Shown here: one piece after another, positions 1-64,000 of the stretch
Layout: each line of letters begins with the position of its first letter
How positions within the stretch are numbered: the first letter of the stretch is position 1
Source: Pleomorphomonas carboxyditropha
GTDB taxonomy: Bacteria > Pseudomonadota > Alphaproteobacteria > Rhizobiales > Pleomorphomonadaceae
Direction of reading: 5' to 3'
NCBI RefSeq assembly: GCF_002770725.1
Contig: NZ_NQVN01000002.1
Location: forward strand, 398,622-462,621
DNA length: 64,000 nucleotides
Program-made: the position numbers and the translations under genes
The notes under the pieces: model-generated
The model's database searches: none
Told to the model about the DNA's origin: nothing
Seen by the model: the letters and a program-made list of their open reading frames with translations, nothing else

Positions 1-765
1 ACAGTAGGCGATCGGTCGCAGCGGCGAGCCCGAGCCGCGCTCGATCGGCAGGGCGGTGGCGACGAACAGGCACTCGCGACTGACCAGTTCGAGGTTGGCG
101 ACCGATTCCAGGATCAGGATGCCGTTCGGCAGCCAGTGCTTGCGGTGGCCGGGCATGTCGATGATGCGGCCATCGACGAGCGCGCTCTCGCAGGCGATGG
201 TGTCGGCGCCGACCGCCGTCACGCCGCGCTCCTTGAACAGGATGGTGACCTCCTCGTTCATGCCCGGCGAGTTGGTGGCGTACCACTGGGCCAGGTTGTC
301 GCGGCGCCAGTGGGCTTTCAGCCAGCCGAAGTTGACGAGCGCGATGTCGCCCGGCCGGACGGCGCAGCCGTGCCTCTTCTCGTAGGCCTCGATATCGTCG
401 GTGGTCAGCACCTCGCCGGGCTGGAAGGCGCGGTCGGAGAAGTCGTAGACGACGGCGGGCGCGACGAGGGCGTCCACCGGCAGCGTGTCGACGGTGTCGT
501 CCTTGCGGTTCTGCGCCACGTGCGACGGCGCGTCGACGTGGCAGCCGACGTGCTCGGGCATCACCACGCTCTGGCAGTAGTAGCCGTCATGCTCGTAGGT
601 GATGGTCGGATCGATGAAGAAATGCGGGTGCGTCGGCCAGCGCGGGATGCCGCGTTCGAGCCGCGGCGCCAGATCCACGGTGCGCATGGCCTTGAGGCGG
701 CCATAGAGGTCGTCGACCGCGTTCCGGCAACGGCAGGCCGGCCGCGGGGAATTCGGGGTACACAT
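1..765 (-). CDS. Cyclase family protein (kynurenine formamidase-like), 3' end cut by window edge
   Basis: 255 codons are visible and the reading frame is still open at base 1. The ATG at 765 has a GGAG about 10 bases upstream; a second ATG at residue 27 is possible, because residues 1-26 are Arg/Pro/Cys-rich and do not look like the fold. The family signature is seen at residues 72-82 (HVGCHVDAPSH), which matches the metal-binding HxGTHxDxPxH motif of the cyclase/kynurenine-formamidase superfamily. Members are metal-dependent hydrolases of amides, lactones or cyclic ketones. It is the third gene of a minus-strand run (flavin reductase, flavoprotein, this gene), 70 bases after the flavoprotein. 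With a 6-oxocamphor-hydrolase-like crotonase nearby, a ring-opening or lactone-hydrolysing role is a reasonable inference. The substrate is unknown. Confidence 0.85.
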   Translation of the reverse strand, partial: MCTPNSPRPACRCRNAVDDLYGRLKAMRTVDLAPRLERGIPRWPTHPHFFIDPTITYEHDGYYCQSVVMPEHVGCHVDAPSHVAQNRKDDTVDTLPVDALVAPAVVYDFSDRAFQPGEVLTTDDIEAYEKRHGCAVRPGDIALVNFGWLKAHWRRDNLAQWYATNSPGMNEEVTILFKERGVTAVGADTIACESALVDGRIIDMPGHRKHWLPNGILILESVANLELVSRECLFVATALPIERGSGSPLRPIAYC

Positions 766-835
766 CTGTCGGGTTGCTCCTCGCGAGCTGCCGGGAAAGT
801 CCGGGCGCCGGGGGAGAGCCGGCGCCCGGAGGAGG

Positions 836-2401
836 TCAGGTCCGGGCGGCGACGGCCGCCTGAGCCAGCCTTTCGCCGAGCACGTAGCTCAGCGTGATCG
901 CCCGGCCATGGCTGAGACCGGGCGCCATCAGCGGATATTCGTTGGCGAAGAAGTTGCCCTGCATGTTGCCGACCGCGTAGAGGCCGTCGATCTTGTTGCC
1001 GTCGACGTCGAGCACCTGCATGTCGGGGTCGCAGTCGAGGCCGCCCACCGTCACCAGGATGTGCGAGCGGATCGGCACGGCGTAGAACGGCGCCTGTTCG
1101 ATCGTGAACATCAGGTAGGACTCCTTGTTGAAGTCCTCGTCCTTGCCGTTCCGCGCCATCTCCGAATAGCGCTTGCAGGTCGCCACGAAGGTGTCGGCCG
1201 GCACGCCCATCTGCTGCGCCAGCTCCTCCAGCGTATCGGCGCGGCAGAGCCGGCCCTTGTCGGCATGGAAATTGAGCTGGTCGATCGGCTCGGTGATCGG
1301 GCCGTCGAAGCCGGTCTCGAAGGTGGCGTGGTCCTTCTCGTACTTGGCGTCGAACACCGCCCAGGCCTGGCGGCCCGGCTGGCGGAAGCGGCCGTTGACC
1401 AGGTTCTGGTTGGGCAGCGACTCGCTCTGGAAGCGCTTGCCGAGCCGGTTGACGTGCATGAACGACTGGTTGCCGGCCATCAGGTCGATGTGGAAGCCGG
1501 GGATGGTGTGGATCATCACCGGATGCGGCCAGTTCTGCAGCCCGGCGCCGACCCATAGCGCCTGCGCGAACACCTCGCCGCTGTTGCCGCCCTGGGGGCT
1601 GAAGGTCCGGATTTCCGGATCGTTGGCCACCGGGCACCAGGCGTCGACCATCTCCTGGTTTTCGGTGTAACCGCCGGCCGCCAGCACCACGGCGCGGGCG
1701 GCGGCGAATTTGACGTAGCGGCCGTCCTTGTCCTTGGCGACGATGCCGGTGACGCGGCCGCCGTCCTCGCGCAGAATGCGCTCGCAGGCGGTATTGTAGT
1801 GAAACTCGGCGCCGAGCTTCTTCGCCTCGCCCTCGACGAAGGTCAGGAACCCTTCCTGGGTCGGGATGTATTCGTTGCCGGTGCTGATCTTCTGGCCCTT
1901 GCCGGCGAAGATGTGCGCCGTCGGATACTGGCGGAACATGTCCGGATAGGTCTTGGCCACCGAGAAGCAGTCGACCAGCGCCACCTGCATGTCGTTGGCC
2001 CGGCAGAGGTCGATGTAGTGGTCGAACACCCGGCCGCTTTCGTGGACCCAGATGCCGACCAGCTCGGGATGCACGCGGTTGGTCGAGAAGCGCACGAGGT
2101 CGGTCAGCAGCATATCCTCGTCGATTGTGATGCCCGCTTCCTTGTGCAGCTTGGTGTTGACGGCGCCGTTGTCCATGCCGCGCGCCGACAGGCTCGGCAG
2201 CTTCTCGATGAGCGCCACCTTCAGCCCCTGTTCGGCCGCCGAATGCGCCGCGAAAATGCCGGCGCAGCCGGCTCCGACGATCACCACGTCGAAAGTGCGT
2301 GTCTCGGCGATCGCCGAGATGGCGAACGGCGCCGGCGGCGTGTCCCAGATCGGCGCGCCCTTCTGCGTTCGGCCGCGGCCGACGATATGCGGATCAACCA
2401 T
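836..2401 (-). CDS. FAD-dependent oxidoreductase, fumarate reductase/3-ketosteroid dehydrogenase-like
   Basis: 521 residues. An N-terminal dinucleotide fold binds FAD (GAGCAG at residues 43-48, followed by an acidic IEK end of strand 2). A second glycine motif (VLAAGGYTEN) and a C-terminal FAD loop (GLYAVGNMQGNFFANEYP) complete the FAD_binding_2 architecture of succinate dehydrogenase/fumarate reductase flavoproteins and 3-ketosteroid-1-dehydrogenases. There is no Tat or Sec signal, so it should be cytoplasmic. The ATG at 2401 was chosen because a strong GGAGGAAGG lies just before it; the frame is open further upstream but has no such site. It follows the flavin reductase and precedes the cyclase-family gene, probably in one operon. 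The likely reaction is oxidation or reduction of a C-C bond next to a carbonyl. The substrate is not determined. Confidence 0.85.
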   Translation of the reverse strand: MVDPHIVGRGRTQKGAPIWDTPPAPFAISAIAETRTFDVVIVGAGCAGIFAAHSAAEQGLKVALIEKLPSLSARGMDNGAVNTKLHKEAGITIDEDMLLTDLVRFSTNRVHPELVGIWVHESGRVFDHYIDLCRANDMQVALVDCFSVAKTYPDMFRQYPTAHIFAGKGQKISTGNEYIPTQEGFLTFVEGEAKKLGAEFHYNTACERILREDGGRVTGIVAKDKDGRYVKFAAARAVVLAAGGYTENQEMVDAWCPVANDPEIRTFSPQGGNSGEVFAQALWVGAGLQNWPHPVMIHTIPGFHIDLMAGNQSFMHVNRLGKRFQSESLPNQNLVNGRFRQPGRQAWAVFDAKYEKDHATFETGFDGPITEPIDQLNFHADKGRLCRADTLEELAQQMGVPADTFVATCKRYSEMARNGKDEDFNKESYLMFTIEQAPFYAVPIRSHILVTVGGLDCDPDMQVLDVDGNKIDGLYAVGNMQGNFFANEYPLMAPGLSHGRAITLSYVLGERLAQAAVAART

Positions 2402-2417
2402 GTCCTTCCTCCAAGCC

Positions 2418-2433
2418 GATCCCTTCGGGGATC
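2418..2433 (-). other. Small intercistronic hairpin with a UUCG-type loop
   Basis: A perfect 6-bp stem (2418-2423 with 2428-2433) closes a 4-base loop between the flavin reductase and flavoprotein genes, just upstream of the flavoprotein ribosome binding site. It may stabilise or process the transcript. There is no T-run, so it is not a terminator. Confidence 0.4.
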
Positions 2434-2480
2434 TTGTTCTGTCGCGGCGGTCCGCCGCCTGTGTTGATAAGCCGGCCGCC

Positions 2481-2987
2481 TCAGGCGGCGGCCCTGACGC
2501 CGGCCGCGATATCGACGTAGGCACGGTCGCAATAGGCGAGCGCATCGGCGCTAAGGCAGCAGGCGAGCGCCATCACACGGCCTATCAGAATATTGTGGGT
2601 GGCGGCGACATGGACCTCGGCCAGCTCGCAGTCGAAGCTGGCCACCGCGCCGCTCAGCACCGGCGCGCCGGTGGCGAGCGTCGTCCAGTCGGCGGCCGCG
2701 TAACGGGCGTTCATGTCCTGAAGGCCGCCGGCGAAATGGCCGGCCAGCTCGCGCTGGTCGCCGGCCAGCACGTTGACGCAGAAGCGGCGGTTCTCGGCGA
2801 ACAGATGGCTCTGCGCCGAGCTCTGGCGCATGCAGACCAGGAGCGTCGGCGGCTCGTCGGATACCGAGCACATGGCCGTCGCCGTGAGGCCGCCCCGGCC
2901 GGCCGGTCCGTCGGTGGTGATGATGTTCACCGCCGCGCAGACGCGCGCCATCGCCTCGCGAAAATCCTTGTTCGATAGGTCGGCCAT
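2481..2987 (-). CDS. Flavin reductase domain protein (HpaC/RutF-like)
   Basis: 168 residues, the usual size for single-domain NAD(P)H:flavin reductases of the FMN-binding split-barrel family. The middle shows the family pattern in order: GLTATAMCSVSDEPPTLLVC, then S..FAENRRFCVNVL with the conserved Asn-Val-Leu, and a C-terminal HNILIGRV strand. Such proteins supply reduced FMN/FAD to a partner enzyme. No flavin monooxygenase is visible here; the adjacent FAD dehydrogenase is the only flavoenzyme beside it. The ATG at 2987 has AGGGAG about 7 bases upstream. It is the first gene of the minus-strand run and is divergent from the thiolase gene. Confidence 0.85.
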   Translation of the reverse strand: MADLSNKDFREAMARVCAAVNIITTDGPAGRGGLTATAMCSVSDEPPTLLVCMRQSSAQSHLFAENRRFCVNVLAGDQRELAGHFAGGLQDMNARYAAADWTTLATGAPVLSGAVASFDCELAEVHVAATHNILIGRVMALACCLSADALAYCDRAYVDIAAGVRAAA

Positions 2988-3262
2988 CGTCGATCTCCCT
3001 GCTGGCACCGGAAACCAACGCGCCGGGCGGTCACGATACGGATTTCAGATGCATTCACATTTGCCACGCTAATCAATATCCATCATTCCGAGTATTACAT
3101 AATTCTTTTTTAGAATAACAGTTATATCATGAAAATATAACAACATATTAGAGATATTACTCTTGATTGTCTGCATGTAACTGGCGTTTGTTCGGACGGC
3201 ATCGAAAGCATCGGCCCATTTATGCCCGGCTTTCTTGTCTCCAACAACTTGTGTGAATTGAA
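2988..3262. promoter_or_regulatory. AT-rich divergent promoter region with a perfect palindrome
   Basis: This 275-base region between the flavin reductase (-) and thiolase (+) genes is strikingly AT-rich for this genome. It holds an exact inverted repeat, GTTATAT (3121-3127) and ATATAAC (3135-3141), around a 7-base spacer. This is a good candidate operator, probably for the nearby LysR protein. No open frame of note is present. Confidence 0.5.
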
Positions 3263-4444
3263 ATGAACGACGAAGTTGTCATTGTCGGCGCCGCCAGAAC
3301 GCCGATCGGATCTTTCAATGGCGCATTGGCGCAAATGCCGGCCCACAAGCTTGGCGAAATTGCCATTCGCGCCGCGCTCGACCGGGCTGGCCTCCGCCCC
3401 GAGGAGGTGGACGAAGCGATCCTCGGCCAGGTGCTGACGGCCGCCCAGGGCCAGAACCCCGCCCGCCAGGCGGCGATCGCCGCCGGCCTCCGCCACGAAT
3501 CGACGGCCTACGGCGTCAACCAGGTCTGCGGCTCCGGCCTCAGGGCGGTGACGCTGGCGGCGCAGGCGATCATGGTGGGCGAGGCGGAGGTCGTGGTGGC
3601 CGGCGGCCAGGAGAGCATGAGCCTGGCTCCGCACGCCCTGCACCTGCGGACCGGCGTCAAGATGGGCGCCGCCGGCATGGTCGATACCGCCGTCGCCGAC
3701 GGCCTCTGGGATGCCTTTGGCGACATTCACATGGGCATCACCGCCGAGAACATCGCCGAGAAATACGGCATCTCGCGCGCCGAGCAGGACGATTTCGCGC
3801 TGTCCTCGCAGATGAAGGCCGGCGCCGCGCTGAAATCCGGCCGCTTCGTGGGCGAGATCGTGCCGGTCAGGATCGAGACGCGCAAGGGCGCCATCACCGT
3901 CGACACCGACGAGTTCCCGCGTCCCGAATCGACGGCCGAGGGCCTCGCCCGGCTGAAGCCGGCCTTCCGCAAGGACGGCACGGTGACCGCCGGCAACGCC
4001 TCCGGCCTCAACGACGGCGCCGCCGCGCTGGTGCTGACCTCCGCCGCCCGGGCGGAGCGGCAGGGCCTGAAGCCGCTCGCCCGCATCGCCGGCTGGGGCG
4101 TCGCCGGCGTCGATCCGGCCTATATGGGCCTCGGCCCCATTCCGGCGACGCTGAAGGCGCTCGGCCGTGCCGGCTGGAGCGTCGGCGACCTCGACCTCGT
4201 CGAGGCCAACGAGGCCTTCGCCGCCCAGGCGCTGGCCGTCTGCCGCGACCTGGAGTTCGATCCGGCAAGGGTCAACGTCAACGGCGGCGCCATCGCCCTC
4301 GGCCATCCGATCGGCGCGTCCGGCGCCCGCATCCTGGTGACGCTCCTGCACGAGATGGAGAAGCGGACCGCCCGGCGCGGCCTCGCCACGCTGTGCATCG
4401 GCGGCGGCATGGGCGTCGCCCTGGCGGTCGAGGCGCTCGCCTGA
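3263..4444 (+). CDS. Acetyl-CoA acetyltransferase (thiolase)
   Basis: 393 residues, full length for a degradative/biosynthetic thiolase. The nucleophile Cys89 lies in [11 protein letters not shown]. The C-terminal catalytic histidine is in [16 protein letters not shown], and the second catalytic cysteine is in CIGGGMG. It condenses or cleaves acyl-CoA by Claisen chemistry (acetoacetyl-CoA or a longer 3-ketoacyl-CoA). It resembles AtoB/PhaA-type enzymes, but the sequence does not separate acetoacetyl-CoA thiolase from 3-ketoacyl-CoA thiolase. No clear ribosome binding site precedes the ATG. No CoA ligase or beta-oxidation set accompanies it. The neighbouring flavoprotein, cyclase and crotonase suggest it finishes breakdown of a ring-opened acid. 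Confidence 0.9.
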
Positions 4445-4480
4445 CGGCGACGCTGCGATCCGGCCGCCGACGCCGCAGAA

Positions 4481-4507
4481 CCGGGCCGCCGCCGGAGGGC
4501 GGCCCGG
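4481..4507 (+). terminator. GC-rich hairpin after the thiolase gene
   Basis: A perfect 10-bp stem (4481-4490 with 4498-4507) and 7-base loop lie 36 bases after the thiolase stop. No T-run follows, so this is either a weak or Rho-assisted terminator or a stabilising structure. Confidence 0.45.
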
Positions 4508-4628
4508 ATGCCGATTAGCCCTGACTTGCGAATATCTCGCAAAAATGGCTAGCTCGGATATTAACTGCGCCCTGCCGGAGAGGCGGAGGAAAAGCGGGGC
4601 GGGGGAAGAGACGGGAAGAGGAGGCTTC

Positions 4629-5549
4629 ATGGAAACACGTTTGTTCCATGAATTTTTAGTGCTGACCAAGCTCTTGAACTTCAGCCGCGCCGCCGAGCAA
4701 CTCGGCATGACGCAGCCGGTACTGACGCGTCACATCAAATACCTGGAGGAACAGTTCGGCGCCCAGCTCCTCGACCGCAACACCCACAAGGTGGAGCTGA
4801 CCATGGCCGGCCGGCTGTTGGCCGAGGAAGCGGCCAAGATCATCTCGCAATACGAGGCGTCGTTCTCCGTCGTCCAGTCGGCGCTCGGCAAGGGCAAGCA
4901 GAAGCTCGCCATCGCCTTTCTCGGCGAGGCGACGCGGGGATTCCTGCTGAGCTTCCTGACCGAGTTCCGCCGCGGCCACGCCGCCATCGTCGTCGAGTGC
5001 AGCGACACCGAGATCGACACCATTCCGGCCGCGCTCGCCAAGCGCGCCACCGACCTGGCTTTCAGCATCCGTCCCAACCGGCAGGTCGACGACGGCTTGC
5101 AGCGCATCGCCCTGTTCAACGACCCGCTCTGCGCCGCGGTGAATCGCAACCATCCGCTGGCCGAGCGCGATTCCATCTCGATCCGCGAGATCGGCAACTG
5201 GCCGCTGATCGGCGTCAATCGCCGCGACTTCCCGCTGGCCGGCACCTGCAATTCGCATTTCGTGGAGCGCTACGGCGTCGAGTTCAAGCCGGTGATCGAA
5301 TGCGCGAACCTCCAGACGTGCTGCTTCAATCTCGAGCTGCACGACAACATGGTCGTCATGCTGCCGAAGCATCGCCGTGACCTCCTGGGGCCCAATTCGG
5401 TGATGCTCGATATCGAGGAAAAGGACTGTCAATATATCGTCGAACTGGTGTGGGACCCGCAGAACCGCAATCCCAGCATCTCCACCTTCGTCGACGATCT
5501 CAGGGCCTATGCCGACACGCGCGGCTGGGGCGAAGGCATGCTGCTGTAG
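4629..5549 (+). CDS. LysR-family transcriptional regulator
   Basis: 306 residues, standard LysR length. The N-terminal winged helix-turn-helix covers roughly residues 1-60 (LNFSRAAEQLGMTQPVLTRH, then LEEQFGAQLLDR), followed by a periplasmic-binding-protein-like effector domain. The start at 4629 has AGAGGAGG upstream and begins exactly at the family's usual N-terminus; an upstream in-frame ATG at 4545 would add an unrelated tail. It sits between the thiolase and the convergent crotonase gene, so it probably senses an intermediate of this catabolic cluster. The palindrome at 3121-3141 is a possible target. Confidence 0.9.
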   Translation: METRLFHEFLVLTKLLNFSRAAEQLGMTQPVLTRHIKYLEEQFGAQLLDRNTHKVELTMAGRLLAEEAAKIISQYEASFSVVQSALGKGKQKLAIAFLGEATRGFLLSFLTEFRRGHAAIVVECSDTEIDTIPAALAKRATDLAFSIRPNRQVDDGLQRIALFNDPLCAAVNRNHPLAERDSISIREIGNWPLIGVNRRDFPLAGTCNSHFVERYGVEFKPVIECANLQTCCFNLELHDNMVVMLPKHRRDLLGPNSVMLDIEEKDCQYIVELVWDPQNRNPSISTFVDDLRAYADTRGWGEGMLL

Positions 5550-5564
5550 CCCGCGCTATCGCGA

Positions 5565-5635
5565 GGCGGGCGGCACCTCGGAGACGGAATGCCGCCCGCC
5601 CGCCGCCGGCCCCTCCAGCGCGAAGGAAGGGCCGG
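5565..5635. terminator. Two hairpins between convergent LysR and crotonase genes
   Basis: A perfect 11-bp stem (5565-5575 with 5590-5600) is followed by a 7-bp stem (5606-5612 with 5629-5635). They fill the 99-base gap between two genes that end facing each other, which fits a bidirectional transcription stop. No run of T is present on either side. Confidence 0.5.
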
Positions 5636-5648
5636 GGTCGGCGTTACT

Positions 5649-6650
5649 TCACTTGATCTCGTCTTCCTCGCGGCCGCCATCGATGCGCGGACGGATGATC
5701 TTGCCCTTCTTTTCGGCCGCCTTGACCAGCTCGGCCTCTTCCTTGGCCCACTGCCAGTAGTTGACCTCGTGCGGCGAGTGCTCGGTGGCGGTCACGTACA
5801 TCTCGGTGGCGAACGAGCCGCGCAGTTCCTTGGCGATGTCCTCCTTCCAGGCCTGGCGCAGGATCTGCGTGGTGATGCGGCGCGTCGTGCGGGTGCCGGT
5901 GCGCATGATCAGCTCGGCGATCTCCCAGGCGCGGTCGTAGGTAGCCTCGAGGTCCGGGCAGATCTCGTTGATCATGCCGAGGGCCAGCGCCTTGCGGGCG
6001 GTGATGATCTCGCCGGTCAGCTCGGCATAGGCGTAGCGCTTGCGGCCCATCAGCTCGCGCCAGGCGATCTGGATGCCGTCGCCGGGCACCATGTTGACGC
6101 GGTAGTGCATCTCCGTCGTCCAAGCGTCCTCGGTGGCCAGCGTGATGTCGTTGAACAGCACGAGGTCGGTGTGGAAGGCGGCGCCGTTCCAGACGCCGAT
6201 GGTCGGCACCTCGATGTCGAACACCTGGCCCTCGATGTCGTTGGTGCCGTCATAATACTGGAAGTCGTACATCTTCCAGGCCTCGGCCGGCGCCGAGGTG
6301 AACTCGGTGGCCGGCTGCCACACGCCGTTCTTGTCGAGGCGGCCGATGCCGCGCATGAAGTCCTTGCCGGAGCCGCCGAGGATGATCACCTCGTTCTCCG
6401 GGTCGCGGCCGGCCCAGTTGAAGAAATAGTGCAGGCCCTGGTGGGCCGGCGCGCCCCACTGCAGGCTGTCGCCGTCGGTGTGCAGGCGCGCTTCGAGGAT
6501 GCCGTTCTTCCGCTTCATGGTGAAGCAGTGCTTGAGCTTGTCGGAATACTCCGCGAACGTCATGTGCGGAATGCAGCCGTAGTCCTTCTCGGCTTGGGTA
6601 GTGGTCTTGCTCCGCTCATGATCGGAGGGATAGTTCGCGCGGATCACCAT
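5649..6650 (-). CDS. Crotonase-fold hydrolase, 6-oxocamphor hydrolase-like
   Basis: 333 residues: an enoyl-CoA hydratase/isomerase fold with an extra ~50-residue N-terminus and an internal insertion. The sequence follows 6-oxocamphor hydrolase more closely than CoA-dependent crotonases: LHTDGDSLQWGAPAH, then NEVIILGGSG, IEVPTIGVWNGAAFHTD, EMHYRVNMVPGDGIQIAW. From my recall of that family, its catalytic residues (two outer histidines plus a His/Asp pair) have counterparts here in PAHQG, AFHTD, EMHYR and PGDGI. These enzymes cleave a C-C bond of a cyclic beta-diketone by a retro-Claisen reaction without CoA. The ATG at 6650 has GGAAGGA upstream. A plain enoyl-CoA hydratase remains possible, though the usual paired glutamates are not obvious. 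Confidence 0.75.
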   Translation of the reverse strand: MVIRANYPSDHERSKTTTQAEKDYGCIPHMTFAEYSDKLKHCFTMKRKNGILEARLHTDGDSLQWGAPAHQGLHYFFNWAGRDPENEVIILGGSGKDFMRGIGRLDKNGVWQPATEFTSAPAEAWKMYDFQYYDGTNDIEGQVFDIEVPTIGVWNGAAFHTDLVLFNDITLATEDAWTTEMHYRVNMVPGDGIQIAWRELMGRKRYAYAELTGEIITARKALALGMINEICPDLEATYDRAWEIAELIMRTGTRTTRRITTQILRQAWKEDIAKELRGSFATEMYVTATEHSPHEVNYWQWAKEEAELVKAAEKKGKIIRPRIDGGREEDEIK

Positions 6651-6962
6651 GATCGGTTCCTTCCAGACAAAAATATAGCCTGTCGTCCCGCGTTCGCTGC
6701 GAGACAACAAAGGTGAAGGCGTGGAATTGCCTTGTTTCGATAGAAGTACTGTTAGTTGAGCATCACTTCTTATCGTGTGGCGAAGCTAGCAGCAGCAATC
6801 AAGTGGTAGAAATTCTTTTTGGTTCTTTTGGTTATGCCTGTTTTCTATAACCGGCTTCTCGCGCCGAAGTCCTGCGGAAGCCGCAACACGCCCTCGAATG
6901 CCGCCCGTTCGCAGACGGGGGCAGCCTCGTCATCCGCCATGATCTCGAACCGCGCCCTGCAG
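6651..6962. other. Intergenic region without a convincing gene
   Basis: 312 bases. The half next to the crotonase gene is AT-rich and probably carries its promoter. A 6-bp inverted repeat (GGTTAT...ATAACC around 6832-6854) and a GC hairpin lie in the other half. A 31-codon minus-strand frame (about 6845-6940) is open but has no ribosome binding site or recognisable content. Confidence 0.4.
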
Positions 6963-7466
6963 TCAAAGTCCGAACGAGCCGTCGCTGCCGCGGACGTAGA
7001 TGGCGGCGAGCGCTTCCAGCCCCGCCTGGTCGTCGGCGTCGAACCGGCCGGGAAGAGGGCTGTCGAGGTCGAGCACGCCGACGATTTCGCCATCCCGCCA
7101 GAGCGGCAGAACCAGCTCCGACCGTGACGCCGAGTCGCACGCGATATGCCCCGGGAAGGCGTGGACATCCGGGACCAGCATGGAGCGCCCTTCGGCGACG
7201 GCGCTGCCGCATACGCCCTTGCCGACCGCGATGCGAACGCAGGCGACCTTGCCCTGAAACGGGCCGAGCACCAATTCGCCCTGCGCCCGCCGGAAATAAA
7301 AGCCGGCCCAGTTGAGATCCGGCACCGCGTCGTAAATCAGCGCCGACAGGTTCGCCGCGTTGGCGATGGCATCCCTCTCGCCGTCGATCAGGGCCCCATA
7401 CTGGGCCGCCAGCTCGCGATAAAAGGCGATCTTGTCGGCGGCGTCGATCCTTCCGGCAACGAACAT
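6963..7466 (-). CDS. msrC: Free methionine-(R)-sulfoxide reductase (GAF domain)
   Basis: 167 residues forming a single GAF domain of the fRMsr (YebR) type, which reduces free L-methionine-(R)-sulfoxide in the cytoplasm using thioredoxin-dependent disulfide chemistry. The three family cysteines are present: Cys76 (GKVACVRI), Cys86 (GKGVCGSAV) and Cys110 (HIACDSAS). The surrounding signatures NWAGFYF, GPFQGK, DVHAFPGH, SELVLP and GVLDLDS are all in order, so the enzyme looks intact. The C-terminus is a little longer than the GAF fold needs. It probably shares a transcript with the DUF1543 gene 71 bases upstream. Confidence 0.92.
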   Translation of the reverse strand: MFVAGRIDAADKIAFYRELAAQYGALIDGERDAIANAANLSALIYDAVPDLNWAGFYFRRAQGELVLGPFQGKVACVRIAVGKGVCGSAVAEGRSMLVPDVHAFPGHIACDSASRSELVLPLWRDGEIVGVLDLDSPLPGRFDADDQAGLEALAAIYVRGSDGSFGL

Positions 7467-7537
7467 CGCTTATTCCATCCTCTTTTCAAGGGATTGGCAG
7501 CCAAGGCCGATGAATTCCCCGGCCGGGGCGGCCGGCA

Positions 7538-8044
7538 TCAGGCGATCGGAACGTAGTTGCAGGTGAAGACGAATGGTTTCGGCGCCGAGGCTTTGGCGAG
7601 ACGGATCGAATAGCCACGCTGTTGCAACGTCGCCGAGAGGTCGACCGCCTTGTCCACCTCGAACAGGCGGTCCTTGTGCGGCAGGCTCCAGTCCCGCACC
7701 AGCGTCAGGGCCTTTGCCTTGGCCGTAGCGGCGTCCGGGGAAACGATCAACACGTTGCGGTGCAGCTCGGTGAATTCGGTCGGGCTGTAGCCGCCGAGGT
7801 TGACGAAGAACAGCCGATCGGCCGCCGGCTCGCCGCCGTCCGCCACGAGCGAGACGTCGTAGCCCTCGGCCTGTTCCACCTCGCCCCAGCAGTCGAGATG
7901 CAGGCTTTGCGGATCGCCCCACCATTGCGATCTGAGGTCCGCGTAGCAGTCTTCCGCCGTTTCGCCGATCGAAAAACGAATGTCGTGCAATTCGACGTTG
8001 GAATTCCTGAAATTGCCGCCCACCTGGAACATGAAGAGTTTCAC
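7538..8044 (-). CDS. DUF1543 domain-containing protein
   Basis: 168 residues. The GTG at 8044 is chosen because CAGGAGGTGG lies directly before it and it gives the family's usual KLFM N-terminus; an ATG eight codons upstream lacks a ribosome binding site. The sequence shows the DUF1543 pattern KLFMFQVGGNF, then D.RFSIGETAEDCYADLRSQW and a DCW...GYDVSL strand. The family has no established biochemical role. The protein is soluble with no signal peptide. It lies upstream of msrC in the same direction. Confidence 0.8.
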   Translation of the reverse strand: MKLFMFQVGGNFRNSNVELHDIRFSIGETAEDCYADLRSQWWGDPQSLHLDCWGEVEQAEGYDVSLVADGGEPAADRLFFVNLGGYSPTEFTELHRNVLIVSPDAATAKAKALTLVRDWSLPHKDRLFEVDKAVDLSATLQQRGYSIRLAKASAPKPFVFTCNYVPIA

Positions 8045-8121
8045 GGCCACCTCCTGCGTCTTGGTCATGGCCTATTGGTTCACGCGGCCATGTCAAGCCC
8101 GAACCGACGCGAGGCTCCCGA

Positions 8122-8155
8122 CAAAAACGCCCGGAGCGGCCGTGCGCTCCGGGCG
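8122..8155 (-). terminator. Rho-independent terminator of the sugar operon
   Basis: An 11-bp perfect GC stem (8128-8138 with 8145-8155) and 6-base loop read, on the minus strand, straight into TTTTTGT. It lies 24 bases after the stop of the DhnA-like aldolase, the last gene of the leftward sugar operon. Confidence 0.85.
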
Positions 8156-8179
8156 GAAAGGGTGCTCGGGCAGGCGGCG

Positions 8180-9184
8180 TCAGGCGGAGGCCGCCGCCAT
8201 CAGGACCGTCTCGGTGACGGCGCTGTCGTCTTCGAGGCTGCGGACCGCGGCGATGCCCTTGTCCCTGAGCACGGCGTGGTAGGACCTGACCGCCTCGAGC
8301 GGCTGCATGTCGCCGTCGGCCACGGCGCGCATGTGACGGACCATGTCGAGCTGGCTCTCGGCGAGGTTGATCTTGCGGCCGAACAGCGCGACGCGGGCGC
8401 CGTATTTCTCGGCCTGGTAGAGCAGCTCGAAGGTGTCGCGCGTCGTGCCGGCGCCGCCGCCCAGCACGCCCACCACCAGTTGCGGATCGTAGGAAGCGAG
8501 CTCCTCCAGCGCCTTGGCGCCGTTGTAGGGATACTTCAGGAACTGCGGCCGGTCGACCTTGAGCACGCCCGACAGGCAGCGGGCGAGATTGTCGTTGACG
8601 AACGAGCCGATGTCGGACGGCGCGATGCCGCACTCGACGTTGGGGTTGAACACTTCGAGGAAATACTCGATGCCGTTCGCCGCCGCGTCCTCGCGGAAGT
8701 CGCGGAAGGCTTCGAGCGACTTGAGGTCGGCCTCGATGTCGTTGACGAAGGTGATGGAGTAGAGGCCGAGGTTGCCGATCTTGGCCTCGGCGATCCGCTT
8801 CAGCGACGGCGTGCGGAACGGGCGCGACGGGCCGAGCTTGCCGTAGCCGTCGGGGCGGGCGCCCCAGATGTCGGTGGTGTCGTTGGCGCGGAAGGCCGGC
8901 CGCACCGGGCTGTCCCGGAAGGCGCCGGCCTCCTGCAGCAGCTCGAGGTTGGAGCAGGACACCAGCATGATGTCGAGGAGATCCTGGCGGATCAGTTGGG
9001 TGATCATCTCCAGGAACTCGGCGCGCGTCCGGAAGCGGACGAACTTGCCGTCCTCGTCGCGCACCGGCCCGGTGCCCGGGATCGGGTTGGACATGTCGCC
9101 GTCCTTGGCGTCGGCGATGATGAAGTCGCCCTTGGCGTAGTTGCCGGCCCGGATCTTGGCGAGCTTGGCGTTCATGCGGAACAT
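8180..9184 (-). CDS. DhnA/LsrF-like TIM-barrel aldolase of unknown substrate
   Basis: 334 residues. The C-terminal half follows class I aldolases of the DhnA/LsrF/LacD type: a glycine-rich phosphate-binding segment (VVGVLGGGAGTTRDTFELLY), an EKYGA repeat and a FGRKIN motif standing where LsrF has GRNI. A lysine in GVLKVDRP is a candidate Schiff-base residue. The N-terminal ~100 residues are not typical. It is the last gene of the maltose-type ABC operon, 67 bases after the ATPase gene. It is therefore likely to cleave or rearrange the sugar phosphate made by the ADP-dependent kinase upstream. Start ATG 9184 has AAGGAG about 7 bases before it. The assignment to aldolases is inferred from motifs, and the reaction is unknown. 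Confidence 0.6.
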   Translation of the reverse strand: MFRMNAKLAKIRAGNYAKGDFIIADAKDGDMSNPIPGTGPVRDEDGKFVRFRTRAEFLEMITQLIRQDLLDIMLVSCSNLELLQEAGAFRDSPVRPAFRANDTTDIWGARPDGYGKLGPSRPFRTPSLKRIAEAKIGNLGLYSITFVNDIEADLKSLEAFRDFREDAAANGIEYFLEVFNPNVECGIAPSDIGSFVNDNLARCLSGVLKVDRPQFLKYPYNGAKALEELASYDPQLVVGVLGGGAGTTRDTFELLYQAEKYGARVALFGRKINLAESQLDMVRHMRAVADGDMQPLEAVRSYHAVLRDKGIAAVRSLEDDSAVTETVLMAAASA

Positions 9185-9251
9185 CGAATTCTCCTTGGCT
9201 GCTTGGGCTTGGGCTGCCGCCGGTTATCCGGAACGGCATCGAGGGAAAGGT

Positions 9252-10331
9252 TCAGCTTTCGCCGGGCTTGGCGATGCGGCGGCCGTCGGGGTCGAACAGG
9301 TGCAGCCCCGCCGGATCGACGCGCAGGCGGACGAGATCGCCGACGGCGACGGTGGGGGCGCCGACCGCCTGCAGAACCACCGGCGCGCCGTCGGTAAGCG
9401 CGATGTGGACGAGCGTCAGGCCGCCGAGATGCTCGGCGAGCGTCACGCGGCCGCCGAGAGCGCCGTCGTCGGCAATCAGCAGGGCCTCCGGACGGATGCC
9501 GACGCTCAGCTCGCCGTCCTCGCCGAGCGGCAACGGCCACGGCAGGGCGATCCTGCTGCCGTCGAGAAGGCGCGCCGCGCCGCCGCCGTCCGCCGCGCGG
9601 GCCGGCAGGATGTTCATCTGCGGCGAGCCGATGAACCGGGCGACGAACAGGTTCTGCGGCCGCTCGTAGAGGCGGACGGGCGACGCCACCTGTTCGAGCC
9701 TGCCCTTGTTGACGACGGCGATCTTGGTGGCCAGCGTCATCGCCTCCACCTGATCGTGCGTCACGTAGATCATGGTGGTGCCGAGCTTCTGGTGCAGCTC
9801 GGCGATCTCGACGCGCATCTGCATGCGCAGGGCGGCGTCGAGGTTGCTGAGCGGCTCGTCGAACAGGAACACCTTGGGGTTGCGGACGATCGCCCGGCCC
9901 ATGGCGACGCGCTGGCGCTGGCCGCCGGAGAGCTGGCGGGGATAGCGGTCGAGCAGGTCGGTGAGGCCGAGAACGGCGGCGCTGGTCCTGATCTTCTCGG
10001 CCGCTTCCGCCGCCGGCACCTTGGCGAGGCGCAGCGCGAAACCCATGTTCTCCGCCACGGTCATGTGCGGATAGAGCGCATAGTTCTGGAACACCATGGC
10101 GATGTCGCGGTGCTTGGGCGGCACGTCGTTCATCACCTCGCCGTCGATCAGCACCTCGCCGCGGCTGATGGTCTCCAGGCCGGCGATCATCCGCAGCAGG
10201 GTGGACTTGCCGCAGCCCGACGGCCCGACCAGGACGACGAAGGCGCCGTCCTCGATCTCGAGGTCGATGTCGTGGATCGCCTCGAACGCGCCGTAGGCCT
10301 TGGTGATCGACTTGAGAAAAACGGGTGCCAT
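9252..10331 (-). CDS. Sugar ABC transporter ATP-binding protein (MalK/UgpC type)
   Basis: 359 residues. The nucleotide-binding domain has Walker A GPSGCGKST, Q-loop FQNYALYPH, signature LSGGQRQRVAMGRA, Walker B VFLFDEPLSNLDA and the switch histidine in YVTHDQ. A C-terminal TOBE/MalK regulatory domain follows (SVGIRPEAL). It powers the MalF/MalG-like permeases of this operon. The ATG at 10331 overlaps the stop of the kinase gene by one base (TGATG), with GGAG upstream; an in-frame GTG sits one codon earlier. This ATPase family is often shared among several CUT1 importers. Confidence 0.93.
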   Translation of the reverse strand: MAPVFLKSITKAYGAFEAIHDIDLEIEDGAFVVLVGPSGCGKSTLLRMIAGLETISRGEVLIDGEVMNDVPPKHRDIAMVFQNYALYPHMTVAENMGFALRLAKVPAAEAAEKIRTSAAVLGLTDLLDRYPRQLSGGQRQRVAMGRAIVRNPKVFLFDEPLSNLDAALRMQMRVEIAELHQKLGTTMIYVTHDQVEAMTLATKIAVVNKGRLEQVASPVRLYERPQNLFVARFIGSPQMNILPARAADGGGAARLLDGSRIALPWPLPLGEDGELSVGIRPEALLIADDGALGGRVTLAEHLGGLTLVHIALTDGAPVVLQAVGAPTVAVGDLVRLRVDPAGLHLFDPDGRRIAKPGES

Positions 10332-11653
10332 CACGGTCTCCGCGGGTCTGTATCGGCGATCGCGCCGGCCGGCAGCCCGACCGGGCCGACAATCGGCCTG
10401 TGACGGGTGTTGGAGTGGACGAGCAGGCAGCCGGCGGTGAAGCTGTCCCCGAGGCCGACGGTGGAGGCGGGCCGTTCGAGATAGGGCGCGGCGACGCAGG
10501 CAACCCGGCGGCCGTCCGGCAACGACGACAGCGGCGGCACCGGCAGCGGGCCGAAGCTCGCCCGGCGCGGCACGCGGGGATGCGACGACGGCCGGCCGGC
10601 CTCGGCGCGGGCGGCGGCGAGCAGACAGCCCATGGCGAGGGCGTCCAGCTCCACCCCGGCGTCGCCGCGGGTGACGGCAAGCGCCCAGCCGTCGGCATGC
10701 ACGACGAGGCGGTCGACGCCGAGCCGGCGCGACAGCTCGTCCGCCTGCGCCAGCGGATCGTCGCCCGGCACCAGGCCGCGCAGCTCGTTCTGGTTGAGGC
10801 CGATCGACGTCACTTCGGGTGCCAGGCCGGCCAGCGTGGCGCCGAGCGTTCCCGGCCAGGGATAGTCGCCGAGCTCGAGGTGGACGATCGACAGGCCGGC
10901 GCGGCGCCAGGCCCGCGCCGCCGCCGCCAGACGGGCGAGCGCCGGCGGCAGGTCGGCGAGCGGAACGGCATTCGGCGACGACAGCAGGCCGACGCGGAGC
11001 TGCGGCCCATGCGCCGCGACCCAGCGGTCGAACATCGCGTCCTCCTGCAAGGCCTCGTCGGCGAAGCGGACGATGACGCGGGTCGAGCGCTCCGGCACCA
11101 AGCCGGGCAGCGGCCGGCCGGCGGTATACTCGACGATGTAGTGCGCCGGCCCGGAGCGGCGCGCCGGCCGGCGATGGCGTGGCGAGCCGAGCGTCGCCCC
11201 GCTTTCGGCCAGCCCGATGCCGGCGTGCAGCGCGGCGAGCTCCTCGGGACCGGCTTCTCCAAGGGCAAGAAGGGACGGCGCGCCGATGGCGGCCAGCGTC
11301 CAGGCGGCCTGCGCCGAGGTGCCGCCGATCGCCATGCCGTCCGGCAGCGTATGCGGATCGAGGAAGGCGGCGCCGTCCGGCCAGTCGTCCACCAGCAGTT
11401 CGCCGCCGCGTCCGGCCCTGGCGCGCGCCATCAGCTCGGCGAACAGGCGGCGGGCGCCGGCCTCCGGACGCTCGGCCAGCGCCGGTGCCACGGTGTGCAG
11501 ATCGATGCGCCGGTCGAGGCAGGCGGCGAAGCCGGTGACGAGCGTCGTCGCGGCGGTGACGAGGGCCGGCAGTTCGGCGGCGAGCCGGTCGTAGGCGCCG
11601 GCCCAGTCGATCGGCGTGACGGCAATGGTCGGGGCGCTGTTCATCGTCGTCAT
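10331..11653 (-). CDS. ADP-dependent glucokinase/phosphofructokinase family kinase
   Basis: 440 residues, the size of archaeal ADP-dependent glucokinases and phosphofructokinases, and not a PfkB of ~310. Collinear landmarks with those enzymes are visible: LVTGFAACLDRRIDL near residue 38, the substrate-binding GG at 110-111 (MAIGGTSAQAAW), HYIVEY, HLELGDYP, SIGLNQNELRGL, and the catalytic-base motif STVGLGD with Asp403. The family transfers phosphate from ADP to a sugar. Members are known mainly from archaea and from eukaryotic ADPGK, and are rarer in bacteria. Its ATG overlaps the upstream permease stop (ATGA) and its stop overlaps the ATPase start, so it is translationally coupled to a sugar importer. 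Donor and sugar specificity are not readable from sequence. Confidence 0.8.
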   Translation of the reverse strand: MTTMNSAPTIAVTPIDWAGAYDRLAAELPALVTAATTLVTGFAACLDRRIDLHTVAPALAERPEAGARRLFAELMARARAGRGGELLVDDWPDGAAFLDPHTLPDGMAIGGTSAQAAWTLAAIGAPSLLALGEAGPEELAALHAGIGLAESGATLGSPRHRRPARRSGPAHYIVEYTAGRPLPGLVPERSTRVIVRFADEALQEDAMFDRWVAAHGPQLRVGLLSSPNAVPLADLPPALARLAAAARAWRRAGLSIVHLELGDYPWPGTLGATLAGLAPEVTSIGLNQNELRGLVPGDDPLAQADELSRRLGVDRLVVHADGWALAVTRGDAGVELDALAMGCLLAAARAEAGRPSSHPRVPRRASFGPLPVPPLSSLPDGRRVACVAAPYLERPASTVGLGDSFTAGCLLVHSNTRHRPIVGPVGLPAGAIADTDPRRP

Positions 11654-12495
11654 TCCTTGACCGCGCCCTGCGTCAGCCCCTGGATGATCCAACGCTGGAA
11701 GGCGAGCACCAGCAGGACCAGCGGCAGCGTCACCACCACCGAGGCGGCGGCGAGATCGCCCCAGGGGACGTAGTAGAGGTTGGTGAAGTTGGCGATGCCG
11801 ACGGGAATGGTCTGGCGCTCGACGCCCGAGGTGAAGGCGAGCGCGAACATGAATTCGTTCCAGGCCATGATGAAGGCGAGCAGGCCGGTGGTGACGAAAC
11901 CGGGCAGCGACATCGGCAGGATGATCGAGACCATCAGGCGCAGCGGCCCGGCGCCGTCGATGATGGCGGCCTCGTCGATCTCGCGGGGGATGGTCTGGAA
12001 GTAGCCGAACAGCACCCAGATCACCAGCGGCAGGCCGAGCGACAGGTAGATGAGGACGAGAATGGTGTAGGTGTTCATCAGCCCGAGCGCCGACGCGGCG
12101 AGGTAGAGCGGCGCGACGATGGCGATCTGCGGGAACATCGACACCGACAGGATCAGCGCCAGGATGCCGAAGTGGTAGTAGACGCGCAGCCGGGCCAGCG
12201 CGAAGGCGGCGGCGGCGCCGATCGCCAGGCAGAACAGCGTGGTGAGCCCCGCCACGATGGCCGAGTTGACGATGTAGAGGTGGAATTCCTTCTCGACGAA
12301 GATGTTGCGGAAATGCTCGAGGGTGCCGGGCCACGGCAGGAAGCTCGGCGTCGGCGACGACAGCAGCCGGTCTTCCTGGAAGGAGGTGGAGAGCTGCCAG
12401 AGGAAGGGCGCCACCGACCAGACGACGATCAGGGCCGAGGCCAGGTAGAGCGCGATCCGGGTGATCAGCAGTTGGGCGCGCCAAGAGGACGGCAT
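11650..12495 (-). CDS. Sugar ABC transporter permease (MalG type)
   Basis: 281 residues with about six membrane segments and the cytoplasmic EAA loop that docks the ATPase (EIDEAAIIDGAGPLRLMVS, then ILPMSLPG). It is the second inner-membrane subunit of the CUT1-family importer encoded here. It follows the MalF-like gene by 10 bases, and its stop overlaps the kinase start as ATGA. Confidence 0.93.
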   Translation of the reverse strand: MPSSWRAQLLITRIALYLASALIVVWSVAPFLWQLSTSFQEDRLLSSPTPSFLPWPGTLEHFRNIFVEKEFHLYIVNSAIVAGLTTLFCLAIGAAAAFALARLRVYYHFGILALILSVSMFPQIAIVAPLYLAASALGLMNTYTILVLIYLSLGLPLVIWVLFGYFQTIPREIDEAAIIDGAGPLRLMVSIILPMSLPGFVTTGLLAFIMAWNEFMFALAFTSGVERQTIPVGIANFTNLYYVPWGDLAAASVVVTLPLVLLVLAFQRWIIQGLTQGAVKE

Positions 12496-12505
12496 CCTTT
12501 CCTCC

Positions 12506-13453
12506 TCAGCCGTTGTCGCGCCGCATGCGGCGAACGATGAAAAGACCGAAGCCGAGGGCGATGACCGCCTCGGTGATGAACATGGCCGCCGACAGCGCGC
12601 TGCCGTAGCCGAAATCGAGCCCCGAGAAGAGCACCTTGTAGGAGAGCGTCGACAGCACCTCGGTGGAATCGGCCGGGCCGCCGCCCGTCAGCACGTAGAC
12701 GAGGTCGAAGATGCGGAAGGCGTCGAGGGCGCGGAACATGCCGGCGATCAGCAGCGTCGTGAACAGCAGCGGCAGGCGGATCGACCAGAACGACTGCCAG
12801 GGCCCGGCGCCGTCGATGCGGGCGGCCTCGACCAGCGAATGCGGCACCGTCTGCAGGCCGGCGAGCAGCAGCAGCGCCATGAAGGGTGTCGTCTTCCAGA
12901 CGTCGGCGATGATGATGGTGAGGAGCGCCGTCCGGCTGTCGCCATACCAGTTGACGTAGCCGTCGATCAGGCCGGCCTGCATCAGCAGCCAGTTGACCAC
13001 GCCATGCTGGCCGTCGAACAGCCAGCCGAACATCTTCGAGGTCACCACGGTGGGGATGGCCCAGGGCACCAGCATCGCCGCCCGCACCCAGCCCCGTCCC
13101 CTGAAGGTCTCGTAGAGAACCACCGCCATGGCCATGCCGAGCAGCGTCTCGAGAAGCGTCGAGGCGGCGGTGAACAGCATGGTGTGCTGCCAGGCCGACC
13201 AGAACTGCGGGTCGCCCGTCAGGCGGAGGTAATTGGCAAGACCGACGAATTCGTCTTCCTGGGTCGACAGCATGGTATTGCGCAGGGAAAGGCGCATGCC
13301 GTCGAGGACGGGATAGACGGAGACGGTGGCGAGGGTGACGACCGCGGGCAGGAGGAAGAGCAGAGGCGCCCACCTTTCGGCGCGGCTCCTCCGCCCCAGC
13401 CGCTTGCTCCGCCGGCTGCCGGCCGCAAGGCCGGCGGACGGAAGCGCTGTCAT
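12506..13453 (-). CDS. Sugar ABC transporter permease (MalF type)
   Basis: 315 residues. A basic N-terminus (RRSKRLGRRSRAERW) precedes the first membrane helix, and six helices follow. The EAA loop reads HSLVEAARIDGAGPWQSF. It pairs with the MalG-type permease to form the channel. The ATG at 13453 overlaps the binding-protein stop (ATGA), so translation is coupled. No large periplasmic loop as in enterobacterial MalF is present, which is usual for this family in alphaproteobacteria. Confidence 0.93.
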   Translation of the reverse strand: MTALPSAGLAAGSRRSKRLGRRSRAERWAPLLFLLPAVVTLATVSVYPVLDGMRLSLRNTMLSTQEDEFVGLANYLRLTGDPQFWSAWQHTMLFTAASTLLETLLGMAMAVVLYETFRGRGWVRAAMLVPWAIPTVVTSKMFGWLFDGQHGVVNWLLMQAGLIDGYVNWYGDSRTALLTIIIADVWKTTPFMALLLLAGLQTVPHSLVEAARIDGAGPWQSFWSIRLPLLFTTLLIAGMFRALDAFRIFDLVYVLTGGGPADSTEVLSTLSYKVLFSGLDFGYGSALSAAMFITEAVIALGFGLFIVRRMRRDNG

Positions 13454-14766
13454 GTGCCGACGATGCCCTCGAGCCGGGTCTTGGCTTCCTTGAGGGCGTC
13501 GGCGACGTTGCCGTTGGTGACCGCCTTGGAGACGGCCGATTGCAGCGCCAGCGAGACTTGCGAATATTTCGGCGTCACCGGACGCGCCGTGGCGCCGACG
13601 AACACCGGCTTCAGCGTCTGCATGAACGGCTGGGCCTTGCCGAGCTCGGCGCTGTCGAACACGGCCGGCCGGCTCGGGGCGAGGCCGAGCTCGGTGGCGA
13701 ACAGCAGTTGCGTCTCCGGGCTCGACAGCCACTTCAGGAACTCGACGGAGGCGTCGCGGTTCTTGGTCGAGGCGTTGACGCCATACTGGTAGCCGCCGAG
13801 GCAGGCGGCGCTCTTGCCGCCCTCGAAGTGCGGCAGCGGCGCCACGCCGACCTTGTCGACCACCGAGGACGCCGCCTTGTCCTGGCAGATGGAATAGACG
13901 TAGGACCAGTTGCGCAGGAAGGCGACGTCGCCGCCGGTGAACGGCGTGCGCGACGGCTCCTCGTCCCAACTGCGGACGTCCGGCGGGCTGATTTTGTATT
14001 TCTCGATGGTGTCGTACATGAACTGCACGGCCTCGACCGCCGCGTCGTCGGCGATGTGCACCGTCTTGCCGTCGTCGCCGAGGATGCTGCCGCCGTTGGA
14101 GGTCACGAACTCCACGAGGTCGCAGATCAGCACCTCGGCCTGCTTGGCCTGCCAGGAGAAGCCGATCTTCACCTTGCCGGCCTTGACGAGGTCGGTCGCC
14201 GCGGCGACCAACTGCTCCCAGGTCTCCGGCGGGGAGGAGACGAGATCCTTGCGGTAGTAGAGCATGCCGCTGTCGACGTACCAGGGCAGGGCCGTCAGCT
14301 TGCCCTGCCACTTGCAGGCGGCCAGCACGCCGGGGAAGTAGGCGCCGGCTTCGTCGGCGGTGACATACTCGTCGAGCGGCAGGGCCCAGCCGGCGCCGGC
14401 GAACTCGGCGATCCACACGACGTCCTGGGTGAAGACGTCGGGCGAGCCGTCCTTCTTGGCCAGGCGCTGCACCAGCCCCTGGTGGACCTCGGTGGAGGCG
14501 CTCGGCGGCGGCAACTCGTCGTAACGAACGAGGATGCGGCTCTGCGACTGGTTGAAGACATCCACCATCTCGGCGACGGTGCGCTTGCCGAAGAACTTGG
14601 CGCTGGCGAAGGTGATGTTGGTGCGGTCCGCGGCGGAGGCGACCGAAGCGAGCTTCAGGATCGCCGGCGCGGCCAGCACGCCGCCCGTGGTGATGCCCGC
14701 CACTTTCAGGAACTGACGGCGCCCGACAGCCGCAGGCTTGCCGACATGATCGTCATTGTCAGTCAT
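13450..14766 (-). CDS. Sugar ABC transporter substrate-binding protein with Tat-type signal
   Basis: 438 residues. The N-terminus has a twin-arginine motif (GRRQFLKVAG) and a hydrophobic stretch ending in SVASAAD, so it is probably exported folded. The rest is a family-1 extracellular solute-binding protein: VFTQDVVWIAEFA, LPWYVDSGMLYYRKDL, AFLRNWSYVY and a C-terminal PEAFLKWL-type segment. It captures a sugar or oligosaccharide and delivers it to the two permeases. The ATG at 14766 follows GGGAGAG. First gene of the leftward operon, divergent from the DeoR gene. Confidence 0.92.
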   Translation of the reverse strand: MTDNDDHVGKPAAVGRRQFLKVAGITTGGVLAAPAILKLASVASAADRTNITFASAKFFGKRTVAEMVDVFNQSQSRILVRYDELPPPSASTEVHQGLVQRLAKKDGSPDVFTQDVVWIAEFAGAGWALPLDEYVTADEAGAYFPGVLAACKWQGKLTALPWYVDSGMLYYRKDLVSSPPETWEQLVAAATDLVKAGKVKIGFSWQAKQAEVLICDLVEFVTSNGGSILGDDGKTVHIADDAAVEAVQFMYDTIEKYKISPPDVRSWDEEPSRTPFTGGDVAFLRNWSYVYSICQDKAASSVVDKVGVAPLPHFEGGKSAACLGGYQYGVNASTKNRDASVEFLKWLSSPETQLLFATELGLAPSRPAVFDSAELGKAQPFMQTLKPVFVGATARPVTPKYSQVSLALQSAVSKAVTNGNVADALKEAKTRLEGIVGT

Positions 14767-14977
14767 GCGTTCTCTCCCGTACGCTCGCGGGTTTCGTCCG
14801 ATCGGCGAAACTTCTCTCATGAGCGGGCCGATAAAAGCTGCATAAAGTCGAACTGTCAAGCAAAAAACAGCATAATAAAATACGACATGATGCGACTTTG
14901 TGCCGCTTTGTGACGCAAAACCCGGTATGCTAGGTTGCCGGCAAATCCGGATGTTTGTAGGGACAGGCCAAGCGACG
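14767..14977. promoter_or_regulatory. Divergent promoter region with repeated CTTTGTG/CAAAG elements
   Basis: This AT-rich region lies between the sugar operon and the DeoR gene. CTTTGTG occurs twice, at 14896-14902 and 14906-14912, exactly one helical turn apart, and a related inverted copy, CATAAAGTCG, lies at 14841-14850 against CGACTTTGTG at 14893-14902. These are plausible operator half-sites for the DeoR repressor. Confidence 0.45.
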
Positions 14978-15805
14978 ATGACCACAGAGGACCTGGAGAA
15001 AACCGGTTCGGACGCGACGCTGCCGGCGCGACGGCGGGCCGATATCCTGCGTCTCGCCCAGCAGTTGGGGCAGATTACCGTGACGGACATGAGCGCGCGC
15101 TTCGACGTTTCGCTCGACACCATCCGGCGGGATCTCGACATCCTGGCCGAACAGGGTCTGGTCAGCCGCATCCATGGCGGCGCGCTTCCCGCCTCCAGCA
15201 TGGCGACGGCCGATACGCCCTTCGATCTCCGCATGAAGTCGCATCATGCGGCAAAAACACGCATCGGTCAGGCCGCGGCGGCGTTGATCGCCGACGGCGA
15301 GACGCTGCTGGTCAACGGCGGCACCACCACCATCGCCTTCGCCGCTGCGCTCGACACGCGGCGCCGCCTGACCATCGTCACCAACAATCTCGGGCTGCCG
15401 CCGGTCGTGCCGCCGGCCGCCATCCTCAACCTCTACCTGCTGGGCGGCGAAATCCGCAGCGGCGCCCAGGTGACGCTCGGCCCGATCGGCTTCGTCGGCA
15501 CCGGCGCCATCACCGCCGACACCGCGGTCATCGGCGTCGGCGGCGTCGACGCTGCCGGCTTCTGGACCAGCCATCTCTCCGAAGCCACCATGATGGCGGC
15601 GATGATCGAGGCGGCGCGGCGGACAATCATTCTGGCCGACAGCCGCAAGTTCGGGCGCCACGCCTTCGCCAAGGTCGCCTCGCTCGAGCGCGTCTTCGCG
15701 CTGGTCACCGACGCGCCGCCGCCGCCCGACATCCAGGCGGCGCTCGAGGCGGCCGGCACGCTGCTGATCGTCGTGCCGGACGACGGCGAGGCGGGCGCCG
15801 GCTGA
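14978..15805 (+). CDS. DeoR-family transcriptional repressor
   Basis: 275 residues. The N-terminal DeoR helix-turn-helix is clear (RRADILRLAQ, VTDMSARFDVSLDTIRRDLD, LVSRIHGGAL). The C-terminal DeoRC sugar-phosphate sensor follows (LLVNGGTTT, GGVDAAGFW, LADSRKFGRHAFAKV). Such proteins repress sugar operons until a phosphorylated intermediate binds; here the natural ligand would be the product of the ADP-dependent kinase. The ATG at 14978 is preferred over in-frame starts at 14900 and 14951 because it opens right before the domain, although its ribosome binding site is weak. Confidence 0.88.
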   Translation: MTTEDLEKTGSDATLPARRRADILRLAQQLGQITVTDMSARFDVSLDTIRRDLDILAEQGLVSRIHGGALPASSMATADTPFDLRMKSHHAAKTRIGQAAAALIADGETLLVNGGTTTIAFAAALDTRRRLTIVTNNLGLPPVVPPAAILNLYLLGGEIRSGAQVTLGPIGFVGTGAITADTAVIGVGGVDAAGFWTSHLSEATMMAAMIEAARRTIILADSRKFGRHAFAKVASLERVFALVTDAPPPPDIQAALEAAGTLLIVVPDDGEAGAG

Positions 15806-15813
15806 TCGGGCGG

Positions 15814-16619
<806 letters not shown>

Positions 16620-16620
<1 letters not shown>

Positions 16621-17606
16621 CAGCGCCTCCTGCGGGAAAGCTGGTCGAAGGCGACGGCGACGATCACCAGGATGCCGGTGACGAGGTCCTGCCAGAGCGG
16701 ATCGATGCCGGCCAGCGTCAGGCCGTTGCGCAGAACGCCGACGATCAGCGCGCCGATCAGCGTGCCGACCAGGCCGCCACGTCCGCCGAACAGGCTGGTG
16801 CCGCCGATCACCACGGCGGTGATCGAATCGAGGTTGGCCGTCTGGAGCGCATTGGGATCGGCGTTCGGAATGCGGCCGAGGGCGAGCCAGGCGGTGATGC
16901 CGTAGATGAGGCCGGCCAGCGCATAGACCTGTAGGAGGTGCAGCCGGACCGGAATGCCGACGAGGCGCGCCGCCTCGGGATTGTTGCCGATGGCGTAGAC
17001 GTGGCGTCCCCAGCGCGTCTCGTTGAGCAGGTACCAGACGACGGCGTAGAGCAGCAGCATGGCGAGGACGCCATAGGTGAGGACGAAGCTGCCGACGCGG
17101 AAGGTGTTGCCGGTCAGGCCGAGAAAATCGTCCTGCACCGGGAAGGCGCCGCCCTTGGAGATGAGGCGCAACGCCGCCGTCAGGATGCCGAGCGTGCCGA
17201 GGGTGACGATGAAGGGCGGCAGGTCGAGCCGGCTCACCAGCGCGCCGGCGACGAGGCCGGACAGCGTGCACAGGATCACCGCGAATAGCATCGACAGCAT
17301 CGGGTCGTAGCCGAGGTTGACCAGCTTTCCGGCGACGATGGTGCCGAGCACGCAGACGGCGCCGACGGCGAGGTCGATGCCGGCGGTCAGGATCACCAGC
17401 GTCTGGCCGATGGCCAGCGTGCCCACCACGATGGTCTGCTGCAATATGATTGAAAGGTTGTGCGGGGCGAGAAAGCGCGGATTGGTGATCGCGAACACCA
17501 GGCAGAACGCCAGGAGAACCAGGACCGGCCCGATCGCCGGGATGGCCTTGGTTCGCGAAAGCAGCCCGGCATCGGGATCCGGGGCGGACGGGGTTGCGCT
17601 GCTCAT
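16620..17606 (-). CDS. Sugar ABC transporter permease (RbsC/FrcC type)
   Basis: 328 residues with roughly eight to ten membrane segments. The family signature AGIDLAVGAVCVLGTI and a GRHVYAIGNNPEAARLVGI loop are present. It forms a homodimeric channel for a monosaccharide of the ribose/fructose/xylose class. The gene is 138 bases from the binding-protein gene, separated by a stable hairpin. Confidence 0.93.
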
Positions 17607-17636
17607 CGGGACCTCGCAACTGACGTGGGGTGAGGA

Positions 17637-17670
17637 CGGGCCGGCGGAGGTATGACGTTCCGCCGGCCCG
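17637..17670 (-). other. Strong intercistronic hairpin after the binding-protein gene
   Basis: Perfect 12-bp stem (17637-17648 with 17659-17670), 10-base loop, no T-run after it on the minus strand. It lies between a binding-protein gene and its permease gene. Such structures commonly protect the upstream message and lower downstream expression, giving excess binding protein. Confidence 0.7.
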
Positions 17671-17744
17671 TTCGGGCGTCAGCCGGTCGGCCCAGCGGGC
17701 GACCGGGATGATGCCATGCGTCCGCCGGCCTCAGCCAGCGGCGG

Positions 17745-18764
17745 TCAGTCGCCCCAGCAGTTCTGGAGGCCCCACTCGCTGTCCTTGGAGTCGAGGCCCG
17801 GCATCGGCTTGTCGGTGATGAGGTAGGAGCCGGTATCGACGAAGCCGGACGGCTTCTTGCCGCTCGCCGCATACTCGGCCACCGCGTCGACGCCCATCGA
17901 CGCCATCTTGTAGGGGAACTGCATCACCGTCGCGGCGATGATCCCGGCCTTGACGTTGCGCACGCCGGCGCAGCCGCCGTCGATCGAGGTCAGGATGACG
18001 TCGTTTTCCTTGCCGAACGACTTCAGCGCCGCGTAGCCGCCGGCCGCCGCCGGCTCGTTGATCGTATAGACGACGTTGATGTCGCCGTTCTTGGAGAGAA
18101 GGTTCTCCATGCCGATCTGGCCCTTGTCCTGGGCGCCGTTGGTGATGGCGGCGCCGGCAATGGCCGGATCGCCCTCGGCGATGCCGAAGCCCTTCAGGAA
18201 GCCGTCGTGGCGGAAGGTGTCGACCGTGCCGCCGGGCGTGCCGTCGAGCATGGCGATCACCGGCTTCTTGTCGCCGAGCGCCGCCTTGGCATAGGCGCCC
18301 TGCTGGACGCCAGCCTGGAAATTGTCCGTCGCGAAGGTGGCGTCGACGGCATCGGCCGGATCGGTGGCCGTGTCGAGCGCGATCACCAGCACGCCGGCGT
18401 CGCGCGCCTTCTTGATGACGTTGAGCATGCCCGAGGAGTTGTTGGGCGTCACCAGGATGCCCTTGGCGCCGGCCGAGATCAGGTCCTCGATGGCCGCCAC
18501 CTGGCCTTCATTGTCGCCGTCGAACTTGCCGGCGCGGGCGATCAGCGTCAGTCCCTTGGCTTTGGCCTCCGCCTCGGCCGCCTGGCGCATCTTGACGAAG
18601 AAGGGATTGACCTCGGTCTTGGTCACCAGGCCGACAATGGCGCCTTCCTGAGCATAGGAAACACCGGTCGCCCCGACGAGGCCGAAGGCGAGGGCGAAGA
18701 CCGCGCAGCTTATCGCTAGCTGCGAGGACGCGTGACGAGACCTGTCGCGATGAGAAGTCTGCAT
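17745..18764 (-). CDS. Sugar ABC transporter substrate-binding protein (RbsB/FrcB type)
   Basis: 339 residues with a Sec signal ending near SYAQE. The mature part is a type-1 periplasmic binding fold (VGLVTKTEVNPFFVKMRQAA, LVTPNNSSGM, VIALDTATDP, TINEPAAAGGYAAL). It ends with a ...NCWGD tail and has a cysteine in DGGCAG. The pair of C-terminal features resembles fructose/ribose binders, but the ligand is unproven. The ATG at 18764 follows GGGAGGAAAG. It begins its own transcription unit, because candidate operators lie just upstream. Confidence 0.92.
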   Translation of the reverse strand: MQTSHRDRSRHASSQLAISCAVFALAFGLVGATGVSYAQEGAIVGLVTKTEVNPFFVKMRQAAEAEAKAKGLTLIARAGKFDGDNEGQVAAIEDLISAGAKGILVTPNNSSGMLNVIKKARDAGVLVIALDTATDPADAVDATFATDNFQAGVQQGAYAKAALGDKKPVIAMLDGTPGGTVDTFRHDGFLKGFGIAEGDPAIAGAAITNGAQDKGQIGMENLLSKNGDINVVYTINEPAAAGGYAALKSFGKENDVILTSIDGGCAGVRNVKAGIIAATVMQFPYKMASMGVDAVAEYAASGKKPSGFVDTGSYLITDKPMPGLDSKDSEWGLQNCWGD

Positions 18765-18846
18765 ACTTTCCTCCCGGTTGTTGTCTGGAGCCGTTTCCTC
18801 TTCCGGCTCCGTGGCCCTTTCCTCCGAGGCCATCTCGATTTGACAG

Positions 18847-18899
18847 CAATTATGTATGAAGTCAAACATAAACAATATATATTTGTATATTTTTATCCA
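18847..18899. promoter_or_regulatory. Candidate ROK-repressor operators upstream of the binding-protein gene
   Basis: Two AT-rich elements sit upstream of the sugar-binding-protein gene. The one at 18884-18899 reads TGTATATTTTTATCCA and differs in one base from the palindrome core at 20661-20676. The one at 18847-18868, read on the minus strand, ends in ATACATAATTG exactly as the 20661-20682 copy does. The first overlaps the stop codon of the upstream kinase gene. Confidence 0.6.
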
Positions 18900-20533
18900 A
18901 AAGTAGCTTTCGACTGAGTGGTATTGTTCGTCGCCGTTTCCCCGGCCTGCGGCACCTCTTCGCCGGGGCCGGCAATCTCGCCCGTCAAGGAACCGATGCA
19001 GCGCATCGCCGCGCGAACCGGCGCGAGGCTGGAGAGGTCGCAATAGGCGGAGAACAGCGATTGATAGCGCGCCGACCGCGCCGCATCGGGGCGGAATTGC
19101 CGCCGCGACCGAGCGCCGAAGCGCTCGGCGCCCGCCTTGAAGTCGGCAACGACGCCCGCCGCGACGGCGCCGTGGATGGCGGCGCCCGTCGCCGTGGCGT
19201 GGGCGATCTCCGGCAGCTCGATCTCCCGGCCGAGGATGTCGGCCATGATCGCCACCAGCAGGGGATTGGCTTCGGCGAGGCCGGAGGTCATCACCACCCG
19301 CCGCGTGTCGAGGCCGCCGGCGGTGGCCAATTCGAGAATCCGGCGCGTTCCGTAGCAGAGGGCCTCCATCAGCGCCCGGTAGATGCCGGCGGCGGTGGTG
19401 TCGAGGCCGAAACCCATCAGCAGCCCCGACAGGCGCGAATCCGCGTGGGGAACGCGGTTGCCGTTCCACCAGTCGAGCCCGACGAGGTGATTGTCGCCGG
19501 GGGCGAGCTTTGCCGCCTCGGCGTTGTAGGCGGCAAAGCTCGCCGCCAGATCCGGACCGCGCGGAAAGGTGCGGGCGAACCAGGCAAGCACGTCGCCGAA
19601 GGCCGCTTGCCCCGCCTCGAAGAGCCACAGGTCCGGCAGGGAGCCGCCATGCGCCACGCCCTCGAGACCCTCGGGTAGAGGCCGGCGGCGTTCGGCGAGA
19701 AACATATAGGCGGCCGAGGTACCGAGCGCCCCGACCATGGTGCCGTCCTCGACGGCGCCGACGGCCGGCAGCACCGCGTGCGAGTCGATGATCGCCACCG
19801 CCACGGTGGCCGGCCCCTTGATGCCGGTGCGCCGCCGCCAGTCTTCGGTGAGTTCGCCGGCCGGGCTGCCGGCCGGCAGCGGCAGGGCAAGGCGGCTTTC
19901 GATGCCGGGCACTACGCCCGCGGGATAGCCTTCGATCGTGGAATATTGCGCCTTGTAGGCGGCGAAGCCGAGATTGCGCACCTCGTGGCCGGTGAGCTGC
20001 ATGACCATCCAGTCGCCGGCTTCGATGAAGCGGTCGGCCGCCGCCCAGACCGCCGGCGCCTCGGCCGCCACCTGCGCCGCCTTGGCGAGCAGCCATTCGC
20101 CGGAAAGCCGCCCGCCGAAATCGTCGAGAAAGGCGCCGCCCGCTGCGTTGATCGCGTCGGCATAGCGTTGGGCGCTGTGCTTCCAGAGCTTGACATAGGC
20201 GTGCGGCTCGCCGGGCATCGGCGCCGACAGCGGCGTGCCGTCCGCCGTCGCCGGCAGCGGCGACGAGGCGGTGAAGTCGAGGCCGATCGCCAGAATATGG
20301 CGATCCCGCCCGAGATGGATCAGCACTTCCTCGGCGGCGGCGAGATAGTCCCGGGCGTCCTGCAGGGCGAAGCCGGACGGCAAGGGCGTGCCATCGGCCA
20401 GCGATCCGCTCATCACGCCGTGGCGGTAGGGCGACGCATGGTGATCGACCGCCACGCCCGATCCGGCGTCGATCAGCACGCCGCGCACCGACAGCGTGCC
20501 GAAATCGAGGCCGATGAGATAACGCCCGCTCAT
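18893..20533 (-). CDS. FGGY-family carbohydrate kinase, ribulokinase-like
   Basis: 546 residues, close to ribulokinase length and longer than typical xylulokinases. The first nucleotide motif is IGLDFGTLSVRGVLID, the ribulokinase hallmark DWWNGNR is present, and the second domain has VMTSGLAEANPLLVAIMADI. The family phosphorylates ribulose and related keto-pentoses with ATP. The gene is the first of the leftward ROK-controlled set, upstream of an importer of the ribose/fructose type, so the imported sugar or its isomer is the likely substrate. No isomerase or epimerase is encoded in this cluster. The ATG at 20533 follows a GGGGGGAG ribosome binding site. Confidence 0.88.
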   Translation of the reverse strand: MSGRYLIGLDFGTLSVRGVLIDAGSGVAVDHHASPYRHGVMSGSLADGTPLPSGFALQDARDYLAAAEEVLIHLGRDRHILAIGLDFTASSPLPATADGTPLSAPMPGEPHAYVKLWKHSAQRYADAINAAGGAFLDDFGGRLSGEWLLAKAAQVAAEAPAVWAAADRFIEAGDWMVMQLTGHEVRNLGFAAYKAQYSTIEGYPAGVVPGIESRLALPLPAGSPAGELTEDWRRRTGIKGPATVAVAIIDSHAVLPAVGAVEDGTMVGALGTSAAYMFLAERRRPLPEGLEGVAHGGSLPDLWLFEAGQAAFGDVLAWFARTFPRGPDLAASFAAYNAEAAKLAPGDNHLVGLDWWNGNRVPHADSRLSGLLMGFGLDTTAAGIYRALMEALCYGTRRILELATAGGLDTRRVVMTSGLAEANPLLVAIMADILGREIELPEIAHATATGAAIHGAVAAGVVADFKAGAERFGARSRRQFRPDAARSARYQSLFSAYCDLSSLAPVRAAMRCIGSLTGEIAGPGEEVPQAGETATNNTTQSKATFG

Positions 20534-20654
20534 GCCGCCGCTCCCCCCGATCGACGCCGGCGCTCGGCCCGTCGCTGCAAAAGGCCGTGGCGGCATGGGC
20601 ACCCGCCGCAGCCCCTTCGCTTCTACAGAGGCTTGATGTAATCAAAAGTCAATG

Positions 20655-20682
20655 CAATTTTGTATATTTTTATACATAATTG
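20655..20682. promoter_or_regulatory. 28-bp near-perfect palindrome, candidate ROK operator
   Basis: Between the divergent kinase and ROK genes, the core TGTATATTTTTATACA (20661-20676) is a perfect inverted repeat around TTTT. Flanks CAATT and AATTG extend the dyad to 28 bases with one mismatch. Its position suggests autoregulation and control of the kinase. Confidence 0.7.
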
Positions 20683-20756
20683 ATGGCGCGAATAACCCTT
20701 GGCGCTTTATCCGAACGCGTTTATTGGCTACATCTGGCGTAGCAGGAGAGCGTCCG

Positions 20757-22013
20757 ATGCCTACCAGAGACAGTGCCGGCGACAACGCGGCGCTGACCAA
20801 TGCCAGCGACATCTTTTCCCTGATCGCCACCGGCGCGGCCGTCTCGCGTTCGGCGCTGCTCGAGAGGTCGGGGCTGTCGCGGGTAACGGTGACCCAGCGG
20901 CTGAACGCGCTGATCGCCGCCGATCTGGTCGAGGAAGCGGCGAAGACGCTGCCGAGCGGCGGCCGTCCCACCCGTGTGCTGGCCGTCAACCGGCGGGTGG
21001 GCCATGTGCTGGTGGCCAATATCGGCGAAGCCCATCTCCACCTGGCGCTGATGTCGCCGGAACCGGCGGTGATCGCCCAGAGCACGCTGCGCTACGAGGT
21101 GGCGGAAGGGCCGGCGGCGACGCTCGACAGGATCGCCGACGGATTCCGCCGCCTGCTGTCCGACACGGACGGCGGCGACGGCATGCTGCTCGGCATCGGG
21201 CTGAGCCTGCCGGCGCCGGTCGACTACAAGCGCGGCCGCGTCGTCGGGCCGTCGATCATGCGCGGCTGGGACGACGTCGACATCATCGGCCCGATGGTCG
21301 GGCATTTCGGCGTGCCGGTCTACGTCGACAACGACGTCAACCTGATGACCCTCTATGAGTATCGCCGGCATTTCCACCTCGCCGACGACATGCTGTTCAT
21401 CAAGGTGGGCACCGGCATCGGCGCCGGCTTCATCGCCGACGGCAAGATCTTCCGCGGCGCCCACGGCGCCTCTGGCGATATCGGCCACATCCAGTTCGAC
21501 TCCGACGATCCGCCGCTGTGCCGCTGCGGCAAGCTCGGCTGCGTCGAAGCGCGCGCCGCCGGCTGGGCCATCGCCCGCGACCTGCGCGCCCACGGCTTCA
21601 AGGCGGACAACGCCCGCGACGTGATAGCCCTCGTCGAGGAGCAGGTTCCCGAGGCGATCATGATGCTGCGCAAGGCCGGCCGCGTCATCGGCGAGGTGAT
21701 GGCCGATGTCGTCAGCATCCTCAATCCCGGCCTGATCGTCGTCGGCGGAACGCTGGCGCGCGGCGGCGACTTCCTGCTGTCCGGCATCCGCGAGCTGGTC
21801 TATCAGCGCTGCCTGCCGCTGGCGACGCGGGAACTCAATATCGTTCTCGCTCCGCCGCAGGCCGACATCGCCTTGTTCGGCGCCGGCCAACTGGTGGTCG
21901 ACAACGTCTTTTCGCCGGCCGGAGCCGCCAATCTGCTCAATCGCATGGTCTCGACCGCGGTTCGGCCGGATCGCCCGGAGCGGGCCAGACGTCGGATGGG
22001 GCGGGCGGGCTGA
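20757..22013 (+). CDS. ROK-family transcriptional repressor
   Basis: 418 residues. An N-terminal winged helix (VSRSALLERSGLSRVTVTQR) precedes a ROK domain with the phosphate-binding LIKVGTGIGAG-type motif and the zinc-binding CRCGKLGCVE cluster. The architecture matches NagC/Mlc/XylR repressors, which release DNA on binding a sugar or sugar phosphate. The ATG at 20757 has AGGAG upstream. It is divergent from the ribulokinase-like gene and very probably controls both it and the importer through the AT-rich palindromes. Confidence 0.93.
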   Translation: MPTRDSAGDNAALTNASDIFSLIATGAAVSRSALLERSGLSRVTVTQRLNALIAADLVEEAAKTLPSGGRPTRVLAVNRRVGHVLVANIGEAHLHLALMSPEPAVIAQSTLRYEVAEGPAATLDRIADGFRRLLSDTDGGDGMLLGIGLSLPAPVDYKRGRVVGPSIMRGWDDVDIIGPMVGHFGVPVYVDNDVNLMTLYEYRRHFHLADDMLFIKVGTGIGAGFIADGKIFRGAHGASGDIGHIQFDSDDPPLCRCGKLGCVEARAAGWAIARDLRAHGFKADNARDVIALVEEQVPEAIMMLRKAGRVIGEVMADVVSILNPGLIVVGGTLARGGDFLLSGIRELVYQRCLPLATRELNIVLAPPQADIALFGAGQLVVDNVFSPAGAANLLNRMVSTAVRPDRPERARRRMGRAG

Positions 22014-22146
22014 GGCTTCCAGAACGCCGTGCGTTGGGCAGCTAGGGCGCAGAAAATGCGATTGCCATGCATTCGCATCAGGAGCCCTACAGATGGTCAT
22101 GGGCCCGATAAATGTTACACGTAGCGGGGCCGCCTTGTCGCCCTGC

Positions 22147-22163
22147 CATAATCATGATAATGA
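22147..22163 (+). promoter_or_regulatory. Possible Fur-like box upstream of the AraC gene
   Basis: The 248 bases between the ROK and AraC genes hold no gene. CATAATCATGATAATGA (22147-22163) contains one good Fur half-site (TGATAAT); the opposite half is poor. An ATGCGA/TCGCAT inverted repeat lies near 22056-22078. Weak evidence. Confidence 0.25.
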
Positions 22164-22261
22164 AACTCATGTTTATAGACGTGGATTTCAAGGCGTTCGA
22201 CGACGGATTTGGTTGTGCCTACCCGGCGGGCAGACCCGGACGGCTGGCCATCTGACGTCTC

Positions 22262-23221
22262 GTGTCGCCTTCTCGTGCGAAGGGACATCCTTCGCTGACT
22301 GGAAACGGCTCGAAAGTGACCTACCAGCATTCGATGATTTGCCACACCGAAGGCATCCAGCCGATCGCGCCGGTCAAGTGGCGCGGTCTCGACGGCCTCA
22401 TGAGCGTGTTCTGGGACGCCGAAGGGCAAGCGGGAGCGGGGGCTTATTACCTGTCTCCGGATCCGCGCATGGTGATCTTCTTCAATGACGTGTCACGCCA
22501 GATCAGCATGTCGAACCGGGGCGACGACTTCGGACGATACGATCGCCCGATGACCAGGGCGCTGTATGTGCCGGCCGGCGTTCCCCTGTGGACGAGATTC
22601 AACGCCTGGCACCGCTTTTCGCATCTCGACCTGCATCTGCACCAGGACCGGCTGTTGCGCCTGTTGTCGCCTTCGGTCGGCGGCTCGGCCGCCCGGTCGA
22701 TCCTGCGCTGTCCGGTGGAAATTCAGGACGTCGGACCGATCGAAACGCTGGCCGGCCTGCTCGTCGAGGAGGTTTCCAACCCCTCGAAACACGCGATTTA
22801 CGCCGAGAGTCTGGTCGCCAGCATCGTGACGGCTCTGCTCGACATTCCCGAGCGACCGCCCGAGCAACCCAACGCGCGGCTGACCCAGGCGCAGATGAAC
22901 AGGCTGGCCGCGACGATCAGGGCAAACGGCGACCGCCGCATGACGGTCGGCGAGATGGCGGCCGCGGTCGGCCTGTCGGAGAGCTGGTTCGCCACCGTGT
23001 TCAAGCAGACGACCGGCCAGACGCCGCTTCAGTGGCAGCTCGGGCGGCGGATCGAGCAGGCGCAGGCGCTTCTGGCCGAAAGCAGCCTCAGCCTGGTGGA
23101 TATCGCGGCGCAGCTCGGCTTTTCCGATCAGGCCCACCTGACCAAGGTGTTTCGCCAGATCGTCGGCGAAACGCCCGCCGCCTGGCGGCGTTCGCGCCTC
23201 AACGCCCTCATCGCGACCTGA
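22262..23221 (+). CDS. AraC-family transcriptional regulator
   Basis: About 319 residues. The C-terminal AraC DNA-binding domain has both helix-turn-helix motifs (MTVGEMAAAVGLSESWFATV and LVDIAAQLGFSDQAHLTKVF). The N-terminal half is a poorly conserved sensor. Its place next to a TonB-dependent receptor and a FecBCD importer resembles AraC regulators of siderophore uptake (PchR/YbtA group), which sense an imported siderophore; that role is inferred. The start is uncertain: GTG 22262 has no ribosome binding site, and ATG 22334 is an alternative. Confidence 0.85.
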   Translation: MSPSRAKGHPSLTGNGSKVTYQHSMICHTEGIQPIAPVKWRGLDGLMSVFWDAEGQAGAGAYYLSPDPRMVIFFNDVSRQISMSNRGDDFGRYDRPMTRALYVPAGVPLWTRFNAWHRFSHLDLHLHQDRLLRLLSPSVGGSAARSILRCPVEIQDVGPIETLAGLLVEEVSNPSKHAIYAESLVASIVTALLDIPERPPEQPNARLTQAQMNRLAATIRANGDRRMTVGEMAAAVGLSESWFATVFKQTTGQTPLQWQLGRRIEQAQALLAESSLSLVDIAAQLGFSDQAHLTKVFRQIVGETPAAWRRSRLNALIAT

Positions 23222-23223
23222 TT

Positions 23224-23248
23224 CCCGCCCGGATCGGCTCCGGGCGGG
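23224..23248. terminator. Hairpin between convergent AraC and receptor genes
   Basis: Perfect 10-bp GC stem (23224-23233 with 23239-23248) with a 5-base loop, followed on the plus strand by CTTTG. It starts three bases after the AraC stop and probably ends that transcript. Confidence 0.65.
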
Positions 23249-23258
23249 CTTTGCTGTC

Positions 23259-25406
23259 TCACCAGGTCTGCCGCAGGGTCGCCATGATCGACCGGCCGGG
23301 ATTGTACCAGTCCGCTCCATAGCCGCCGTAGGCGACGTGCTTTTCGTCGAACAGATTGCTGACGTTGAGCTGGAACGTCGTGTTTTCCTGGATCTTGTAG
23401 GTAAAAGAAGCATCGAAGACGACGGCGCTATCCGATTTCTTGGCATTCGCGTCGGTGAAGTAATACGAGCCCATATAGCGTGCGCCGAGTCCGAAGGTCA
23501 TGTCTCCGCGCGAACCATCGCCTTCCAGCGTATAGGTGCCCCAGAGCGAAGCGAGGTGTTCCGGCACTAGGCCGAGACGGTTGCCCTCGTTCGTGCCGGC
23601 ATTTTCTACAATCTCGGAGTCGATATAGCTATAGGCCGCGATCAGGTTGATATTGTCCGTCACTTCGGCCTTGGCCTCAAGATCGATACCTCGGTGCCGA
23701 ATCTTGCCGACTGTCGATTGTGTGTAAGTGACGGGATCGGTGACCGTGATGTTTTCCTTCGTCAGATCGTAGATGGCTGCGCTGAACAGAGCCGGGAAAG
23801 CATCCGGCCGGTATTTGATCCCAACTTCATACTGTTTGCCGGTCTCGGGTTCAGTACCTACCGACGGCGGAGCGACGGATTCGGCATAGCTTGCATAGGC
23901 CGCAAGTTCCCCGGTGATTTTGTAGGTCAGGCCGAAGCGTTTGGTAAATTCGCTGAGCGAATCTTCACCGCTGGACGCTCCGGTATAGGCATTGAGGCCT
24001 TCCGTCTCGATATCAAGCCAGTCATTGCGCAGGCCGACGGTCGCAGTCAACTTGTCGAAGACGGTCAGATCCTGCTGGAGGTAGATTGCCTTGGTCTTCT
24101 GGTCGTTCTTCGTGCTTGAGTAGAACGGAACTGAATCGGGCGCGCCGGAATAGACTGGGTTCTCCCAGTCGATGCCGGGCGCGACACCGTAATCGGTTGT
24201 GCTATCAGATTTGAACTTGTTGTATTCGAGACCGACGAGCGTGCGGCTATTCATATTGTTGAAACGCGTCTCGTAGAGCAGATGCGAATCGACGATGAAC
24301 TGCTCGCTGGAGCCATCATTGCCGTAATAATAGCGGTCCGCTATGGTATCACCGTTTGCGAGCGCATTCGGCTCATAAATATAGGCATAGCCGAAATTGG
24401 TATGCGTTTTGCTGTAGCGGGCATTCGTATTGAAGGTCAGGCCATTGCCGAAAGCATGATCGAGCATAATGCTCACCGAGTCCCGGTCGATGTCGCGATA
24501 GTTATAGTCGGGTTCACCGAAGAAGCGGTCTCTGGAGAAATCAGAGCCCTCCGGGTGGCCGCCGCTGCCAGGCGTTCCGTCCTTGTCCAGATGATCGAAG
24601 ACGACCGACACGCTGGTCGCGTCGGTGGGGCGCCAAGTTAGGCCACCCATGATGAAGTTTTCATCATCCTGGGAATAATCATATTCGGCATTCGACCGCT
24701 GGAGCTTGCCGGTCAGGCGATATGAGAGCGTGTCGTCTTCGGTGATGTTGTCGCCAAAATCGAAACCCGCCTCCTTGTGCGAGAACGATCCTCCGGTGCC
24801 ATAAACCTCGCCGAAACGCTCGCTCTTCGGCCTCTTGGTAACATAGTTGACCGACCCACCAGGATCGGAAACCCCAAAGCCGGTGGAACTGGCGCCCTTC
24901 AGAACCTCGACGCGCTCGAAGGCATATGGCTCCTCCCGAAGCCCGCCGAAGGGGGAGCCGATGACCAGACCGTCGCGATAGGTATAGGTATCGAAGCCGC
25001 GGATCTGGAAATAGTCGAACCGGTCGTCGGAACCGTAATAGTCAGTGCTCACGCCGGCGGTATATTGCAGGACCTGTTCGACACTGTCGGCGCCACGCTC
25101 CTGGATCTCCTTGGCGGTGATGACGGAGACCGCGGCGGGCGTTTCCAGGATATCCGTCGGCATCTTGCCGCCGCTGGTGGTCTTGGTGGCGACGATCGTC
25201 TTGGAGTCGTCGCCGCTGCCGGCTCCCTCGACGGTGATGGTCTCCAGGACCGTGGCGTCGTCGGCGGTCTTCGCCGTATCGTTCTCCTGCGCCCTCAGGG
25301 AAACGGGCGTCACGGCCATGAGCGCCGAGCACCCCAGCAGGACCGCCGTCCGACAGCGCAACGGGCTCTTCTGTCTGGTATTTCCGGCTGTTGTCGCAGT
25401 GTCCAT
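23259..25406 (-). CDS. TonB-dependent siderophore receptor
   Basis: 715 residues. A signal peptide ends around SLRAQE and a TonB-box-like ETITVEG follows. The plug domain shows PAAVSVITAKEIQERGADSV, FDYFQIRGFDTY, ERVEVLKGASS and PGGSVNYVTKRP. The 22-strand barrel ends in the terminal Phe/Trp signature (ATLRQTW). It moves a ferric siderophore across the outer membrane using TonB energy, and the FecBCD-type genes across the intergenic region are the natural inner-membrane partner. Base composition is odd: 24301-24420 is 50% G+C by direct count against about 70% in neighbouring genes. This suggests the barrel region was acquired from a lower-GC donor. The ATG at 25406 has only a weak ribosome binding site. 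Confidence 0.93.
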   Translation of the reverse strand: MDTATTAGNTRQKSPLRCRTAVLLGCSALMAVTPVSLRAQENDTAKTADDATVLETITVEGAGSGDDSKTIVATKTTSGGKMPTDILETPAAVSVITAKEIQERGADSVEQVLQYTAGVSTDYYGSDDRFDYFQIRGFDTYTYRDGLVIGSPFGGLREEPYAFERVEVLKGASSTGFGVSDPGGSVNYVTKRPKSERFGEVYGTGGSFSHKEAGFDFGDNITEDDTLSYRLTGKLQRSNAEYDYSQDDENFIMGGLTWRPTDATSVSVVFDHLDKDGTPGSGGHPEGSDFSRDRFFGEPDYNYRDIDRDSVSIMLDHAFGNGLTFNTNARYSKTHTNFGYAYIYEPNALANGDTIADRYYYGNDGSSEQFIVDSHLLYETRFNNMNSRTLVGLEYNKFKSDSTTDYGVAPGIDWENPVYSGAPDSVPFYSSTKNDQKTKAIYLQQDLTVFDKLTATVGLRNDWLDIETEGLNAYTGASSGEDSLSEFTKRFGLTYKITGELAAYASYAESVAPPSVGTEPETGKQYEVGIKYRPDAFPALFSAAIYDLTKENITVTDPVTYTQSTVGKIRHRGIDLEAKAEVTDNINLIAAYSYIDSEIVENAGTNEGNRLGLVPEHLASLWGTYTLEGDGSRGDMTFGLGARYMGSYYFTDANAKKSDSAVVFDASFTYKIQENTTFQLNVSNLFDEKHVAYGGYGADWYNPGRSIMATLRQTW

Positions 25407-25706
25407 GTTGGGGTCCCCGAGGTTGAGTTTCTCTTGCCGGAAGCCGGCTGAGGGGCGTCGACCCGACCGAAAAAGGCTACTGATGACAGCATCCCGCCGG
25501 CCATTCGATCGTGCGCCGCCCTTGCCGCGCCATCGACGGCCGGGGTCGCCCAACACCCCCGTCAGCCTCATCTAACTTGATGGTTTTTCTCTGGTATTGT
25601 AGCTTTTTCCGTTTTTGTAGGATTCCCCGGAAACTTCCGTCCGCACCGTCTCTGAGCGGCGAAACGCGCTTGACCTCGGCATATGAAGCTGAAAACTGAT
25701 GTCAAC
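25407..25706. promoter_or_regulatory. Upstream region of the receptor gene
   Basis: 300 bases with no convincing gene. The stretch around 25570-25625 is T-rich and could hold the receptor promoter. I see no clear Fur or Irr box here. Confidence 0.3.
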
Positions 25707-25855
25707 TTAGAGCCTGCCCCGAAACTCTACTGGGTTGGACATCTGGCTTCGCTTTCTGCGCTTCCGGTGCTCACGAACCTCAAGTTCGCTCCGCTCCGGT
25801 TCTCGAAACCATCGCCATCTGCCGCAACCCAGCGAATTTCGAGTCAGGCTCTTAA
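25707..25855. repeat. Palindromic MITE/RIME-like element, about 149 bp
   Basis: The left end (25707-25737) and right end (25825-25855) are imperfect 31-base inverted repeats, sharing GAGCCTG, CGAAA and CTGGGTTG in the same order. The interior is itself partly self-complementary (CGAAC...GTTCG and CCGGT...CCGG), giving a nested-palindrome layout like the rhizobial intergenic mosaic elements. It has no open frame and ends 30 bases before the iron-binding-protein start. No target-site duplication is evident. Confidence 0.6.
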
Positions 25856-25884
25856 ACCGACCCAAACCGCCACGGAGTGGACGG

Positions 25885-26874
25885 ATGCCGCGCTTCCTCC
25901 TGCCGTTCGTCGCCATCTTGCTGCCGATGCTGGCTTTCGGCGCCGCCCATGCCGGGGAGGGCGCCGCCTATCCCATCACCATCAGGCATGCGCTCGGCAC
26001 GACGGTGATTCCCGCCAAGCCTCAACGGGTGGCGACGGTCGCCTGGGCCAACCACGAGGTGCCGCTAGCCCTCGGCATCGTGCCCGTCGGCTTCGCCGCC
26101 GCCAACTTCGGCGACGACGACGGCGATGGCCTGCTGCCCTGGGTGGCCGAGAAACTGGCGGCGCTGCACGCCGACAAGCCGGTTCTGTTCGACGAGGGCG
26201 ACGGCATCGACTTCGAGGCGGTCGCCGCCACCGAGCCCGACGTGATCCTCGCCGCCTATTCCGGCCTCAGCCGCTCGGACTACGACACGCTGAGCCGCAT
26301 CGCCCCGGTGGTCGCCTATCCCGAGGCGCCCTGGTCGACCGACTGGCGCGACATGATCCGCCTGAACAGCGCCGGGCTCGGCATGGCCGAGGAGGGCGAC
26401 CGGCTGATCGCCGGCATCGAGGCGGAAATCGCCGCGGAGGTGAAGCGGTATCCCGAGATCGACGGCAGATCGGCGATGTTCGTCACCCATCTCGACGCCA
26501 GCGATCTCAGCCTCGTCAGCTTCTACACGATGCAGGACACCCGGGTACGGTTCTTCAGGGACCTGGGACTGGCCATGCCGGCAAGCGTCGCCGAGGCTTC
26601 GAAAGGCGGCGGTTTCGCCGGGTCGATCAGCACCGAGCGCATCGATGCCTTCGACGACGTCGATATCGTCGTGACCTACGGCGACCGCCGGCTCGTCGAG
26701 GCGATGAAGGCCAATCCGCTCTTGGCCCGCATGCCGGCGGTGGCCCACGACGCCATCGTCACGCTTGGCCGCGATCCGCTCGGAACGGCGGCCAATCCGA
26801 CGCCGCTGTCGATCTCCTGGGTGCTGAAGGATTATGTGGCGCTGCTGGCGGAGGCGGCCAGGAAGTCGAGATGA
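25885..26874 (+). CDS. Iron-siderophore ABC transporter substrate-binding protein (FecB/FepB type)
   Basis: 329 residues with a signal peptide ending near AAHAGE. The type III helical-backbone binding fold of cluster VIII shows YPITIRHALGTTVIPAKPQR, PVGFAAANFGD, EPDVILAAYSGLS, and a C-terminal DAIVTLGRDPLG. It carries a ferric siderophore from the outer membrane receptor to the permease pair. The ATG at 25885 has GGAG upstream. Its upstream DNA is occupied almost entirely by the palindromic element, so its promoter must lie within or before that element. Confidence 0.9.
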   Translation: MPRFLLPFVAILLPMLAFGAAHAGEGAAYPITIRHALGTTVIPAKPQRVATVAWANHEVPLALGIVPVGFAAANFGDDDGDGLLPWVAEKLAALHADKPVLFDEGDGIDFEAVAATEPDVILAAYSGLSRSDYDTLSRIAPVVAYPEAPWSTDWRDMIRLNSAGLGMAEEGDRLIAGIEAEIAAEVKRYPEIDGRSAMFVTHLDASDLSLVSFYTMQDTRVRFFRDLGLAMPASVAEASKGGGFAGSISTERIDAFDDVDIVVTYGDRRLVEAMKANPLLARMPAVAHDAIVTLGRDPLGTAANPTPLSISWVLKDYVALLAEAARKSR

Positions 26875-27914
26875 TCGCCGGCAACGTCTCACCTTCCGCC
26901 GCGTCTCCGGGTTATGGACGATCGAACCGCGGCCGGACTCTCTGGCTGGCGGCGATCGTCGCCGCGGTCGTCGCGCTTTGCGCCTTGTCGCTGGCGATCG
27001 GCACGCGCGACGTCACCTGGAGCGAGGTGCTCGCCGCCCTGCGCGGCCACGTCGACAGCATCGGCGAGGCGGCGGTCGCCATGCGCATGCCGCGCACCCT
27101 GCTTGCCCTGTTCGCCGGCGCGGCGCTCGGGCTGTCCGGCGCCGTCATGCAGGGCGTGACGCGCAATCCGCTCGCCGATCCCGGCATTCTCGGCGTCAAT
27201 ACCGGGGCGGCGCTGGCCGTGGTCATCGGCGTCGCCTGGTTCGGCATGACCTCCGCCCACGCCTATATCTGGACGGCGATCCTCGGCGCCGGCTGCACGG
27301 CCGCCTTCGTCTATACCATCGGCTCGCTGGGGCGCAGCGGCGTCACGCCGCTCAAGCTGACGCTGGCCGGCGCGGCGACCTCGGTCGCCTTCGCCTCGCT
27401 GGTGATCGCCGTGGTGCTGCCGCGCAACGATATCGCCGGCGGCATCCGGTCGTGGCAGATCGGCGGCGTCGGCGGCGCCACCTTCGAGCGCATCGCCGAG
27501 GTGCTGCCCTTTCTGCTCGCCGGCCTGGTCCTTGGCCTGGGGTCGGCGCGCAAGCTCAATTCGCTGGCGCTGGGCGACGACCTCGCCGCCGGGCTCGGCG
27601 AGCGCGTGGCCTTGGCGCGCGGTATCGCCTCGCTCGCCGCCATCCTGCTCTGTGGCGCCACCACGGCGGTCTGCGGCCCGATCGGCTTTGTCGGCCTCGT
27701 GGTGCCGCATGTCTGCCGGCTGCTGGTCGGCGTCGACCACCGCTGGCTGCTGCCGTTCTCCGCGCTCGCCGGAGCGATCCTGCTGCTCGCCGGCGACATC
27801 GTCGGCCGCCTCGCGGCGCGGCCGTCGGAGCTGGAGGTCGGCATCGTCACCGCCTTCGTCGGCGCGCCCTTCTTCATCTGGATCGTCCGGCGTCAGCGGG
27901 TGCGTGAATTGTGA
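26871..27914 (+). CDS. FecCD-family iron-siderophore ABC permease (first)
   Basis: 347 residues with about ten membrane segments. Family landmarks are present: RMPRTLLALFAGAALGLSGA, QGVTRNPLADPGILG, GPIGFVGLVVPHVCRLLVG and the C-terminal AFVGAPFFIWIVRR. It forms a heterodimeric channel with the next gene's product. Its ATG overlaps the binding-protein stop (ATGA). Confidence 0.93.
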   Translation: MIAGNVSPSAASPGYGRSNRGRTLWLAAIVAAVVALCALSLAIGTRDVTWSEVLAALRGHVDSIGEAAVAMRMPRTLLALFAGAALGLSGAVMQGVTRNPLADPGILGVNTGAALAVVIGVAWFGMTSAHAYIWTAILGAGCTAAFVYTIGSLGRSGVTPLKLTLAGAATSVAFASLVIAVVLPRNDIAGGIRSWQIGGVGGATFERIAEVLPFLLAGLVLGLGSARKLNSLALGDDLAAGLGERVALARGIASLAAILLCGATTAVCGPIGFVGLVVPHVCRLLVGVDHRWLLPFSALAGAILLLAGDIVGRLAARPSELEVGIVTAFVGAPFFIWIVRRQRVREL

Positions 27915-28951
27915 CCTTGTCCGGCTCCGCCCTCCGCTCCGTCATCGACGGCCGCCGACGCCGGGCGCGCCGGCGGCAGGCCGTCGTCTTCGTCCTCCTG
28001 GGGCTGCTGGCGGCGCTTTTCTGCCTGACCCTTCTGCTCGGCCAGTCCTTCGTCCCGCCTCGCGACGTGCTGCGCGTGCTGCTCGGCGAGCACGTGCCGG
28101 GCGCCTCCTTTGCCGTCGGCGAGCTGCGCCTGCCGCGCGCCGTGCTGTCGATCCTGGCCGGTCTCGCCTTCGGGCTCGGCGGCGTCTCCTTCCAGACCAT
28201 GCTGCGCAATCCGCTGGCCAGCCCCGACATCATCGGCATCAGCTCGGGCGCCAGCGCGGCCGCCGTGTTCGCCATCGTCGTGCTGTCGCTCGACGGTCCG
28301 GTCGTCTCGATCCTCGCCGTCGCGGCCGGCCTCGGCGTCGCCTTGCTGGTCTACGGGCTTTCCTTCCGAAACGGCGTGGCGGGAACCCGGCTCATCCTGG
28401 TCGGCATCGGCGTGTCGGCCATGCTGGAGAGCATGATCGCCTATGTCCTGGCGCGCGCGCCGGCCTGGAACCTGCAGGAGGCCATGCGCTGGCTGGTGGG
28501 CAGCGTCAACGGAGCGCAGCTCGGGCAGGCGCTGCCGCTCCTTCTCGGTCTCGTTCTTTTCGGGGGACTGCTCCTGAGCCGCGCCCGCGATCTCCAGGCG
28601 CTGCGGCTCGGCGACGACACGGCGGCGGCGCTCGGCGCCGACGTCGCCGGAACCCGCATCCTGGTCGTCGTCGCCGCCGTCGGCCTGATCGCCCTCGCCA
28701 CGGCGGTCGCCGGGCCGATCGCCTTCGTCGCCTTTCTGTCCGGGCCGATCGCCAGCCGGCTTGCCGGCAACAACGGCTCGCCGCTCATCGCCTCGGCGCT
28801 GGTCGGCGCGGTGCTCGTCCTCGCCGGCGATTACTGCGGGCAGTTCCTGCTGCCGAGCCGCTATCCGGTGGGCGTGGTGACCGGCGCGCTCGGCGCGCCC
28901 TATCTTCTCTATCTCGTCATTCGGGCCAACAGGACCGGAGGCTCGGCATGA
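27911..28951 (+). CDS. FecCD-family iron-siderophore ABC permease (second)
   Basis: 346 residues, a paralogue of the preceding permease: RLPRAVLSILAGLAFGLGG, MLRNPLASPDIIGISSGAS, AGPIAFVAFLSGPIA and GALGAPYLLYLVIR. The basic N-terminus (DGRRRRARRRQ) precedes the first helix. It starts at GTG 27911, overlapping the previous stop (GTGA). Confidence 0.93.
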   Translation: MTLSGSALRSVIDGRRRRARRRQAVVFVLLGLLAALFCLTLLLGQSFVPPRDVLRVLLGEHVPGASFAVGELRLPRAVLSILAGLAFGLGGVSFQTMLRNPLASPDIIGISSGASAAAVFAIVVLSLDGPVVSILAVAAGLGVALLVYGLSFRNGVAGTRLILVGIGVSAMLESMIAYVLARAPAWNLQEAMRWLVGSVNGAQLGQALPLLLGLVLFGGLLLSRARDLQALRLGDDTAAALGADVAGTRILVVVAAVGLIALATAVAGPIAFVAFLSGPIASRLAGNNGSPLIASALVGAVLVLAGDYCGQFLLPSRYPVGVVTGALGAPYLLYLVIRANRTGGSA

Positions 28952-29760
28952 TCACCCATTCCCTGACGGCAGAGGCGCTTTCGGCCGGTTACGGCGAAAC
29001 CCTCGTTCTCCAAGGCCTCGACCTCGCGGTGCCGCCAGGCCGGATAACCGCCATCGTCGGCGCCAATGCCTGCGGCAAATCGACGCTCCTGCGCACCATG
29101 TCCCGGCTGATCGCACCGCGAAAGGGGCATGTCCTGCTCGATGGCAAGTCGATCCACCAGCTTCCGACGCGCGCGCTCGCCCGGACCCTCGGGCTCCTGC
29201 CGCAGTCGCCGATCGCCCCGGAAGGGATCGCCGTGGCCGATCTCGTCAGCCGCGGCCGCCACCCCCACCAGGGCCTGTTCGGCCGCTGGACGCGCCAGGA
29301 CGACGAGGCCGTCGCCGCCGCCCTTGAGGCAACCCGCACCGCCGATCTGGCGGAACGGCCGGTGGACGAATTGTCGGGCGGACAGCGCCAGCGCGTCTGG
29401 ATCGCCATGGCGCTGGCGCAGCAGACCGACATCCTCCTGCTCGACGAGCCGACGACCTTCCTCGACATCAGCCACCAGGTCGAGGTGCTCGATCTGCTGA
29501 CCGATCTCAACCGGGCGCGCGGAACCACCATCGTCATGGTCCTGCACGATCTCAACCTGGCGGCCCGCTATGCCGATTATCTCGTCGCGATGGACAAGGG
29601 CCGGCTGCACGCCGCCGGCGACCCTTCCGACGTACTGACCGAGCAGAACGTCCGGCAGGTGTTCGGGCTCGAAAGCCGGGTCATTGCAGATCCCATCTCC
29701 GGCAAGCCGATCATGCTGCCGATCGGCCGGCATCACACGGCGCCCGGCCGCGACGCCTGA
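28948..29760 (+). CDS. Iron-siderophore ABC transporter ATP-binding protein (FecE/FepC type)
   Basis: 270 residues. Walker A GANACGKST, Q-loop LLPQSP, signature LSGGQRQRVWIAMAL, Walker B ILLLDEPTTFLD and switch histidine VLHDLNLA are intact. The serine after AN in the usual GPNGCGKS is altered (GANACGKS), but the key Gly-Lys-Ser remains. Its ATG overlaps the second permease stop (ATGA), completing a four-gene importer. Confidence 0.93.
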   Translation: MITHSLTAEALSAGYGETLVLQGLDLAVPPGRITAIVGANACGKSTLLRTMSRLIAPRKGHVLLDGKSIHQLPTRALARTLGLLPQSPIAPEGIAVADLVSRGRHPHQGLFGRWTRQDDEAVAAALEATRTADLAERPVDELSGGQRQRVWIAMALAQQTDILLLDEPTTFLDISHQVEVLDLLTDLNRARGTTIVMVLHDLNLAARYADYLVAMDKGRLHAAGDPSDVLTEQNVRQVFGLESRVIADPISGKPIMLPIGRHHTAPGRDA

Positions 29761-29827
29761 CCGCCACCCCATCGTCACGCCTCTGCACCTGCGCGAGGTT
29801 TTTCCTCGTTGCGGCCGAGCTTTGGCA

Positions 29828-29883
29828 GAAATTACCTATGTCTCCGATAGGACATATGTAAATTTCGGCGTCATATGTAAAAC
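29828..29883. promoter_or_regulatory. Candidate SorC operator cluster upstream of the FGGY kinase operon
   Basis: GAAATTACCTATGTC (29828-29842) and GACATATGTAAATTTC (29851-29866) form an inverted repeat with one indel around an 8-base spacer. A third copy, TCATATGTAAAAC, follows at 29871-29883. The array lies immediately before the FGGY kinase start, the expected place for SorC-type regulator sites. Confidence 0.5.
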
Positions 29884-29898
29884 GGTGATGGGGTGGAA

Positions 29899-31425
29899 AT
29901 GTCGGGGGCGGCCTATCTCGGAGTCGATGTCGGTTCGACGTCGGTGAAGGCGGCCGTCTACACGTCCGCCGGCCGCTGTCTCGGCATCGCCGCCAAGCCG
30001 AGCCGTTCGATCCGGCCGCATATCGGCTGGTCCGAGCAGGATATGGACGAGGTCTGGTCGCTGACCCTCGATGTCATGCGCGCCGTGATCGAGGCGGCGG
30101 GGGTACGGATCGACGCCATCGGCGTGTCGGGGCAGGGCGATGGCCTGTGGGCGCTCGACGACGGGCGGCGCCCGGTCCGCAACGCCATTCTTTGGAATGA
30201 CGCGCGTGCCGACGACCTGGTGCTCGGCTGGATCGCCGACGGCACCTCCGCCGAACTCTCCCGCTACAGCCGTACATCCAACTGGGCCGGCACGGCCGGC
30301 ACGCTCCTGCGCTGGCTCGAGGACAACGAGCCCGAAAGCGCCGCCCGCGTCCGTCACGTCCTGTTCTGCAAGGACTGGATCAATTTCCGGCTCACCGGCG
30401 TGCTCTCGACCGACTATTCGGACGCCTCGATCCCCTTTCTCGACATCGGGACGCGCGCCTACGCGCCGGAGGCCCTCGACCTGCTCGGCATCGGCCGCCA
30501 TGGCGGCGCGTTGCCGGCTCCGGCGCGGTCGACCGACGTCAAGGGCGGGCTGACGGCGGAAGCCGCCGCCGCGCTCGGCCTGGCCAAGGGGATACCGGTC
30601 GCCACCGGCACCATCGACCTCGGCGCCCAGATGGCCGGCATGAACCTCGGCCGCCCCGGCGACGTCTACTTGGTGCTCGGCACGACGGCGATGCTCAATA
30701 TCGTGACGGCGCCGGAGCCGTTCGCCGGCGAACCGGTCGGCGCCACGCTGGCCCATTCCTATGCCGATCGCTTCATCCGCGTCATCGCGCCGCTCACCGG
30801 CACGCAGGCCTACGACTGGTTCCTGTCCGTCAATCCGGATCTGGCGGCCCTGGGCGACGCCGGGGCGGTAGCCTCGGGTTTTGGCCGTCTCGCCGCCGCG
30901 GCGCCGGCCGGTAGCAACGGCGCTCTCTTTTTGCCCTATCTCGCCGGCGAGCGGGCGCCCTTCGTGGCGCCGCAGGCGACCGGCGCCTTCCACGGCCTGA
31001 CGACGGCGACCTCGCGCGCCGACCTCGCCCGCGCCGTGCTGGAAGGCGTGGCCTTTTCGCTGAAGCACTGCGTCCGCTCGACCGGCCTTGCCCATCCGGC
31101 CCAGGTGTTTCTGACCGGCGGTGGCGGCCGCAACGCCTTCTGGTGCGACATTCTCGCCAATGTCCTCGGCACGACCATCGTCGCGTCGGACGAAAGCGAT
31201 CACGGCCTTTGGGGCTCGGCGCTGATCGCCGCCGCCGCCGTCGGGCATCTCGACGTCGAGGCGCCGCCGCATCGGCCGCAGCAGTTGCGCCGGCACGCGC
31301 CGGATCCGTCGACAATCGAGGCCTACGAGCGTCCGTTCGAGCTCTACGCGGCGATAAGCGGCCTGTCGGCGCCGCTCTGGGACGCCCGCCGGACGGCGCT
31401 TCGCCACATCGGAGATCGCCCATGA
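29899..31425 (+). CDS. FGGY-family carbohydrate kinase (xylulokinase-like)
   Basis: 508 residues. The ATPase fold is evident: YLGVDVGSTSVKAAVY at the N-terminus, GVSGQGDGLW, the FGGY signature region TGTIDLGAQMAGM, LPYLAGERAPF and VFLTGGGGRNAFWCDILANV. The family phosphorylates ketoses or polyols. It is the first gene of the rightward sugar series and its stop overlaps the dehydrogenase start (ATGA). In known pathways with a two-subunit transketolase, an FGGY kinase makes the ketose phosphate that the transketolase splits, so a similar order is inferred here. ATG 29899 has GGGGTGG just upstream; GTG 29893 is an alternative. Confidence 0.9.
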   Translation: MSGAAYLGVDVGSTSVKAAVYTSAGRCLGIAAKPSRSIRPHIGWSEQDMDEVWSLTLDVMRAVIEAAGVRIDAIGVSGQGDGLWALDDGRRPVRNAILWNDARADDLVLGWIADGTSAELSRYSRTSNWAGTAGTLLRWLEDNEPESAARVRHVLFCKDWINFRLTGVLSTDYSDASIPFLDIGTRAYAPEALDLLGIGRHGGALPAPARSTDVKGGLTAEAAAALGLAKGIPVATGTIDLGAQMAGMNLGRPGDVYLVLGTTAMLNIVTAPEPFAGEPVGATLAHSYADRFIRVIAPLTGTQAYDWFLSVNPDLAALGDAGAVASGFGRLAAAAPAGSNGALFLPYLAGERAPFVAPQATGAFHGLTTATSRADLARAVLEGVAFSLKHCVRSTGLAHPAQVFLTGGGGRNAFWCDILANVLGTTIVASDESDHGLWGSALIAAAAVGHLDVEAPPHRPQQLRRHAPDPSTIEAYERPFELYAAISGLSAPLWDARRTALRHIGDRP

Positions 31426-32495
31426 CGCAGACCATGCGCGCCGCCGTCTACTATTCCCATGACGACATCCGCGTCGAGGATCGGCCGGTCCCCGAGATCG
31501 GTGCCGGCGACCTTCTCCTGCGCACCCTGGCGTCGGGCCTCTGCGGCGGCGAGGCCATGCCCTGGTACAAGAAGAGCCAGCCGAAGGTGCTCGGCCACGA
31601 GCCGGTCGGCGAGGTGGTGGCGGTCGGCGCCGACGTGCGCGAGTTCAAGGTCGGCGACCGGCTGTTCGTCAACCATCACGTCGGCCGCATCCGCTCGCAC
31701 TGGTCGCTGCGCGGCCATTTCACCCGCGATCCCTATTATTCCGCCACCCGGCTCGATCCCGGCGCCCTCTGCCAGTATTACCGGGTCAGCGCCGCCCATC
31801 TCGCCGTCGATGTCCACCGCCTGCCCGATACGATCAGCGACGAAGCGGCGGTAACCATCGAGCCGTGGTCCTGCGTCGTCGGTGGTCTCAAGGTCTGCGG
31901 CATCCAGCCCGGCGACACGGTCGCCGTCGTCGGCGCCGGCTTCATGGGGCAGGGCTTCGTGCACATGGCGCCGCTGTTCGGTGCCGGGCGGGTGATCGCC
32001 CTCGACTATTCCGACTGGCGCCTCGCCAGGGCGCAGGAACTCGGGGCCAACCACGCCATCAATCCCGGCCGCGACGATCCGGTGGAGGCGCTGCGCGCCG
32101 TCAACGGCGGGCTGCTCGCCGACGTGGTGGTGGCCATCGCGCCGGTGGCGCCGGCCTGGGACCTTGCCGGGCGGCTGGTCGAGGTCGGCGGCACGCTGCA
32201 TCTCGGCGCGCCGCTGCCGCCCGATACCCCCTGGGTGCGCGACGGCAACCGCGCCTATTTCGACGAGATCACCGTCACGTCGAAATACTCCGGCGACCAC
32301 ACCGATACCTATGCCTACCTGCGCCTGCTCGCCGCCGGCCGGGTCCGCCCCGAAGCGGCGATCACCCACCATTTCGACATCGAGCAATCGCCCGAGGCCT
32401 TCCGGACGCTGGTGAGCGCCGGCGAATCCCTCAAGATCATCGTCTATCCCAATGGCCGGCCGGTCCGCCGTGCCGAGGAGGTGCCCCATGCTTGA
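31422..32495 (+). CDS. Zinc-dependent alcohol dehydrogenase family protein lacking structural-zinc cysteines
   Basis: 357 residues of the medium-chain dehydrogenase/reductase type. Catalytic-zinc elements are present (Cys in SGLCGGEA, GHEPVGE), and the Rossmann motif is VVGAGFMGQG with an Asp (IALDYSD) that favours NAD. The lobe that normally carries four structural-zinc cysteines reads VNHHVGRIRSHWSLRGHF and has none. It probably oxidises a sugar or polyol to a ketose or reduces a keto-sugar. It is translationally coupled to the FGGY kinase (ATGA) and overlaps the class II aldolase gene by eight bases, so all three form one operon. Confidence 0.88.
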   Translation: MTQTMRAAVYYSHDDIRVEDRPVPEIGAGDLLLRTLASGLCGGEAMPWYKKSQPKVLGHEPVGEVVAVGADVREFKVGDRLFVNHHVGRIRSHWSLRGHFTRDPYYSATRLDPGALCQYYRVSAAHLAVDVHRLPDTISDEAAVTIEPWSCVVGGLKVCGIQPGDTVAVVGAGFMGQGFVHMAPLFGAGRVIALDYSDWRLARAQELGANHAINPGRDDPVEALRAVNGGLLADVVVAIAPVAPAWDLAGRLVEVGGTLHLGAPLPPDTPWVRDGNRAYFDEITVTSKYSGDHTDTYAYLRLLAAGRVRPEAAITHHFDIEQSPEAFRTLVSAGESLKIIVYPNGRPVRRAEEVPHA

Positions 32496-33153
32496 AGCCC
32501 TGCGCGAAGAGGTCTGCGAACAGAACCTGGAGCTGCCGCTGGCCGGTCTGGTCGTCGGCTCGGGCGGCAACGTCTCCGGCCGCGATCCGGAAACCGGCCT
32601 CGTCGTCATCAAGCCGAGCGGCGTCAAGTTCGCCAAGCTGACGCCCGACAAGCTGGTGGTGGTCGACCTCGACGGGGCGATCGTCGAAGGCGACCTCAAG
32701 CCGTCGGTCGACACCGGCATCCACCTCTACATCTACAAGCGCCGACCGGACGTGTTCGGCATCACCCATACCCATTCGCCCTACGCCACCAGCTTCGCGG
32801 CGCGCGGCGAACGCATCCCGGCGGTGCTGACGCCGATCACCCATATTCTCGGGCGCGACGTGCCCTGCGCCCCCTATGCGACGCCCGGCGAGGTCGAGAC
32901 CGGCGAGGCGGTGGTGACGGCGGCGGCCGGCGGCCTCGCGGCGCTGGTGCAGGCGCACGGCGTCTTCACGCTCGGCAAATCGGCCAGCGAGGCGACCTCC
33001 ATCGCCCTCTATCTCGAGGAGGCGGCGAAAACCACCCATCTCGCCATGCTGCGCGGTCCCGTCGAGGAGATGCCGCAGGAAGAGATCGATCGCTGCTACG
33101 CCTGGTTCCGCCGCCACTACGGGCAGAGCGGCACCAAGGCGGTCAATTCCTGA
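32488..33153 (+). CDS. Class II aldolase/L-ribulose-5-phosphate 4-epimerase family (AraD-like)
   Basis: 221 residues. The phosphate-binding SGGNVSGRD, the KPSGVKF loop, the zinc-binding pair in ITHTHSPYAT and a third metal histidine in QAHGVF are all present. The family either epimerises L-ribulose-5-phosphate or cleaves fuculose/rhamnulose-phosphate-like sugars. The PSVDTGIHLYIY segment is nearer to AraD than to FucA, but substrate cannot be read from this. The ATG at 32488 follows GAGGAGG and overlaps the dehydrogenase stop. Confidence 0.88.
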   Translation: MLEALREEVCEQNLELPLAGLVVGSGGNVSGRDPETGLVVIKPSGVKFAKLTPDKLVVVDLDGAIVEGDLKPSVDTGIHLYIYKRRPDVFGITHTHSPYATSFAARGERIPAVLTPITHILGRDVPCAPYATPGEVETGEAVVTAAAGGLAALVQAHGVFTLGKSASEATSIALYLEEAAKTTHLAMLRGPVEEMPQEEIDRCYAWFRRHYGQSGTKAVNS

Positions 33154-33167
33154 AACGGGAGGCGGCG

Positions 33168-34115
33168 ATGGCTAGATACGATGCGATCTTCGTCGGGCTG
33201 ACCATACTCGACGTGGCAGGAAGGCCGGTCGAGGCCATACCCTCGGGCGGCGGCGTCGCCTTCATCGACGAGATCCGCCTCAACCCGGCCGGCACCGCCG
33301 CTGGCGCCGTCGTCAACGCCGCCAAGCTCGGCCTCAGGACGGCGACGGCCGCCTGCCTCGGCTACGACGAGAAGGCCGACTTCATCCTCTCCGCCTATCG
33401 GCGGCTCGGCATCGACCTCGGCCTGATCCAGCGCACCGACAAGGCGGCGACCTCGGCCACCATCCTGACCATCCGGCCGAACGGCGAGCGGCCGGCGCTG
33501 CACTGCCGCGGCGCCTCCGATCATCTGTTCGTCGAGGAAAAGGACTTCGACGCGGTCACCGACGCCCGCTTTTTGCATCTCGGCGGCACCGGCCTGCTCG
33601 CCGCCATGGACGGCGGGCAGAGCGGCAAGCTCCTGGCCCATGCCAGGGGGCGCGGCATCGTCACCACCTTCGACCTGATCGCCCCCAATCCCGGCACGCT
33701 GGCGCTGCTCGACGACCTCCTGCCGAACATCGACTATTTCATGCCGTCCTTCGAGGAGGCGTCCTACCTGTCCGGCCTTGCCGACGTCGAGGCCGCCGCC
33801 CGCTTCTTCATCGACCGCGGCGCCGGCGCCGTCGTCTTCAAGTTGGGGGCGGAAGGCTCCTACACGCGCACCGCCGCCGGCGAGGCCTTCCGTACGCCGG
33901 CCTACAAGGTCGAGGTGTCCGATACGACGGGCTGCGGCGACAGCTACTGCGGCGGCTTCATCGCCGGTCTCGCCAAGGGGCTGGATCTCCGGGAAGCCTG
34001 CCGGCTCGGATCGGCCACCGCCGCGCTGGTCGCCACCGGCCTCGGGTCGGACGCCGGCGTCGTCGACTACGATCAGGTCCGCCGCTTCATGGCCGGCACG
34101 GAAACGCGCCCGTGA
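33168..34115 (+). CDS. PfkB-family carbohydrate kinase
   Basis: 315 residues. The ribokinase fold shows NPAGTAAGAVVNAAKLGL as substrate-binding signature 1, and signature 2 DTTGCGDSYCGGFIAGL includes the catalytic Asp and anion hole. It transfers phosphate from ATP to a sugar or sugar acid. It gives the operon a second kinase beside the FGGY enzyme, suggesting two entry substrates or two phosphorylation steps. The ATG has GGGAGG upstream, and the stop overlaps the SorC start (GTGA). Confidence 0.9.
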   Translation: MARYDAIFVGLTILDVAGRPVEAIPSGGGVAFIDEIRLNPAGTAAGAVVNAAKLGLRTATAACLGYDEKADFILSAYRRLGIDLGLIQRTDKAATSATILTIRPNGERPALHCRGASDHLFVEEKDFDAVTDARFLHLGGTGLLAAMDGGQSGKLLAHARGRGIVTTFDLIAPNPGTLALLDDLLPNIDYFMPSFEEASYLSGLADVEAAARFFIDRGAGAVVFKLGAEGSYTRTAAGEAFRTPAYKVEVSDTTGCGDSYCGGFIAGLAKGLDLREACRLGSATAALVATGLGSDAGVVDYDQVRRFMAGTETRP

Positions 34116-35089
34116 CGCTTGCCCCCAAAAGCCATGACGCGCTGCTCGCCAACGTCGCGCTCCTCTACTACAAGGAGGGGCTGACGCAGGGGGACATCGC
34201 CCGCCGTCTCGGCGTGTCGCGGCCGACCGTGGTCGCATATCTCCGGCAGGCGCGCGAATTCGGAATCGTCGACATCCGCATCGACGGCCTGTCCTTTGCC
34301 ACGTCCAGCCTGTCGCGGGAGCTGCGGGCGGCCTATGGCCTGTCCGACGTCTTCCTGATCGACGAGCCTCCAGGCCCCGCCGGAACTCCGGAGGAGGCGT
34401 CGCGGCAGGCCCGCCGCCAACTGGCGCAAGTCGGCGCCATGGCCGTATTCGACCTGCTCGAGCCGGGCGATTCCCTCGGCGTCGCCTGGGGGCAGACCAT
34501 TCACTGGCTGGCCGAGGAGATGCCGCGCGGCACGATCGCCGGCCTCAGCGTCTACCAGATGATCGGCTCGATGAAGTCGCGGCACCTGCCGGCGGCCGAA
34601 ACGCTGGCGATCCGCGTCGCCAGCAGCCTCAACGCCGAATGCTTCACGCTGCATGCGCCGGCGGTTCTGTCCAACCGCGACATTGCCGACGCCCTGAGGC
34701 GCGAACCGGTGATCGCCGAACAGCTTCGCGCCCTGCGCGCCCTCAGCAAGACGCTGTTTTCGGTCGGCAACGTCGCCGACGACACCCAACTGGTCCAGTC
34801 CGGCATCGCCACCGTCGACGACGTTCGCGGCTATGTGCGCCGCGGCGCCGTCGGCGTCCTTTCGGCCCGCTTCATCGATGCGGACGGCAACCCGGTCGCG
34901 GGCGACCTCGACGGGCGGATCATCGGCATGGAGCTCGCCGATATCCGGGCGGTCGGCAACGGCATCCTGGTGTCGTCCGGCCACGACAAGGTCGCCGCGA
35001 TGCGCGCGGCGCTCGTCGGCGGCTACGCCCGCTATCTGGTCACCGACAAAGCCACGGGGGAGGATCTGCTCGACGCGAAACAGGCTTGA
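34112..35089 (+). CDS. SorC-family sugar-binding transcriptional regulator
   Basis: 325 residues. An N-terminal helix-turn-helix (EGLTQGDIARRLGVSRPTVV) precedes a SorC effector domain of the NagB/phosphosugar-isomerase-like fold (GDSLGVAWGQTI, GAVGVLSARFIDADGN, IVSSG-type ligand strand). Such regulators sense phosphorylated sugars. Start GTG 34112 overlaps the PfkB stop, so the regulator is in the operon it probably controls. The repeats at 29828-29883 are candidate sites. Confidence 0.92.
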   Translation: MTLAPKSHDALLANVALLYYKEGLTQGDIARRLGVSRPTVVAYLRQAREFGIVDIRIDGLSFATSSLSRELRAAYGLSDVFLIDEPPGPAGTPEEASRQARRQLAQVGAMAVFDLLEPGDSLGVAWGQTIHWLAEEMPRGTIAGLSVYQMIGSMKSRHLPAAETLAIRVASSLNAECFTLHAPAVLSNRDIADALRREPVIAEQLRALRALSKTLFSVGNVADDTQLVQSGIATVDDVRGYVRRGAVGVLSARFIDADGNPVAGDLDGRIIGMELADIRAVGNGILVSSGHDKVAAMRAALVGGYARYLVTDKATGEDLLDAKQA

Positions 35090-35410
35090 TCTCATTTATA
35101 CTTGAAAACAACTTTTGCCGCGTCACGCCGTGGACCAATGCCGCTTGCCCGAAACAAACGGCAGGTGTTTCTGGAGTTCGGCATAACATACTGTCATGAA
35201 TTGGATTTTTCGAATCTTTCTCAAGAGATGGCCGCGGAAGGATGTTCCCCGGTCCGGCCGATTGCCAGACGCTTTTTTCGCGATCGAAACGTAAAACAAA
35301 AGCTCTGCCGCTGACTCAATATCTATATGGAAAGTATATTATTCATATCGGGCGCTATATCGCGACGAGCGAAAGACGATAACAGCAACACGCAGAAGGA
35401 GATTCCACCC
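35090..35410. promoter_or_regulatory. Promoter region of the second half of the sugar cluster
   Basis: 320 bases without a gene. The half next to the binding-protein gene is AT-rich (35310-35380, with TATATT and repeated ATATC/GATAT words), suggesting an independent promoter for the importer-transketolase-RLP operon. A TATATGGAAA word at 35325-35334 weakly resembles the CATATGTAAA repeats upstream of the FGGY kinase. Confidence 0.4.
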
Positions 35411-36415
35411 ATGTCGATCGGGGGGCACGATAGGAAGGGCGCATGGCGCCGGGCACTGGCGACGGCCGTCGCCGTTACCGTCATGGCTGCCGCCGGCGCC
35501 GCCAGCGCCGACGAAGCCCTGTCGCTCAAGGGCAAGAAGATCGGCGTCGCCGTGGTCGGCACCCAGCATTTCTGGGATCGCGAAGCCTTCAACGGCGCCG
35601 TCGAGAAGGTCAAGGAACTGGGCGGCGAAGTGCTGCCGGTCGACGGCGGCCGCGACAACCAGGTGCACGCCGACAATCACGACGTCTTCCTGACCAACAA
35701 GGTGGATGCCGTCATCTCCATTCTCGGCGACGCCGCCGTCGAGCCGAAGTTCAAGGCGCTGCAGGAAAAGGGCGTGCCGGTGTTCACCGTCGACCACCTG
35801 TCGCCCTATGCCATCAACAACACGACGTCCGACAACTATTATATCGGCACCACCATCGGCCGCTATCTCGCCGACTCGCTCGGCGGCAAGGGCAAGGTCG
35901 CCTTCTTCAACGCCTTCGAGAATTCCCTGCGCATCTGCGGCATCCGCGCCCAGCTCGCCAAATACGTTCTCAAGGATTATCCGGGCATCGAGATCGTCCA
36001 GCCGGAACTGGCGGAAGCCTTCGCCAATGCGCCGGAAGATGCCCGCAAGAAGACGCTCGATCTCCTGACCCAGTATCCCAAGGGCACGCTCGACGCCATT
36101 CACGTCGCCTGCTGGGACCAGCCGGCCATCGGCGTGGTGCAGGCGCTCGAGGAAGCCGGCCGCACCGAGATCAAGGTGACCGCCGTCGACGCCGGCCCCG
36201 ACACGCTCGAGATCATCGCCGAGAAGGACAGCCCGTTCGTGGCCAACGTCGCCCAGCAGCCGCACAAGATCGGCGCCACGTCGGCGGAGAACGTCGCTAG
36301 GTATTTCGCCGGCGAGAAGCTGCTGCCGCAGACCTTCGTCGACGTCGTTCCGGTCAACGGCCCGGAAGAGGCGAAGAAGGTCTACGCCGAGCTCGGCTAC
36401 GGCAAGCTCGACTGA
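35411..36415 (+). CDS. Sugar ABC transporter substrate-binding protein (RbsB-like)
   Basis: 334 residues with a signal peptide ending at GAASADE. It has the type-1 periplasmic fold: KIGVAVVGTQHFWDREAFNG, DAVISILGDAA, PVFTVDHLSP and VTAVDAGPD. The aromatic and acidic residues near the N-terminal lobe (HFWD) are unusual for ribose binders, so the ligand may not be a simple pentose. The ATG at 35411 follows AAGGAGA. It heads an operon that continues through the ATPase, permeases, transketolase and RuBisCO-like genes. Confidence 0.9.
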   Translation: MSIGGHDRKGAWRRALATAVAVTVMAAAGAASADEALSLKGKKIGVAVVGTQHFWDREAFNGAVEKVKELGGEVLPVDGGRDNQVHADNHDVFLTNKVDAVISILGDAAVEPKFKALQEKGVPVFTVDHLSPYAINNTTSDNYYIGTTIGRYLADSLGGKGKVAFFNAFENSLRICGIRAQLAKYVLKDYPGIEIVQPELAEAFANAPEDARKKTLDLLTQYPKGTLDAIHVACWDQPAIGVVQALEEAGRTEIKVTAVDAGPDTLEIIAEKDSPFVANVAQQPHKIGATSAENVARYFAGEKLLPQTFVDVVPVNGPEEAKKVYAELGYGKLD

Positions 36416-36439
36416 CCGCCGAGCAGCGATTGAAGACAA

Positions 36440-36465
36440 GGCCGGTCGCCTCGGGGCGGCCGGTC
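36440..36465 (+). other. Intercistronic hairpin after the binding-protein gene
   Basis: An 11-bp RNA stem with two G-U pairs (36440-36450 with 36455-36465) and a UCGG loop sits between the binding-protein stop and the ATPase start. No T-run follows. This is the same arrangement as at 17637, 46886 and 53772. Confidence 0.55.
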
Positions 36466-36498
36466 GGCGTCGTTGGGAAACCGGGCCGGGACCGTGCC

Positions 36499-38049
36499 AT
36501 GACCGAAGCCAAAGCAATTGAGCCGCCGGGCGATGCGCCGGACATTCTGTCGCTCGACGGGATCGCCAAGGCGTTTCCCGGCGTTCAGGCGCTCGACGGC
36601 GCCACGCTGCGCGTCAAGGCCGGAGAGATTCACGGCTTGATCGGCGAGAACGGCGCCGGGAAATCGACGCTGATCAAGATACTGGCCGGGCTCTACACGC
36701 CGGACGCCGGCAGCCTGACCATCGGCGGCGGCAGGGTGGCCGCCGGCTCGCCGGACGCCGTGCATGCGGCAGGCGTCCGCTTCATCCATCAGGAACTCAA
36801 TCTCGTGCCGCATTTCACGGTGGCCGAGACCATCTTCCTCGGACAGGAGCTGGCCGGGCCGCTCGGCTTGCGCACCGGCGCCATGCGCCGCGCCGCCGAG
36901 CGCTTCCTGAAGGACACCCTCGACGCCGACATCGCCGGCCACCGGCTGGTCTCGGACCTCGGCATCGCCGAGCGCAAGCTGGTGCAGATCGCCCGGGCGC
37001 TGATCGACGGCAAGGCCCGCGTCGTCGTCTTCGACGAGCCGACCGCCCCCCTGACCCACGCCGAAATCGATCATCTGTTCAAGGCGATCGAGGCCCTGGG
37101 CCGGCGCGGCATCGCCATGATCTACGTGTCGCATTATCTCGCCGAGATCACCCGTATCTGCCACCGCGTGACGGTGTTGCGCAACGGCCGCAACGCCGGC
37201 CTGCTCGAAAGGGTCGGGCCGGAGGATACCGGCCGCCTCATTTCGCTGATGGTCGGCCGCGACATCGGCCACCTCTATCCCCGGCATGACCACACGGCCG
37301 GCGCGCCCTGGCTGAGGGTGGAGAAGCTGTCGCTGGCGCCCCATTATCTCGACGTCGATTTCGAGGTGAGGCGCGGCGAGATCGTCGGCCTCGCCGGCCT
37401 CGTCGGTTCGGGCCGCGAGGAGCTGGTCGACAGCATCGCCGGCCTTCTCGCGCCCGCCCGCGGCCGGATCGGCATCGGCGGCAAACAGCTTCGCCCGGGA
37501 TCGACGGCGGCCGCGGCGCGGCGGGGCTTGGCGCTCGTTCCCCGCGATCGCCGCAACGACGGCCTGGTGCTGGCGCAGAGCGTCGCCGACAACATCAACC
37601 TCGCCTCCCTCGACGCCGTGTCCACCGCCGGCTTCGTGCGCCGCGACGCCGCCGCGAGGCGCGCCGGAGAGAGCATCGAAGCGCTCGACATCCGGCCGCG
37701 GGCGGCAGCGACGGCGGCGCGGCTCCTGTCCGGCGGCAACCAGCAGAAGGTCGTGCTCGCCCGGGGGCTGGCCACCGGCGCCGACCTGTTCGTGCTCGAC
37801 GAGCCGACCATCGGCGTCGACATCGGCGCCAAGGCGGAGATCTACGCGCTGATCGAGCGCCTCGCCCGCGACGGAGCGGCGGTGCTCATCTCCTCGTCCG
37901 ATCCCACGGAGCTGATCGGCCTGGCCGACCGCATCCTGGTGCTGTTGCGGGGTCGGATCGTCGTCGAGCTGACCAGGGACGCTGCCGATCTCGACCGCCT
38001 CGTCGCCCTGACCACCGGCGGCGACGCGACGGAAGGGCAGGCGGCATGA
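36499..38049 (+). CDS. Sugar ABC transporter ATP-binding protein, duplicated (RbsA type)
   Basis: 516 residues with two nucleotide-binding domains. The first has an intact Walker A (GENGAGKST) and Walker B (VVVFDEPTAPL) but a degenerate signature (IAERKLVQIARAL). The second has a degenerate Walker A (GLVGSGREE) but a good signature (LSGGNQQKVVLAR) and Walker B (FVLDEPTIGVD). This asymmetry is normal for RbsA/XylG/AraG. ATG 36499 was chosen; an upstream in-frame TTG at 36430 would run through the hairpin. Confidence 0.92.
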   Translation: MTEAKAIEPPGDAPDILSLDGIAKAFPGVQALDGATLRVKAGEIHGLIGENGAGKSTLIKILAGLYTPDAGSLTIGGGRVAAGSPDAVHAAGVRFIHQELNLVPHFTVAETIFLGQELAGPLGLRTGAMRRAAERFLKDTLDADIAGHRLVSDLGIAERKLVQIARALIDGKARVVVFDEPTAPLTHAEIDHLFKAIEALGRRGIAMIYVSHYLAEITRICHRVTVLRNGRNAGLLERVGPEDTGRLISLMVGRDIGHLYPRHDHTAGAPWLRVEKLSLAPHYLDVDFEVRRGEIVGLAGLVGSGREELVDSIAGLLAPARGRIGIGGKQLRPGSTAAAARRGLALVPRDRRNDGLVLAQSVADNINLASLDAVSTAGFVRRDAAARRAGESIEALDIRPRAAATAARLLSGGNQQKVVLARGLATGADLFVLDEPTIGVDIGAKAEIYALIERLARDGAAVLISSSDPTELIGLADRILVLLRGRIVVELTRDAADLDRLVALTTGGDATEGQAA

Positions 38050-39032
38050 GCGCGCTCGCAACCCCCGGCGGGCGAGCACTGTCGGCCGCCGTCGTCTCGG
38101 CCGTGCCGCTCCTCGTCTTCCTGGCGCTCCTCGCCTATTTCGGCGCGCGGGCGCCCGGTTTTCTCGATCCCGCGACGCTGATCCTCATCCTGAAGCAGGC
38201 CATTCCCACCGCCGTTCTCGGCGTCGGTCTGTCCTTCGTGGTGATCGGCGGCGGCGACGACGTGGTGGCCGGCGGCATCGACCTGTCGGTGCCGTCGATC
38301 GCCGTGCTGTCGGCGGCGATCATCGCCGACCAGTTGGCCTTCCACGGCACGGGCACCCTGGCGGCCGTGCTTCTCGGCTTTATGGCCGCCGTGGCGGCCG
38401 GCCTGTGCAACGCCGTTCTGGTGACGCGCATCGGCATGACGCCGCTGCTCGCCACGCTGGCGAGTTCCACCGCCTTCATCGGTTTTTCCAAGCTGGTCAC
38501 CGCCAACCGCCGCATCGATCTCAGCGACCCGCTGATCGTCACGCTGCGCGACGGCACCGTCGCCGGCCTGCCGCTCGGCCTGCTGGCGGCCACGGCGCTG
38601 ATCGTGATCGCCATCGCCGCCGTTCACCGCAGCCGGTGGGGGCTGCGCCTGCAGGCCGTCGGCGGCAACCGCGACGCGGCGGTGATCGCCGGCCTCGACG
38701 CCCGCCGCTTCGTGGCGCAGTCCTTCCTGATCGCCGGCGTCTTCGGCGGCCTCGCGTCGCTGTTCGTGCTGGCGCGCGGCTCCGGCAGCACGCCCGGCGT
38801 CGCCGAGACCCTGTTGATGGAAACCGTGCTGGCCACCTTCCTCGGCGCCGCCTTCTCGCCACGGCGAGTGGTGACGGTGTGGGGCGCGGCGCTCGGGGCG
38901 ATCCTGGTCTCGGCGCTTTCCATCGGCTTCGGCTCGGTCGGCGTCGACGTGTTCTGGACGGGCTGCGTCAAGGGCGGCCTGATCCTGGTGGTGGTCGCCG
39001 CGGCGGCCGTTGCCCGGAGGAGCCGGACATGA
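38046..39032 (+). CDS. Sugar ABC transporter permease (RbsC type, first)
   Basis: 328 residues, multi-spanning. The RbsC signature region reads GGIDLSVPSIAVLSAAI, followed by GLRLQAVGGNRDAAVIAGL. The VIGGGDDVVAGGID stretch is unusual in having two adjacent acidic residues before the helix. Start overlaps the ATPase stop (ATGA). With the next gene it probably makes a heterodimeric channel, where rbs systems use a single permease. Confidence 0.92.
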   Translation: MSALATPGGRALSAAVVSAVPLLVFLALLAYFGARAPGFLDPATLILILKQAIPTAVLGVGLSFVVIGGGDDVVAGGIDLSVPSIAVLSAAIIADQLAFHGTGTLAAVLLGFMAAVAAGLCNAVLVTRIGMTPLLATLASSTAFIGFSKLVTANRRIDLSDPLIVTLRDGTVAGLPLGLLAATALIVIAIAAVHRSRWGLRLQAVGGNRDAAVIAGLDARRFVAQSFLIAGVFGGLASLFVLARGSGSTPGVAETLLMETVLATFLGAAFSPRRVVTVWGAALGAILVSALSIGFGSVGVDVFWTGCVKGGLILVVVAAAAVARRSRT

Positions 39033-40009
39033 GCCGTCTCGCCAGCCTGCCGTCGCTGGTCGGCAGCGGACGCGCCGCGTTTGCCCGGCACGGCTTTCTC
39101 GCCGTGGTCGGCTTGGCCATCGTCGGCTTTGCCGTTGCCAATCCGAGCTTCCTGAGCCTTGCCAACCTCGTCAACATCGTCTCCGGCGCCGTCATCCCGC
39201 TGATCGTCGGGCTCGCCATGACGCTGGTGGTGGCGCTCGGCGCCATCGATCTCTCGGTCGGCGTGGCGCTCGACTTCGGCTCCGCCTTCGCCATCGTGGC
39301 GCTGAAGGACTATGGCGTGCCCTGGTATCTTGCCGTGGCGATCGGCATCGCCGGCGGCACGCTGGTCGGCGTCGTCAACGCGCTGGTCGTGGTACGCTTC
39401 AGGGTCAGTGCCTTTCTCGGCACCCTCGGCGTCTTCTTCATCGGCGGCAGCCTGCAGCGCATCTTCACCAACGGCGGCGGGCCGATCTCCTTCCGCCGCC
39501 TGCCGACCGAATATTACGACCTCGCCGTCGGCGATCTCTACGGCATTCCGATCCGCATCCTGATCGCCGCCGCCCTCGTCGTCGGCTATTTCCTGTTGCT
39601 GGAACGCTCGGCGCTCGGCCGGAAGATCCATGCCGTCGGCCAGCAGAGCCGGGCGGCCCGCGTGGCGGGGCTGCCGGTCGGCGCCATCGTCGCCTTCGGC
39701 TTCGTCTGTGCCGGCGCCACCGCCGCGGTGGGCGGGCTGATCGCCTCGGCCAATCTCAGGATGTTCACGCCGCTCGCCGGCAACGCCTACCTGATGGACG
39801 CCATCGCCGCCGTGTTCATCGGCGCCTCCATGCATCGCGACGGCCGGCCCAACGTGCCGGGAACGCTCACCGGGGTGCTGTTCCTGGCGATGGTCGCCAA
39901 CGGGCTCAATCTGATGGGCCTCGATTTCAATCTCAAGGATGCGCTGTCGGGGGTGATCCTCGTCGCGGCGCTCGCATTTTCCGTCATCCAACATCGCCGG
40001 AGAACCTGA
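39029..40009 (+). CDS. Sugar ABC transporter permease (RbsC type, second)
   Basis: 326 residues, a paralogue of the preceding permease: LGAIDLSVGVALDFGSAFA, GRKIHAVGQQSRAARVAGL and a FTPLAGNAYLMDAIAAVFIG segment typical of the family C-terminus. It starts by ATGA overlap with permease one and its TGA shares a base with the transketolase ATG, so import and metabolism genes are translationally coupled. Confidence 0.92.
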   Translation: MSRLASLPSLVGSGRAAFARHGFLAVVGLAIVGFAVANPSFLSLANLVNIVSGAVIPLIVGLAMTLVVALGAIDLSVGVALDFGSAFAIVALKDYGVPWYLAVAIGIAGGTLVGVVNALVVVRFRVSAFLGTLGVFFIGGSLQRIFTNGGGPISFRRLPTEYYDLAVGDLYGIPIRILIAAALVVGYFLLLERSALGRKIHAVGQQSRAARVAGLPVGAIVAFGFVCAGATAAVGGLIASANLRMFTPLAGNAYLMDAIAAVFIGASMHRDGRPNVPGTLTGVLFLAMVANGLNLMGLDFNLKDALSGVILVAALAFSVIQHRRRT

Positions 40010-40980
40010 TGGCCACCCGCCCGACCAGTACCAAGCCTCGCAAGACGCCGCGCCGGCCCAACACGAGAACCACCGAGGAGATCGCCCTCGGCATCCGGCG
40101 CCGGGTGTTCGAGCACACCATCCGCAACAACGGCGGCTACCTCAGCCAGGCCTGTTCGGCCGCCGAGCAACTGGCCTGGCTCTACAACGAGGAGCTCCAT
40201 ATCGGCGAACCGACGCTGCCGCCGCTGCCGGAACCGTTCGGCGGCGTGCCGTCGGCCACCAACAGCGGCTACCACACCGGCGCCGGCTACAACGGCCCGG
40301 CGCTGCCTCAGTTCGATCGGCTGATCTTCGCGCCGGCCCATTACGCCCTCGTCGCCTACGCGACGCTGATCGAGGTCGGCCGCCTGGCGCCGGAAGCTCT
40401 TGGGCAGTTCAACCGCGACGGCTCGTCGGTGGAGATGATCGGCGCCGAGCATTCGCCGGGCATGGAAGTGCACAACGGCACCCTCGGCGTCGGCCTGTCG
40501 ACGGCGGCCGGCCTCGCCTGGGGGCGCCGCCGCAAGGGCGAGACCGGCCGCGTCTGGGTGTTCATGTCCGACGGTGAGGTCGAGGAAGGCCAGACCTGGG
40601 AAGCCGTGCAGGCGGCGGCCTATCACGGCATCGACACGCTCAACGCCATCGTCGACGTCAATGCCCAGCAGTGCGACGGCGCCATGTCCTCCGTGATGGA
40701 CGTGCGCGACATCAGGCAGAAGTTCGAGGCGTTCGGCGCCGTGGTGGCGGAAGTGGACGGCCACGATGTCGCGGCCCTGCGCCGGGCGGCGAAGACGCCG
40801 CACCCCGGCCAGCCGCTGATCATCCTGGCGAAGACCAATCCCTTCAAGGGCATGAACCATCTCGAACGGCGTTTCCCGCGCCTGCATTACGTCCGCTTCA
40901 AGGACGAGGCCGACCGCGCCGCCACCAATGACGCCATCGCCGCCGAGCTCGGCGTCTCTCCCGTCGATTACAGCCGCTGA
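40009..40980 (+). CDS. Transketolase, N-terminal (thiamine-diphosphate binding) subunit
   Basis: 323 residues, only the N-terminal half of a classical transketolase. It has the HTGAGYNGP and HYALVAYA segments and the cofactor loop MSDGEVEEGQTWEA ending in VDVNAQQCDG (the first Gly of GDG is Ser). Two-subunit transketolases of this type occur in several catabolic operons and act on unusual ketose phosphates. It needs the next gene's product, which supplies the pyrimidine-binding half. The coding overlap with the permease and the 8-base gap to the next gene show this is a natural split and not a broken gene. Confidence 0.9.
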   Translation: MATRPTSTKPRKTPRRPNTRTTEEIALGIRRRVFEHTIRNNGGYLSQACSAAEQLAWLYNEELHIGEPTLPPLPEPFGGVPSATNSGYHTGAGYNGPALPQFDRLIFAPAHYALVAYATLIEVGRLAPEALGQFNRDGSSVEMIGAEHSPGMEVHNGTLGVGLSTAAGLAWGRRRKGETGRVWVFMSDGEVEEGQTWEAVQAAAYHGIDTLNAIVDVNAQQCDGAMSSVMDVRDIRQKFEAFGAVVAEVDGHDVAALRRAAKTPHPGQPLIILAKTNPFKGMNHLERRFPRLHYVRFKDEADRAATNDAIAAELGVSPVDYSR

Positions 40981-40988
40981 GGTCCGTC

Positions 40989-41993
40989 ATGGTCGAACTC
41001 GTCAACCGTCCCTATGCCGGCGCCTTCGAGGCCTATGCCGTCGCCCACCCGGAAGTGCTCTGTCTCTCCGCCGACCTCACCTCGTCCTGCGAGATCGACG
41101 GCTTCCGCGATCGCCATCCCGAGCAGTTCCTGTCGCTCGGCATGGCCGAGCAGAACATGATGAGCTTCGCCGGCGGCCTCGGTCTCGCCGGTTTCCGCCC
41201 CTTCCTGCACACCTTCGGCGTCTTCCTCTACCGCCGTCCCTATGACCAGTTGATCGCCTCGGTGGCCTATCCGCGCCGCAAGGTGCGCCTGATGGGCTTC
41301 CTGCCGGGCGTCACCACGCCGGGCGGCATGACCCACCAGGCGATCGAGGACATCTCGGTGATGCGCTCGATCCCCAACATGACCATCCTGGAGACCGGCG
41401 ACGCCACCGAGGTGGAATCGATCGTCGAGGCGGCCGACAGCGTCGACGGTCCGGTCTACGCCCGCGTGCTGCGCGGACAGGTGCCGCGGCTGTTCGACAC
41501 GCCGATCGTCGTCGGCAAGGCGCGCGAGCTGTCGCTCGGCAGCGACGTGCTGGTGATCACCGCCGGCATCACCACCGAGGAGGCCCTGCGGGCGCGCGGC
41601 GCGCTGGAGAAGGCCGGCGTGTCGATCCGCCACATCCACCTCAACACCATCAAGCCGTTCGACGCTCAGTATCTGCTCGATCATCTCCACTCGGTGCGCC
41701 ATGGCGTCGTCACGCTCGAGAACCACGTCACCGAAGGCGGCATCGGTTCGCTGGTGGCCGAGACCATCGCCGACGCCGGCATTGCCAAGCGGCTGGTAAG
41801 GCTCGGTCTCAAGGACACCTACGCCCATGGCGGCTCGCGTCCCTACCTGATGCGGACCTACGGCCTCGACGCGCCGGCGCTGGTCGCCGCCATCGAACGG
41901 CTGACCGGCGAGAGCTTCGGCATCACCGACGCCGACCTCGATGCCGTCCGCATCGACGCCGTCCATTCGTCTGCCAAGGCGGAGGCGCTCTGA
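40989..41993 (+). CDS. Transketolase, C-terminal (pyrimidine-binding) subunit
   Basis: 334 residues. The pyrimidine domain has the catalytic glutamate region SLGMAEQNMMSFAGGLGLAG, then the T-loop-like GFLPGVTTPGGMTHQAIED, and a C-terminal transketolase_C domain (LVITAGITTEEAL, VTLENHVTEGGIGSLVAE). It transfers a two-carbon unit together with the N-terminal subunit. ATG 40989 is eight bases after the previous stop; its stop shares one base with the RuBisCO-like start. Confidence 0.9.
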   Translation: MVELVNRPYAGAFEAYAVAHPEVLCLSADLTSSCEIDGFRDRHPEQFLSLGMAEQNMMSFAGGLGLAGFRPFLHTFGVFLYRRPYDQLIASVAYPRRKVRLMGFLPGVTTPGGMTHQAIEDISVMRSIPNMTILETGDATEVESIVEAADSVDGPVYARVLRGQVPRLFDTPIVVGKARELSLGSDVLVITAGITTEEALRARGALEKAGVSIRHIHLNTIKPFDAQYLLDHLHSVRHGVVTLENHVTEGGIGSLVAETIADAGIAKRLVRLGLKDTYAHGGSRPYLMRTYGLDAPALVAAIERLTGESFGITDADLDAVRIDAVHSSAKAEAL

Positions 41994-43102
41994 TGTCGCG
42001 ATTTTCCGTCTTCTACCGCATCTTCGCTTCAAACCTCGACGAGGCGACCGAGCGGGCCGAGGGCATCGCCCTGGAGCAGACCGTCGAGATCCCGCGCGAC
42101 GTGGTGCCCAAGGGCTATATCGAGGATGTCATCCTCGGCAAGGTCGAGAGCGTCGCCGCCGAGGAGGACGGCGCCTATCTCGCCCATCTCACCTACAGTC
42201 CCGACAGCACCGGCGCCGAGCTGCCGCAGCTCCTCAACGTCATCTTCGGCAATTCGTCGATCCAGAAGGGCATCCGGGTCGTCGGCTTCGAGCCGGGGGA
42301 ACGCCTGTCCGCCGACTTCACCGGCGCCCGCTTCGGCATCGCCGGCGTTCGCGAGCGGGTCAAGCGCCCGACCGGCGGCCTGATCGCCCCGGTGATCAAG
42401 CCGCAGGGCAGCGACGCCGACACGCTGGCCGCCATCGCCTATGCCGCCGCCCTCGGCGGCGCCGACATCATCAAGGACGACCACGGCCTGACCGACCAGG
42501 CGTCGGCGCCCTTCAAGACGCGCGTCGAGAAGGTTGCCGCGGCCGTCGCCCGCGCCAATCGCGAGACCGGCGGCCATAGCCTCTACTTTCCCAACATCGC
42601 CGGCCGCGGCGAGGACCTGATGGACTTCGCCCGCTTCGCCAAGGAGGCGGGGGCAGGGGGCGCGCTGGTCATGCCCGGGCTGTTCGGCTTCGATCTCACC
42701 CGCCGCCTCGCCACCGCCGACTGGTTCGACCTGCCGCTGATGGCGCACCCGACCTTCCTCGGCACCTACGTGCTGTCCGATACGCTCGGCTTCACCCATG
42801 CGGTGATGTTCGGCGTCTTGCAGCGCCTTGCCGGTGCCGACATCTCGATCTTCCCGAACGTCGGCGGCCGCTTCGGCTTTTCGGCCGGGGAATGCCTGTC
42901 GATCGCCGACGCCTGCCGGTCGCCGGACGGTATCGGCCGGCCGATCTTCCCGAGCCCGGGCGGCGGCATGAGCGTCGATCGCGCCCAGGACATGCGCGCC
43001 ATGTACGGCGACGACGTGGTCTATCTTCTCGGCGGCAGCCTTCTGAGGCATGCTGACCGCATCGGCGAGACCATTAGGGACATGCGCGCCCGCCTCGCCT
43101 GA
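41993..43102 (+). CDS. RuBisCO-like protein (form IV), possible sugar-acid phosphate decarboxylase
   Basis: 369 residues, shorter than true RuBisCO large subunits (about 470). Position matches can be read: Lys136 in APVIKPQ corresponds to the first active-site lysine, while the next one (Lys177 in spinach numbering) is Gln138. The carbamylated-lysine motif is IIKDDH (Lys161, Asp162, Asp163, with His164 replacing Glu204). His252 (AHPTFLGTY) and the phosphate-binding glycines 323-325 and 347-348 remain. Metal-binding chemistry is therefore plausible, but CO2 fixation is not. Similar proteins decarboxylate 3-oxo-isoapionate-4-phosphate or act in other sugar pathways. Location right after the transketolase pair supports carbohydrate breakdown. 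Confidence 0.85.
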   Translation: MSRFSVFYRIFASNLDEATERAEGIALEQTVEIPRDVVPKGYIEDVILGKVESVAAEEDGAYLAHLTYSPDSTGAELPQLLNVIFGNSSIQKGIRVVGFEPGERLSADFTGARFGIAGVRERVKRPTGGLIAPVIKPQGSDADTLAAIAYAAALGGADIIKDDHGLTDQASAPFKTRVEKVAAAVARANRETGGHSLYFPNIAGRGEDLMDFARFAKEAGAGGALVMPGLFGFDLTRRLATADWFDLPLMAHPTFLGTYVLSDTLGFTHAVMFGVLQRLAGADISIFPNVGGRFGFSAGECLSIADACRSPDGIGRPIFPSPGGGMSVDRAQDMRAMYGDDVVYLLGGSLLRHADRIGETIRDMRARLA

Positions 43103-43122
43103 CCGACCAAGGGCCGAACGAC

Positions 43123-45426
43123 ATGCGTTACACCGCCGCTCACTGGGGAACCTATACCATTACCGGCGAGGCGGATGACGTCGGGCTGGCGCCGCTCGCC
43201 GACGATCCGCAGCCCTCGGTGATCGGCCGCGGCTGGCTCGGCGCGGTGCGCGACGAGGCAACGCGCATCCGCCGTCCGTCGGTGCGCCGCGCCTGGCTGG
43301 AAAGGCGCGACCGCAATCGTACCGGCCGCGACGGCTTCGTCGAGCTGCCGTGGGACGAGGCGCTCGACCTTGCCGCCGGCGAACTTCGCCGCGTCATCGA
43401 CGCCCATGGCAACAGGGCGATCTTCGGCGGCTCCTACGGCTGGGCCAGCGCCGGCCGCTTTCACCATGCCCAGTCGCAGCTCCGGCGCTTCCTGAATCTG
43501 ATCGGCGGCTACACGCGCTCGGTCGATACCTATTCGCATGCGGCCGGCGAGGTGCTGCTGCCCCACGTCACCGGCATGAGCAACGCCCTGTTCCAGGACC
43601 GCATGACCTCCTGGTCGCTGCTCGAGGGCAATACCGAACTGCTGCTCTGCTTCGGCGGTATCTCCGGCCGCACGGCGCAGGTGATGTCGAGCGGCACCAC
43701 CGGCCACGAGGTGGAGGGCTGGCTCGCCCGCATCCACCGGGCGGGCGCCCGCATCGTCAACATTTCGCCGCGCCGGGCCGATGTTCCCAAAGAACTCGAA
43801 GCCGAGTGGATCGCGCCGCGCCCCAACACCGACACGGCGCTGATGATGGGCCTCGCCCACGTGCTGATCGAGGAGGGCCTGGTGAACCGCGCCTTCCTCG
43901 ACCGCTACACCCATGGCTGGCCGCGCCTCGAAGCCTATCTGACCGGGGCGGCCGACGGAGTGCCGAAGTCCGCCGACTGGGCGGCAGCGATCACCGGCGT
44001 CGACGCCGGCCGCATCCGGGCTCTGGCGCGGGAGATGGCCGGCCGCACCACCATGATCTCGCTCGCCTGGGGCATCCAGCGCGCCGACCACGGCGAGCAG
44101 CCGCTCTGGATGGGCCTCGCCCTTGCCGCCATGCTGGGACGGATCGGCAGCAAGGGCGGCGGTTTCGGCTTCGGCTACGGCTCGACGACGCCCGTCGGCC
44201 GCCCCATCCGGCCGTTGCCCTGGCCGTCGCTGCCGCAGGGCCGCAATCCGGTGGCCGACCGCATCCCGGTGGCCCGCATCGCCGACCTGCTGCTCGAGCC
44301 GGCCGGCGGTTGCGCCTACAACGGCGAGACGCTCGTCTACCCCGACATCCGCCTCGTCTACTGGACGGGCGGCAATCCCTTCCACGCCCATCAGGATCTC
44401 AACCGCCTCGCCGAAGCCTGGAAGCGGCCGGAGACGGTGATCGTCAACGACATCTGGTGGACGCCGACCGCCCGCCGCGCCGACATCGTCTTTCCCGCCA
44501 CCTCGCCGCTCGAGCGTCGGGACATCATGCTCAACCGCCGCGACGGTTCGCTGGTGTTCATGGACAGGGTGCTGGCGCCGATCGGCGAGGCGCGCGACGA
44601 TCACGCCATCTTCCGGGGACTGGCCGAGCGCTTCGGCGTTGCCGAAGCCTTCACCGAAGGTCTCGACGAGGCCGGCTGGCTGCGCCGGCTCTGGGACGAG
44701 GCGAGCACCGTCGCCGGCCAGCACGGCGTCGAGCTGCCGCAATTCGATGCCTTCCGCGCCGCCGGGCGTTTCGACCGGCCCGATCCCTCGGCAGAGGCGA
44801 TCCAGTTCGGCGCCTTCGTCGCCGACCCCGAGGGTAATCCGCTGGCGACGCCGAGCGGCCGCATCGAGCTCCATAGCGAGGTGATCGCCGGCTTCGGCCT
44901 CGCCGACTGTCCCGGCCATCCGGTGTGGATCGAACCGGCCGAATGGCTTGGAGCCAAGGACGCCGGCAACCGCCTGCACCTCGTCTCGGGCCAGTCGATC
45001 ACCCGCCTGCATGGCCAGATGGACAACGGCCCGGTCGCCCGGGCGACCAAGATCGACGGCCGCGAGCCGGTCTATCTGCATCCGGCGACCGCCCGGCGGC
45101 TCGGCGTCACGGCCGGGGATATCGTGCTGCTGTCGAACGACCGCGGCAGGGCGCTGGCCGGCGTGGTCGTCGACGAGGGCATTCGCGAGGACGTCGCCTG
45201 GATGGGGACTGGCGCCTGGTACGACCCGCAGGAGATCGACGGCGCGCTGATCGACGTGCACGGCAATGCCAATACGCTGACCATCGACAAGGGCACCTCG
45301 GGCCTCGCGCAGGGCAATATCGCGCACACGGCGCTGGTGACGGTCGGCAAGTGGGAAAAGTCCCTTCCCGGCCTCGCGATCGATGGTCCGCCGCCGATCG
45401 TACCCAGGCACGACGGAACGCCATAA
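43123..45426 (+). CDS. Cytoplasmic molybdopterin oxidoreductase, biotin/DMSO sulfoxide reductase type
   Basis: 767 residues of the DMSO reductase family, single-cofactor subgroup: no N-terminal iron-sulfur cysteines and no Tat signal, so a soluble cytoplasmic enzyme like BisC. The serine ligand to molybdenum is in GGSYGWASAGRFHH (Ser109). Guanine-dinucleotide cofactor contacts are suggested by YWTGGNPFHAHQDLNRL, VNDIWWTPTARRADIVFPAT and the C-terminal PVYLHPATARRLGV domain. BisC-like enzymes reduce biotin sulfoxide and free methionine-(S)-sulfoxide. It lies 20 bases after the RuBisCO-like gene, apparently as the last gene of the sugar operon, which is unexpected. A weak AAGGG precedes the ATG. 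Confidence 0.85.
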   Translation: MRYTAAHWGTYTITGEADDVGLAPLADDPQPSVIGRGWLGAVRDEATRIRRPSVRRAWLERRDRNRTGRDGFVELPWDEALDLAAGELRRVIDAHGNRAIFGGSYGWASAGRFHHAQSQLRRFLNLIGGYTRSVDTYSHAAGEVLLPHVTGMSNALFQDRMTSWSLLEGNTELLLCFGGISGRTAQVMSSGTTGHEVEGWLARIHRAGARIVNISPRRADVPKELEAEWIAPRPNTDTALMMGLAHVLIEEGLVNRAFLDRYTHGWPRLEAYLTGAADGVPKSADWAAAITGVDAGRIRALAREMAGRTTMISLAWGIQRADHGEQPLWMGLALAAMLGRIGSKGGGFGFGYGSTTPVGRPIRPLPWPSLPQGRNPVADRIPVARIADLLLEPAGGCAYNGETLVYPDIRLVYWTGGNPFHAHQDLNRLAEAWKRPETVIVNDIWWTPTARRADIVFPATSPLERRDIMLNRRDGSLVFMDRVLAPIGEARDDHAIFRGLAERFGVAEAFTEGLDEAGWLRRLWDEASTVAGQHGVELPQFDAFRAAGRFDRPDPSAEAIQFGAFVADPEGNPLATPSGRIELHSEVIAGFGLADCPGHPVWIEPAEWLGAKDAGNRLHLVSGQSITRLHGQMDNGPVARATKIDGREPVYLHPATARRLGVTAGDIVLLSNDRGRALAGVVVDEGIREDVAWMGTGAWYDPQEIDGALIDVHGNANTLTIDKGTSGLAQGNIAHTALVTVGKWEKSLPGLAIDGPPPIVPRHDGTP

Positions 45427-45451
45427 GGCGCCTCTCGGGAGGGACGCGGAC

Positions 45452-46123
45452 TTATCGCTTGCGCGCCAGCCGCCCGGCCAGCTTGTCGAAGCTGGCGCAC
45501 AGCACCCAGTACAGGGCGCCGATGAACAGGAAGATCTCCATCGGATAGACCATCACCCGGTTGTTGACCTGGGTGGCGACGAACGACAGTTCCGGCACGC
45601 CGATCACATAGGCGAGCGAGGTGTCCTTGATCAGCGTGGTCCACTGATTGACGAAGGACGGCGCCATGACGCGCAAGGCCTGCGGCAGGACGACGAGCCG
45701 CAGCAACTGGTACCGCCGGAGGCCGAGGGCGTAGCCGGCCTCCCACTGGCCCATGTCGATGCCGTTTATGCCGGCCGCCACCGAATAGGACAGATAGGCG
45801 CCGCTGATCAGCGACAGGGCGACCACCACCGTGCCGATTTCCGGCACCGAGATGCCGAACAGCATCGGCAGCAGGAAATAGCTCCAGAAGATCAGCATGA
45901 TCACGGGGATGGCGCGGAAGAAGCCGAGCACGACGACGAGCAGGCTGCGCGCGCCGCCGCGGCTCAGCGCCAGCGCGATGCCGAAGACGAGCCCGAGCAG
46001 GGCGGAGGCCACGGCCGACAGCGCCGAGATGATGACGGTCAGCGCCAGGCCGCCGATCGGGCCGTTCGGCCAGGCGCCGAGCAGCAGGTAGTCGAGATTG
46101 TCGAAAATGACGGAAATGTTCAT
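45452..46123 (-). CDS. Polar amino-acid ABC transporter permease
   Basis: 223 residues with about five membrane segments. The HisM/GlnP family shows FRAIPVIMLIFWSYFLLP, the cytoplasmic EAGYALGLRRYQLLRLVVLP loop and TTLIKDTSLAYVIGVPEL. It is the second permease of the pair downstream of the 46979-47785 binding protein. Its ATG overlaps the stop of the first permease (ATGA). It ends 25 bases from the convergent molybdoenzyme gene without an obvious terminator. Confidence 0.9.
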   Translation of the reverse strand: MNISVIFDNLDYLLLGAWPNGPIGGLALTVIISALSAVASALLGLVFGIALALSRGGARSLLVVVLGFFRAIPVIMLIFWSYFLLPMLFGISVPEIGTVVVALSLISGAYLSYSVAAGINGIDMGQWEAGYALGLRRYQLLRLVVLPQALRVMAPSFVNQWTTLIKDTSLAYVIGVPELSFVATQVNNRVMVYPMEIFLFIGALYWVLCASFDKLAGRLARKR

Positions 46124-46860
46124 GAGCGCTTGTTCGCCCAGGCGAAGCGGCCGCTGCGTGCCACCGCCAGGCCGGCGGCCTCGGTGACGATCACCGCCAC
46201 GAGATAGAGCACCGTCGCTATGCCGAAAGCCTGGAAGGTCAGGAAGGTTTCGGTCTCCACCTGCCGCGAGGCGTAGGACAGCTCGGCGAGGCCGATCGCC
46301 ATGGTCAGCGAGGTGTTCTTGATCGTGTTGAGATATTGGCCGACCACCGGCAGCCAGGCGATGCGCAGCGCCTGCGGCAGCACCACCAGCCAGTAGATGA
46401 GGCGCGGCCGCATGCCGAGCGACCGCGCCGTCTCGTACTGTCCGTTGTCGACGCCGTTGATGCCGGCGCGGAATTCCTCGGCGATGTAGGCGCCGGCATA
46501 GAGCGTCAGGCCGAAGAAGCCGGCCAGGGTCTCGAAGGCCGGCCAGCTCAGGCGCCCCGGGCCGAGGTCGAGCGTATGCGGCGTGTTCAGCCAGCCGACC
46601 AGCCCCTGCGGCAAGAGCGCCGCCGCGCCGAAATACCAGAAGAACAGTTGAACCAAGAGCGGCGTGTTGCGGATGGCGCTGATATAGGCCGCGGCGGCCG
46701 CCCTGAGCGGCGCGTACCGGCTCATCCGCATGCCGCACACCGAGACGCCGAAGCCGGTGGCGGCAACGCAGACGGCAATCGACAGGCCGACGGTCACGCC
46801 GAAGCCCTGGATCAGCCAGAGCAGATAACGCGGCGCCATCGGCTCTCCGAATATGCTCAT
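46120..46860 (-). CDS. Polar amino-acid ABC transporter permease
   Basis: 246 residues. The motif order SAIRNTPLLVQLFFWYFGAA, ARSLGMRPRLIYWLVVLPQA and NTIKNTSLTMAIGLAELSY is that of GltJ/AapQ-type permeases, with an extra extracytoplasmic loop between helices two and three. ATG 46860 has AGGA about eight bases before it. It follows the binding-protein gene across a hairpin. Confidence 0.9.
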   Translation of the reverse strand: MSIFGEPMAPRYLLWLIQGFGVTVGLSIAVCVAATGFGVSVCGMRMSRYAPLRAAAAAYISAIRNTPLLVQLFFWYFGAAALLPQGLVGWLNTPHTLDLGPGRLSWPAFETLAGFFGLTLYAGAYIAEEFRAGINGVDNGQYETARSLGMRPRLIYWLVVLPQALRIAWLPVVGQYLNTIKNTSLTMAIGLAELSYASRQVETETFLTFQAFGIATVLYLVAVIVTEAAGLAVARSGRFAWANKRS

Positions 46861-46885
46861 TTTTGTCCTACTCACCCGATCGCGC

Positions 46886-46920
46886 AAACGCCACGCGGAA
46901 AAAAGTCCCGCGTGGCGTTT
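46886..46920 (-). other. Strong intercistronic hairpin after the binding-protein gene
   Basis: Perfect 13-bp stem (46886-46898 with 46908-46920) with a 9-base loop between the binding-protein and permease genes. On the minus strand only TTT follows before GC-rich sequence, so partial termination or message protection is likely rather than a full stop. Confidence 0.7.
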
Positions 46921-46978
46921 TGTCCAGCTTTGATGCCGGCGGAGCGCCGATGGCCCGTTTCCGCCGGTCTGTAGCCAT

Positions 46979-47785
46979 TTACTGCTGCTTGTCGCCGATC
47001 TTGAACAGGCGCGGCAGCGGCTGGGTGGTGTCGGGGCCGAACCAGGCGTCGTAGATAGCGGCGGCCTTGCCGTTCGCCTCGAGCTGCAGCAGCGTCTCGT
47101 TCACCAGGTCGACGAGGCGCTTCTCGCCCTTGGGAATGCCGACGCCGATGTAGTCGTTGGAGATGGTGAACGGCGGGATCTCGTAGTTCTCCTTGTCCGG
47201 AACGTTGGCCAAGAGGCCGACCAGCTTGGGACCGTCCTGGGTGATCGCCTGGACGTTGCCGTTGCGCAGCGCGGCGAAGGCGAACGGCGTGTCGTCGAAC
47301 GACACCACCGTCGCGCCCGGGAAGTCGCGGCGCAGCACGATCTCGTTGGTCGTGCCCTTGTCGGCGCCGATGCGCAGCCCGTTGAGCTGGTCGGGCGAGG
47401 ACAGCGTGCCCTTCTTGGCGATGAACTGCTGGCCGGAGGAGAAATAGGGAATGGAGAAATCGAGCTGCTTGGCCCGCTCCTCGGTGATGGTGAAGTTGGC
47501 CAGCACCAGGTCGACCTTGCCGGACACCAGCAGCGGGATGCGGTTGGCCGGATTGGTCGGCCGCAGCTCGAGCTTGACGCCGATCTTGTCGGCGATTTCC
47601 TTGGCGTAGTCGACGTCGAGGCCGACGATCTGCTTGCTGTCGGGATCGACGTATCCGAACGGCGGATTGCTGTCGAAAGCGGCGACGCGCAGGACGCCCG
47701 CCTGCTTGATGTCGTCCAGGCGGTCGGCGTGAGCAGCGCCGGCTGCCAGGAAGGACGCGAGGGCCAAAATTACAAATCTGCGCAT
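46979..47785 (-). CDS. Polar amino-acid ABC transporter substrate-binding protein
   Basis: 268 residues with a signal peptide ending at GAAHAD. Cluster IV (family 3) fold: VLRVAAFDSNPPFGYVD, IVGLDVDYAKEIADKIGVK, ANFTITEERAKQLDFS, GADKGTTNE, AAIYDAWFG. The arginine in TITEERAKQ is the usual carboxylate anchor for amino acids. ATG 47785 has CGGAG upstream. It opens a set with two permeases but no ATPase of its own. Confidence 0.92.
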   Translation of the reverse strand: MRRFVILALASFLAAGAAHADRLDDIKQAGVLRVAAFDSNPPFGYVDPDSKQIVGLDVDYAKEIADKIGVKLELRPTNPANRIPLLVSGKVDLVLANFTITEERAKQLDFSIPYFSSGQQFIAKKGTLSSPDQLNGLRIGADKGTTNEIVLRRDFPGATVVSFDDTPFAFAALRNGNVQAITQDGPKLVGLLANVPDKENYEIPPFTISNDYIGVGIPKGEKRLVDLVNETLLQLEANGKAAAIYDAWFGPDTTQPLPRLFKIGDKQQ

Positions 47786-47973
47786 CGAAGCGACTCCGGT
47801 CGATGAAAATATAACCAACACGCTCAGGATGTGATCACTGCCAAAGCGATTACGGCATAAATTAAACGCATGTCGCCTAAAATGGAGACATAACATGCTA
47901 ATCTAACGGGGAAATTTAAACTCGTTTGCCGCATTGGGCCCGGCGGCGGGCGGCCGCCTTTCGATCGATATTC

Positions 47974-48735
47974 CTAGATATCGTAGACGTGGGGAGCGGT
48001 GATCGACGACACGAAGCGCCTCGTGCGCTCCTGCGCCGGCTCGGTGAAGATCTGCCGCGCCGGCCCGGTCTCAACGACGACGCTCGCCTCCAGGAACACC
48101 ACGTTCCTGGCGATGCGGGACGCGAGGCGGAGGTCGTGGGTGGCGATCACCATGGTGGTGCCCTCGGCGGCCAGCCGGCTCAGCACGTCGACCACCTCGA
48201 GCGCCAGTTCCGGATCGAGGGCGGAGGTCGGCTCGTCGCAGAGCAGCACGCGCGGCGACATGGCGAGCGCCCGGGCGATGGCGACGCGCTGTTGCTGGCC
48301 GCCCGACAGCGTCGCCGGCCAGGCATCGGCCTTGTGCGACAGGCCGACCTTGTCGAGCAACTCGGCGGCCCGCTGCCGCGCCTTGTCCCTCGGCCATTTC
48401 AGCACCGTCAGCGGCCCCTCCATGACGTTCTCGATGGCCGTTCGGTGGGGAAACAGCTGGAAGTTCTGGAACACCATGCCGGTCTGGCGGCGGATGGCCT
48501 GGATGGCCGGCCAGCCCGGCCGGTGGCCCGGCCGGAAGGTCAGGCTCTCGCCGCCGAGAACCAGCGTGCCGGAGGTGGGGATCTCCAGGAGGTTGATGCA
48601 GCGCAGCAGCGTGCTCTTGCCGCCGCCCGACGGGCCGACCAGCGCCGTCACCGTGCCTTCGGCGATGGCGACGTTGATGTCGGCGAGCACGGTGGTGTCG
48701 CCGAAGCGCTTGACGATGTTCCTGAGCTCGATCAC
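47974..48735 (-). CDS. Polar amino-acid ABC transporter ATP-binding protein (GlnQ/HisP type)
   Basis: 253 residues. Walker A GPSGGGKST, Q-loop FQNFQLFPH, signature LSGGQQQRVAIARAL, Walker B VLLCDEPTSALDPE and switch histidine ATHDLRLA are intact. It starts at GTG 48735, overlapping the permease stop (GTGA). It is the only ATPase among six amino-acid transport genes between 45.4 and 50.3 kb and may serve both permease sets. Confidence 0.92.
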   Translation of the reverse strand: MIELRNIVKRFGDTTVLADINVAIAEGTVTALVGPSGGGKSTLLRCINLLEIPTSGTLVLGGESLTFRPGHRPGWPAIQAIRRQTGMVFQNFQLFPHRTAIENVMEGPLTVLKWPRDKARQRAAELLDKVGLSHKADAWPATLSGGQQQRVAIARALAMSPRVLLCDEPTSALDPELALEVVDVLSRLAAEGTTMVIATHDLRLASRIARNVVFLEASVVVETGPARQIFTEPAQERTRRFVSSITAPHVYDI

Positions 48736-49412
48736 GGGTTCGCCTCCAGGCTGCCGCCGTAGCGGCCGAAGCGGTGCTCGAGCCGCTGTTGCAGATGCGA
48801 CAGCACCGAGCTCAGCGCCAGGTAGATGAGCGCCGCCTCGATATAGAGGATCAGCGGCTCGTAGGTGGTGGCGACGATGCGCTGGGCGGCCTGGAACAGC
48901 TCGGGCACGGTGATGGCGGCGGCGAGCGAGGTGTCCTTGACCAGCGAGATGAAGCTGTTGGACAGCGGCGGCACGGCGATCTTGGTGGCCTGCGGCAGGA
49001 TGGTGCGGGTGAGGCACTGCCGCCAGCTCATGCCGATCGAATAGGCCGCCTCCCATTGTCCCTTGGGCACGGCGGAGATCACCGCGCGGATGGTTTCCGA
49101 GCCGTAGGCGCCGACGTTGAGCGTGAATCCTATCAGCGCCGCCGGAAAGGCGTCGAGATAGATGCCGAGGCTCGGCAGGCCGTAGAAGATCACGAACAGT
49201 TGCACCAGCAGCGGCGTGCCGCGGAACACCCAGACGAAGAAGCGGGCGATCAGGGCGAACGGCAGCGGCCCGAAAAGGCGCACCAGCGCCGTTATGAGGC
49301 CGAGCACCAAGCCGAAGGCGAACGACAGAAGGGTGAGCGGGATGGTGAAGACGAGCCCGGCCCAGAGCAGGGAGGGCAGCGACTCCGCCATGAGATGAAG
49401 CCAGGACGGCAC
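48732..49412 (-). CDS. Polar amino-acid ABC transporter permease
   Basis: 226 residues. The family pattern is WVFRGTPLLVQLFVIFYGLP, EAAYSIGMSWRQCLTRTILP and SLVKDTSLAAAITVPELF. GTG 49412 is taken as start because GAGGAG lies seven bases before it; ATG 49391 is an alternative. Confidence 0.9.
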   Translation of the reverse strand: MPSWLHLMAESLPSLLWAGLVFTIPLTLLSFAFGLVLGLITALVRLFGPLPFALIARFFVWVFRGTPLLVQLFVIFYGLPSLGIYLDAFPAALIGFTLNVGAYGSETIRAVISAVPKGQWEAAYSIGMSWRQCLTRTILPQATKIAVPPLSNSFISLVKDTSLAAAITVPELFQAAQRIVATTYEPLILYIEAALIYLALSSVLSHLQQRLEHRFGRYGGSLEANP

Positions 49413-49537
49413 CTCGGAACTCCTCGGGATGTGGGCACGGCAACGCCGGGGCGGCAGGCGCCTGCCACCCCGGCGGATTCAGGACGATCGCGACGGAAAA
49501 CGCAACGCCGTCATGTGACCTTGATCGGCGGGACGGA

Positions 49538-50311
49538 TTATTTCGACACGTCCTGACCGAAATACTTGTCGGCGATCTTCTGGTAGGTGCCGTCGGCCTT
49601 GATGTCGTCGAGCGCCTTGTCGATGGCGGCGACCAGCTCCGCCTGGCCCTTGCGGACGATGATGCCGGAGGCGTCGGCGTCCTCCTTCTGGGCGGCGATC
49701 TTCAACGGCGCGTCGGGCTTGTGCTTCTTGAAGTCCAGGAAGGACAGGCTGTCGTTGATGGTGGCGTCGGCGCGCCGGGTCAGCACGAGCTGGATCGATT
49801 CGTCGAAGCCGTTGGTGCCGACCAGTTCGGCCCCCGACTCGGTGGCCAGCGCGCCGAAGTTGCTGGTCAGCGTCTGCGCCGACTTCTTGCCCTTGAGATC
49901 GGCGAAGCCCTTGATGTCCTCGTCGTCGGCACGGACGATCAGCACCGCCTTGGAGACGATATAGGGCTTGGAGAAGTCGTATTTCTCCTTGCGCTTGTCG
50001 GTGATGCCGACCTGGTTGATGACGGTGTCGTAGCGGTTGGCGTCGAGACCGGCGATCAGGCCGTCCCACTTGCCCTCGATGAACTCCGGCTTGACGCCCA
50101 GCTTCTCGGCCACCGCCTCGCCGATCTCGACGTCGAAGCCGACCAGCTTGCCGCTCTCGTCGTGGTAGGTGAAGGGCGCGTAGGTGCCTTCGGTGCCGAT
50201 GCGCAGCACGCCGGCCGCCTTGACGGCGGCGAGGTCGTCGGCGGCCACGGCGGCACCGGCAAACGCCAGATGAACAGCGGCGACAGCCGCCCAGAGTCGA
50301 ACAGATTTCAT
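49538..50311 (-). CDS. Polar amino-acid ABC transporter substrate-binding protein (cystine-type family)
   Basis: 257 residues with a signal peptide ending at GAAVAAD. Fold landmarks: VLRIGTEGTYAPFTYHDESG, VGFDVEIGEAVAEKLGVKPE, INQVGITDKRKEKYDFSKPY, ADATINDSLSFLDFKKH. The GKWDGLIAGLDANRYD stretch resembles cystine/cysteine binders (FliY/TcyA), but the ligand is an inference. It heads the binding protein-permease-ATPase operon. Confidence 0.9.
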   Translation of the reverse strand: MKSVRLWAAVAAVHLAFAGAAVAADDLAAVKAAGVLRIGTEGTYAPFTYHDESGKLVGFDVEIGEAVAEKLGVKPEFIEGKWDGLIAGLDANRYDTVINQVGITDKRKEKYDFSKPYIVSKAVLIVRADDEDIKGFADLKGKKSAQTLTSNFGALATESGAELVGTNGFDESIQLVLTRRADATINDSLSFLDFKKHKPDAPLKIAAQKEDADASGIIVRKGQAELVAAIDKALDDIKADGTYQKIADKYFGQDVSK

Positions 50312-50737
50312 CGTCTTAAAGCCCCGGATGTGAGGAAAATCATTCCGATTGCCTATCCTCGCATCAATCCTGCTGGCGGTATGGGCAGGAAATGGGCGAA
50401 ATTTCGCGGCGATGTGGAATTTTTTTCCAAAGGCGACCGACGGGAGACAACGATCGTCGCCCTCCGGGTCGCGCCGGCCGGCGATAGGCGGGCGAATCCG
50501 GCGCCGGATGGATCGCGGGCACCATCCACCCGCGATGGGGCGACGGGCTATTTCCGCAATGGCGGAGGCATCTCCGCCATTGCGGATGCCGGCGAGCGGT
50601 TCGGCGGCGATCCATCCAATGTTGCGGAGCAATCGTCTCGCCGTCGCGGCTTTCCTGTTGAGGCGGATGTCTGCCGGCGTTAGCCCAACGTCATCGAGAT
50701 TGACGGACGTTACCCGCGTCCGACGGGAGACAGTGAG
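50312..50737. repeat. Intergenic region with two tandem perfect hairpins
   Basis: 426 bases with no supported gene. An 8-bp stem (50512-50519 with 50529-50536) is followed by a 15-bp perfect stem with a 4-base loop (50553-50567 with 50572-50586). Neither is followed by T's. They may be repetitive extragenic palindromes. Promoters for the binding protein (-) and the Met-rich gene (+) must also lie here. Confidence 0.5.
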
Positions 50738-51106
50738 ATGAACACCGCCATGAACATGCAGCCGATGATGCCCATGATGCAGATGCCGATGATGGGCGGC
50801 ATGATGCCCCAGATGATGCCAATGATGAACGGCATGATGCCGATGATGGGCATGCCGATGATGGGCGGCATGATGAACCCGATGATGGGTGGCATGATGC
50901 CGCAGATGATGCCGGTCATGATGGCCAAGATGACCTGCAAGATGACCAAGAACGGCATGACGTGCGAGATGATGCCGATGGACGACGCCAGCATGGACAT
51001 GTTCATGGACTGCTGCAAGCGCATGATGGCCATGATGCAGGGCGGCATGCCCATGATGATGATGTGCGGCGGCATGCCGATGATGTGCGGCACGATGATG
51101 GCCTGA
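50738..51106 (+). CDS. Extremely methionine-rich small protein with six cysteines
   Basis: 122 residues, of which 56 are Met by count (46%). The first 62 residues are built from MMP, MMGG and MMPQMMP units and lack Cys. The second half is more ordered and adds six Cys (TCKM, TCEMM, DCCKR, MCGG, MCGT). There is no signal peptide or clear membrane segment. The ATG has GGGAG upstream and a Rho-independent terminator follows, so this is a real monocistronic gene and not a low-complexity artefact. I recognise no family. Thioether and thiol ligands suggest Cu(I) binding, or use as an oxidant sink; both are guesses. Confidence 0.7.
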   Translation: MNTAMNMQPMMPMMQMPMMGGMMPQMMPMMNGMMPMMGMPMMGGMMNPMMGGMMPQMMPVMMAKMTCKMTKNGMTCEMMPMDDASMDMFMDCCKRMMAMMQGGMPMMMMCGGMPMMCGTMMA

Positions 51107-51131
51107 GCGCGCGTCGCCACGAAATTTTCAG

Positions 51132-51161
51132 GGGCTGCGGACGAAAGTCCGCGGCCCTTTT
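51132..51161 (+). terminator. Rho-independent terminator of the Met-rich gene
   Basis: 11-bp stem with one G-U pair (51132-51142 with 51147-51157), GAAA tetraloop and TTTT, 25 bases after the stop codon. Confidence 0.85.
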
Positions 51162-51171
51162 CGTTATGCGG

Positions 51172-51801
51172 TCAGACGCGCACTTCCTCGACATAGGTCA
51201 TGACGAGATAGAGGACCGCCTCGGCGGTACCGAGGTTGCGGTAGGAATGCGGCACGTCGGCGTCGAACACGATGGCGTCGCCCTCCGACAGCACGCGCGC
51301 CGGCTCGTCGCCGGCGATGATCTCGACGGTGCCGCTCGACACGACGAGGTTTTCCACCGTGCCCTGCTGGTGCGCGGCGGCGACCTCGCGGTGCAGGCCG
51401 GCGATCCTGAGTTCGTAGAATTCGACCTTGCGCTCGCCGTCGAAGGGGAACAGGGCTCGCGACTGGAACCGCCCTTCCGACGAAGTCAGCACCTTCGCCT
51501 TGGCCCGCGACAGCACGGTGACGCCGCGCTCGGTCTCGTTGGCGAGCAGCGTCGCGAAGGACACGTCGAGCGCCGTGGCGATCTTCCACAACACGGAAAT
51601 GGTCGGGGCGCTCTTGCCCGTCTCGATCTGGCCGAGCATGGCCCGGCTGACGCCGGAAAGCTTGGCGAGGCGTTCCAGCGAATGGCCGCGTCGCGTGCGG
51701 AGCTTGCGGAGATTGCTGCCGACGATGGCCGGAATATCTTCCGCCATGTCCGTTTTGGTCGGTTCGTCGGCGGGGGCGTCGGACACGACGCGCAGGCTCA
51801 T
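51172..51801 (-). CDS. XRE-family regulator with C-terminal cupin domain
   Basis: 209 residues. Residues 27-85 form an XRE helix-turn-helix (LRKLRTRRGHSLERLAKLSG, VSRAMLGQIETGKSAPT). A cupin fills the second half (GTVEIIAGDEPARVLSEGDA, VFDADVPHSYRN). HTH-cupin proteins regulate amino-acid, polyamine or sulfur metabolism by sensing a small ligand. It sits between the Met-rich gene (convergent) and the taurine transporter genes (same strand), so either could be a target. ATG 51801 lies two bases after the small upstream gene. Confidence 0.88.
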   Translation of the reverse strand: MSLRVVSDAPADEPTKTDMAEDIPAIVGSNLRKLRTRRGHSLERLAKLSGVSRAMLGQIETGKSAPTISVLWKIATALDVSFATLLANETERGVTVLSRAKAKVLTSSEGRFQSRALFPFDGERKVEFYELRIAGLHREVAAAHQQGTVENLVVSSGTVEIIAGDEPARVLSEGDAIVFDADVPHSYRNLGTAEAVLYLVMTYVEEVRV

Positions 51802-51803
51802 GG

Positions 51804-51968
51804 TCAGCGGCCGAAACCGAGAACCGGGACATAGGTCCACACCGGAACCCAGACCATCGGCGGCAGCGGCGAGGACGCCGTCGTGCGGCACATCTCGTCA
51901 CGGCCGGCAGCGGCGCGAGCGAGACGGAATTCCGCGAGATCGACGACTTTCGCAGTTTGTGCCGACAT
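51804..51968 (-). CDS. 54-residue conserved-looking small protein of unknown function
   Basis: ATG 51968 has AGGGAACC upstream. The sequence begins MSAQTAKVVDLAEFRLARA, a pattern (VVDLAxxRxAR) seen in several short alphaproteobacterial proteins. It ends in a Trp/Val/Pro-rich tail (MVWVPVWTYVPVLGFGR). It may be partly membrane-associated. It directly precedes the XRE-cupin gene by two bases, so the two are probably co-translated. No function can be assigned. Confidence 0.6.
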   Translation of the reverse strand: MSAQTAKVVDLAEFRLARAAAGRDEMCRTTASSPLPPMVWVPVWTYVPVLGFGR

Positions 51969-52134
51969 GATGGTTCCCTGCTTGGCGAGATGGGCCTTTC
52001 GGACACCCGGAAGGCTAGGCCCGTCCGCCCGCTTCCTCAAGCGCGCCCATTCTCCCTTTTGCCGGCTTCGGGGGAAAAAGCCCGCGCCGGCCGGGCCGGA
52101 GCCGGAAAGGCATTCCGCCGGGCCATGCCCCGGC

Positions 52135-52965
52135 TCAGAGATGCGTCGACCACGGCACGAAGCGCTTCTCCAGCGCCCGCATCAGGAGCTCGAACAGGAT
52201 GGCCACGATGCCGATCACCGCGATGCCGAGAATGACCACGTCGGTGCCCAGGAAGGTGGCGGCCGACTGGATCATGAAGCCGAGGCCGCGGCTCGCCGCC
52301 ACCAGCTCGGCGGCGACCAGCGTCGACCAGCCGGCGCCGAGCGCGATGCGGATGCCGGTGACGATCGAGGGCAGCGCGCTCGGCAGCACCACGAAGCGGA
52401 GGAGCTGCAGCCGCGTCGCGCCCAGCGAGCGGGCGGCGTTGAGCCGGTCGCGCGATACCGACCGGACGCCGGCCGCCGTGGCGATGATGATCGGCGGCGC
52501 CATGGCCAGCGCGATCACCAGCACCTTCGACGCCTCGCCGATGCCGAACCAGATGATGATCAGCGGCAGGTAGGCGAGCGGCGGCAGGGGACGCAGGAAC
52601 TCGACCACGGGATCGAAGATGCCGCGACCGATGCGCGACGACGCGATGATGGCGCCGATCGGCACCGCGACGACGATCGAAGCGGCAAGCGCCCCGAACA
52701 CCCGGCCGAGGCTGGCCAGAAGATGCTGCAACAGCGTCGAATCGGCAAAGCCGGAGACGGTCACCTGATAGGCGCTGTTGAGGACGGCGAGCGGGGAGGG
52801 CAGGAACACCCGCGACACCCAGCCCCGCGTCGAGGCGAACCACCAGAGCGTGAGGATGGCGATCACCGTCGCCAGTGGAACGAGGCGGACCCAGTCGAAC
52901 CCCGGCGCGGCGGCGGCCGGTGCCTCCGGCTTGCGGTCAAGGACGATGTCGTTGGTCGTGCTCAT
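52135..52965 (-). CDS. tauC: Taurine/sulfonate ABC transporter permease
   Basis: 276 residues of the SsuC/TauC family, about six membrane segments. Landmarks: FLPSPLAVLNSAYQV, EFLRPLPPLAYLPLIIIWFG, the EAA-like loop ARSLGATRLQLLRFVVLPSA and GAGWSTLVAAELVAASRGLG. It is separated from the ATPase gene by two bases and is the last gene of the tauABC unit. Assignment to taurine rests on the adjacent tpa-xsc genes. Confidence 0.88.
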   Translation of the reverse strand: MSTTNDIVLDRKPEAPAAAAPGFDWVRLVPLATVIAILTLWWFASTRGWVSRVFLPSPLAVLNSAYQVTVSGFADSTLLQHLLASLGRVFGALAASIVVAVPIGAIIASSRIGRGIFDPVVEFLRPLPPLAYLPLIIIWFGIGEASKVLVIALAMAPPIIIATAAGVRSVSRDRLNAARSLGATRLQLLRFVVLPSALPSIVTGIRIALGAGWSTLVAAELVAASRGLGFMIQSAATFLGTDVVILGIAVIGIVAILFELLMRALEKRFVPWSTHL

Positions 52966-52967
52966 GC

Positions 52968-53747
52968 CTAGACCTCGAAATCCTGCAACTCGATCAGGTC
53001 GCGCAGCCGCTCGCGGGTGGCGACGAAGGCGGGGTCGGACTTGATGGCGCGCGATGTGTCGCCCCTGAGAAAGCGGCGGCCGAAGTCGACGGCGATGTCG
53101 GCCACCACCCGGCCGGGATCGGGCGCCAGAACGACGACGCGCGTCGCCAGGAACAGGGCTTCCTCGATGCCGTGGGTGATCAGCAGGACGCCGGCGCCGC
53201 TATCCTGCCAGAGATGCAGCAGGAACTCCTGCATCCGCTCGCGCGTCAGCGCGTCGAGCGCGCCGAGCGGCTCGTCCATCAGCAGGAATTCCGGATCGGC
53301 GGCCAGCGCCCGGGCGATGCCGACCCGCTGGCGCATGCCGCCGGACAGCTCCCAGATCGCCTTGTCGCCGGAGGCGGCGAGGTCGACGTGGGCAAGCAGC
53401 TCGTTGACCCGGCGGTCGCGCTCGGGCTTCGGCACGCCGCGCAGCTTCAATGCGAAGCCGACGTTCTGCCGCGCCGTCAGCCAGGGGAACAGCGCGTCGT
53501 CCTGGAACACCACGGCCCGCTCGGCGCTCGGCCCCTCGACGGTGCGGCCGTCGATGTGAACGCGGCCGGCCGTCGGCTTCAGAAAGCCGGCGGCGAGGCT
53601 GAGCAGGCTGGTTTTGCCCGAGCCCGACCGGCCGACCACGGCGACGAATTCGTCGCTGCCGATCGACAGATCGATGTCGGCGAGCACCGGCGCCGAAGGC
53701 GGCGATCCATAGGCGAAGGTAACCTTGTCGATATGGAGCTTGTACAC
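52968..53747 (-). CDS. tauB: Taurine/sulfonate ABC transporter ATP-binding protein
   Basis: 259 residues. Walker A GRSGSGKTS, Q-loop FQDDALFPWL, signature LSGGMRQRVGIARAL, Walker B FLLMDEPLGALD and switch histidine LITHGIEEA are intact, all typical of TauB/SsuB/NrtD ATPases. The gene follows the binding-protein gene across a strong hairpin. Confidence 0.9.
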   Translation of the reverse strand: MYKLHIDKVTFAYGSPPSAPVLADIDLSIGSDEFVAVVGRSGSGKTSLLSLAAGFLKPTAGRVHIDGRTVEGPSAERAVVFQDDALFPWLTARQNVGFALKLRGVPKPERDRRVNELLAHVDLAASGDKAIWELSGGMRQRVGIARALAADPEFLLMDEPLGALDALTRERMQEFLLHLWQDSGAGVLLITHGIEEALFLATRVVVLAPDPGRVVADIAVDFGRRFLRGDTSRAIKSDPAFVATRERLRDLIELQDFEV

Positions 53748-53771
53748 CGGACGTCTCTTCTCGCAACGAAA

Positions 53772-53798
53772 CCCGTCCGCCGGGGAGGGGCGGACGGG
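53772..53798 (-). other. Intercistronic hairpin between tauA and tauB
   Basis: Perfect 10-bp stem (53772-53781 with 53789-53798), 7-base loop, followed on the minus strand by TTTCG only. It lies directly after a binding-protein gene, as at three other operons in this window. Confidence 0.65.
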
Positions 53799-53826
53799 CA
53801 GTCCTTCATACGGGCCGGCGGCCGGA

Positions 53827-54846
53827 TCACTTCGACGCGACGACGTCCTTCACCCAGCGGTCGGAGACGTAGGGCGAATAATCGGCGAGCACCTCGGGGA
53901 TCTTGCCCTGCTCCTTGAGGAAGGCGGCGGTGGCGGCCACGGCCTTGGCGGTGCCGCCGCCGAGCAGCGCTTCGCCGGGCTGCTCCTCGAGCGTCGGGAA
54001 ATAGTAGCCGGTCAAGAGTTCGGGAACCTCCTCCTGCTTGGCGCCGGTAAGGCGGGCGATCTTCTCCGCCTCCGGCGACTTGGCGTCCCACTTCGCGGGA
54101 TCGGCACGATAGGAAGCGTAGGCGTCGCCGGTCACCTTGACGAAGGCCTTGACCACGTCCGGATGCTGCTCGGCATATTCCTTGCGGACGATCCAGGCGT
54201 CGAAGGTCGGGCCGCCCCACTCGGCGACGTCGCTGGAGGTGGCGACCACCTTGCCGGTCTTCTTGATCTCGGCCAGCACCGGGTCCCAGACATAGGCGCC
54301 GTCGATGTCGCCGCGCTCCCAGGCGGCGGCGATTTCCGGCGGCCTGAGGTTGAGGATCTCCAGCGACTTGGGATCGATGTTCCAGTGCTTCAGCGCTGTC
54401 AGCAGGCTGTAGTGGGCGGTGGAGACGAAGGGCGTGGCGATCTTCTTGCCGACGAGATCCTCCGGCTTGTCGACGCCCTTGGCGGCCAGCGCCTCCGACG
54501 GGCCGATCAGGCCGACGACGAAGATGGTCTCGATCGGCACCTCGCGGCTGGCGGCGGCGGTCAGCGGCGACGAGCCGACGTAGCCGATGTCGAGCGAGCC
54601 GGCGGCGATGGCGGCGATGACGTCGGCGCCGCCGTCGAACTTCTGCCAGTTGATGGTGGCGCCGGTCGCCTTCTCATAGGCGCCGTCGGCCTGCGGCACG
54701 CGCGACGGCTCGACGATCTGCTGCCAGCCGATGTTGAGCGTGGTCTCGGCCCTGGCCGAGGCGACGGCGGAAAGCCCCGTCGCCACGAAGGCGGCGAAAA
54801 CGGCCGCCTTGCCGATCCGGGTCGTGAAATGGGCAACAGGCGTCAT
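53827..54846 (-). CDS. tauA: Taurine ABC transporter substrate-binding protein
   Basis: 339 residues with a signal peptide ending at ASARAE. TauA/SsuA fold: LNIGWQQIVEPSRVPQADGA, INWQKFDGGADVIAAIAAGS, DIGYVGSSPLTAAASREVPI, KIATPFVSTAHYSLL, AWERGDIDGAYVWDPV. These match taurine-binding proteins closely. ATG 54846 follows AGGGAGA. Transcribed in the same direction as xsc and tpa, with 158 bases between. Confidence 0.9.
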   Translation of the reverse strand: MTPVAHFTTRIGKAAVFAAFVATGLSAVASARAETTLNIGWQQIVEPSRVPQADGAYEKATGATINWQKFDGGADVIAAIAAGSLDIGYVGSSPLTAAASREVPIETIFVVGLIGPSEALAAKGVDKPEDLVGKKIATPFVSTAHYSLLTALKHWNIDPKSLEILNLRPPEIAAAWERGDIDGAYVWDPVLAEIKKTGKVVATSSDVAEWGGPTFDAWIVRKEYAEQHPDVVKAFVKVTGDAYASYRADPAKWDAKSPEAEKIARLTGAKQEEVPELLTGYYFPTLEEQPGEALLGGGTAKAVAATAAFLKEQGKIPEVLADYSPYVSDRWVKDVVASK

Positions 54847-55004
54847 CGATATCTCCCTGAGGTAGAAGGCGCCGGATCGGGGCCTCTCGAAAATATTGCT
54901 AAGCTACAGGCGGTTATCGGGCCCCGGAAGAAACGTCATGCCAAGATCAGCCGGCCGGTAAAATAGAATTCCGTCCGCCGCCGGGCAGCCGAAATCCTGC
55001 CGTC

Positions 55005-56774
55005 TCAGGCATCGACGGTATCGGCGGGGTCGATGCCGGCGATCACCGCCGGTTTCTTCATCGCGTCACGCCGGAAGGGCTCGCCCAGTTCCTGGTTGAT
55101 CAGCGCCTCGATCAGCGTCGTCTTGTTGTGCTGCAACTGGTCGACGATCGCCTGCCGCAACAGCTCGGTCAGCTCCTCGGCGGTGCGGGCGACGACGCCG
55201 TTGAGGCCGCAGGCGCGGGCGATGCCGGCGTAGGACACCTCGGGATCGAGTTCGGTGCCGACGAAGTTGTCGTCGTACCAAAGCGTCGAGTTGCGCTTCT
55301 CGGCGCCCCATTGGTAGTTGCGGAAGACGATCTGGGTGATGGCCGGCCATTCGGAGCGGCCGATGGCCGTCAGTTCGTTGACGGCGATGCCGAAGGCGCC
55401 GTCGCCCGAAAAGCCGACCACCGGCAGGTCGGGCCGGCCGATCTTGGCGCCGACGATCGCCGGCAGGCCGTAGCCGCAGGGGCCGAACAGGCCCGGCGAC
55501 AGATATTTCCGGCCGTCCTCGAAGGAGGGATAGGCGTTGCCGATGGCGCAGTTGTTGCCGATGTCCGAGGAGATGATCGCCTCGCGCGGCAGGGCGGCCT
55601 GAATGGCCCGCCACGCCTTGCGGGGGCTGAGCCAGTCGGGCTTGGCGGCGCGCGCCCGGGCGTTCCAACTGGTGCCGGGATCGTCGTCCTCGTGGTCGAG
55701 CGAGGTTAGTTCCTGCGCCCAGGCCGAGCGGGTGGCGGCGACGAGGCCGCGCCGCTCCTGCCGTTCGGCCGGGGTCAAGCGCGGGGTCACCTTGCCGGCG
55801 AGCGCCCGCGCCACCTTGCCGGCGTCGCCGACGATGCCGACGGCGATCGGCTTGGTCAGGCCGATGCGGTTGGGATTGATGTCCACCTGGATGACGGCGG
55901 CATCCTTCGGCCAGTAGTCGATGCCGTAGCCGGGCAGCGTCGAGAAGGGATTGAGGCGGGTGCCGAGCGCCAGGATGACGTCCGCCTTGGCGATGATCTG
56001 CATCGCCGCCTTGGAGCCGTTGTAGCCGAGCGGGCCGAGGGCGAGGGGATGGCTGCCGGGAAAGGCGTCGTTGTGCTGGTAGCCGCAGGCCACCGGCGCA
56101 TCGAGCGTCTCGGCCAGCGCGACGCTGTCGGCGATCGCCCCGGCCAGCACCACGCCGGCGCCGTTGAGGATCACCGGGAAGCGGGCGTTCGACAAGAGCT
56201 CGGCCGCCCTGGCGATGGCCTGGTCGCCGCCGGCCGGCCGCTCGATCTCGATGATCGGCGGCAGTTCGATATCGATCACCTGGGTGAAGATGTCGCGCGG
56301 AATGTTGATCTGGGCCGGCGCCGAGGCGCGCCTTGCCTGCTGGATCACCCGGTTGAGCACCTCGGCGACGCGCGAGGGGTCGCGCACCTCCTCCTGATAG
56401 GCGACGATGTCCTGGAACAGGGCCATCTGCGGCACTTCCTGGAAGCCGCCCTGGCCGAGCGTCCGGTTGGCCGACTGCGGCGTGACGACCAGAAGCGGCG
56501 TATGGTTCCAGTAGGCGGTCTTCACGGCGGTGACGAGGTTGGTGACGCCGGGGCCGTTCTGGGCGATCACCAGCGACACCTTGCCGGTGGCGCGGCTGTA
56601 GCCGTCGGCCATCATGCCGCCCGAGCCCTCGTGCGCCACGTCCCAGAAGGTGATGCCGGCCTTGGGGAACAGGTCGGAGATCGGCATGAAGGCCGAGCCG
56701 ATGATGCCGAAGGCATGGCGGATGCCGTGCCGCTGCAGGACTTTGACGAAGGCTTCCTCGGTGGTCATCCGCAT
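55005..56774 (-). CDS. xsc: Sulfoacetaldehyde acetyltransferase
   Basis: 589 residues, the normal Xsc length. The N-terminus (MTTEEAFVKVLQRHGI, then AFGIIGSAFMPISDLFPKAG) is characteristic of this enzyme. The thiamine-diphosphate glutamate is Glu49 (WDVAHEGSGG) and the cofactor loop is GFSGDGAFG with RNYQWGAEKRNS. It converts sulfoacetaldehyde and phosphate to acetyl phosphate and sulfite, the desulfonation step of taurine degradation. It is 19 bases downstream of tpa. No phosphotransacetylase or sulfite exporter gene is visible nearby. Confidence 0.95.
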   Translation of the reverse strand: MRMTTEEAFVKVLQRHGIRHAFGIIGSAFMPISDLFPKAGITFWDVAHEGSGGMMADGYSRATGKVSLVIAQNGPGVTNLVTAVKTAYWNHTPLLVVTPQSANRTLGQGGFQEVPQMALFQDIVAYQEEVRDPSRVAEVLNRVIQQARRASAPAQINIPRDIFTQVIDIELPPIIEIERPAGGDQAIARAAELLSNARFPVILNGAGVVLAGAIADSVALAETLDAPVACGYQHNDAFPGSHPLALGPLGYNGSKAAMQIIAKADVILALGTRLNPFSTLPGYGIDYWPKDAAVIQVDINPNRIGLTKPIAVGIVGDAGKVARALAGKVTPRLTPAERQERRGLVAATRSAWAQELTSLDHEDDDPGTSWNARARAAKPDWLSPRKAWRAIQAALPREAIISSDIGNNCAIGNAYPSFEDGRKYLSPGLFGPCGYGLPAIVGAKIGRPDLPVVGFSGDGAFGIAVNELTAIGRSEWPAITQIVFRNYQWGAEKRNSTLWYDDNFVGTELDPEVSYAGIARACGLNGVVARTAEELTELLRQAIVDQLQHNKTTLIEALINQELGEPFRRDAMKKPAVIAGIDPADTVDA

Positions 56775-56793
56775 TTTGAACTGTCCCCCGCGA

Positions 56794-58179
56794 TCAGCCG
56801 AACACGCGCCCGATGGCGCGGCCGATCGTTTCCGTGATGGCGTCGATGTCGTCCGGCGTGGCGATCAGCGCCGGCGCCAGGCAGAGCGTGTTGTTGAAGC
56901 CGGTGATCGAGCGGTTGGTGGAGCCGATGATCACCCCTTGCGCGCCGCACTCGGCGACCACGGCCTGCACCAGCTTTTCGTCGGCCGGTTCGCGGCTTTG
57001 CCGGTCGGCGACGAGCTCGACGCCGGCGAACAGGCCCTTGCCGCGCACGTCGCCGATGGCCGGATGCTTGTCCTGAAGGGCCCTGAGGTTGGCGATCAGC
57101 CGCTCGCCCTGCCGGGCGGAATTTTCCACCAGCCGTTCGTCCTCGATGATCCTGAGGTTTTCCAGCGCCGCCGCCGGACCGGAGGCGCAGCCGCCGAAGG
57201 TGGAGATGTCGCGGAAATGGCTGAGCGGATCGTCGGGCGCGTCCTTGAACAGCTCGAAGATCGCCTCGCTGGTCACCGTGCAGGAGATGGCGGCGTAGCC
57301 CGAGGCGACGCCCTTGGCCATGGTGACGAAATCCGGCCGGACGCCGTAATGCTGGTAGCCGAACCAGGCGCCGGTACGGCCGAGGCCGCACACCACCTCG
57401 TCGATGTGAATGAGAATGCCGTGGCGGCGGCAGATCTCCTCGACGCGCTGCCAGTAGCCGTCGGGCGGGGTGATGACGCCGCCGCCGGCGGTGATCGGCT
57501 CCAGGCAGATGGCGCCGATCGTATCCGGCCCCTCGCGCAGGATCACCTCCTCGATGGCGTCGGCGGCCGCTTCGCCGTAGTTGGCGCCCCGCTGCTGGCG
57601 CCGGTATTCGAGGGCGTGCGGCACGGCGACGAAGCCGGGCAGCAGCGGGCCGTATTGGGCGGTACGCTCGTTCTGGCCGCTGGCGGAGAGGGCGCCGAAG
57701 GTGGTGCCGTGATAGTCGCGCTCGCGATAGAGGATCTTCGACTTGCGGCCGCCATGGTGACGGTGGGCGATCTGCCGCACCATCTTGAACACCTTCTCGT
57801 TGGCCTCCGAGCCGGAATTGGAGAAGTAGACGCGCGTCAGGCCCGGCATCTTCGCCGTCAGCCGCTCGGCGAACAGCGCGCCGGGGATCGAGCCGGCGGT
57901 GTTGGCGAAATAGTTGAGGCGGACGAGCTGGTCGCGCACCGCGTCGGCGATCGAGGCGCGGCCGTAGCCGACGTTGACCGTCCAGACGCCGCCCGACACG
58001 GCGTCGAGATATTCCTTGCCGGCGATGTCCCACACCCTCAGGCCCTTGCCCTCGACGATGATGCGCGGCGCCGCCGTCTCGAAGGCCTTGTGCTGGATGA
58101 GGTGATGCCAGACATGGGCGCGATCGGCATCGATGATGGATTGCGGATCGTTGAGTTCCGCCGCGGCGCTGAGGGTCAT
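56794..58179 (-). CDS. tpa: Taurine-pyruvate aminotransferase
   Basis: 461 residues, class III pyridoxal-phosphate aminotransferase. The sequence shows VSGGVWTVNVGYGRASIADA, YFSNSGSEANEKVFKMVRQ, DYHGTTFGALSASGQ, EPITAGGGVITPP, HIDEVVCGLGRTG and the cofactor lysine in MAKGVASGY. The GGVWTVNVGYGR segment is typical of Tpa. It makes sulfoacetaldehyde and alanine from taurine and pyruvate, feeding Xsc directly downstream. The 153-base gap upstream probably holds the tpa-xsc promoter. Confidence 0.93.
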   Translation of the reverse strand: MTLSAAAELNDPQSIIDADRAHVWHHLIQHKAFETAAPRIIVEGKGLRVWDIAGKEYLDAVSGGVWTVNVGYGRASIADAVRDQLVRLNYFANTAGSIPGALFAERLTAKMPGLTRVYFSNSGSEANEKVFKMVRQIAHRHHGGRKSKILYRERDYHGTTFGALSASGQNERTAQYGPLLPGFVAVPHALEYRRQQRGANYGEAAADAIEEVILREGPDTIGAICLEPITAGGGVITPPDGYWQRVEEICRRHGILIHIDEVVCGLGRTGAWFGYQHYGVRPDFVTMAKGVASGYAAISCTVTSEAIFELFKDAPDDPLSHFRDISTFGGCASGPAAALENLRIIEDERLVENSARQGERLIANLRALQDKHPAIGDVRGKGLFAGVELVADRQSREPADEKLVQAVVAECGAQGVIIGSTNRSITGFNNTLCLAPALIATPDDIDAITETIGRAIGRVFG

Positions 58180-58332
58180 CTGTCTTCCATTATCCTGGCG
58201 GCCGGCTTCCGAAGGCGTGCCGACGGCAGGCGGATGCGGCGGCGCAAATCATGTCGGTTCGGCCGCCGATAGGACAGGTCGGGCATTCCAAAATAGGCGG
58301 CTTCGGCGACGCGGATTTTCTACGCGGCGGGG

Positions 58333-59250
58333 TCAGGCCTGCGTTGCCCGGCTTCTGGCGATCGCCTCGATATGCTCCGGTCCGATGCCGCAGCAGCCGC
58401 CGACGATGGTGGCGCCGTCGCCGGTCCAGCGGTCGACCCACTTGAGATAGTGGGGCGGATCGAGGTCGGGCCGCAGTTCGGAGATGCCGGCATAGGGCTC
58501 GTCCGACGGCGGTTCCGGCACGAAGGCGTTGGCGTAGACGCCGAGGCCGATGTCCGGATCGCCGAAGGCGTCGATGGCGAGCCGGGCAGCCTTCAGCGCG
58601 GCGCTCATCACCTCCGGCTGGCTGCAGTTGAACAGGATGGCGGCGGCGCCGGCGGCCAGCGTCCGCGACACGGCGTCGCCGACCGGCTCCCAGGACCTCA
58701 GCTCGGCTGGACCGGTGCGCCCGCGCTCGTCGCGCAGCGTGTAGGACACATAGACCGGTTTGCCGGTCGGCGCGGCGACGGCCAGCGCCGTCAGCGCCTC
58801 CGCCGTCGAGCTCTGCGTTTCGATCAGCCAGACGTCGACATGCGGCGCGAGGCCGGCCACCAGTTCGGCGAGGATCGGCGGCGCCTCTTCCGCGATGAAC
58901 TTGTCAGGCCGGTAGCTTTCGAAGATCGGCGGCAGCGAGCCGGCTACCGTCACCTTGCGCGGCGCCGCGTCGGCCACGGCGCGGGCGATCGAGCCGGCGC
59001 GGGCGGCGAGGGCGCGCCCCTCCGTCCGGAAGCGGTGGTCGCCGATCATGTGCGGCACCAGGCCGTAGGAGTTGGTGGTGATGATCTCGGCGCCGGCGTC
59101 GACATAGGCCTGGTGGGCGCGACGCACGTAGTCCGGTGCCTCGATCAGCGACAGCGCCGACCATTCCGGCAGGCGGAACGGCGCGCCCAGCCGTTCGAGC
59201 AGGCGGCCCATGCCGCCGTCGAGGATGGTGAAACGGGTCTGAGCACTCAT
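58333..59250 (-). CDS. Homocysteine S-methyltransferase family protein (MmuM-like)
   Basis: 305 residues. The (beta/alpha)8 barrel shows LDGGMGRLLERLG at the N-terminus, then TTNSYGLVPHMIG. The three zinc cysteines are in LFNCSQPE and VGGCCGIGPEHI. The family transfers a methyl group from S-methylmethionine or another methyl donor to homocysteine, giving methionine. It follows an amino-acid-type permease gene by 24 bases, so the imported compound may be its methyl donor. Confidence 0.88.
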   Translation of the reverse strand: MSAQTRFTILDGGMGRLLERLGAPFRLPEWSALSLIEAPDYVRRAHQAYVDAGAEIITTNSYGLVPHMIGDHRFRTEGRALAARAGSIARAVADAAPRKVTVAGSLPPIFESYRPDKFIAEEAPPILAELVAGLAPHVDVWLIETQSSTAEALTALAVAAPTGKPVYVSYTLRDERGRTGPAELRSWEPVGDAVSRTLAAGAAAILFNCSQPEVMSAALKAARLAIDAFGDPDIGLGVYANAFVPEPPSDEPYAGISELRPDLDPPHYLKWVDRWTGDGATIVGGCCGIGPEHIEAIARSRATQA

Positions 59251-59274
59251 GTGTCGTGTCTCTTTTGCATGTCG

Positions 59275-60117
59275 TCAGCGGCGGGGAGCGCCGTAGGCGC
59301 GGCCGAACCGCACCTCCAGCCGATGCTGCACGAGCTCGAACAGGATGGACAGCAGCCAGTAGATGAAGGCGGCCGTCAGCAGCATTTCCATGTAGTGGTA
59401 GGTGGAGCGGCCGTAGGACTGGGCGAGGAAGTTGAGTTCCCAGAGGCCCATCAGCGACACCAGCGACGAATCCTTCAGCATGGAGACGAACTGGGCGCCG
59501 GCCGGCGGGATGATGACGCGCGCCGCCTGCGGGGCGATGATCTTGAAGGCGATCAGCAGCGGCGGCAGGCCGAGCGTCATCGCCGCCTCGCGCTGGCCGC
59601 GCGGCACCGACAGGATGCCGGCGCGGATGGTCTCGGCCAGGTAGGCGGCATAATTGAGCGACAGCGCCATCACGCCGGAGGTCAGTGCCGACAGGATGAT
59701 GCCGAACTGCGGCAGGGCGAGGTAGATCAGCAGCACCTGCACGAGAAGCGGCGTGCCGCGAAAGAACGAGGCGTAGAAGGTGGCGAGCGCGAAGGCGACC
59801 GGGTTGCGGGACAGCCGTCCGAGCGCCGTCAGCACGGCGAGGCCGACGGCGAACACCATCGATATCGCCGTCACCAGCAGCGTCAGCGCCACGCCCTGCA
59901 CGAAGCCGTTGGGCGACAGATGGAGGCCGAGCATGAACGGCAGCTTGGCGCGGATCAGCGCGAAGTCGAGGCCGAGCTGGTAGAGCCCGCCGAGCAGGAT
60001 CGCCAGGAGCAGCGCCCAGGTCGTCCAGACGCGCCGCCTGAAATCGAAACGCAGCCGGTGAGGTGTCACCGGCCGCGCGACGATGGGCGCCATGGTCTCC
60101 GTGAAGTCACTCGACAT
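59275..60117 (-). CDS. Polar amino-acid ABC transporter permease
   Basis: About 280 residues. A longer than usual N-terminus leads into FYASFFRGTPLLVQVLLIYL, the EAAMTLGLPPLLIAFKIIAP loop and SMLKDSSLVSLMGLWELNF. ATG 60117 overlaps the binding-protein stop by 11 bases; ATG 60093 with GGAG close upstream is an alternative start. No ATPase gene accompanies this operon. Confidence 0.88.
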   Translation of the reverse strand: MSSDFTETMAPIVARPVTPHRLRFDFRRRVWTTWALLLAILLGGLYQLGLDFALIRAKLPFMLGLHLSPNGFVQGVALTLLVTAISMVFAVGLAVLTALGRLSRNPVAFALATFYASFFRGTPLLVQVLLIYLALPQFGIILSALTSGVMALSLNYAAYLAETIRAGILSVPRGQREAAMTLGLPPLLIAFKIIAPQAARVIIPPAGAQFVSMLKDSSLVSLMGLWELNFLAQSYGRSTYHYMEMLLTAAFIYWLLSILFELVQHRLEVRFGRAYGAPRR

Positions 60118-60925
60118 CTTTGGTGATGTCCGTGTGGAACCATTTCTCGGAAATTTTGGCGATCGTGCCGTCGTCCCTGAGCTCCTTGACGACACGGGCG
60201 ACCTCGGCGTCCCACTCGGGGTCGCCCTTGTCGGTGACCACGGCGTTCGGCTCGGCGAACAGCGGCTTGCCGACCACCTTCAGCTTGCCGGTCGCCTCGA
60301 TCTGGCCCTGCGCCGTGCCGGCCGAGGCGACGATGGCGTCGAGCCGGACGCCGGGTCCGAGTGCCAGATTCTGAAAGTTGACCGTCTCGTCGCCCGGCAC
60401 CGCCTCGACGGTGTCGAAGGGAAATTCGATGGCCGGCTGGCCGGGAATGACGAAGTTGCGGTTGACGTAGGCCTCGTAGGACGAGCCGGTGCCGACGCCG
60501 ACCTTCTTGCCGGAAATGTCCTTGACCGACTGGATGGCCGTCTCGTCCTTGTTGACCACCAGCACGGCCGGCAGGCTGTAGTAGATCGCCGGGAAATTGA
60601 CCACCTTGGCGCGCTCCTCGGTCGGCGTCGCCGAGGAGATGGCGACATCCCAGCGGCCGGCCCACTTGCCGCCGATGATGGCTTCCCAGCCGGGCGTCTC
60701 CAGCTTCAGCTTGACGCCGAGCTTTTCGGCGAAGGCCTTGGCGACATCGACGTCGAAACCGTCGAGCTCGTTGTTGTCGTTGATGAAGCCGAAGGGCGGA
60801 TAATCGTTGACGAGGACGTCGACGACCTCACCCTTCGCGCGGACGCGGTCGAGGGTTCCGCCCGCGACGGCGACGGCTGGAAAGGAGAAGGCGACGATCA
60901 GGGCAAGAATGCGGGGCGTCATCAT
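60107..60925 (-). CDS. Polar amino-acid ABC transporter substrate-binding protein
   Basis: 272 residues with a signal peptide ending around AVAVAGG. Family-3 fold: VVDVLVNDYPPFGFINDNNE, GFDVDVAKAFAEKLGVKLKL, AISSATPTEERAKVVNF, GVGTGSSYEAYVN. The arginine anchor in TEERAKV is kept. Linked with a permease and a homocysteine methyltransferase, so S-methylmethionine, methionine or a betaine-like methyl donor are candidate ligands. Confidence 0.9.
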   Translation of the reverse strand: MMTPRILALIVAFSFPAVAVAGGTLDRVRAKGEVVDVLVNDYPPFGFINDNNELDGFDVDVAKAFAEKLGVKLKLETPGWEAIIGGKWAGRWDVAISSATPTEERAKVVNFPAIYYSLPAVLVVNKDETAIQSVKDISGKKVGVGTGSSYEAYVNRNFVIPGQPAIEFPFDTVEAVPGDETVNFQNLALGPGVRLDAIVASAGTAQGQIEATGKLKVVGKPLFAEPNAVVTDKGDPEWDAEVARVVKELRDDGTIAKISEKWFHTDITKDVE

Positions 60926-61128
60926 GGCGGTCGGTCCGTTGTCGTTGGTATGGAGCCATGATGCAGGCTTCTCCCGCCGTCGCCGAAGTCGGTCCGTTCA
61001 AATCCCGGCCGCAAGAGGAAATATCTTGCCCTTTGCCGATGGTAAAACGGCAGCAGTTTCCGGGCTTTGCAGCGATCAATCCGGTTCGGCCCCGCATATA
61101 TCGGTGAAATCCGCCACGTTCGCCGAGC

Positions 61129-62226
<1,098 letters not shown>

Positions 62227-62518
62227 GAGGCGCTTCCTTCTCACCAGTGGCCAACCGCATCGAAACCGGCGGCGGCTCCGTCGCCCGTTCGTCCAGCCAT
62301 AGCGTGACGGGGCGGCGATGGGGAGGAACAGTTTTCTTCTTCAGTGCCGGCTGACGAACCAAACATCACCGCTTCGGGTGAATACGGTCTCGGACGTTCT
62401 TTGACTAGTTTGTCGATAGATAAATATCCTTTCGTCACGGTTGGCCGCACGCCGGGTGGCGGGAATGGCAGCGCCGTCGACACATTCCGGCCGCATGGCC
62501 GCACTGGGGGAACGTTCC
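62227..62518. promoter_or_regulatory. Divergent promoter region, mtnA / sugar-binding protein
   Basis: 292 bases without a gene. AT-rich words (TTTGACTAGTTTGTC, GATAGATAAATATCC at 62401-62432) look like a promoter for the rightward binding-protein gene. GACTAGTTTGTC is a loose dyad. No riboswitch structure is recognised. Confidence 0.35.
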
Positions 62519-63571
62519 ATGAGCTTCATCGCAAGGACAGCCGCTTCGACCGCCGCGCTTCTGGCGCCCCTGCTGTTCGCCGGCGCGTCCCTGGCCGCCG
62601 GGCTGGCCGGCGCGCCCGCGCCCTTCGATCAGGGTGGCGTCAAGTTCGCGCTGGTCGGCTACATTTCCGCCGGCGATTTCTTCTCGGCCGTCCAGGCCGG
62701 CGCCAAGGCCCAGTCGGCGGCGCTCGGCGTCGACCTGCAGGTCTTTCCCGGCCGGCAGGACAGCGCCGAGCAGCGTTTGCAGATCGAGCAGGCGATCAAC
62801 CTGGGCGTCAAGGCGATCGTCATCGACCACGGCGAGCCGGAAGCCTTGCGCGACGTCGTGCAGAAGGCGCTCGACGCCGGCGTCAAGGTGGTCGCCTTCG
62901 ACGTCAATATCGACAATCCCGCCGTGCCGCAGGTCGAGCAGAGCGATCATGAGCTGGCCCGCCTCGCCCTGGAGCAGGCGGCAAAGGACAACGGCACCAG
63001 CTTCACCGCCGGCTATGCCTACGTCGCCGGCTTTGCGCCGCTCGATCGCCGCAACGAGGTGTGGCAGGCGTTCAAGAAGGCCAATCCCGGCGTGGTCGAG
63101 AAGGCGCAGTTCGGCGTCGTCAACGCCACCACCGCGCTCTCGACGTCCGACCAGGCCAAGGCCGTGCTGCGCGCCAACCCGGATATCTCGGTGGTCTTCG
63201 CGCCTTATGACGAATTTGCCCGCGGCGTGAAGCTGGCCGCCACCGAGCTCGGTGTCGCCGACAAGCTCAAGATCTACTCGGCCGACGTTTCGACCGCCGA
63301 CATCCAGGAGATCGTCGCCGACGGCAGCCCGTGGGTGGCGACCGTCGCCACCAATCCGGCCCTGGTCGGCGCCGCCGCCATCCGTGCCGCCGCCAAATTG
63401 GTCGCCGGCGAGGCCGTCGACCATAACCTCGTCATCAAGCCGACCCTGCTCACCCAGGCCGGACTGCGCGAGGCCGGCGTCACCACCATCGAGGAACTGG
63501 CGGCCAAGCTGCCGTCGTTCAACGAGAGCGATGTCGCCCTTGCCCCGTGGATTCCGGTGGCCAGCAAGTAA
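62519..63571 (+). CDS. Sugar ABC transporter substrate-binding protein (RbsB-like)
   Basis: 350 residues with a signal peptide ending near SLAAGLAG. Type-1 periplasmic fold: VKFALVGYISAGDFFSAVQA, GVDLQVFPGRQD, QAINLGVKAIVIDHGEPEA, KVVAFDVNIDNP, VVFAPYDEFARG. It should bind a pentose-like sugar. ATG 62519 has TGGGGGAA upstream. With a zinc dehydrogenase after it and mtnA divergent, a methylthioribose- or deoxyribose-like ligand is worth considering, but a common pentose is equally possible. Confidence 0.9.
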   Translation: MSFIARTAASTAALLAPLLFAGASLAAGLAGAPAPFDQGGVKFALVGYISAGDFFSAVQAGAKAQSAALGVDLQVFPGRQDSAEQRLQIEQAINLGVKAIVIDHGEPEALRDVVQKALDAGVKVVAFDVNIDNPAVPQVEQSDHELARLALEQAAKDNGTSFTAGYAYVAGFAPLDRRNEVWQAFKKANPGVVEKAQFGVVNATTALSTSDQAKAVLRANPDISVVFAPYDEFARGVKLAATELGVADKLKIYSADVSTADIQEIVADGSPWVATVATNPALVGAAAIRAAAKLVAGEAVDHNLVIKPTLLTQAGLREAGVTTIEELAAKLPSFNESDVALAPWIPVASK

Positions 63572-63680
63572 GCGGGCGCTTTTCGCGTCTCTCCCGCGCG
63601 AACCGGTTCCGGCAGCCCGCCGGGGCCGGCCGCGCGGGACGCCGTTCGACAGGCAAGGATCGGAGCACAGGGAAGGGCAT

Positions 63681-64000
63681 ATGAAGGCCGTGCAATATTG
63701 GTCGAACGACGACGTCAGGCTCGTCGACCTGCCCGTTCCCGACATTTCGGCCGGAGAGATCCTGGTCCGGGTCGTCGCCTGCGGCCTCTGCGCCGCCGAC
63801 GTGCTGGAGTGGTACATGCGGCCGAAGGCGCCGGTCTACCTCGGGCATGAGATCGCCGGGGTGGTGGCCAGGGTCGGAGCGGGGGTAACCGCCTTCAGTG
63901 TCGGCGACCGGGTGTTCGTCCATCACCGCGCCCCATGCGGCCATTGCGACCTCTGCCGGCGCGGCCACGAAACGCTCTGCCGCGAGCACCGCCGCCATGG
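63681..64000 (+). CDS. Zinc-dependent alcohol dehydrogenase, 3' end cut by window edge
   Basis: 106 codons visible, frame still open at the edge. N-terminal GroES-like domain of medium-chain dehydrogenases: VVACGLCAADVLEWY with the catalytic-zinc cysteine, YLGHEIAGVV with the catalytic His/Glu, and an intact structural-zinc set in RAPCGHCDLCRRGHETLC. It is a paralogue of the 31422-32495 enzyme (both start with a YWSNDD/YYSHDD-like strand) but keeps the cysteines that one has lost. The ATG has GGGAAGGG upstream. Confidence 0.88.
   Translation, partial: MKAVQYWSNDDVRLVDLPVPDISAGEILVRVVACGLCAADVLEWYMRPKAPVYLGHEIAGVVARVGAGVTAFSVGDRVFVHHRAPCGHCDLCRRGHETLCREHRRH

Follow-up and report, generated by a model that had tools for sequence, protein, structure and literature searches.

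A half-methionine protein encoded beside an XRE-cupin regulator in Pleomorphomonas carboxyditropha, a candidate methionine/sulfur reserve

Introduction

Protein-bound sulfur reserves are textbook knowledge in seeds, where plant storage proteins such as the 2S albumins and delta-zeins contain roughly 20% Met. We know of no description of such reserves in bacteria. Among polypeptides, cyanophycin is a cytoplasmic store of a nutrient, while MrpX is a Met-rich peptide located in the periplasm and part of the response to hypochlorite. A sulfur-storing protein, IssA, is available for comparison from what we take to be a prokaryotic host. Regulators that combine an XRE-type DNA-binding domain with a cupin include a set from Pseudomonas, the Vibrio cholerae protein 1Y9Q and PuuR, and presumably also SutR. 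IssA is described as a thioferrate storage protein (PMC5524996).

Here, we analyze a gene for a very Met-rich protein of Pleomorphomonas carboxyditropha, located in a DNA stretch of 64,000 nucleotides (hereafter the window). Its proposed purpose, a protein-bound methionine reserve, is like that of the seed proteins. It differs from them in its ~46% Met, its bacterial origin, its apparently private regulator and the lack of a family match. Like cyanophycin, it would be a cytoplasmic polypeptide store of one nutrient, but it is a ribosomal gene product made without a synthetase, and the nutrient would be sulfur rather than nitrogen. It would share with IssA the role of a sulfur-storing protein in a prokaryote; IssA, however, is described as storing inorganic iron-sulfur (PMC5524996), whereas we propose amino-acid sulfur. 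The adjoining regulator has the HTH_3 and Cupin_2 domains and the local, single-target layout of the known XRE-cupin regulators, for which such a target is undescribed in the literature searched. In contrast to the Pseudomonas proteins, presented as inhibitors (PMC7901475), its putative binding sites precede the promoter motif.

Results

The methionine-rich gene

The open reading frame encodes 122 residues, of which 56 (46%) are Met and six are Cys. All Cys lie in the last 59 residues and none in residues 1–63 (Table 1), which agrees with a first-pass annotation of the window that had reported 46% Met and six Cys in the second half. The annotation had also called this composition far outside normal. 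Indeed, when the 492 stop-to-stop segments of the window that span 60 aa or more are ranked, the runner-up has only 12% Met. Furthermore, the gene had been read as an expression unit with its own ribosome binding site and terminator, and without a signal peptide. The expression unit was borne out: the ribosome binding site recurs as GGAGA in most aligned relatives, and a conserved predicted promoter and palindromes lie upstream. As for a signal peptide, none is obvious when the translation is judged by eye. The terminator-like structure is a hairpin of 13 pairs followed by a T-rich tail, one such structure being observed against 0.5 expected in shuffles. Thus, composition and expression unit stood. 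The roles that the annotation proposed gained no support, and the adjoining regulator, the small protein and the sulfur context were overlooked.

Table 1. Features of the Met-rich locus and its surroundings in the window (coordinates are window positions)
Feature	Position	Strand	Basis or remark
Family 3 solute-binding protein	49538..50299	-	best NCBIfam match cystine-binding PRK11260, 209 bits, cut-off 312
Putative operator site 1, TCCGCAATGGCGGA	50553..50566	+	8/8 outer positions; 185 bases before start codon
Putative operator site 2, TCCGCCATTGCGGA	50573..50586	+	tandem with site 1
Putative operator site 3, TCCAATGTTGCGGA	50615..50628	+	7/8 outer positions
Predicted promoter: TTGAGG (50658-50663), 17 bases, TAGCCC (50681-50686)	50658..50686	+	layout conserved in relatives
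Ribosome binding site GGGAG	50725..50729	+	precedes ATG; GGAGA in most aligned relatives
Met-rich protein, 122 aa	50738..51106	+	translation, family comparison
N-part, low-complexity M/P/G/N, 63 residues, 52% Met, Cys-free	50738..50926	+	composition
Conserved Cys core, 59 residues, 6 Cys	50927..51103	+	core alignment
Terminator-like stem-loop, 13 pairs, T-rich tail	51130..51159	+	between two convergent genes
XRE (HTH_3) - Cupin_2 regulator, 209 aa, convergent	51172..51801	-	Pfam; adjacency
Conserved small protein, 54 aa (...AKVVDLAEFRLAR...MVWVPVWTYVPVLGFGR)	51804..51968	-	stop 2 bases before regulator ATG
Taurine-type transporter tauC (52135-52965), tauB (52968-53747), tauA (53827-54846)	52135..54846	-	NCBIfam
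Sulfoacetaldehyde acetyltransferase xsc	55005-56774	-	Xsc TIGR03457, 895 bits, cut-off 676
Class III aminotransferase, probably taurine-pyruvate aminotransferase	56794-58179	-	substrate inferred from context

A known family was rejected as the identity of the protein, since no Pfam, NCBIfam or PDB assignment exceeded a cut-off. Pfam gave three matches, none near its cut-off (best 13.5 bits versus 27) and none to a seed storage family. NCBIfam gave nothing above cut-off (best 5.9 bits), and the PDB held no matching solved structure. AF2 models were weak, with a pLDDT of 49.9 for the full-length protein, block means of 38–44 for residues 1–60, and 59.0 for the Cys core alone.

Several other identities were considered and rejected. 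An antisense gene at 50710-51120 has an open frame in all 45 ungapped rows of the alignment, which we ascribe to composition: antisense openness is expected because the sense strand lacks Leu TTA/CTA and Ser TCA codons, and therefore openness alone is no proof of a gene. Identity is 0.605 in the antisense frame versus 0.645 in the sense frame. A RiPP precursor was dismissed because no modification enzyme stood out as constant among the neighbourhoods, and a chance or repeat artefact is ruled out by conservation across phyla together with the third-position pattern described below.

Spread and conservation of the family

A homologue search, which the first-pass annotation had suggested, yielded 30 homologous loci out of 94 pattern matches in contigs from one genome per species (loci are numbered with L below). 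The hosts include Rhizobium, Bradyrhizobium, Shinella, Mesorhizobium, Tardiphaga, a Pleomorphomonas MAG and others, as well as the myxobacteria Sorangium and Archangium; two plasmid records also carry the family. The annotation would have abandoned its reading if the gene were absent from all close relatives. Instead, the gene is present, if patchily: 2 of 13 other congeneric genomes have it, as do 4 of 60 relatives (own genome included). The family is likewise patchy in Hyphomicrobiales, with 10 of 397 genomes in an order-wide sampling and 2 of 385 in a class-wide sampling (own genome included in both). It is found more often in the order to which the Archangium genome belongs, where 30 of 145 genomes carry it, the centre genome included.

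The two parts of the protein are conserved in different ways. In 47 members (a set without L009, L011, L037 and the duplicate L135, with L033 and L052 missed by the pattern), the N-part ranges from 36 to 112 residues, and its Met fraction averages 50.7% with a standard deviation of only 2.4%. The remainder is made up of 16% Pro, 15% Gly and 9% Asn, so that M, P, G and N account for 90%. Cys (0.4%) and His (0.1%) are rare, and charged, aromatic and large aliphatic residues are almost missing. The Cys core, in contrast, keeps a length of 56–61 residues and conserves its Cys, Gly and Pro; in a 46-row core alignment, C4, C13 and C30 never vary and C47 hardly does. In L052, which lies outside this alignment and was read by eye, Met replaces the second core Cys.

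When all sequence pairs are compared at codons for an identical residue, third positions differ 4596 times, whereas first and second positions differ 122 times each. Hence, it is the protein itself that is kept. As judged from these alignments, the family is real and conserved across two phyla. No title or abstract opening among the works searched describes it. In that literature the family is therefore undescribed, and its extreme composition and what appears to be a private switch have been kept between phyla. Several alphaproteobacterial members terminate in -AA, and we speculate that such C-termini would suit turnover by ClpXP.

Regulator and small protein

The gene that converges on the Met-rich gene encodes a protein with an N-terminal HTH_3 domain (PF01381, 59.7 bits) and a C-terminal Cupin_2 domain (PF07883, 41.9 bits), both over the Pfam cut-off, as in XRE-cupin regulators. 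Its start codon was picked by nearness to the stop of the small gene. A convergent regulator adjoins the Met-rich gene in 50 of the 51 scored rows, or 49 of 50 without the duplicate L135, a scoring that took in 15 of the 30 myxobacterial matches. Between the end of the regulator match and the Met-rich stop lie 8–610 bases. The regulator was not found within the 1.5 kb available for the myxobacterial locus L140 (G845); in L052 it is present by reading. Among the 60 relatives, regulator matches of at least 57% identity (57–100%) occur only in the four genomes that have the Met-rich gene, and the remaining seven matches at E up to 1e-20 are only 28–39% identical.

The best solved relative of the regulator is 1Y9Q (E 9.7e-27, residues 31–207). 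Its cupin pocket is reported to hold D-methionine (PMC7901475), and it is listed with Zn (PMC2684688). By analogy, the cupin of the regulator would sense methionine or a closely related compound, although the D-Met in 1Y9Q may be adventitious. The Pseudomonas XRE-cupin proteins are described as inhibitors and repressors (PMC7901475).

A small protein of ~55 residues, encoded directly upstream on the regulator's strand, was found by motif search in 32 of 37 loci. It combines a VIDLxxYRxxR-like motif with a Trp/Pro-rich tail resembling MWVPxWxxxPV. The motif is missing in L013, L015 (at a contig end), L028, L047 and L048, and the stretch that covers the small protein has no Pfam or NCBIfam match. 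The small protein is probably translationally coupled to the regulator. A palindrome upstream of the small gene was not convincingly found; each of three loci has one 7/8 site there. On the Mesorhizobium plasmid pMspAR10a, the existing annotation of the three genes goes no further than hypothetical proteins and an XRE regulator. The comparison of loci supports well that the Met-rich gene, the regulator and the small protein form a self-contained three-gene cassette.

Upstream palindromes and promoter

From alphaproteobacteria to myxobacteria, 14-bp palindromes with the consensus TCCGNNATNNCGGA precede the Met-rich start. In 29 of 36 upstream regions a palindrome matches at least 7 of 8 outer bases, against a mean of 4.05 and a maximum of 11 in shuffles that preserve base content only; the other seven are those of L005, L017, L026, L034, L037, L047 and L049. 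The usual places in alphaproteobacteria are about -182, -162 and -120, and site 1 of the window falls in the same position class as in its relatives. Many myxobacterial palindromes lie near -187, -166, -145 and -125, while other myxobacteria have one clear palindrome only, near -109, -127 or -156. With the first-listed member of each lineage, 11, 8 and 9 of 21 match at least 6/8 at these respective positions, whereas shuffles, which here too preserve base content only, average 1.4 and peak at 6; the count is lowered by L007, whose start was set 9 bases too early.

The tandem of sites 1 and 2 (50553-50586), allowing up to two mismatches, is the sole match in its own whole genome. Of 12 genomes searched in this way, 6 had a single match and 6 had none, and a reversed control pattern gave no match at all. 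The match coordinates agree with the Met-rich loci, an agreement from which contig identity was taken.

A promoter-like motif, TTG followed by TA 19–21 bases on and mostly with a 17-base spacing, was recognized upstream in 32 of 37 loci, against an average of 2.3 and at most 9 in shuffles (again preserving base content only), and is missing from five. Its first base falls at -92 to -68, with a preference for about -77. A sigma-70 scan found no such promoter. A GGA[GT][GA]AAA block (GGAGGAAA-like) lies at -135 to -85, between the last palindrome and the -35 element, in 29 of 37 regions.

From this arrangement we infer that the regulator binds the palindromes. Since these lie upstream of the predicted -35 element, activation is suggested, with the regulator acting as activator at the Met-rich promoter. 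The regulon looks like one with a single, distinctive promoter.

Sulfur-related neighbourhood

In the window, the cassette is accompanied by genes for the uptake and conversion of taurine-type compounds (Table 1). TauA clearly exceeded its cut-off (TIGR01729, 464 bits versus 304), and the best matches of TauB and TauC remained slightly under theirs. The cystine-like ABC substrate-binding protein upstream in the window (49538-50299) is 72% identical to one upstream in L005 of Mesorhizobium loti (1619-2491). About 5 kb upstream (5.3 kb), at 43123-45426, the window encodes a bisC/TorA-family S/N-oxide reductase (TIGR00509, 848 bits, cut-off 1018), possibly a free methionine sulfoxide reductase.

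The neighbourhoods were scored in 12-kb windows with E. coli query sets of 23 sulfur, 7 copper and 8 redox/Msr genes at E up to 1e-10, in which tauB, ssuB, metN, cysA, metJ, metL and cusR/cusS were omitted as wide-matching or for brevity. The 37 module windows exclude L033 (decayed gene) and include L015 and L024, which are under 12 kb. As controls we used 60 random places in partly the same genomes, of which 57 remained after removal of 3 overlapping ones. The sulfur set, fixed before scoring yet after many neighbours had been viewed by eye, had matches in 21 of 37 module windows versus 5 of 57 random windows (Fisher p 6e-7). Sulfur-set neighbours were missing in the other 16, including those of the myxobacteria L028 and L032; the remaining myxobacterial loci were too short to score. 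With the first-listed member per lineage, the proportion was 10/22 versus 5/57 (p 6e-4), and 12 of 22 lineages had any match. When evidence from permeases only (tauC/ssuC) was dropped, 16 of 37 windows remained (p 2e-4), or 7/22 versus 5/57 per lineage (p 0.03).

The genes involved vary among loci. For instance, L034 of Shinella has MetY over the NCBIfam cut-off, with two SfnB-like proteins and one MetQ-like protein below it. L016 of Tardiphaga has an NtaA/DmoA-type monooxygenase over the NCBIfam cut-off, with SsuA-like, MetQ-like and mercaptopyruvate-sulfurtransferase-like proteins below it, some of them cut by the locus end. SsuD, SsuA and TauA were found in L053, SsuD in L054, SfnB-like genes in L048 and L054, and CysK- and MetB-like genes near the cassette in L049, L012, L017 and L020. 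In three of the four Rhizobium tropici-type loci (L012, L017, L020), cysK lies beside a metB/metY-like gene; this gene was considered as MetY and is instead a homologue with 28–33% identity.

L006, from a MAG near the window's genus, encodes a MarD-like protein that matches chain A of 9FMG with 588 bits and has a homologue of 86% identity in L013, the locus of the Pleomorphomonas MAG. This chain is described as MarDK2H2 of methylthio-alkane reductase (PMC12552129). The marD-like gene and two nitrogenase-like genes, of subunit and reductase type, adjoin the cassette at 7515-12148, and a MetY-like gene and a sulfonate-type transporter lie on its opposite side.

In alphaproteobacteria, a link between the cassette and sulfur metabolism is thus well supported by gene context. 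The neighbours are mostly scavenging genes, which fit sulfur metabolism generally and by themselves do not indicate a store.

Discussion

A possible methionine/sulfur reserve

Our preferred explanation, held tentatively and at somewhat less than an even chance, is that the protein is a cytoplasmic methionine/sulfur reserve under the control of an activator that senses methionine. The regulator would bind the palindromes, sense methionine or a close relative and activate its single promoter when methionine or sulfur is plentiful. The product would be a disordered cytoplasmic reserve that probably condenses or aggregates. Its N-part, in which composition and not order is conserved, would be the payload, while the Cys core would serve in assembly, in metal- or disulfide-linking or as a degradation handle. 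Upon sulfur shortage, transcription would stop and proteolysis would return methionine and cysteine, comparable to methionine storage by seed proteins and, in the case of nitrogen, to cyanophycin. Together, the methionine-responsive activator, the Trp/Pro-rich small protein and the half-methionine polypeptide would make a regulated store.

The strongest sign for storage comes from the N-part, whose composition is constant while its length and order drift, as would be expected if its residues were themselves the cargo. Several observations count against a store. The neighbouring scavenging genes would be expected to be on when the reserve is off. Cys that hardly vary hint at a function in metal or redox chemistry, for which a pure store would have no need. 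The gene is absent from most sampled genomes, and 7 of 36 upstream regions lack the palindrome and 5 of 37 the promoter motif. Moreover, the inhibitors and repressors described from Pseudomonas (PMC7901475) run against the reading of the regulator as an activator. More tentative still is the wider claim that this would be a reserve of amino-acid sulfur made on the ribosome and governed by methionine sensing, the first of its kind in bacteria, carried by a mobile cassette with an operator array common to alphaproteobacteria and myxobacteria.

Alternative explanations

The core with its three invariant and one nearly invariant Cys and its many Met, and Met/Cys chemistry in general, might point to a cytoplasmic buffer of Cu(I) or another soft metal. 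The core would then be the tight site, the Met repeats a low-affinity sponge, and the cupin regulator would answer to metal or to metal-damaged sulfur metabolism. The listing of 1Y9Q with Zn (PMC2684688) and the retention of the core without the N-part in L037 would fit this explanation. We nevertheless consider it unlikely, because an N-part with 50.7% Met has hardly any Cys or His, a metal site needs no constant Met fraction over very different lengths, and L052 lacks the second core Cys. It is general knowledge that thioether copper sites are weak in the thiol-rich cytoplasm. Nor do the neighbourhoods support the Cu(I) sequestration that the first-pass annotation had offered as a role: the copper set matched in 0 of 37 module windows versus 2 of 57 random ones, a difference too small to weigh alone. 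The other role it had offered, a sacrificial oxidant sink or Met-oxidation switch, strikes us as slightly less likely again. Here, surface Met would quench HOCl or peroxide and be recycled by Msr, and oxidation might also make a condensate dissolve, an idea put forward for low-complexity domains rich in Met. The composition suits such a role, as do the bisC-family reductase 5.3 kb upstream in the window and msrB, over its cut-off, 1.3 kb upstream of the Met-rich gene in L005. Yet this msrB is the single match of the redox/Msr set in 37 module windows, versus 1 in 57 random ones, so that the neighbourhoods lend this role no support either. MrpX is also small and very Met-rich, but the window protein has a Cys core and no signal peptide by eye, and E. 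coli MsrP and MsrQ as queries (E 1e-10) matched in 0 of 37 module windows. Furthermore, we know of no redox-sensing type to which the regulator would belong.

The evidence for storage would serve equally well for a methionine overflow valve, in which synthesis lowers free methionine or its analogues and thereby limits an excess of SAM or homocysteine, remobilisation being incidental. This would also account for the nearby MetY, MetQ-like, MarD-like and sulfonate uptake genes. On general reasoning, however, such a valve is costly in translation where efflux or a gamma-lyase would be cheaper, and we rate it as improbable, below the oxidant sink. Least likely of all, in our view, is a scaffold that forms condensates to gather sulfur enzymes or nascent metal sites without storage. 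An uncharged low-complexity N-part, a conserved core separate from it and a co-encoded Trp/Pro-rich small protein would be suitable parts, but the neighbourhoods offer no constant partner enzyme, their near-constant members being the regulator and the small protein. On balance, we favour storage over a metal buffer, an oxidant sink or an overflow valve, with the odds still slightly against it.

If the protein is a reserve, it would come with a private methionine-responsive switch with an apparent one-promoter regulon, provide a natural half-methionine polymer for studies of condensation and oxidation, and allow a direct test of how soil bacteria bank scarce sulfur. If it is a copper binder or oxidant quencher instead, it would still be an extreme and apparently tightly regulated protein for which we found no counterpart.

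Decayed and truncated copies

Two copies depart from the usual layout. In L033 of Rhizobium calliandrae (5638-6123) the Met-rich frame is broken and the 12 kb of the locus contain no regulator motif, possibly a joint loss of the Met-rich gene and its regulator. L037 on plasmid pMspAR10a (11995-12168) has the Cys core, the regulator and the small protein, with no in-frame Met-rich N-part and no palindrome, and represents a truncated or core-only form. Since this copy retains core and regulator without the Met-rich N-part, the core may serve a separate function.
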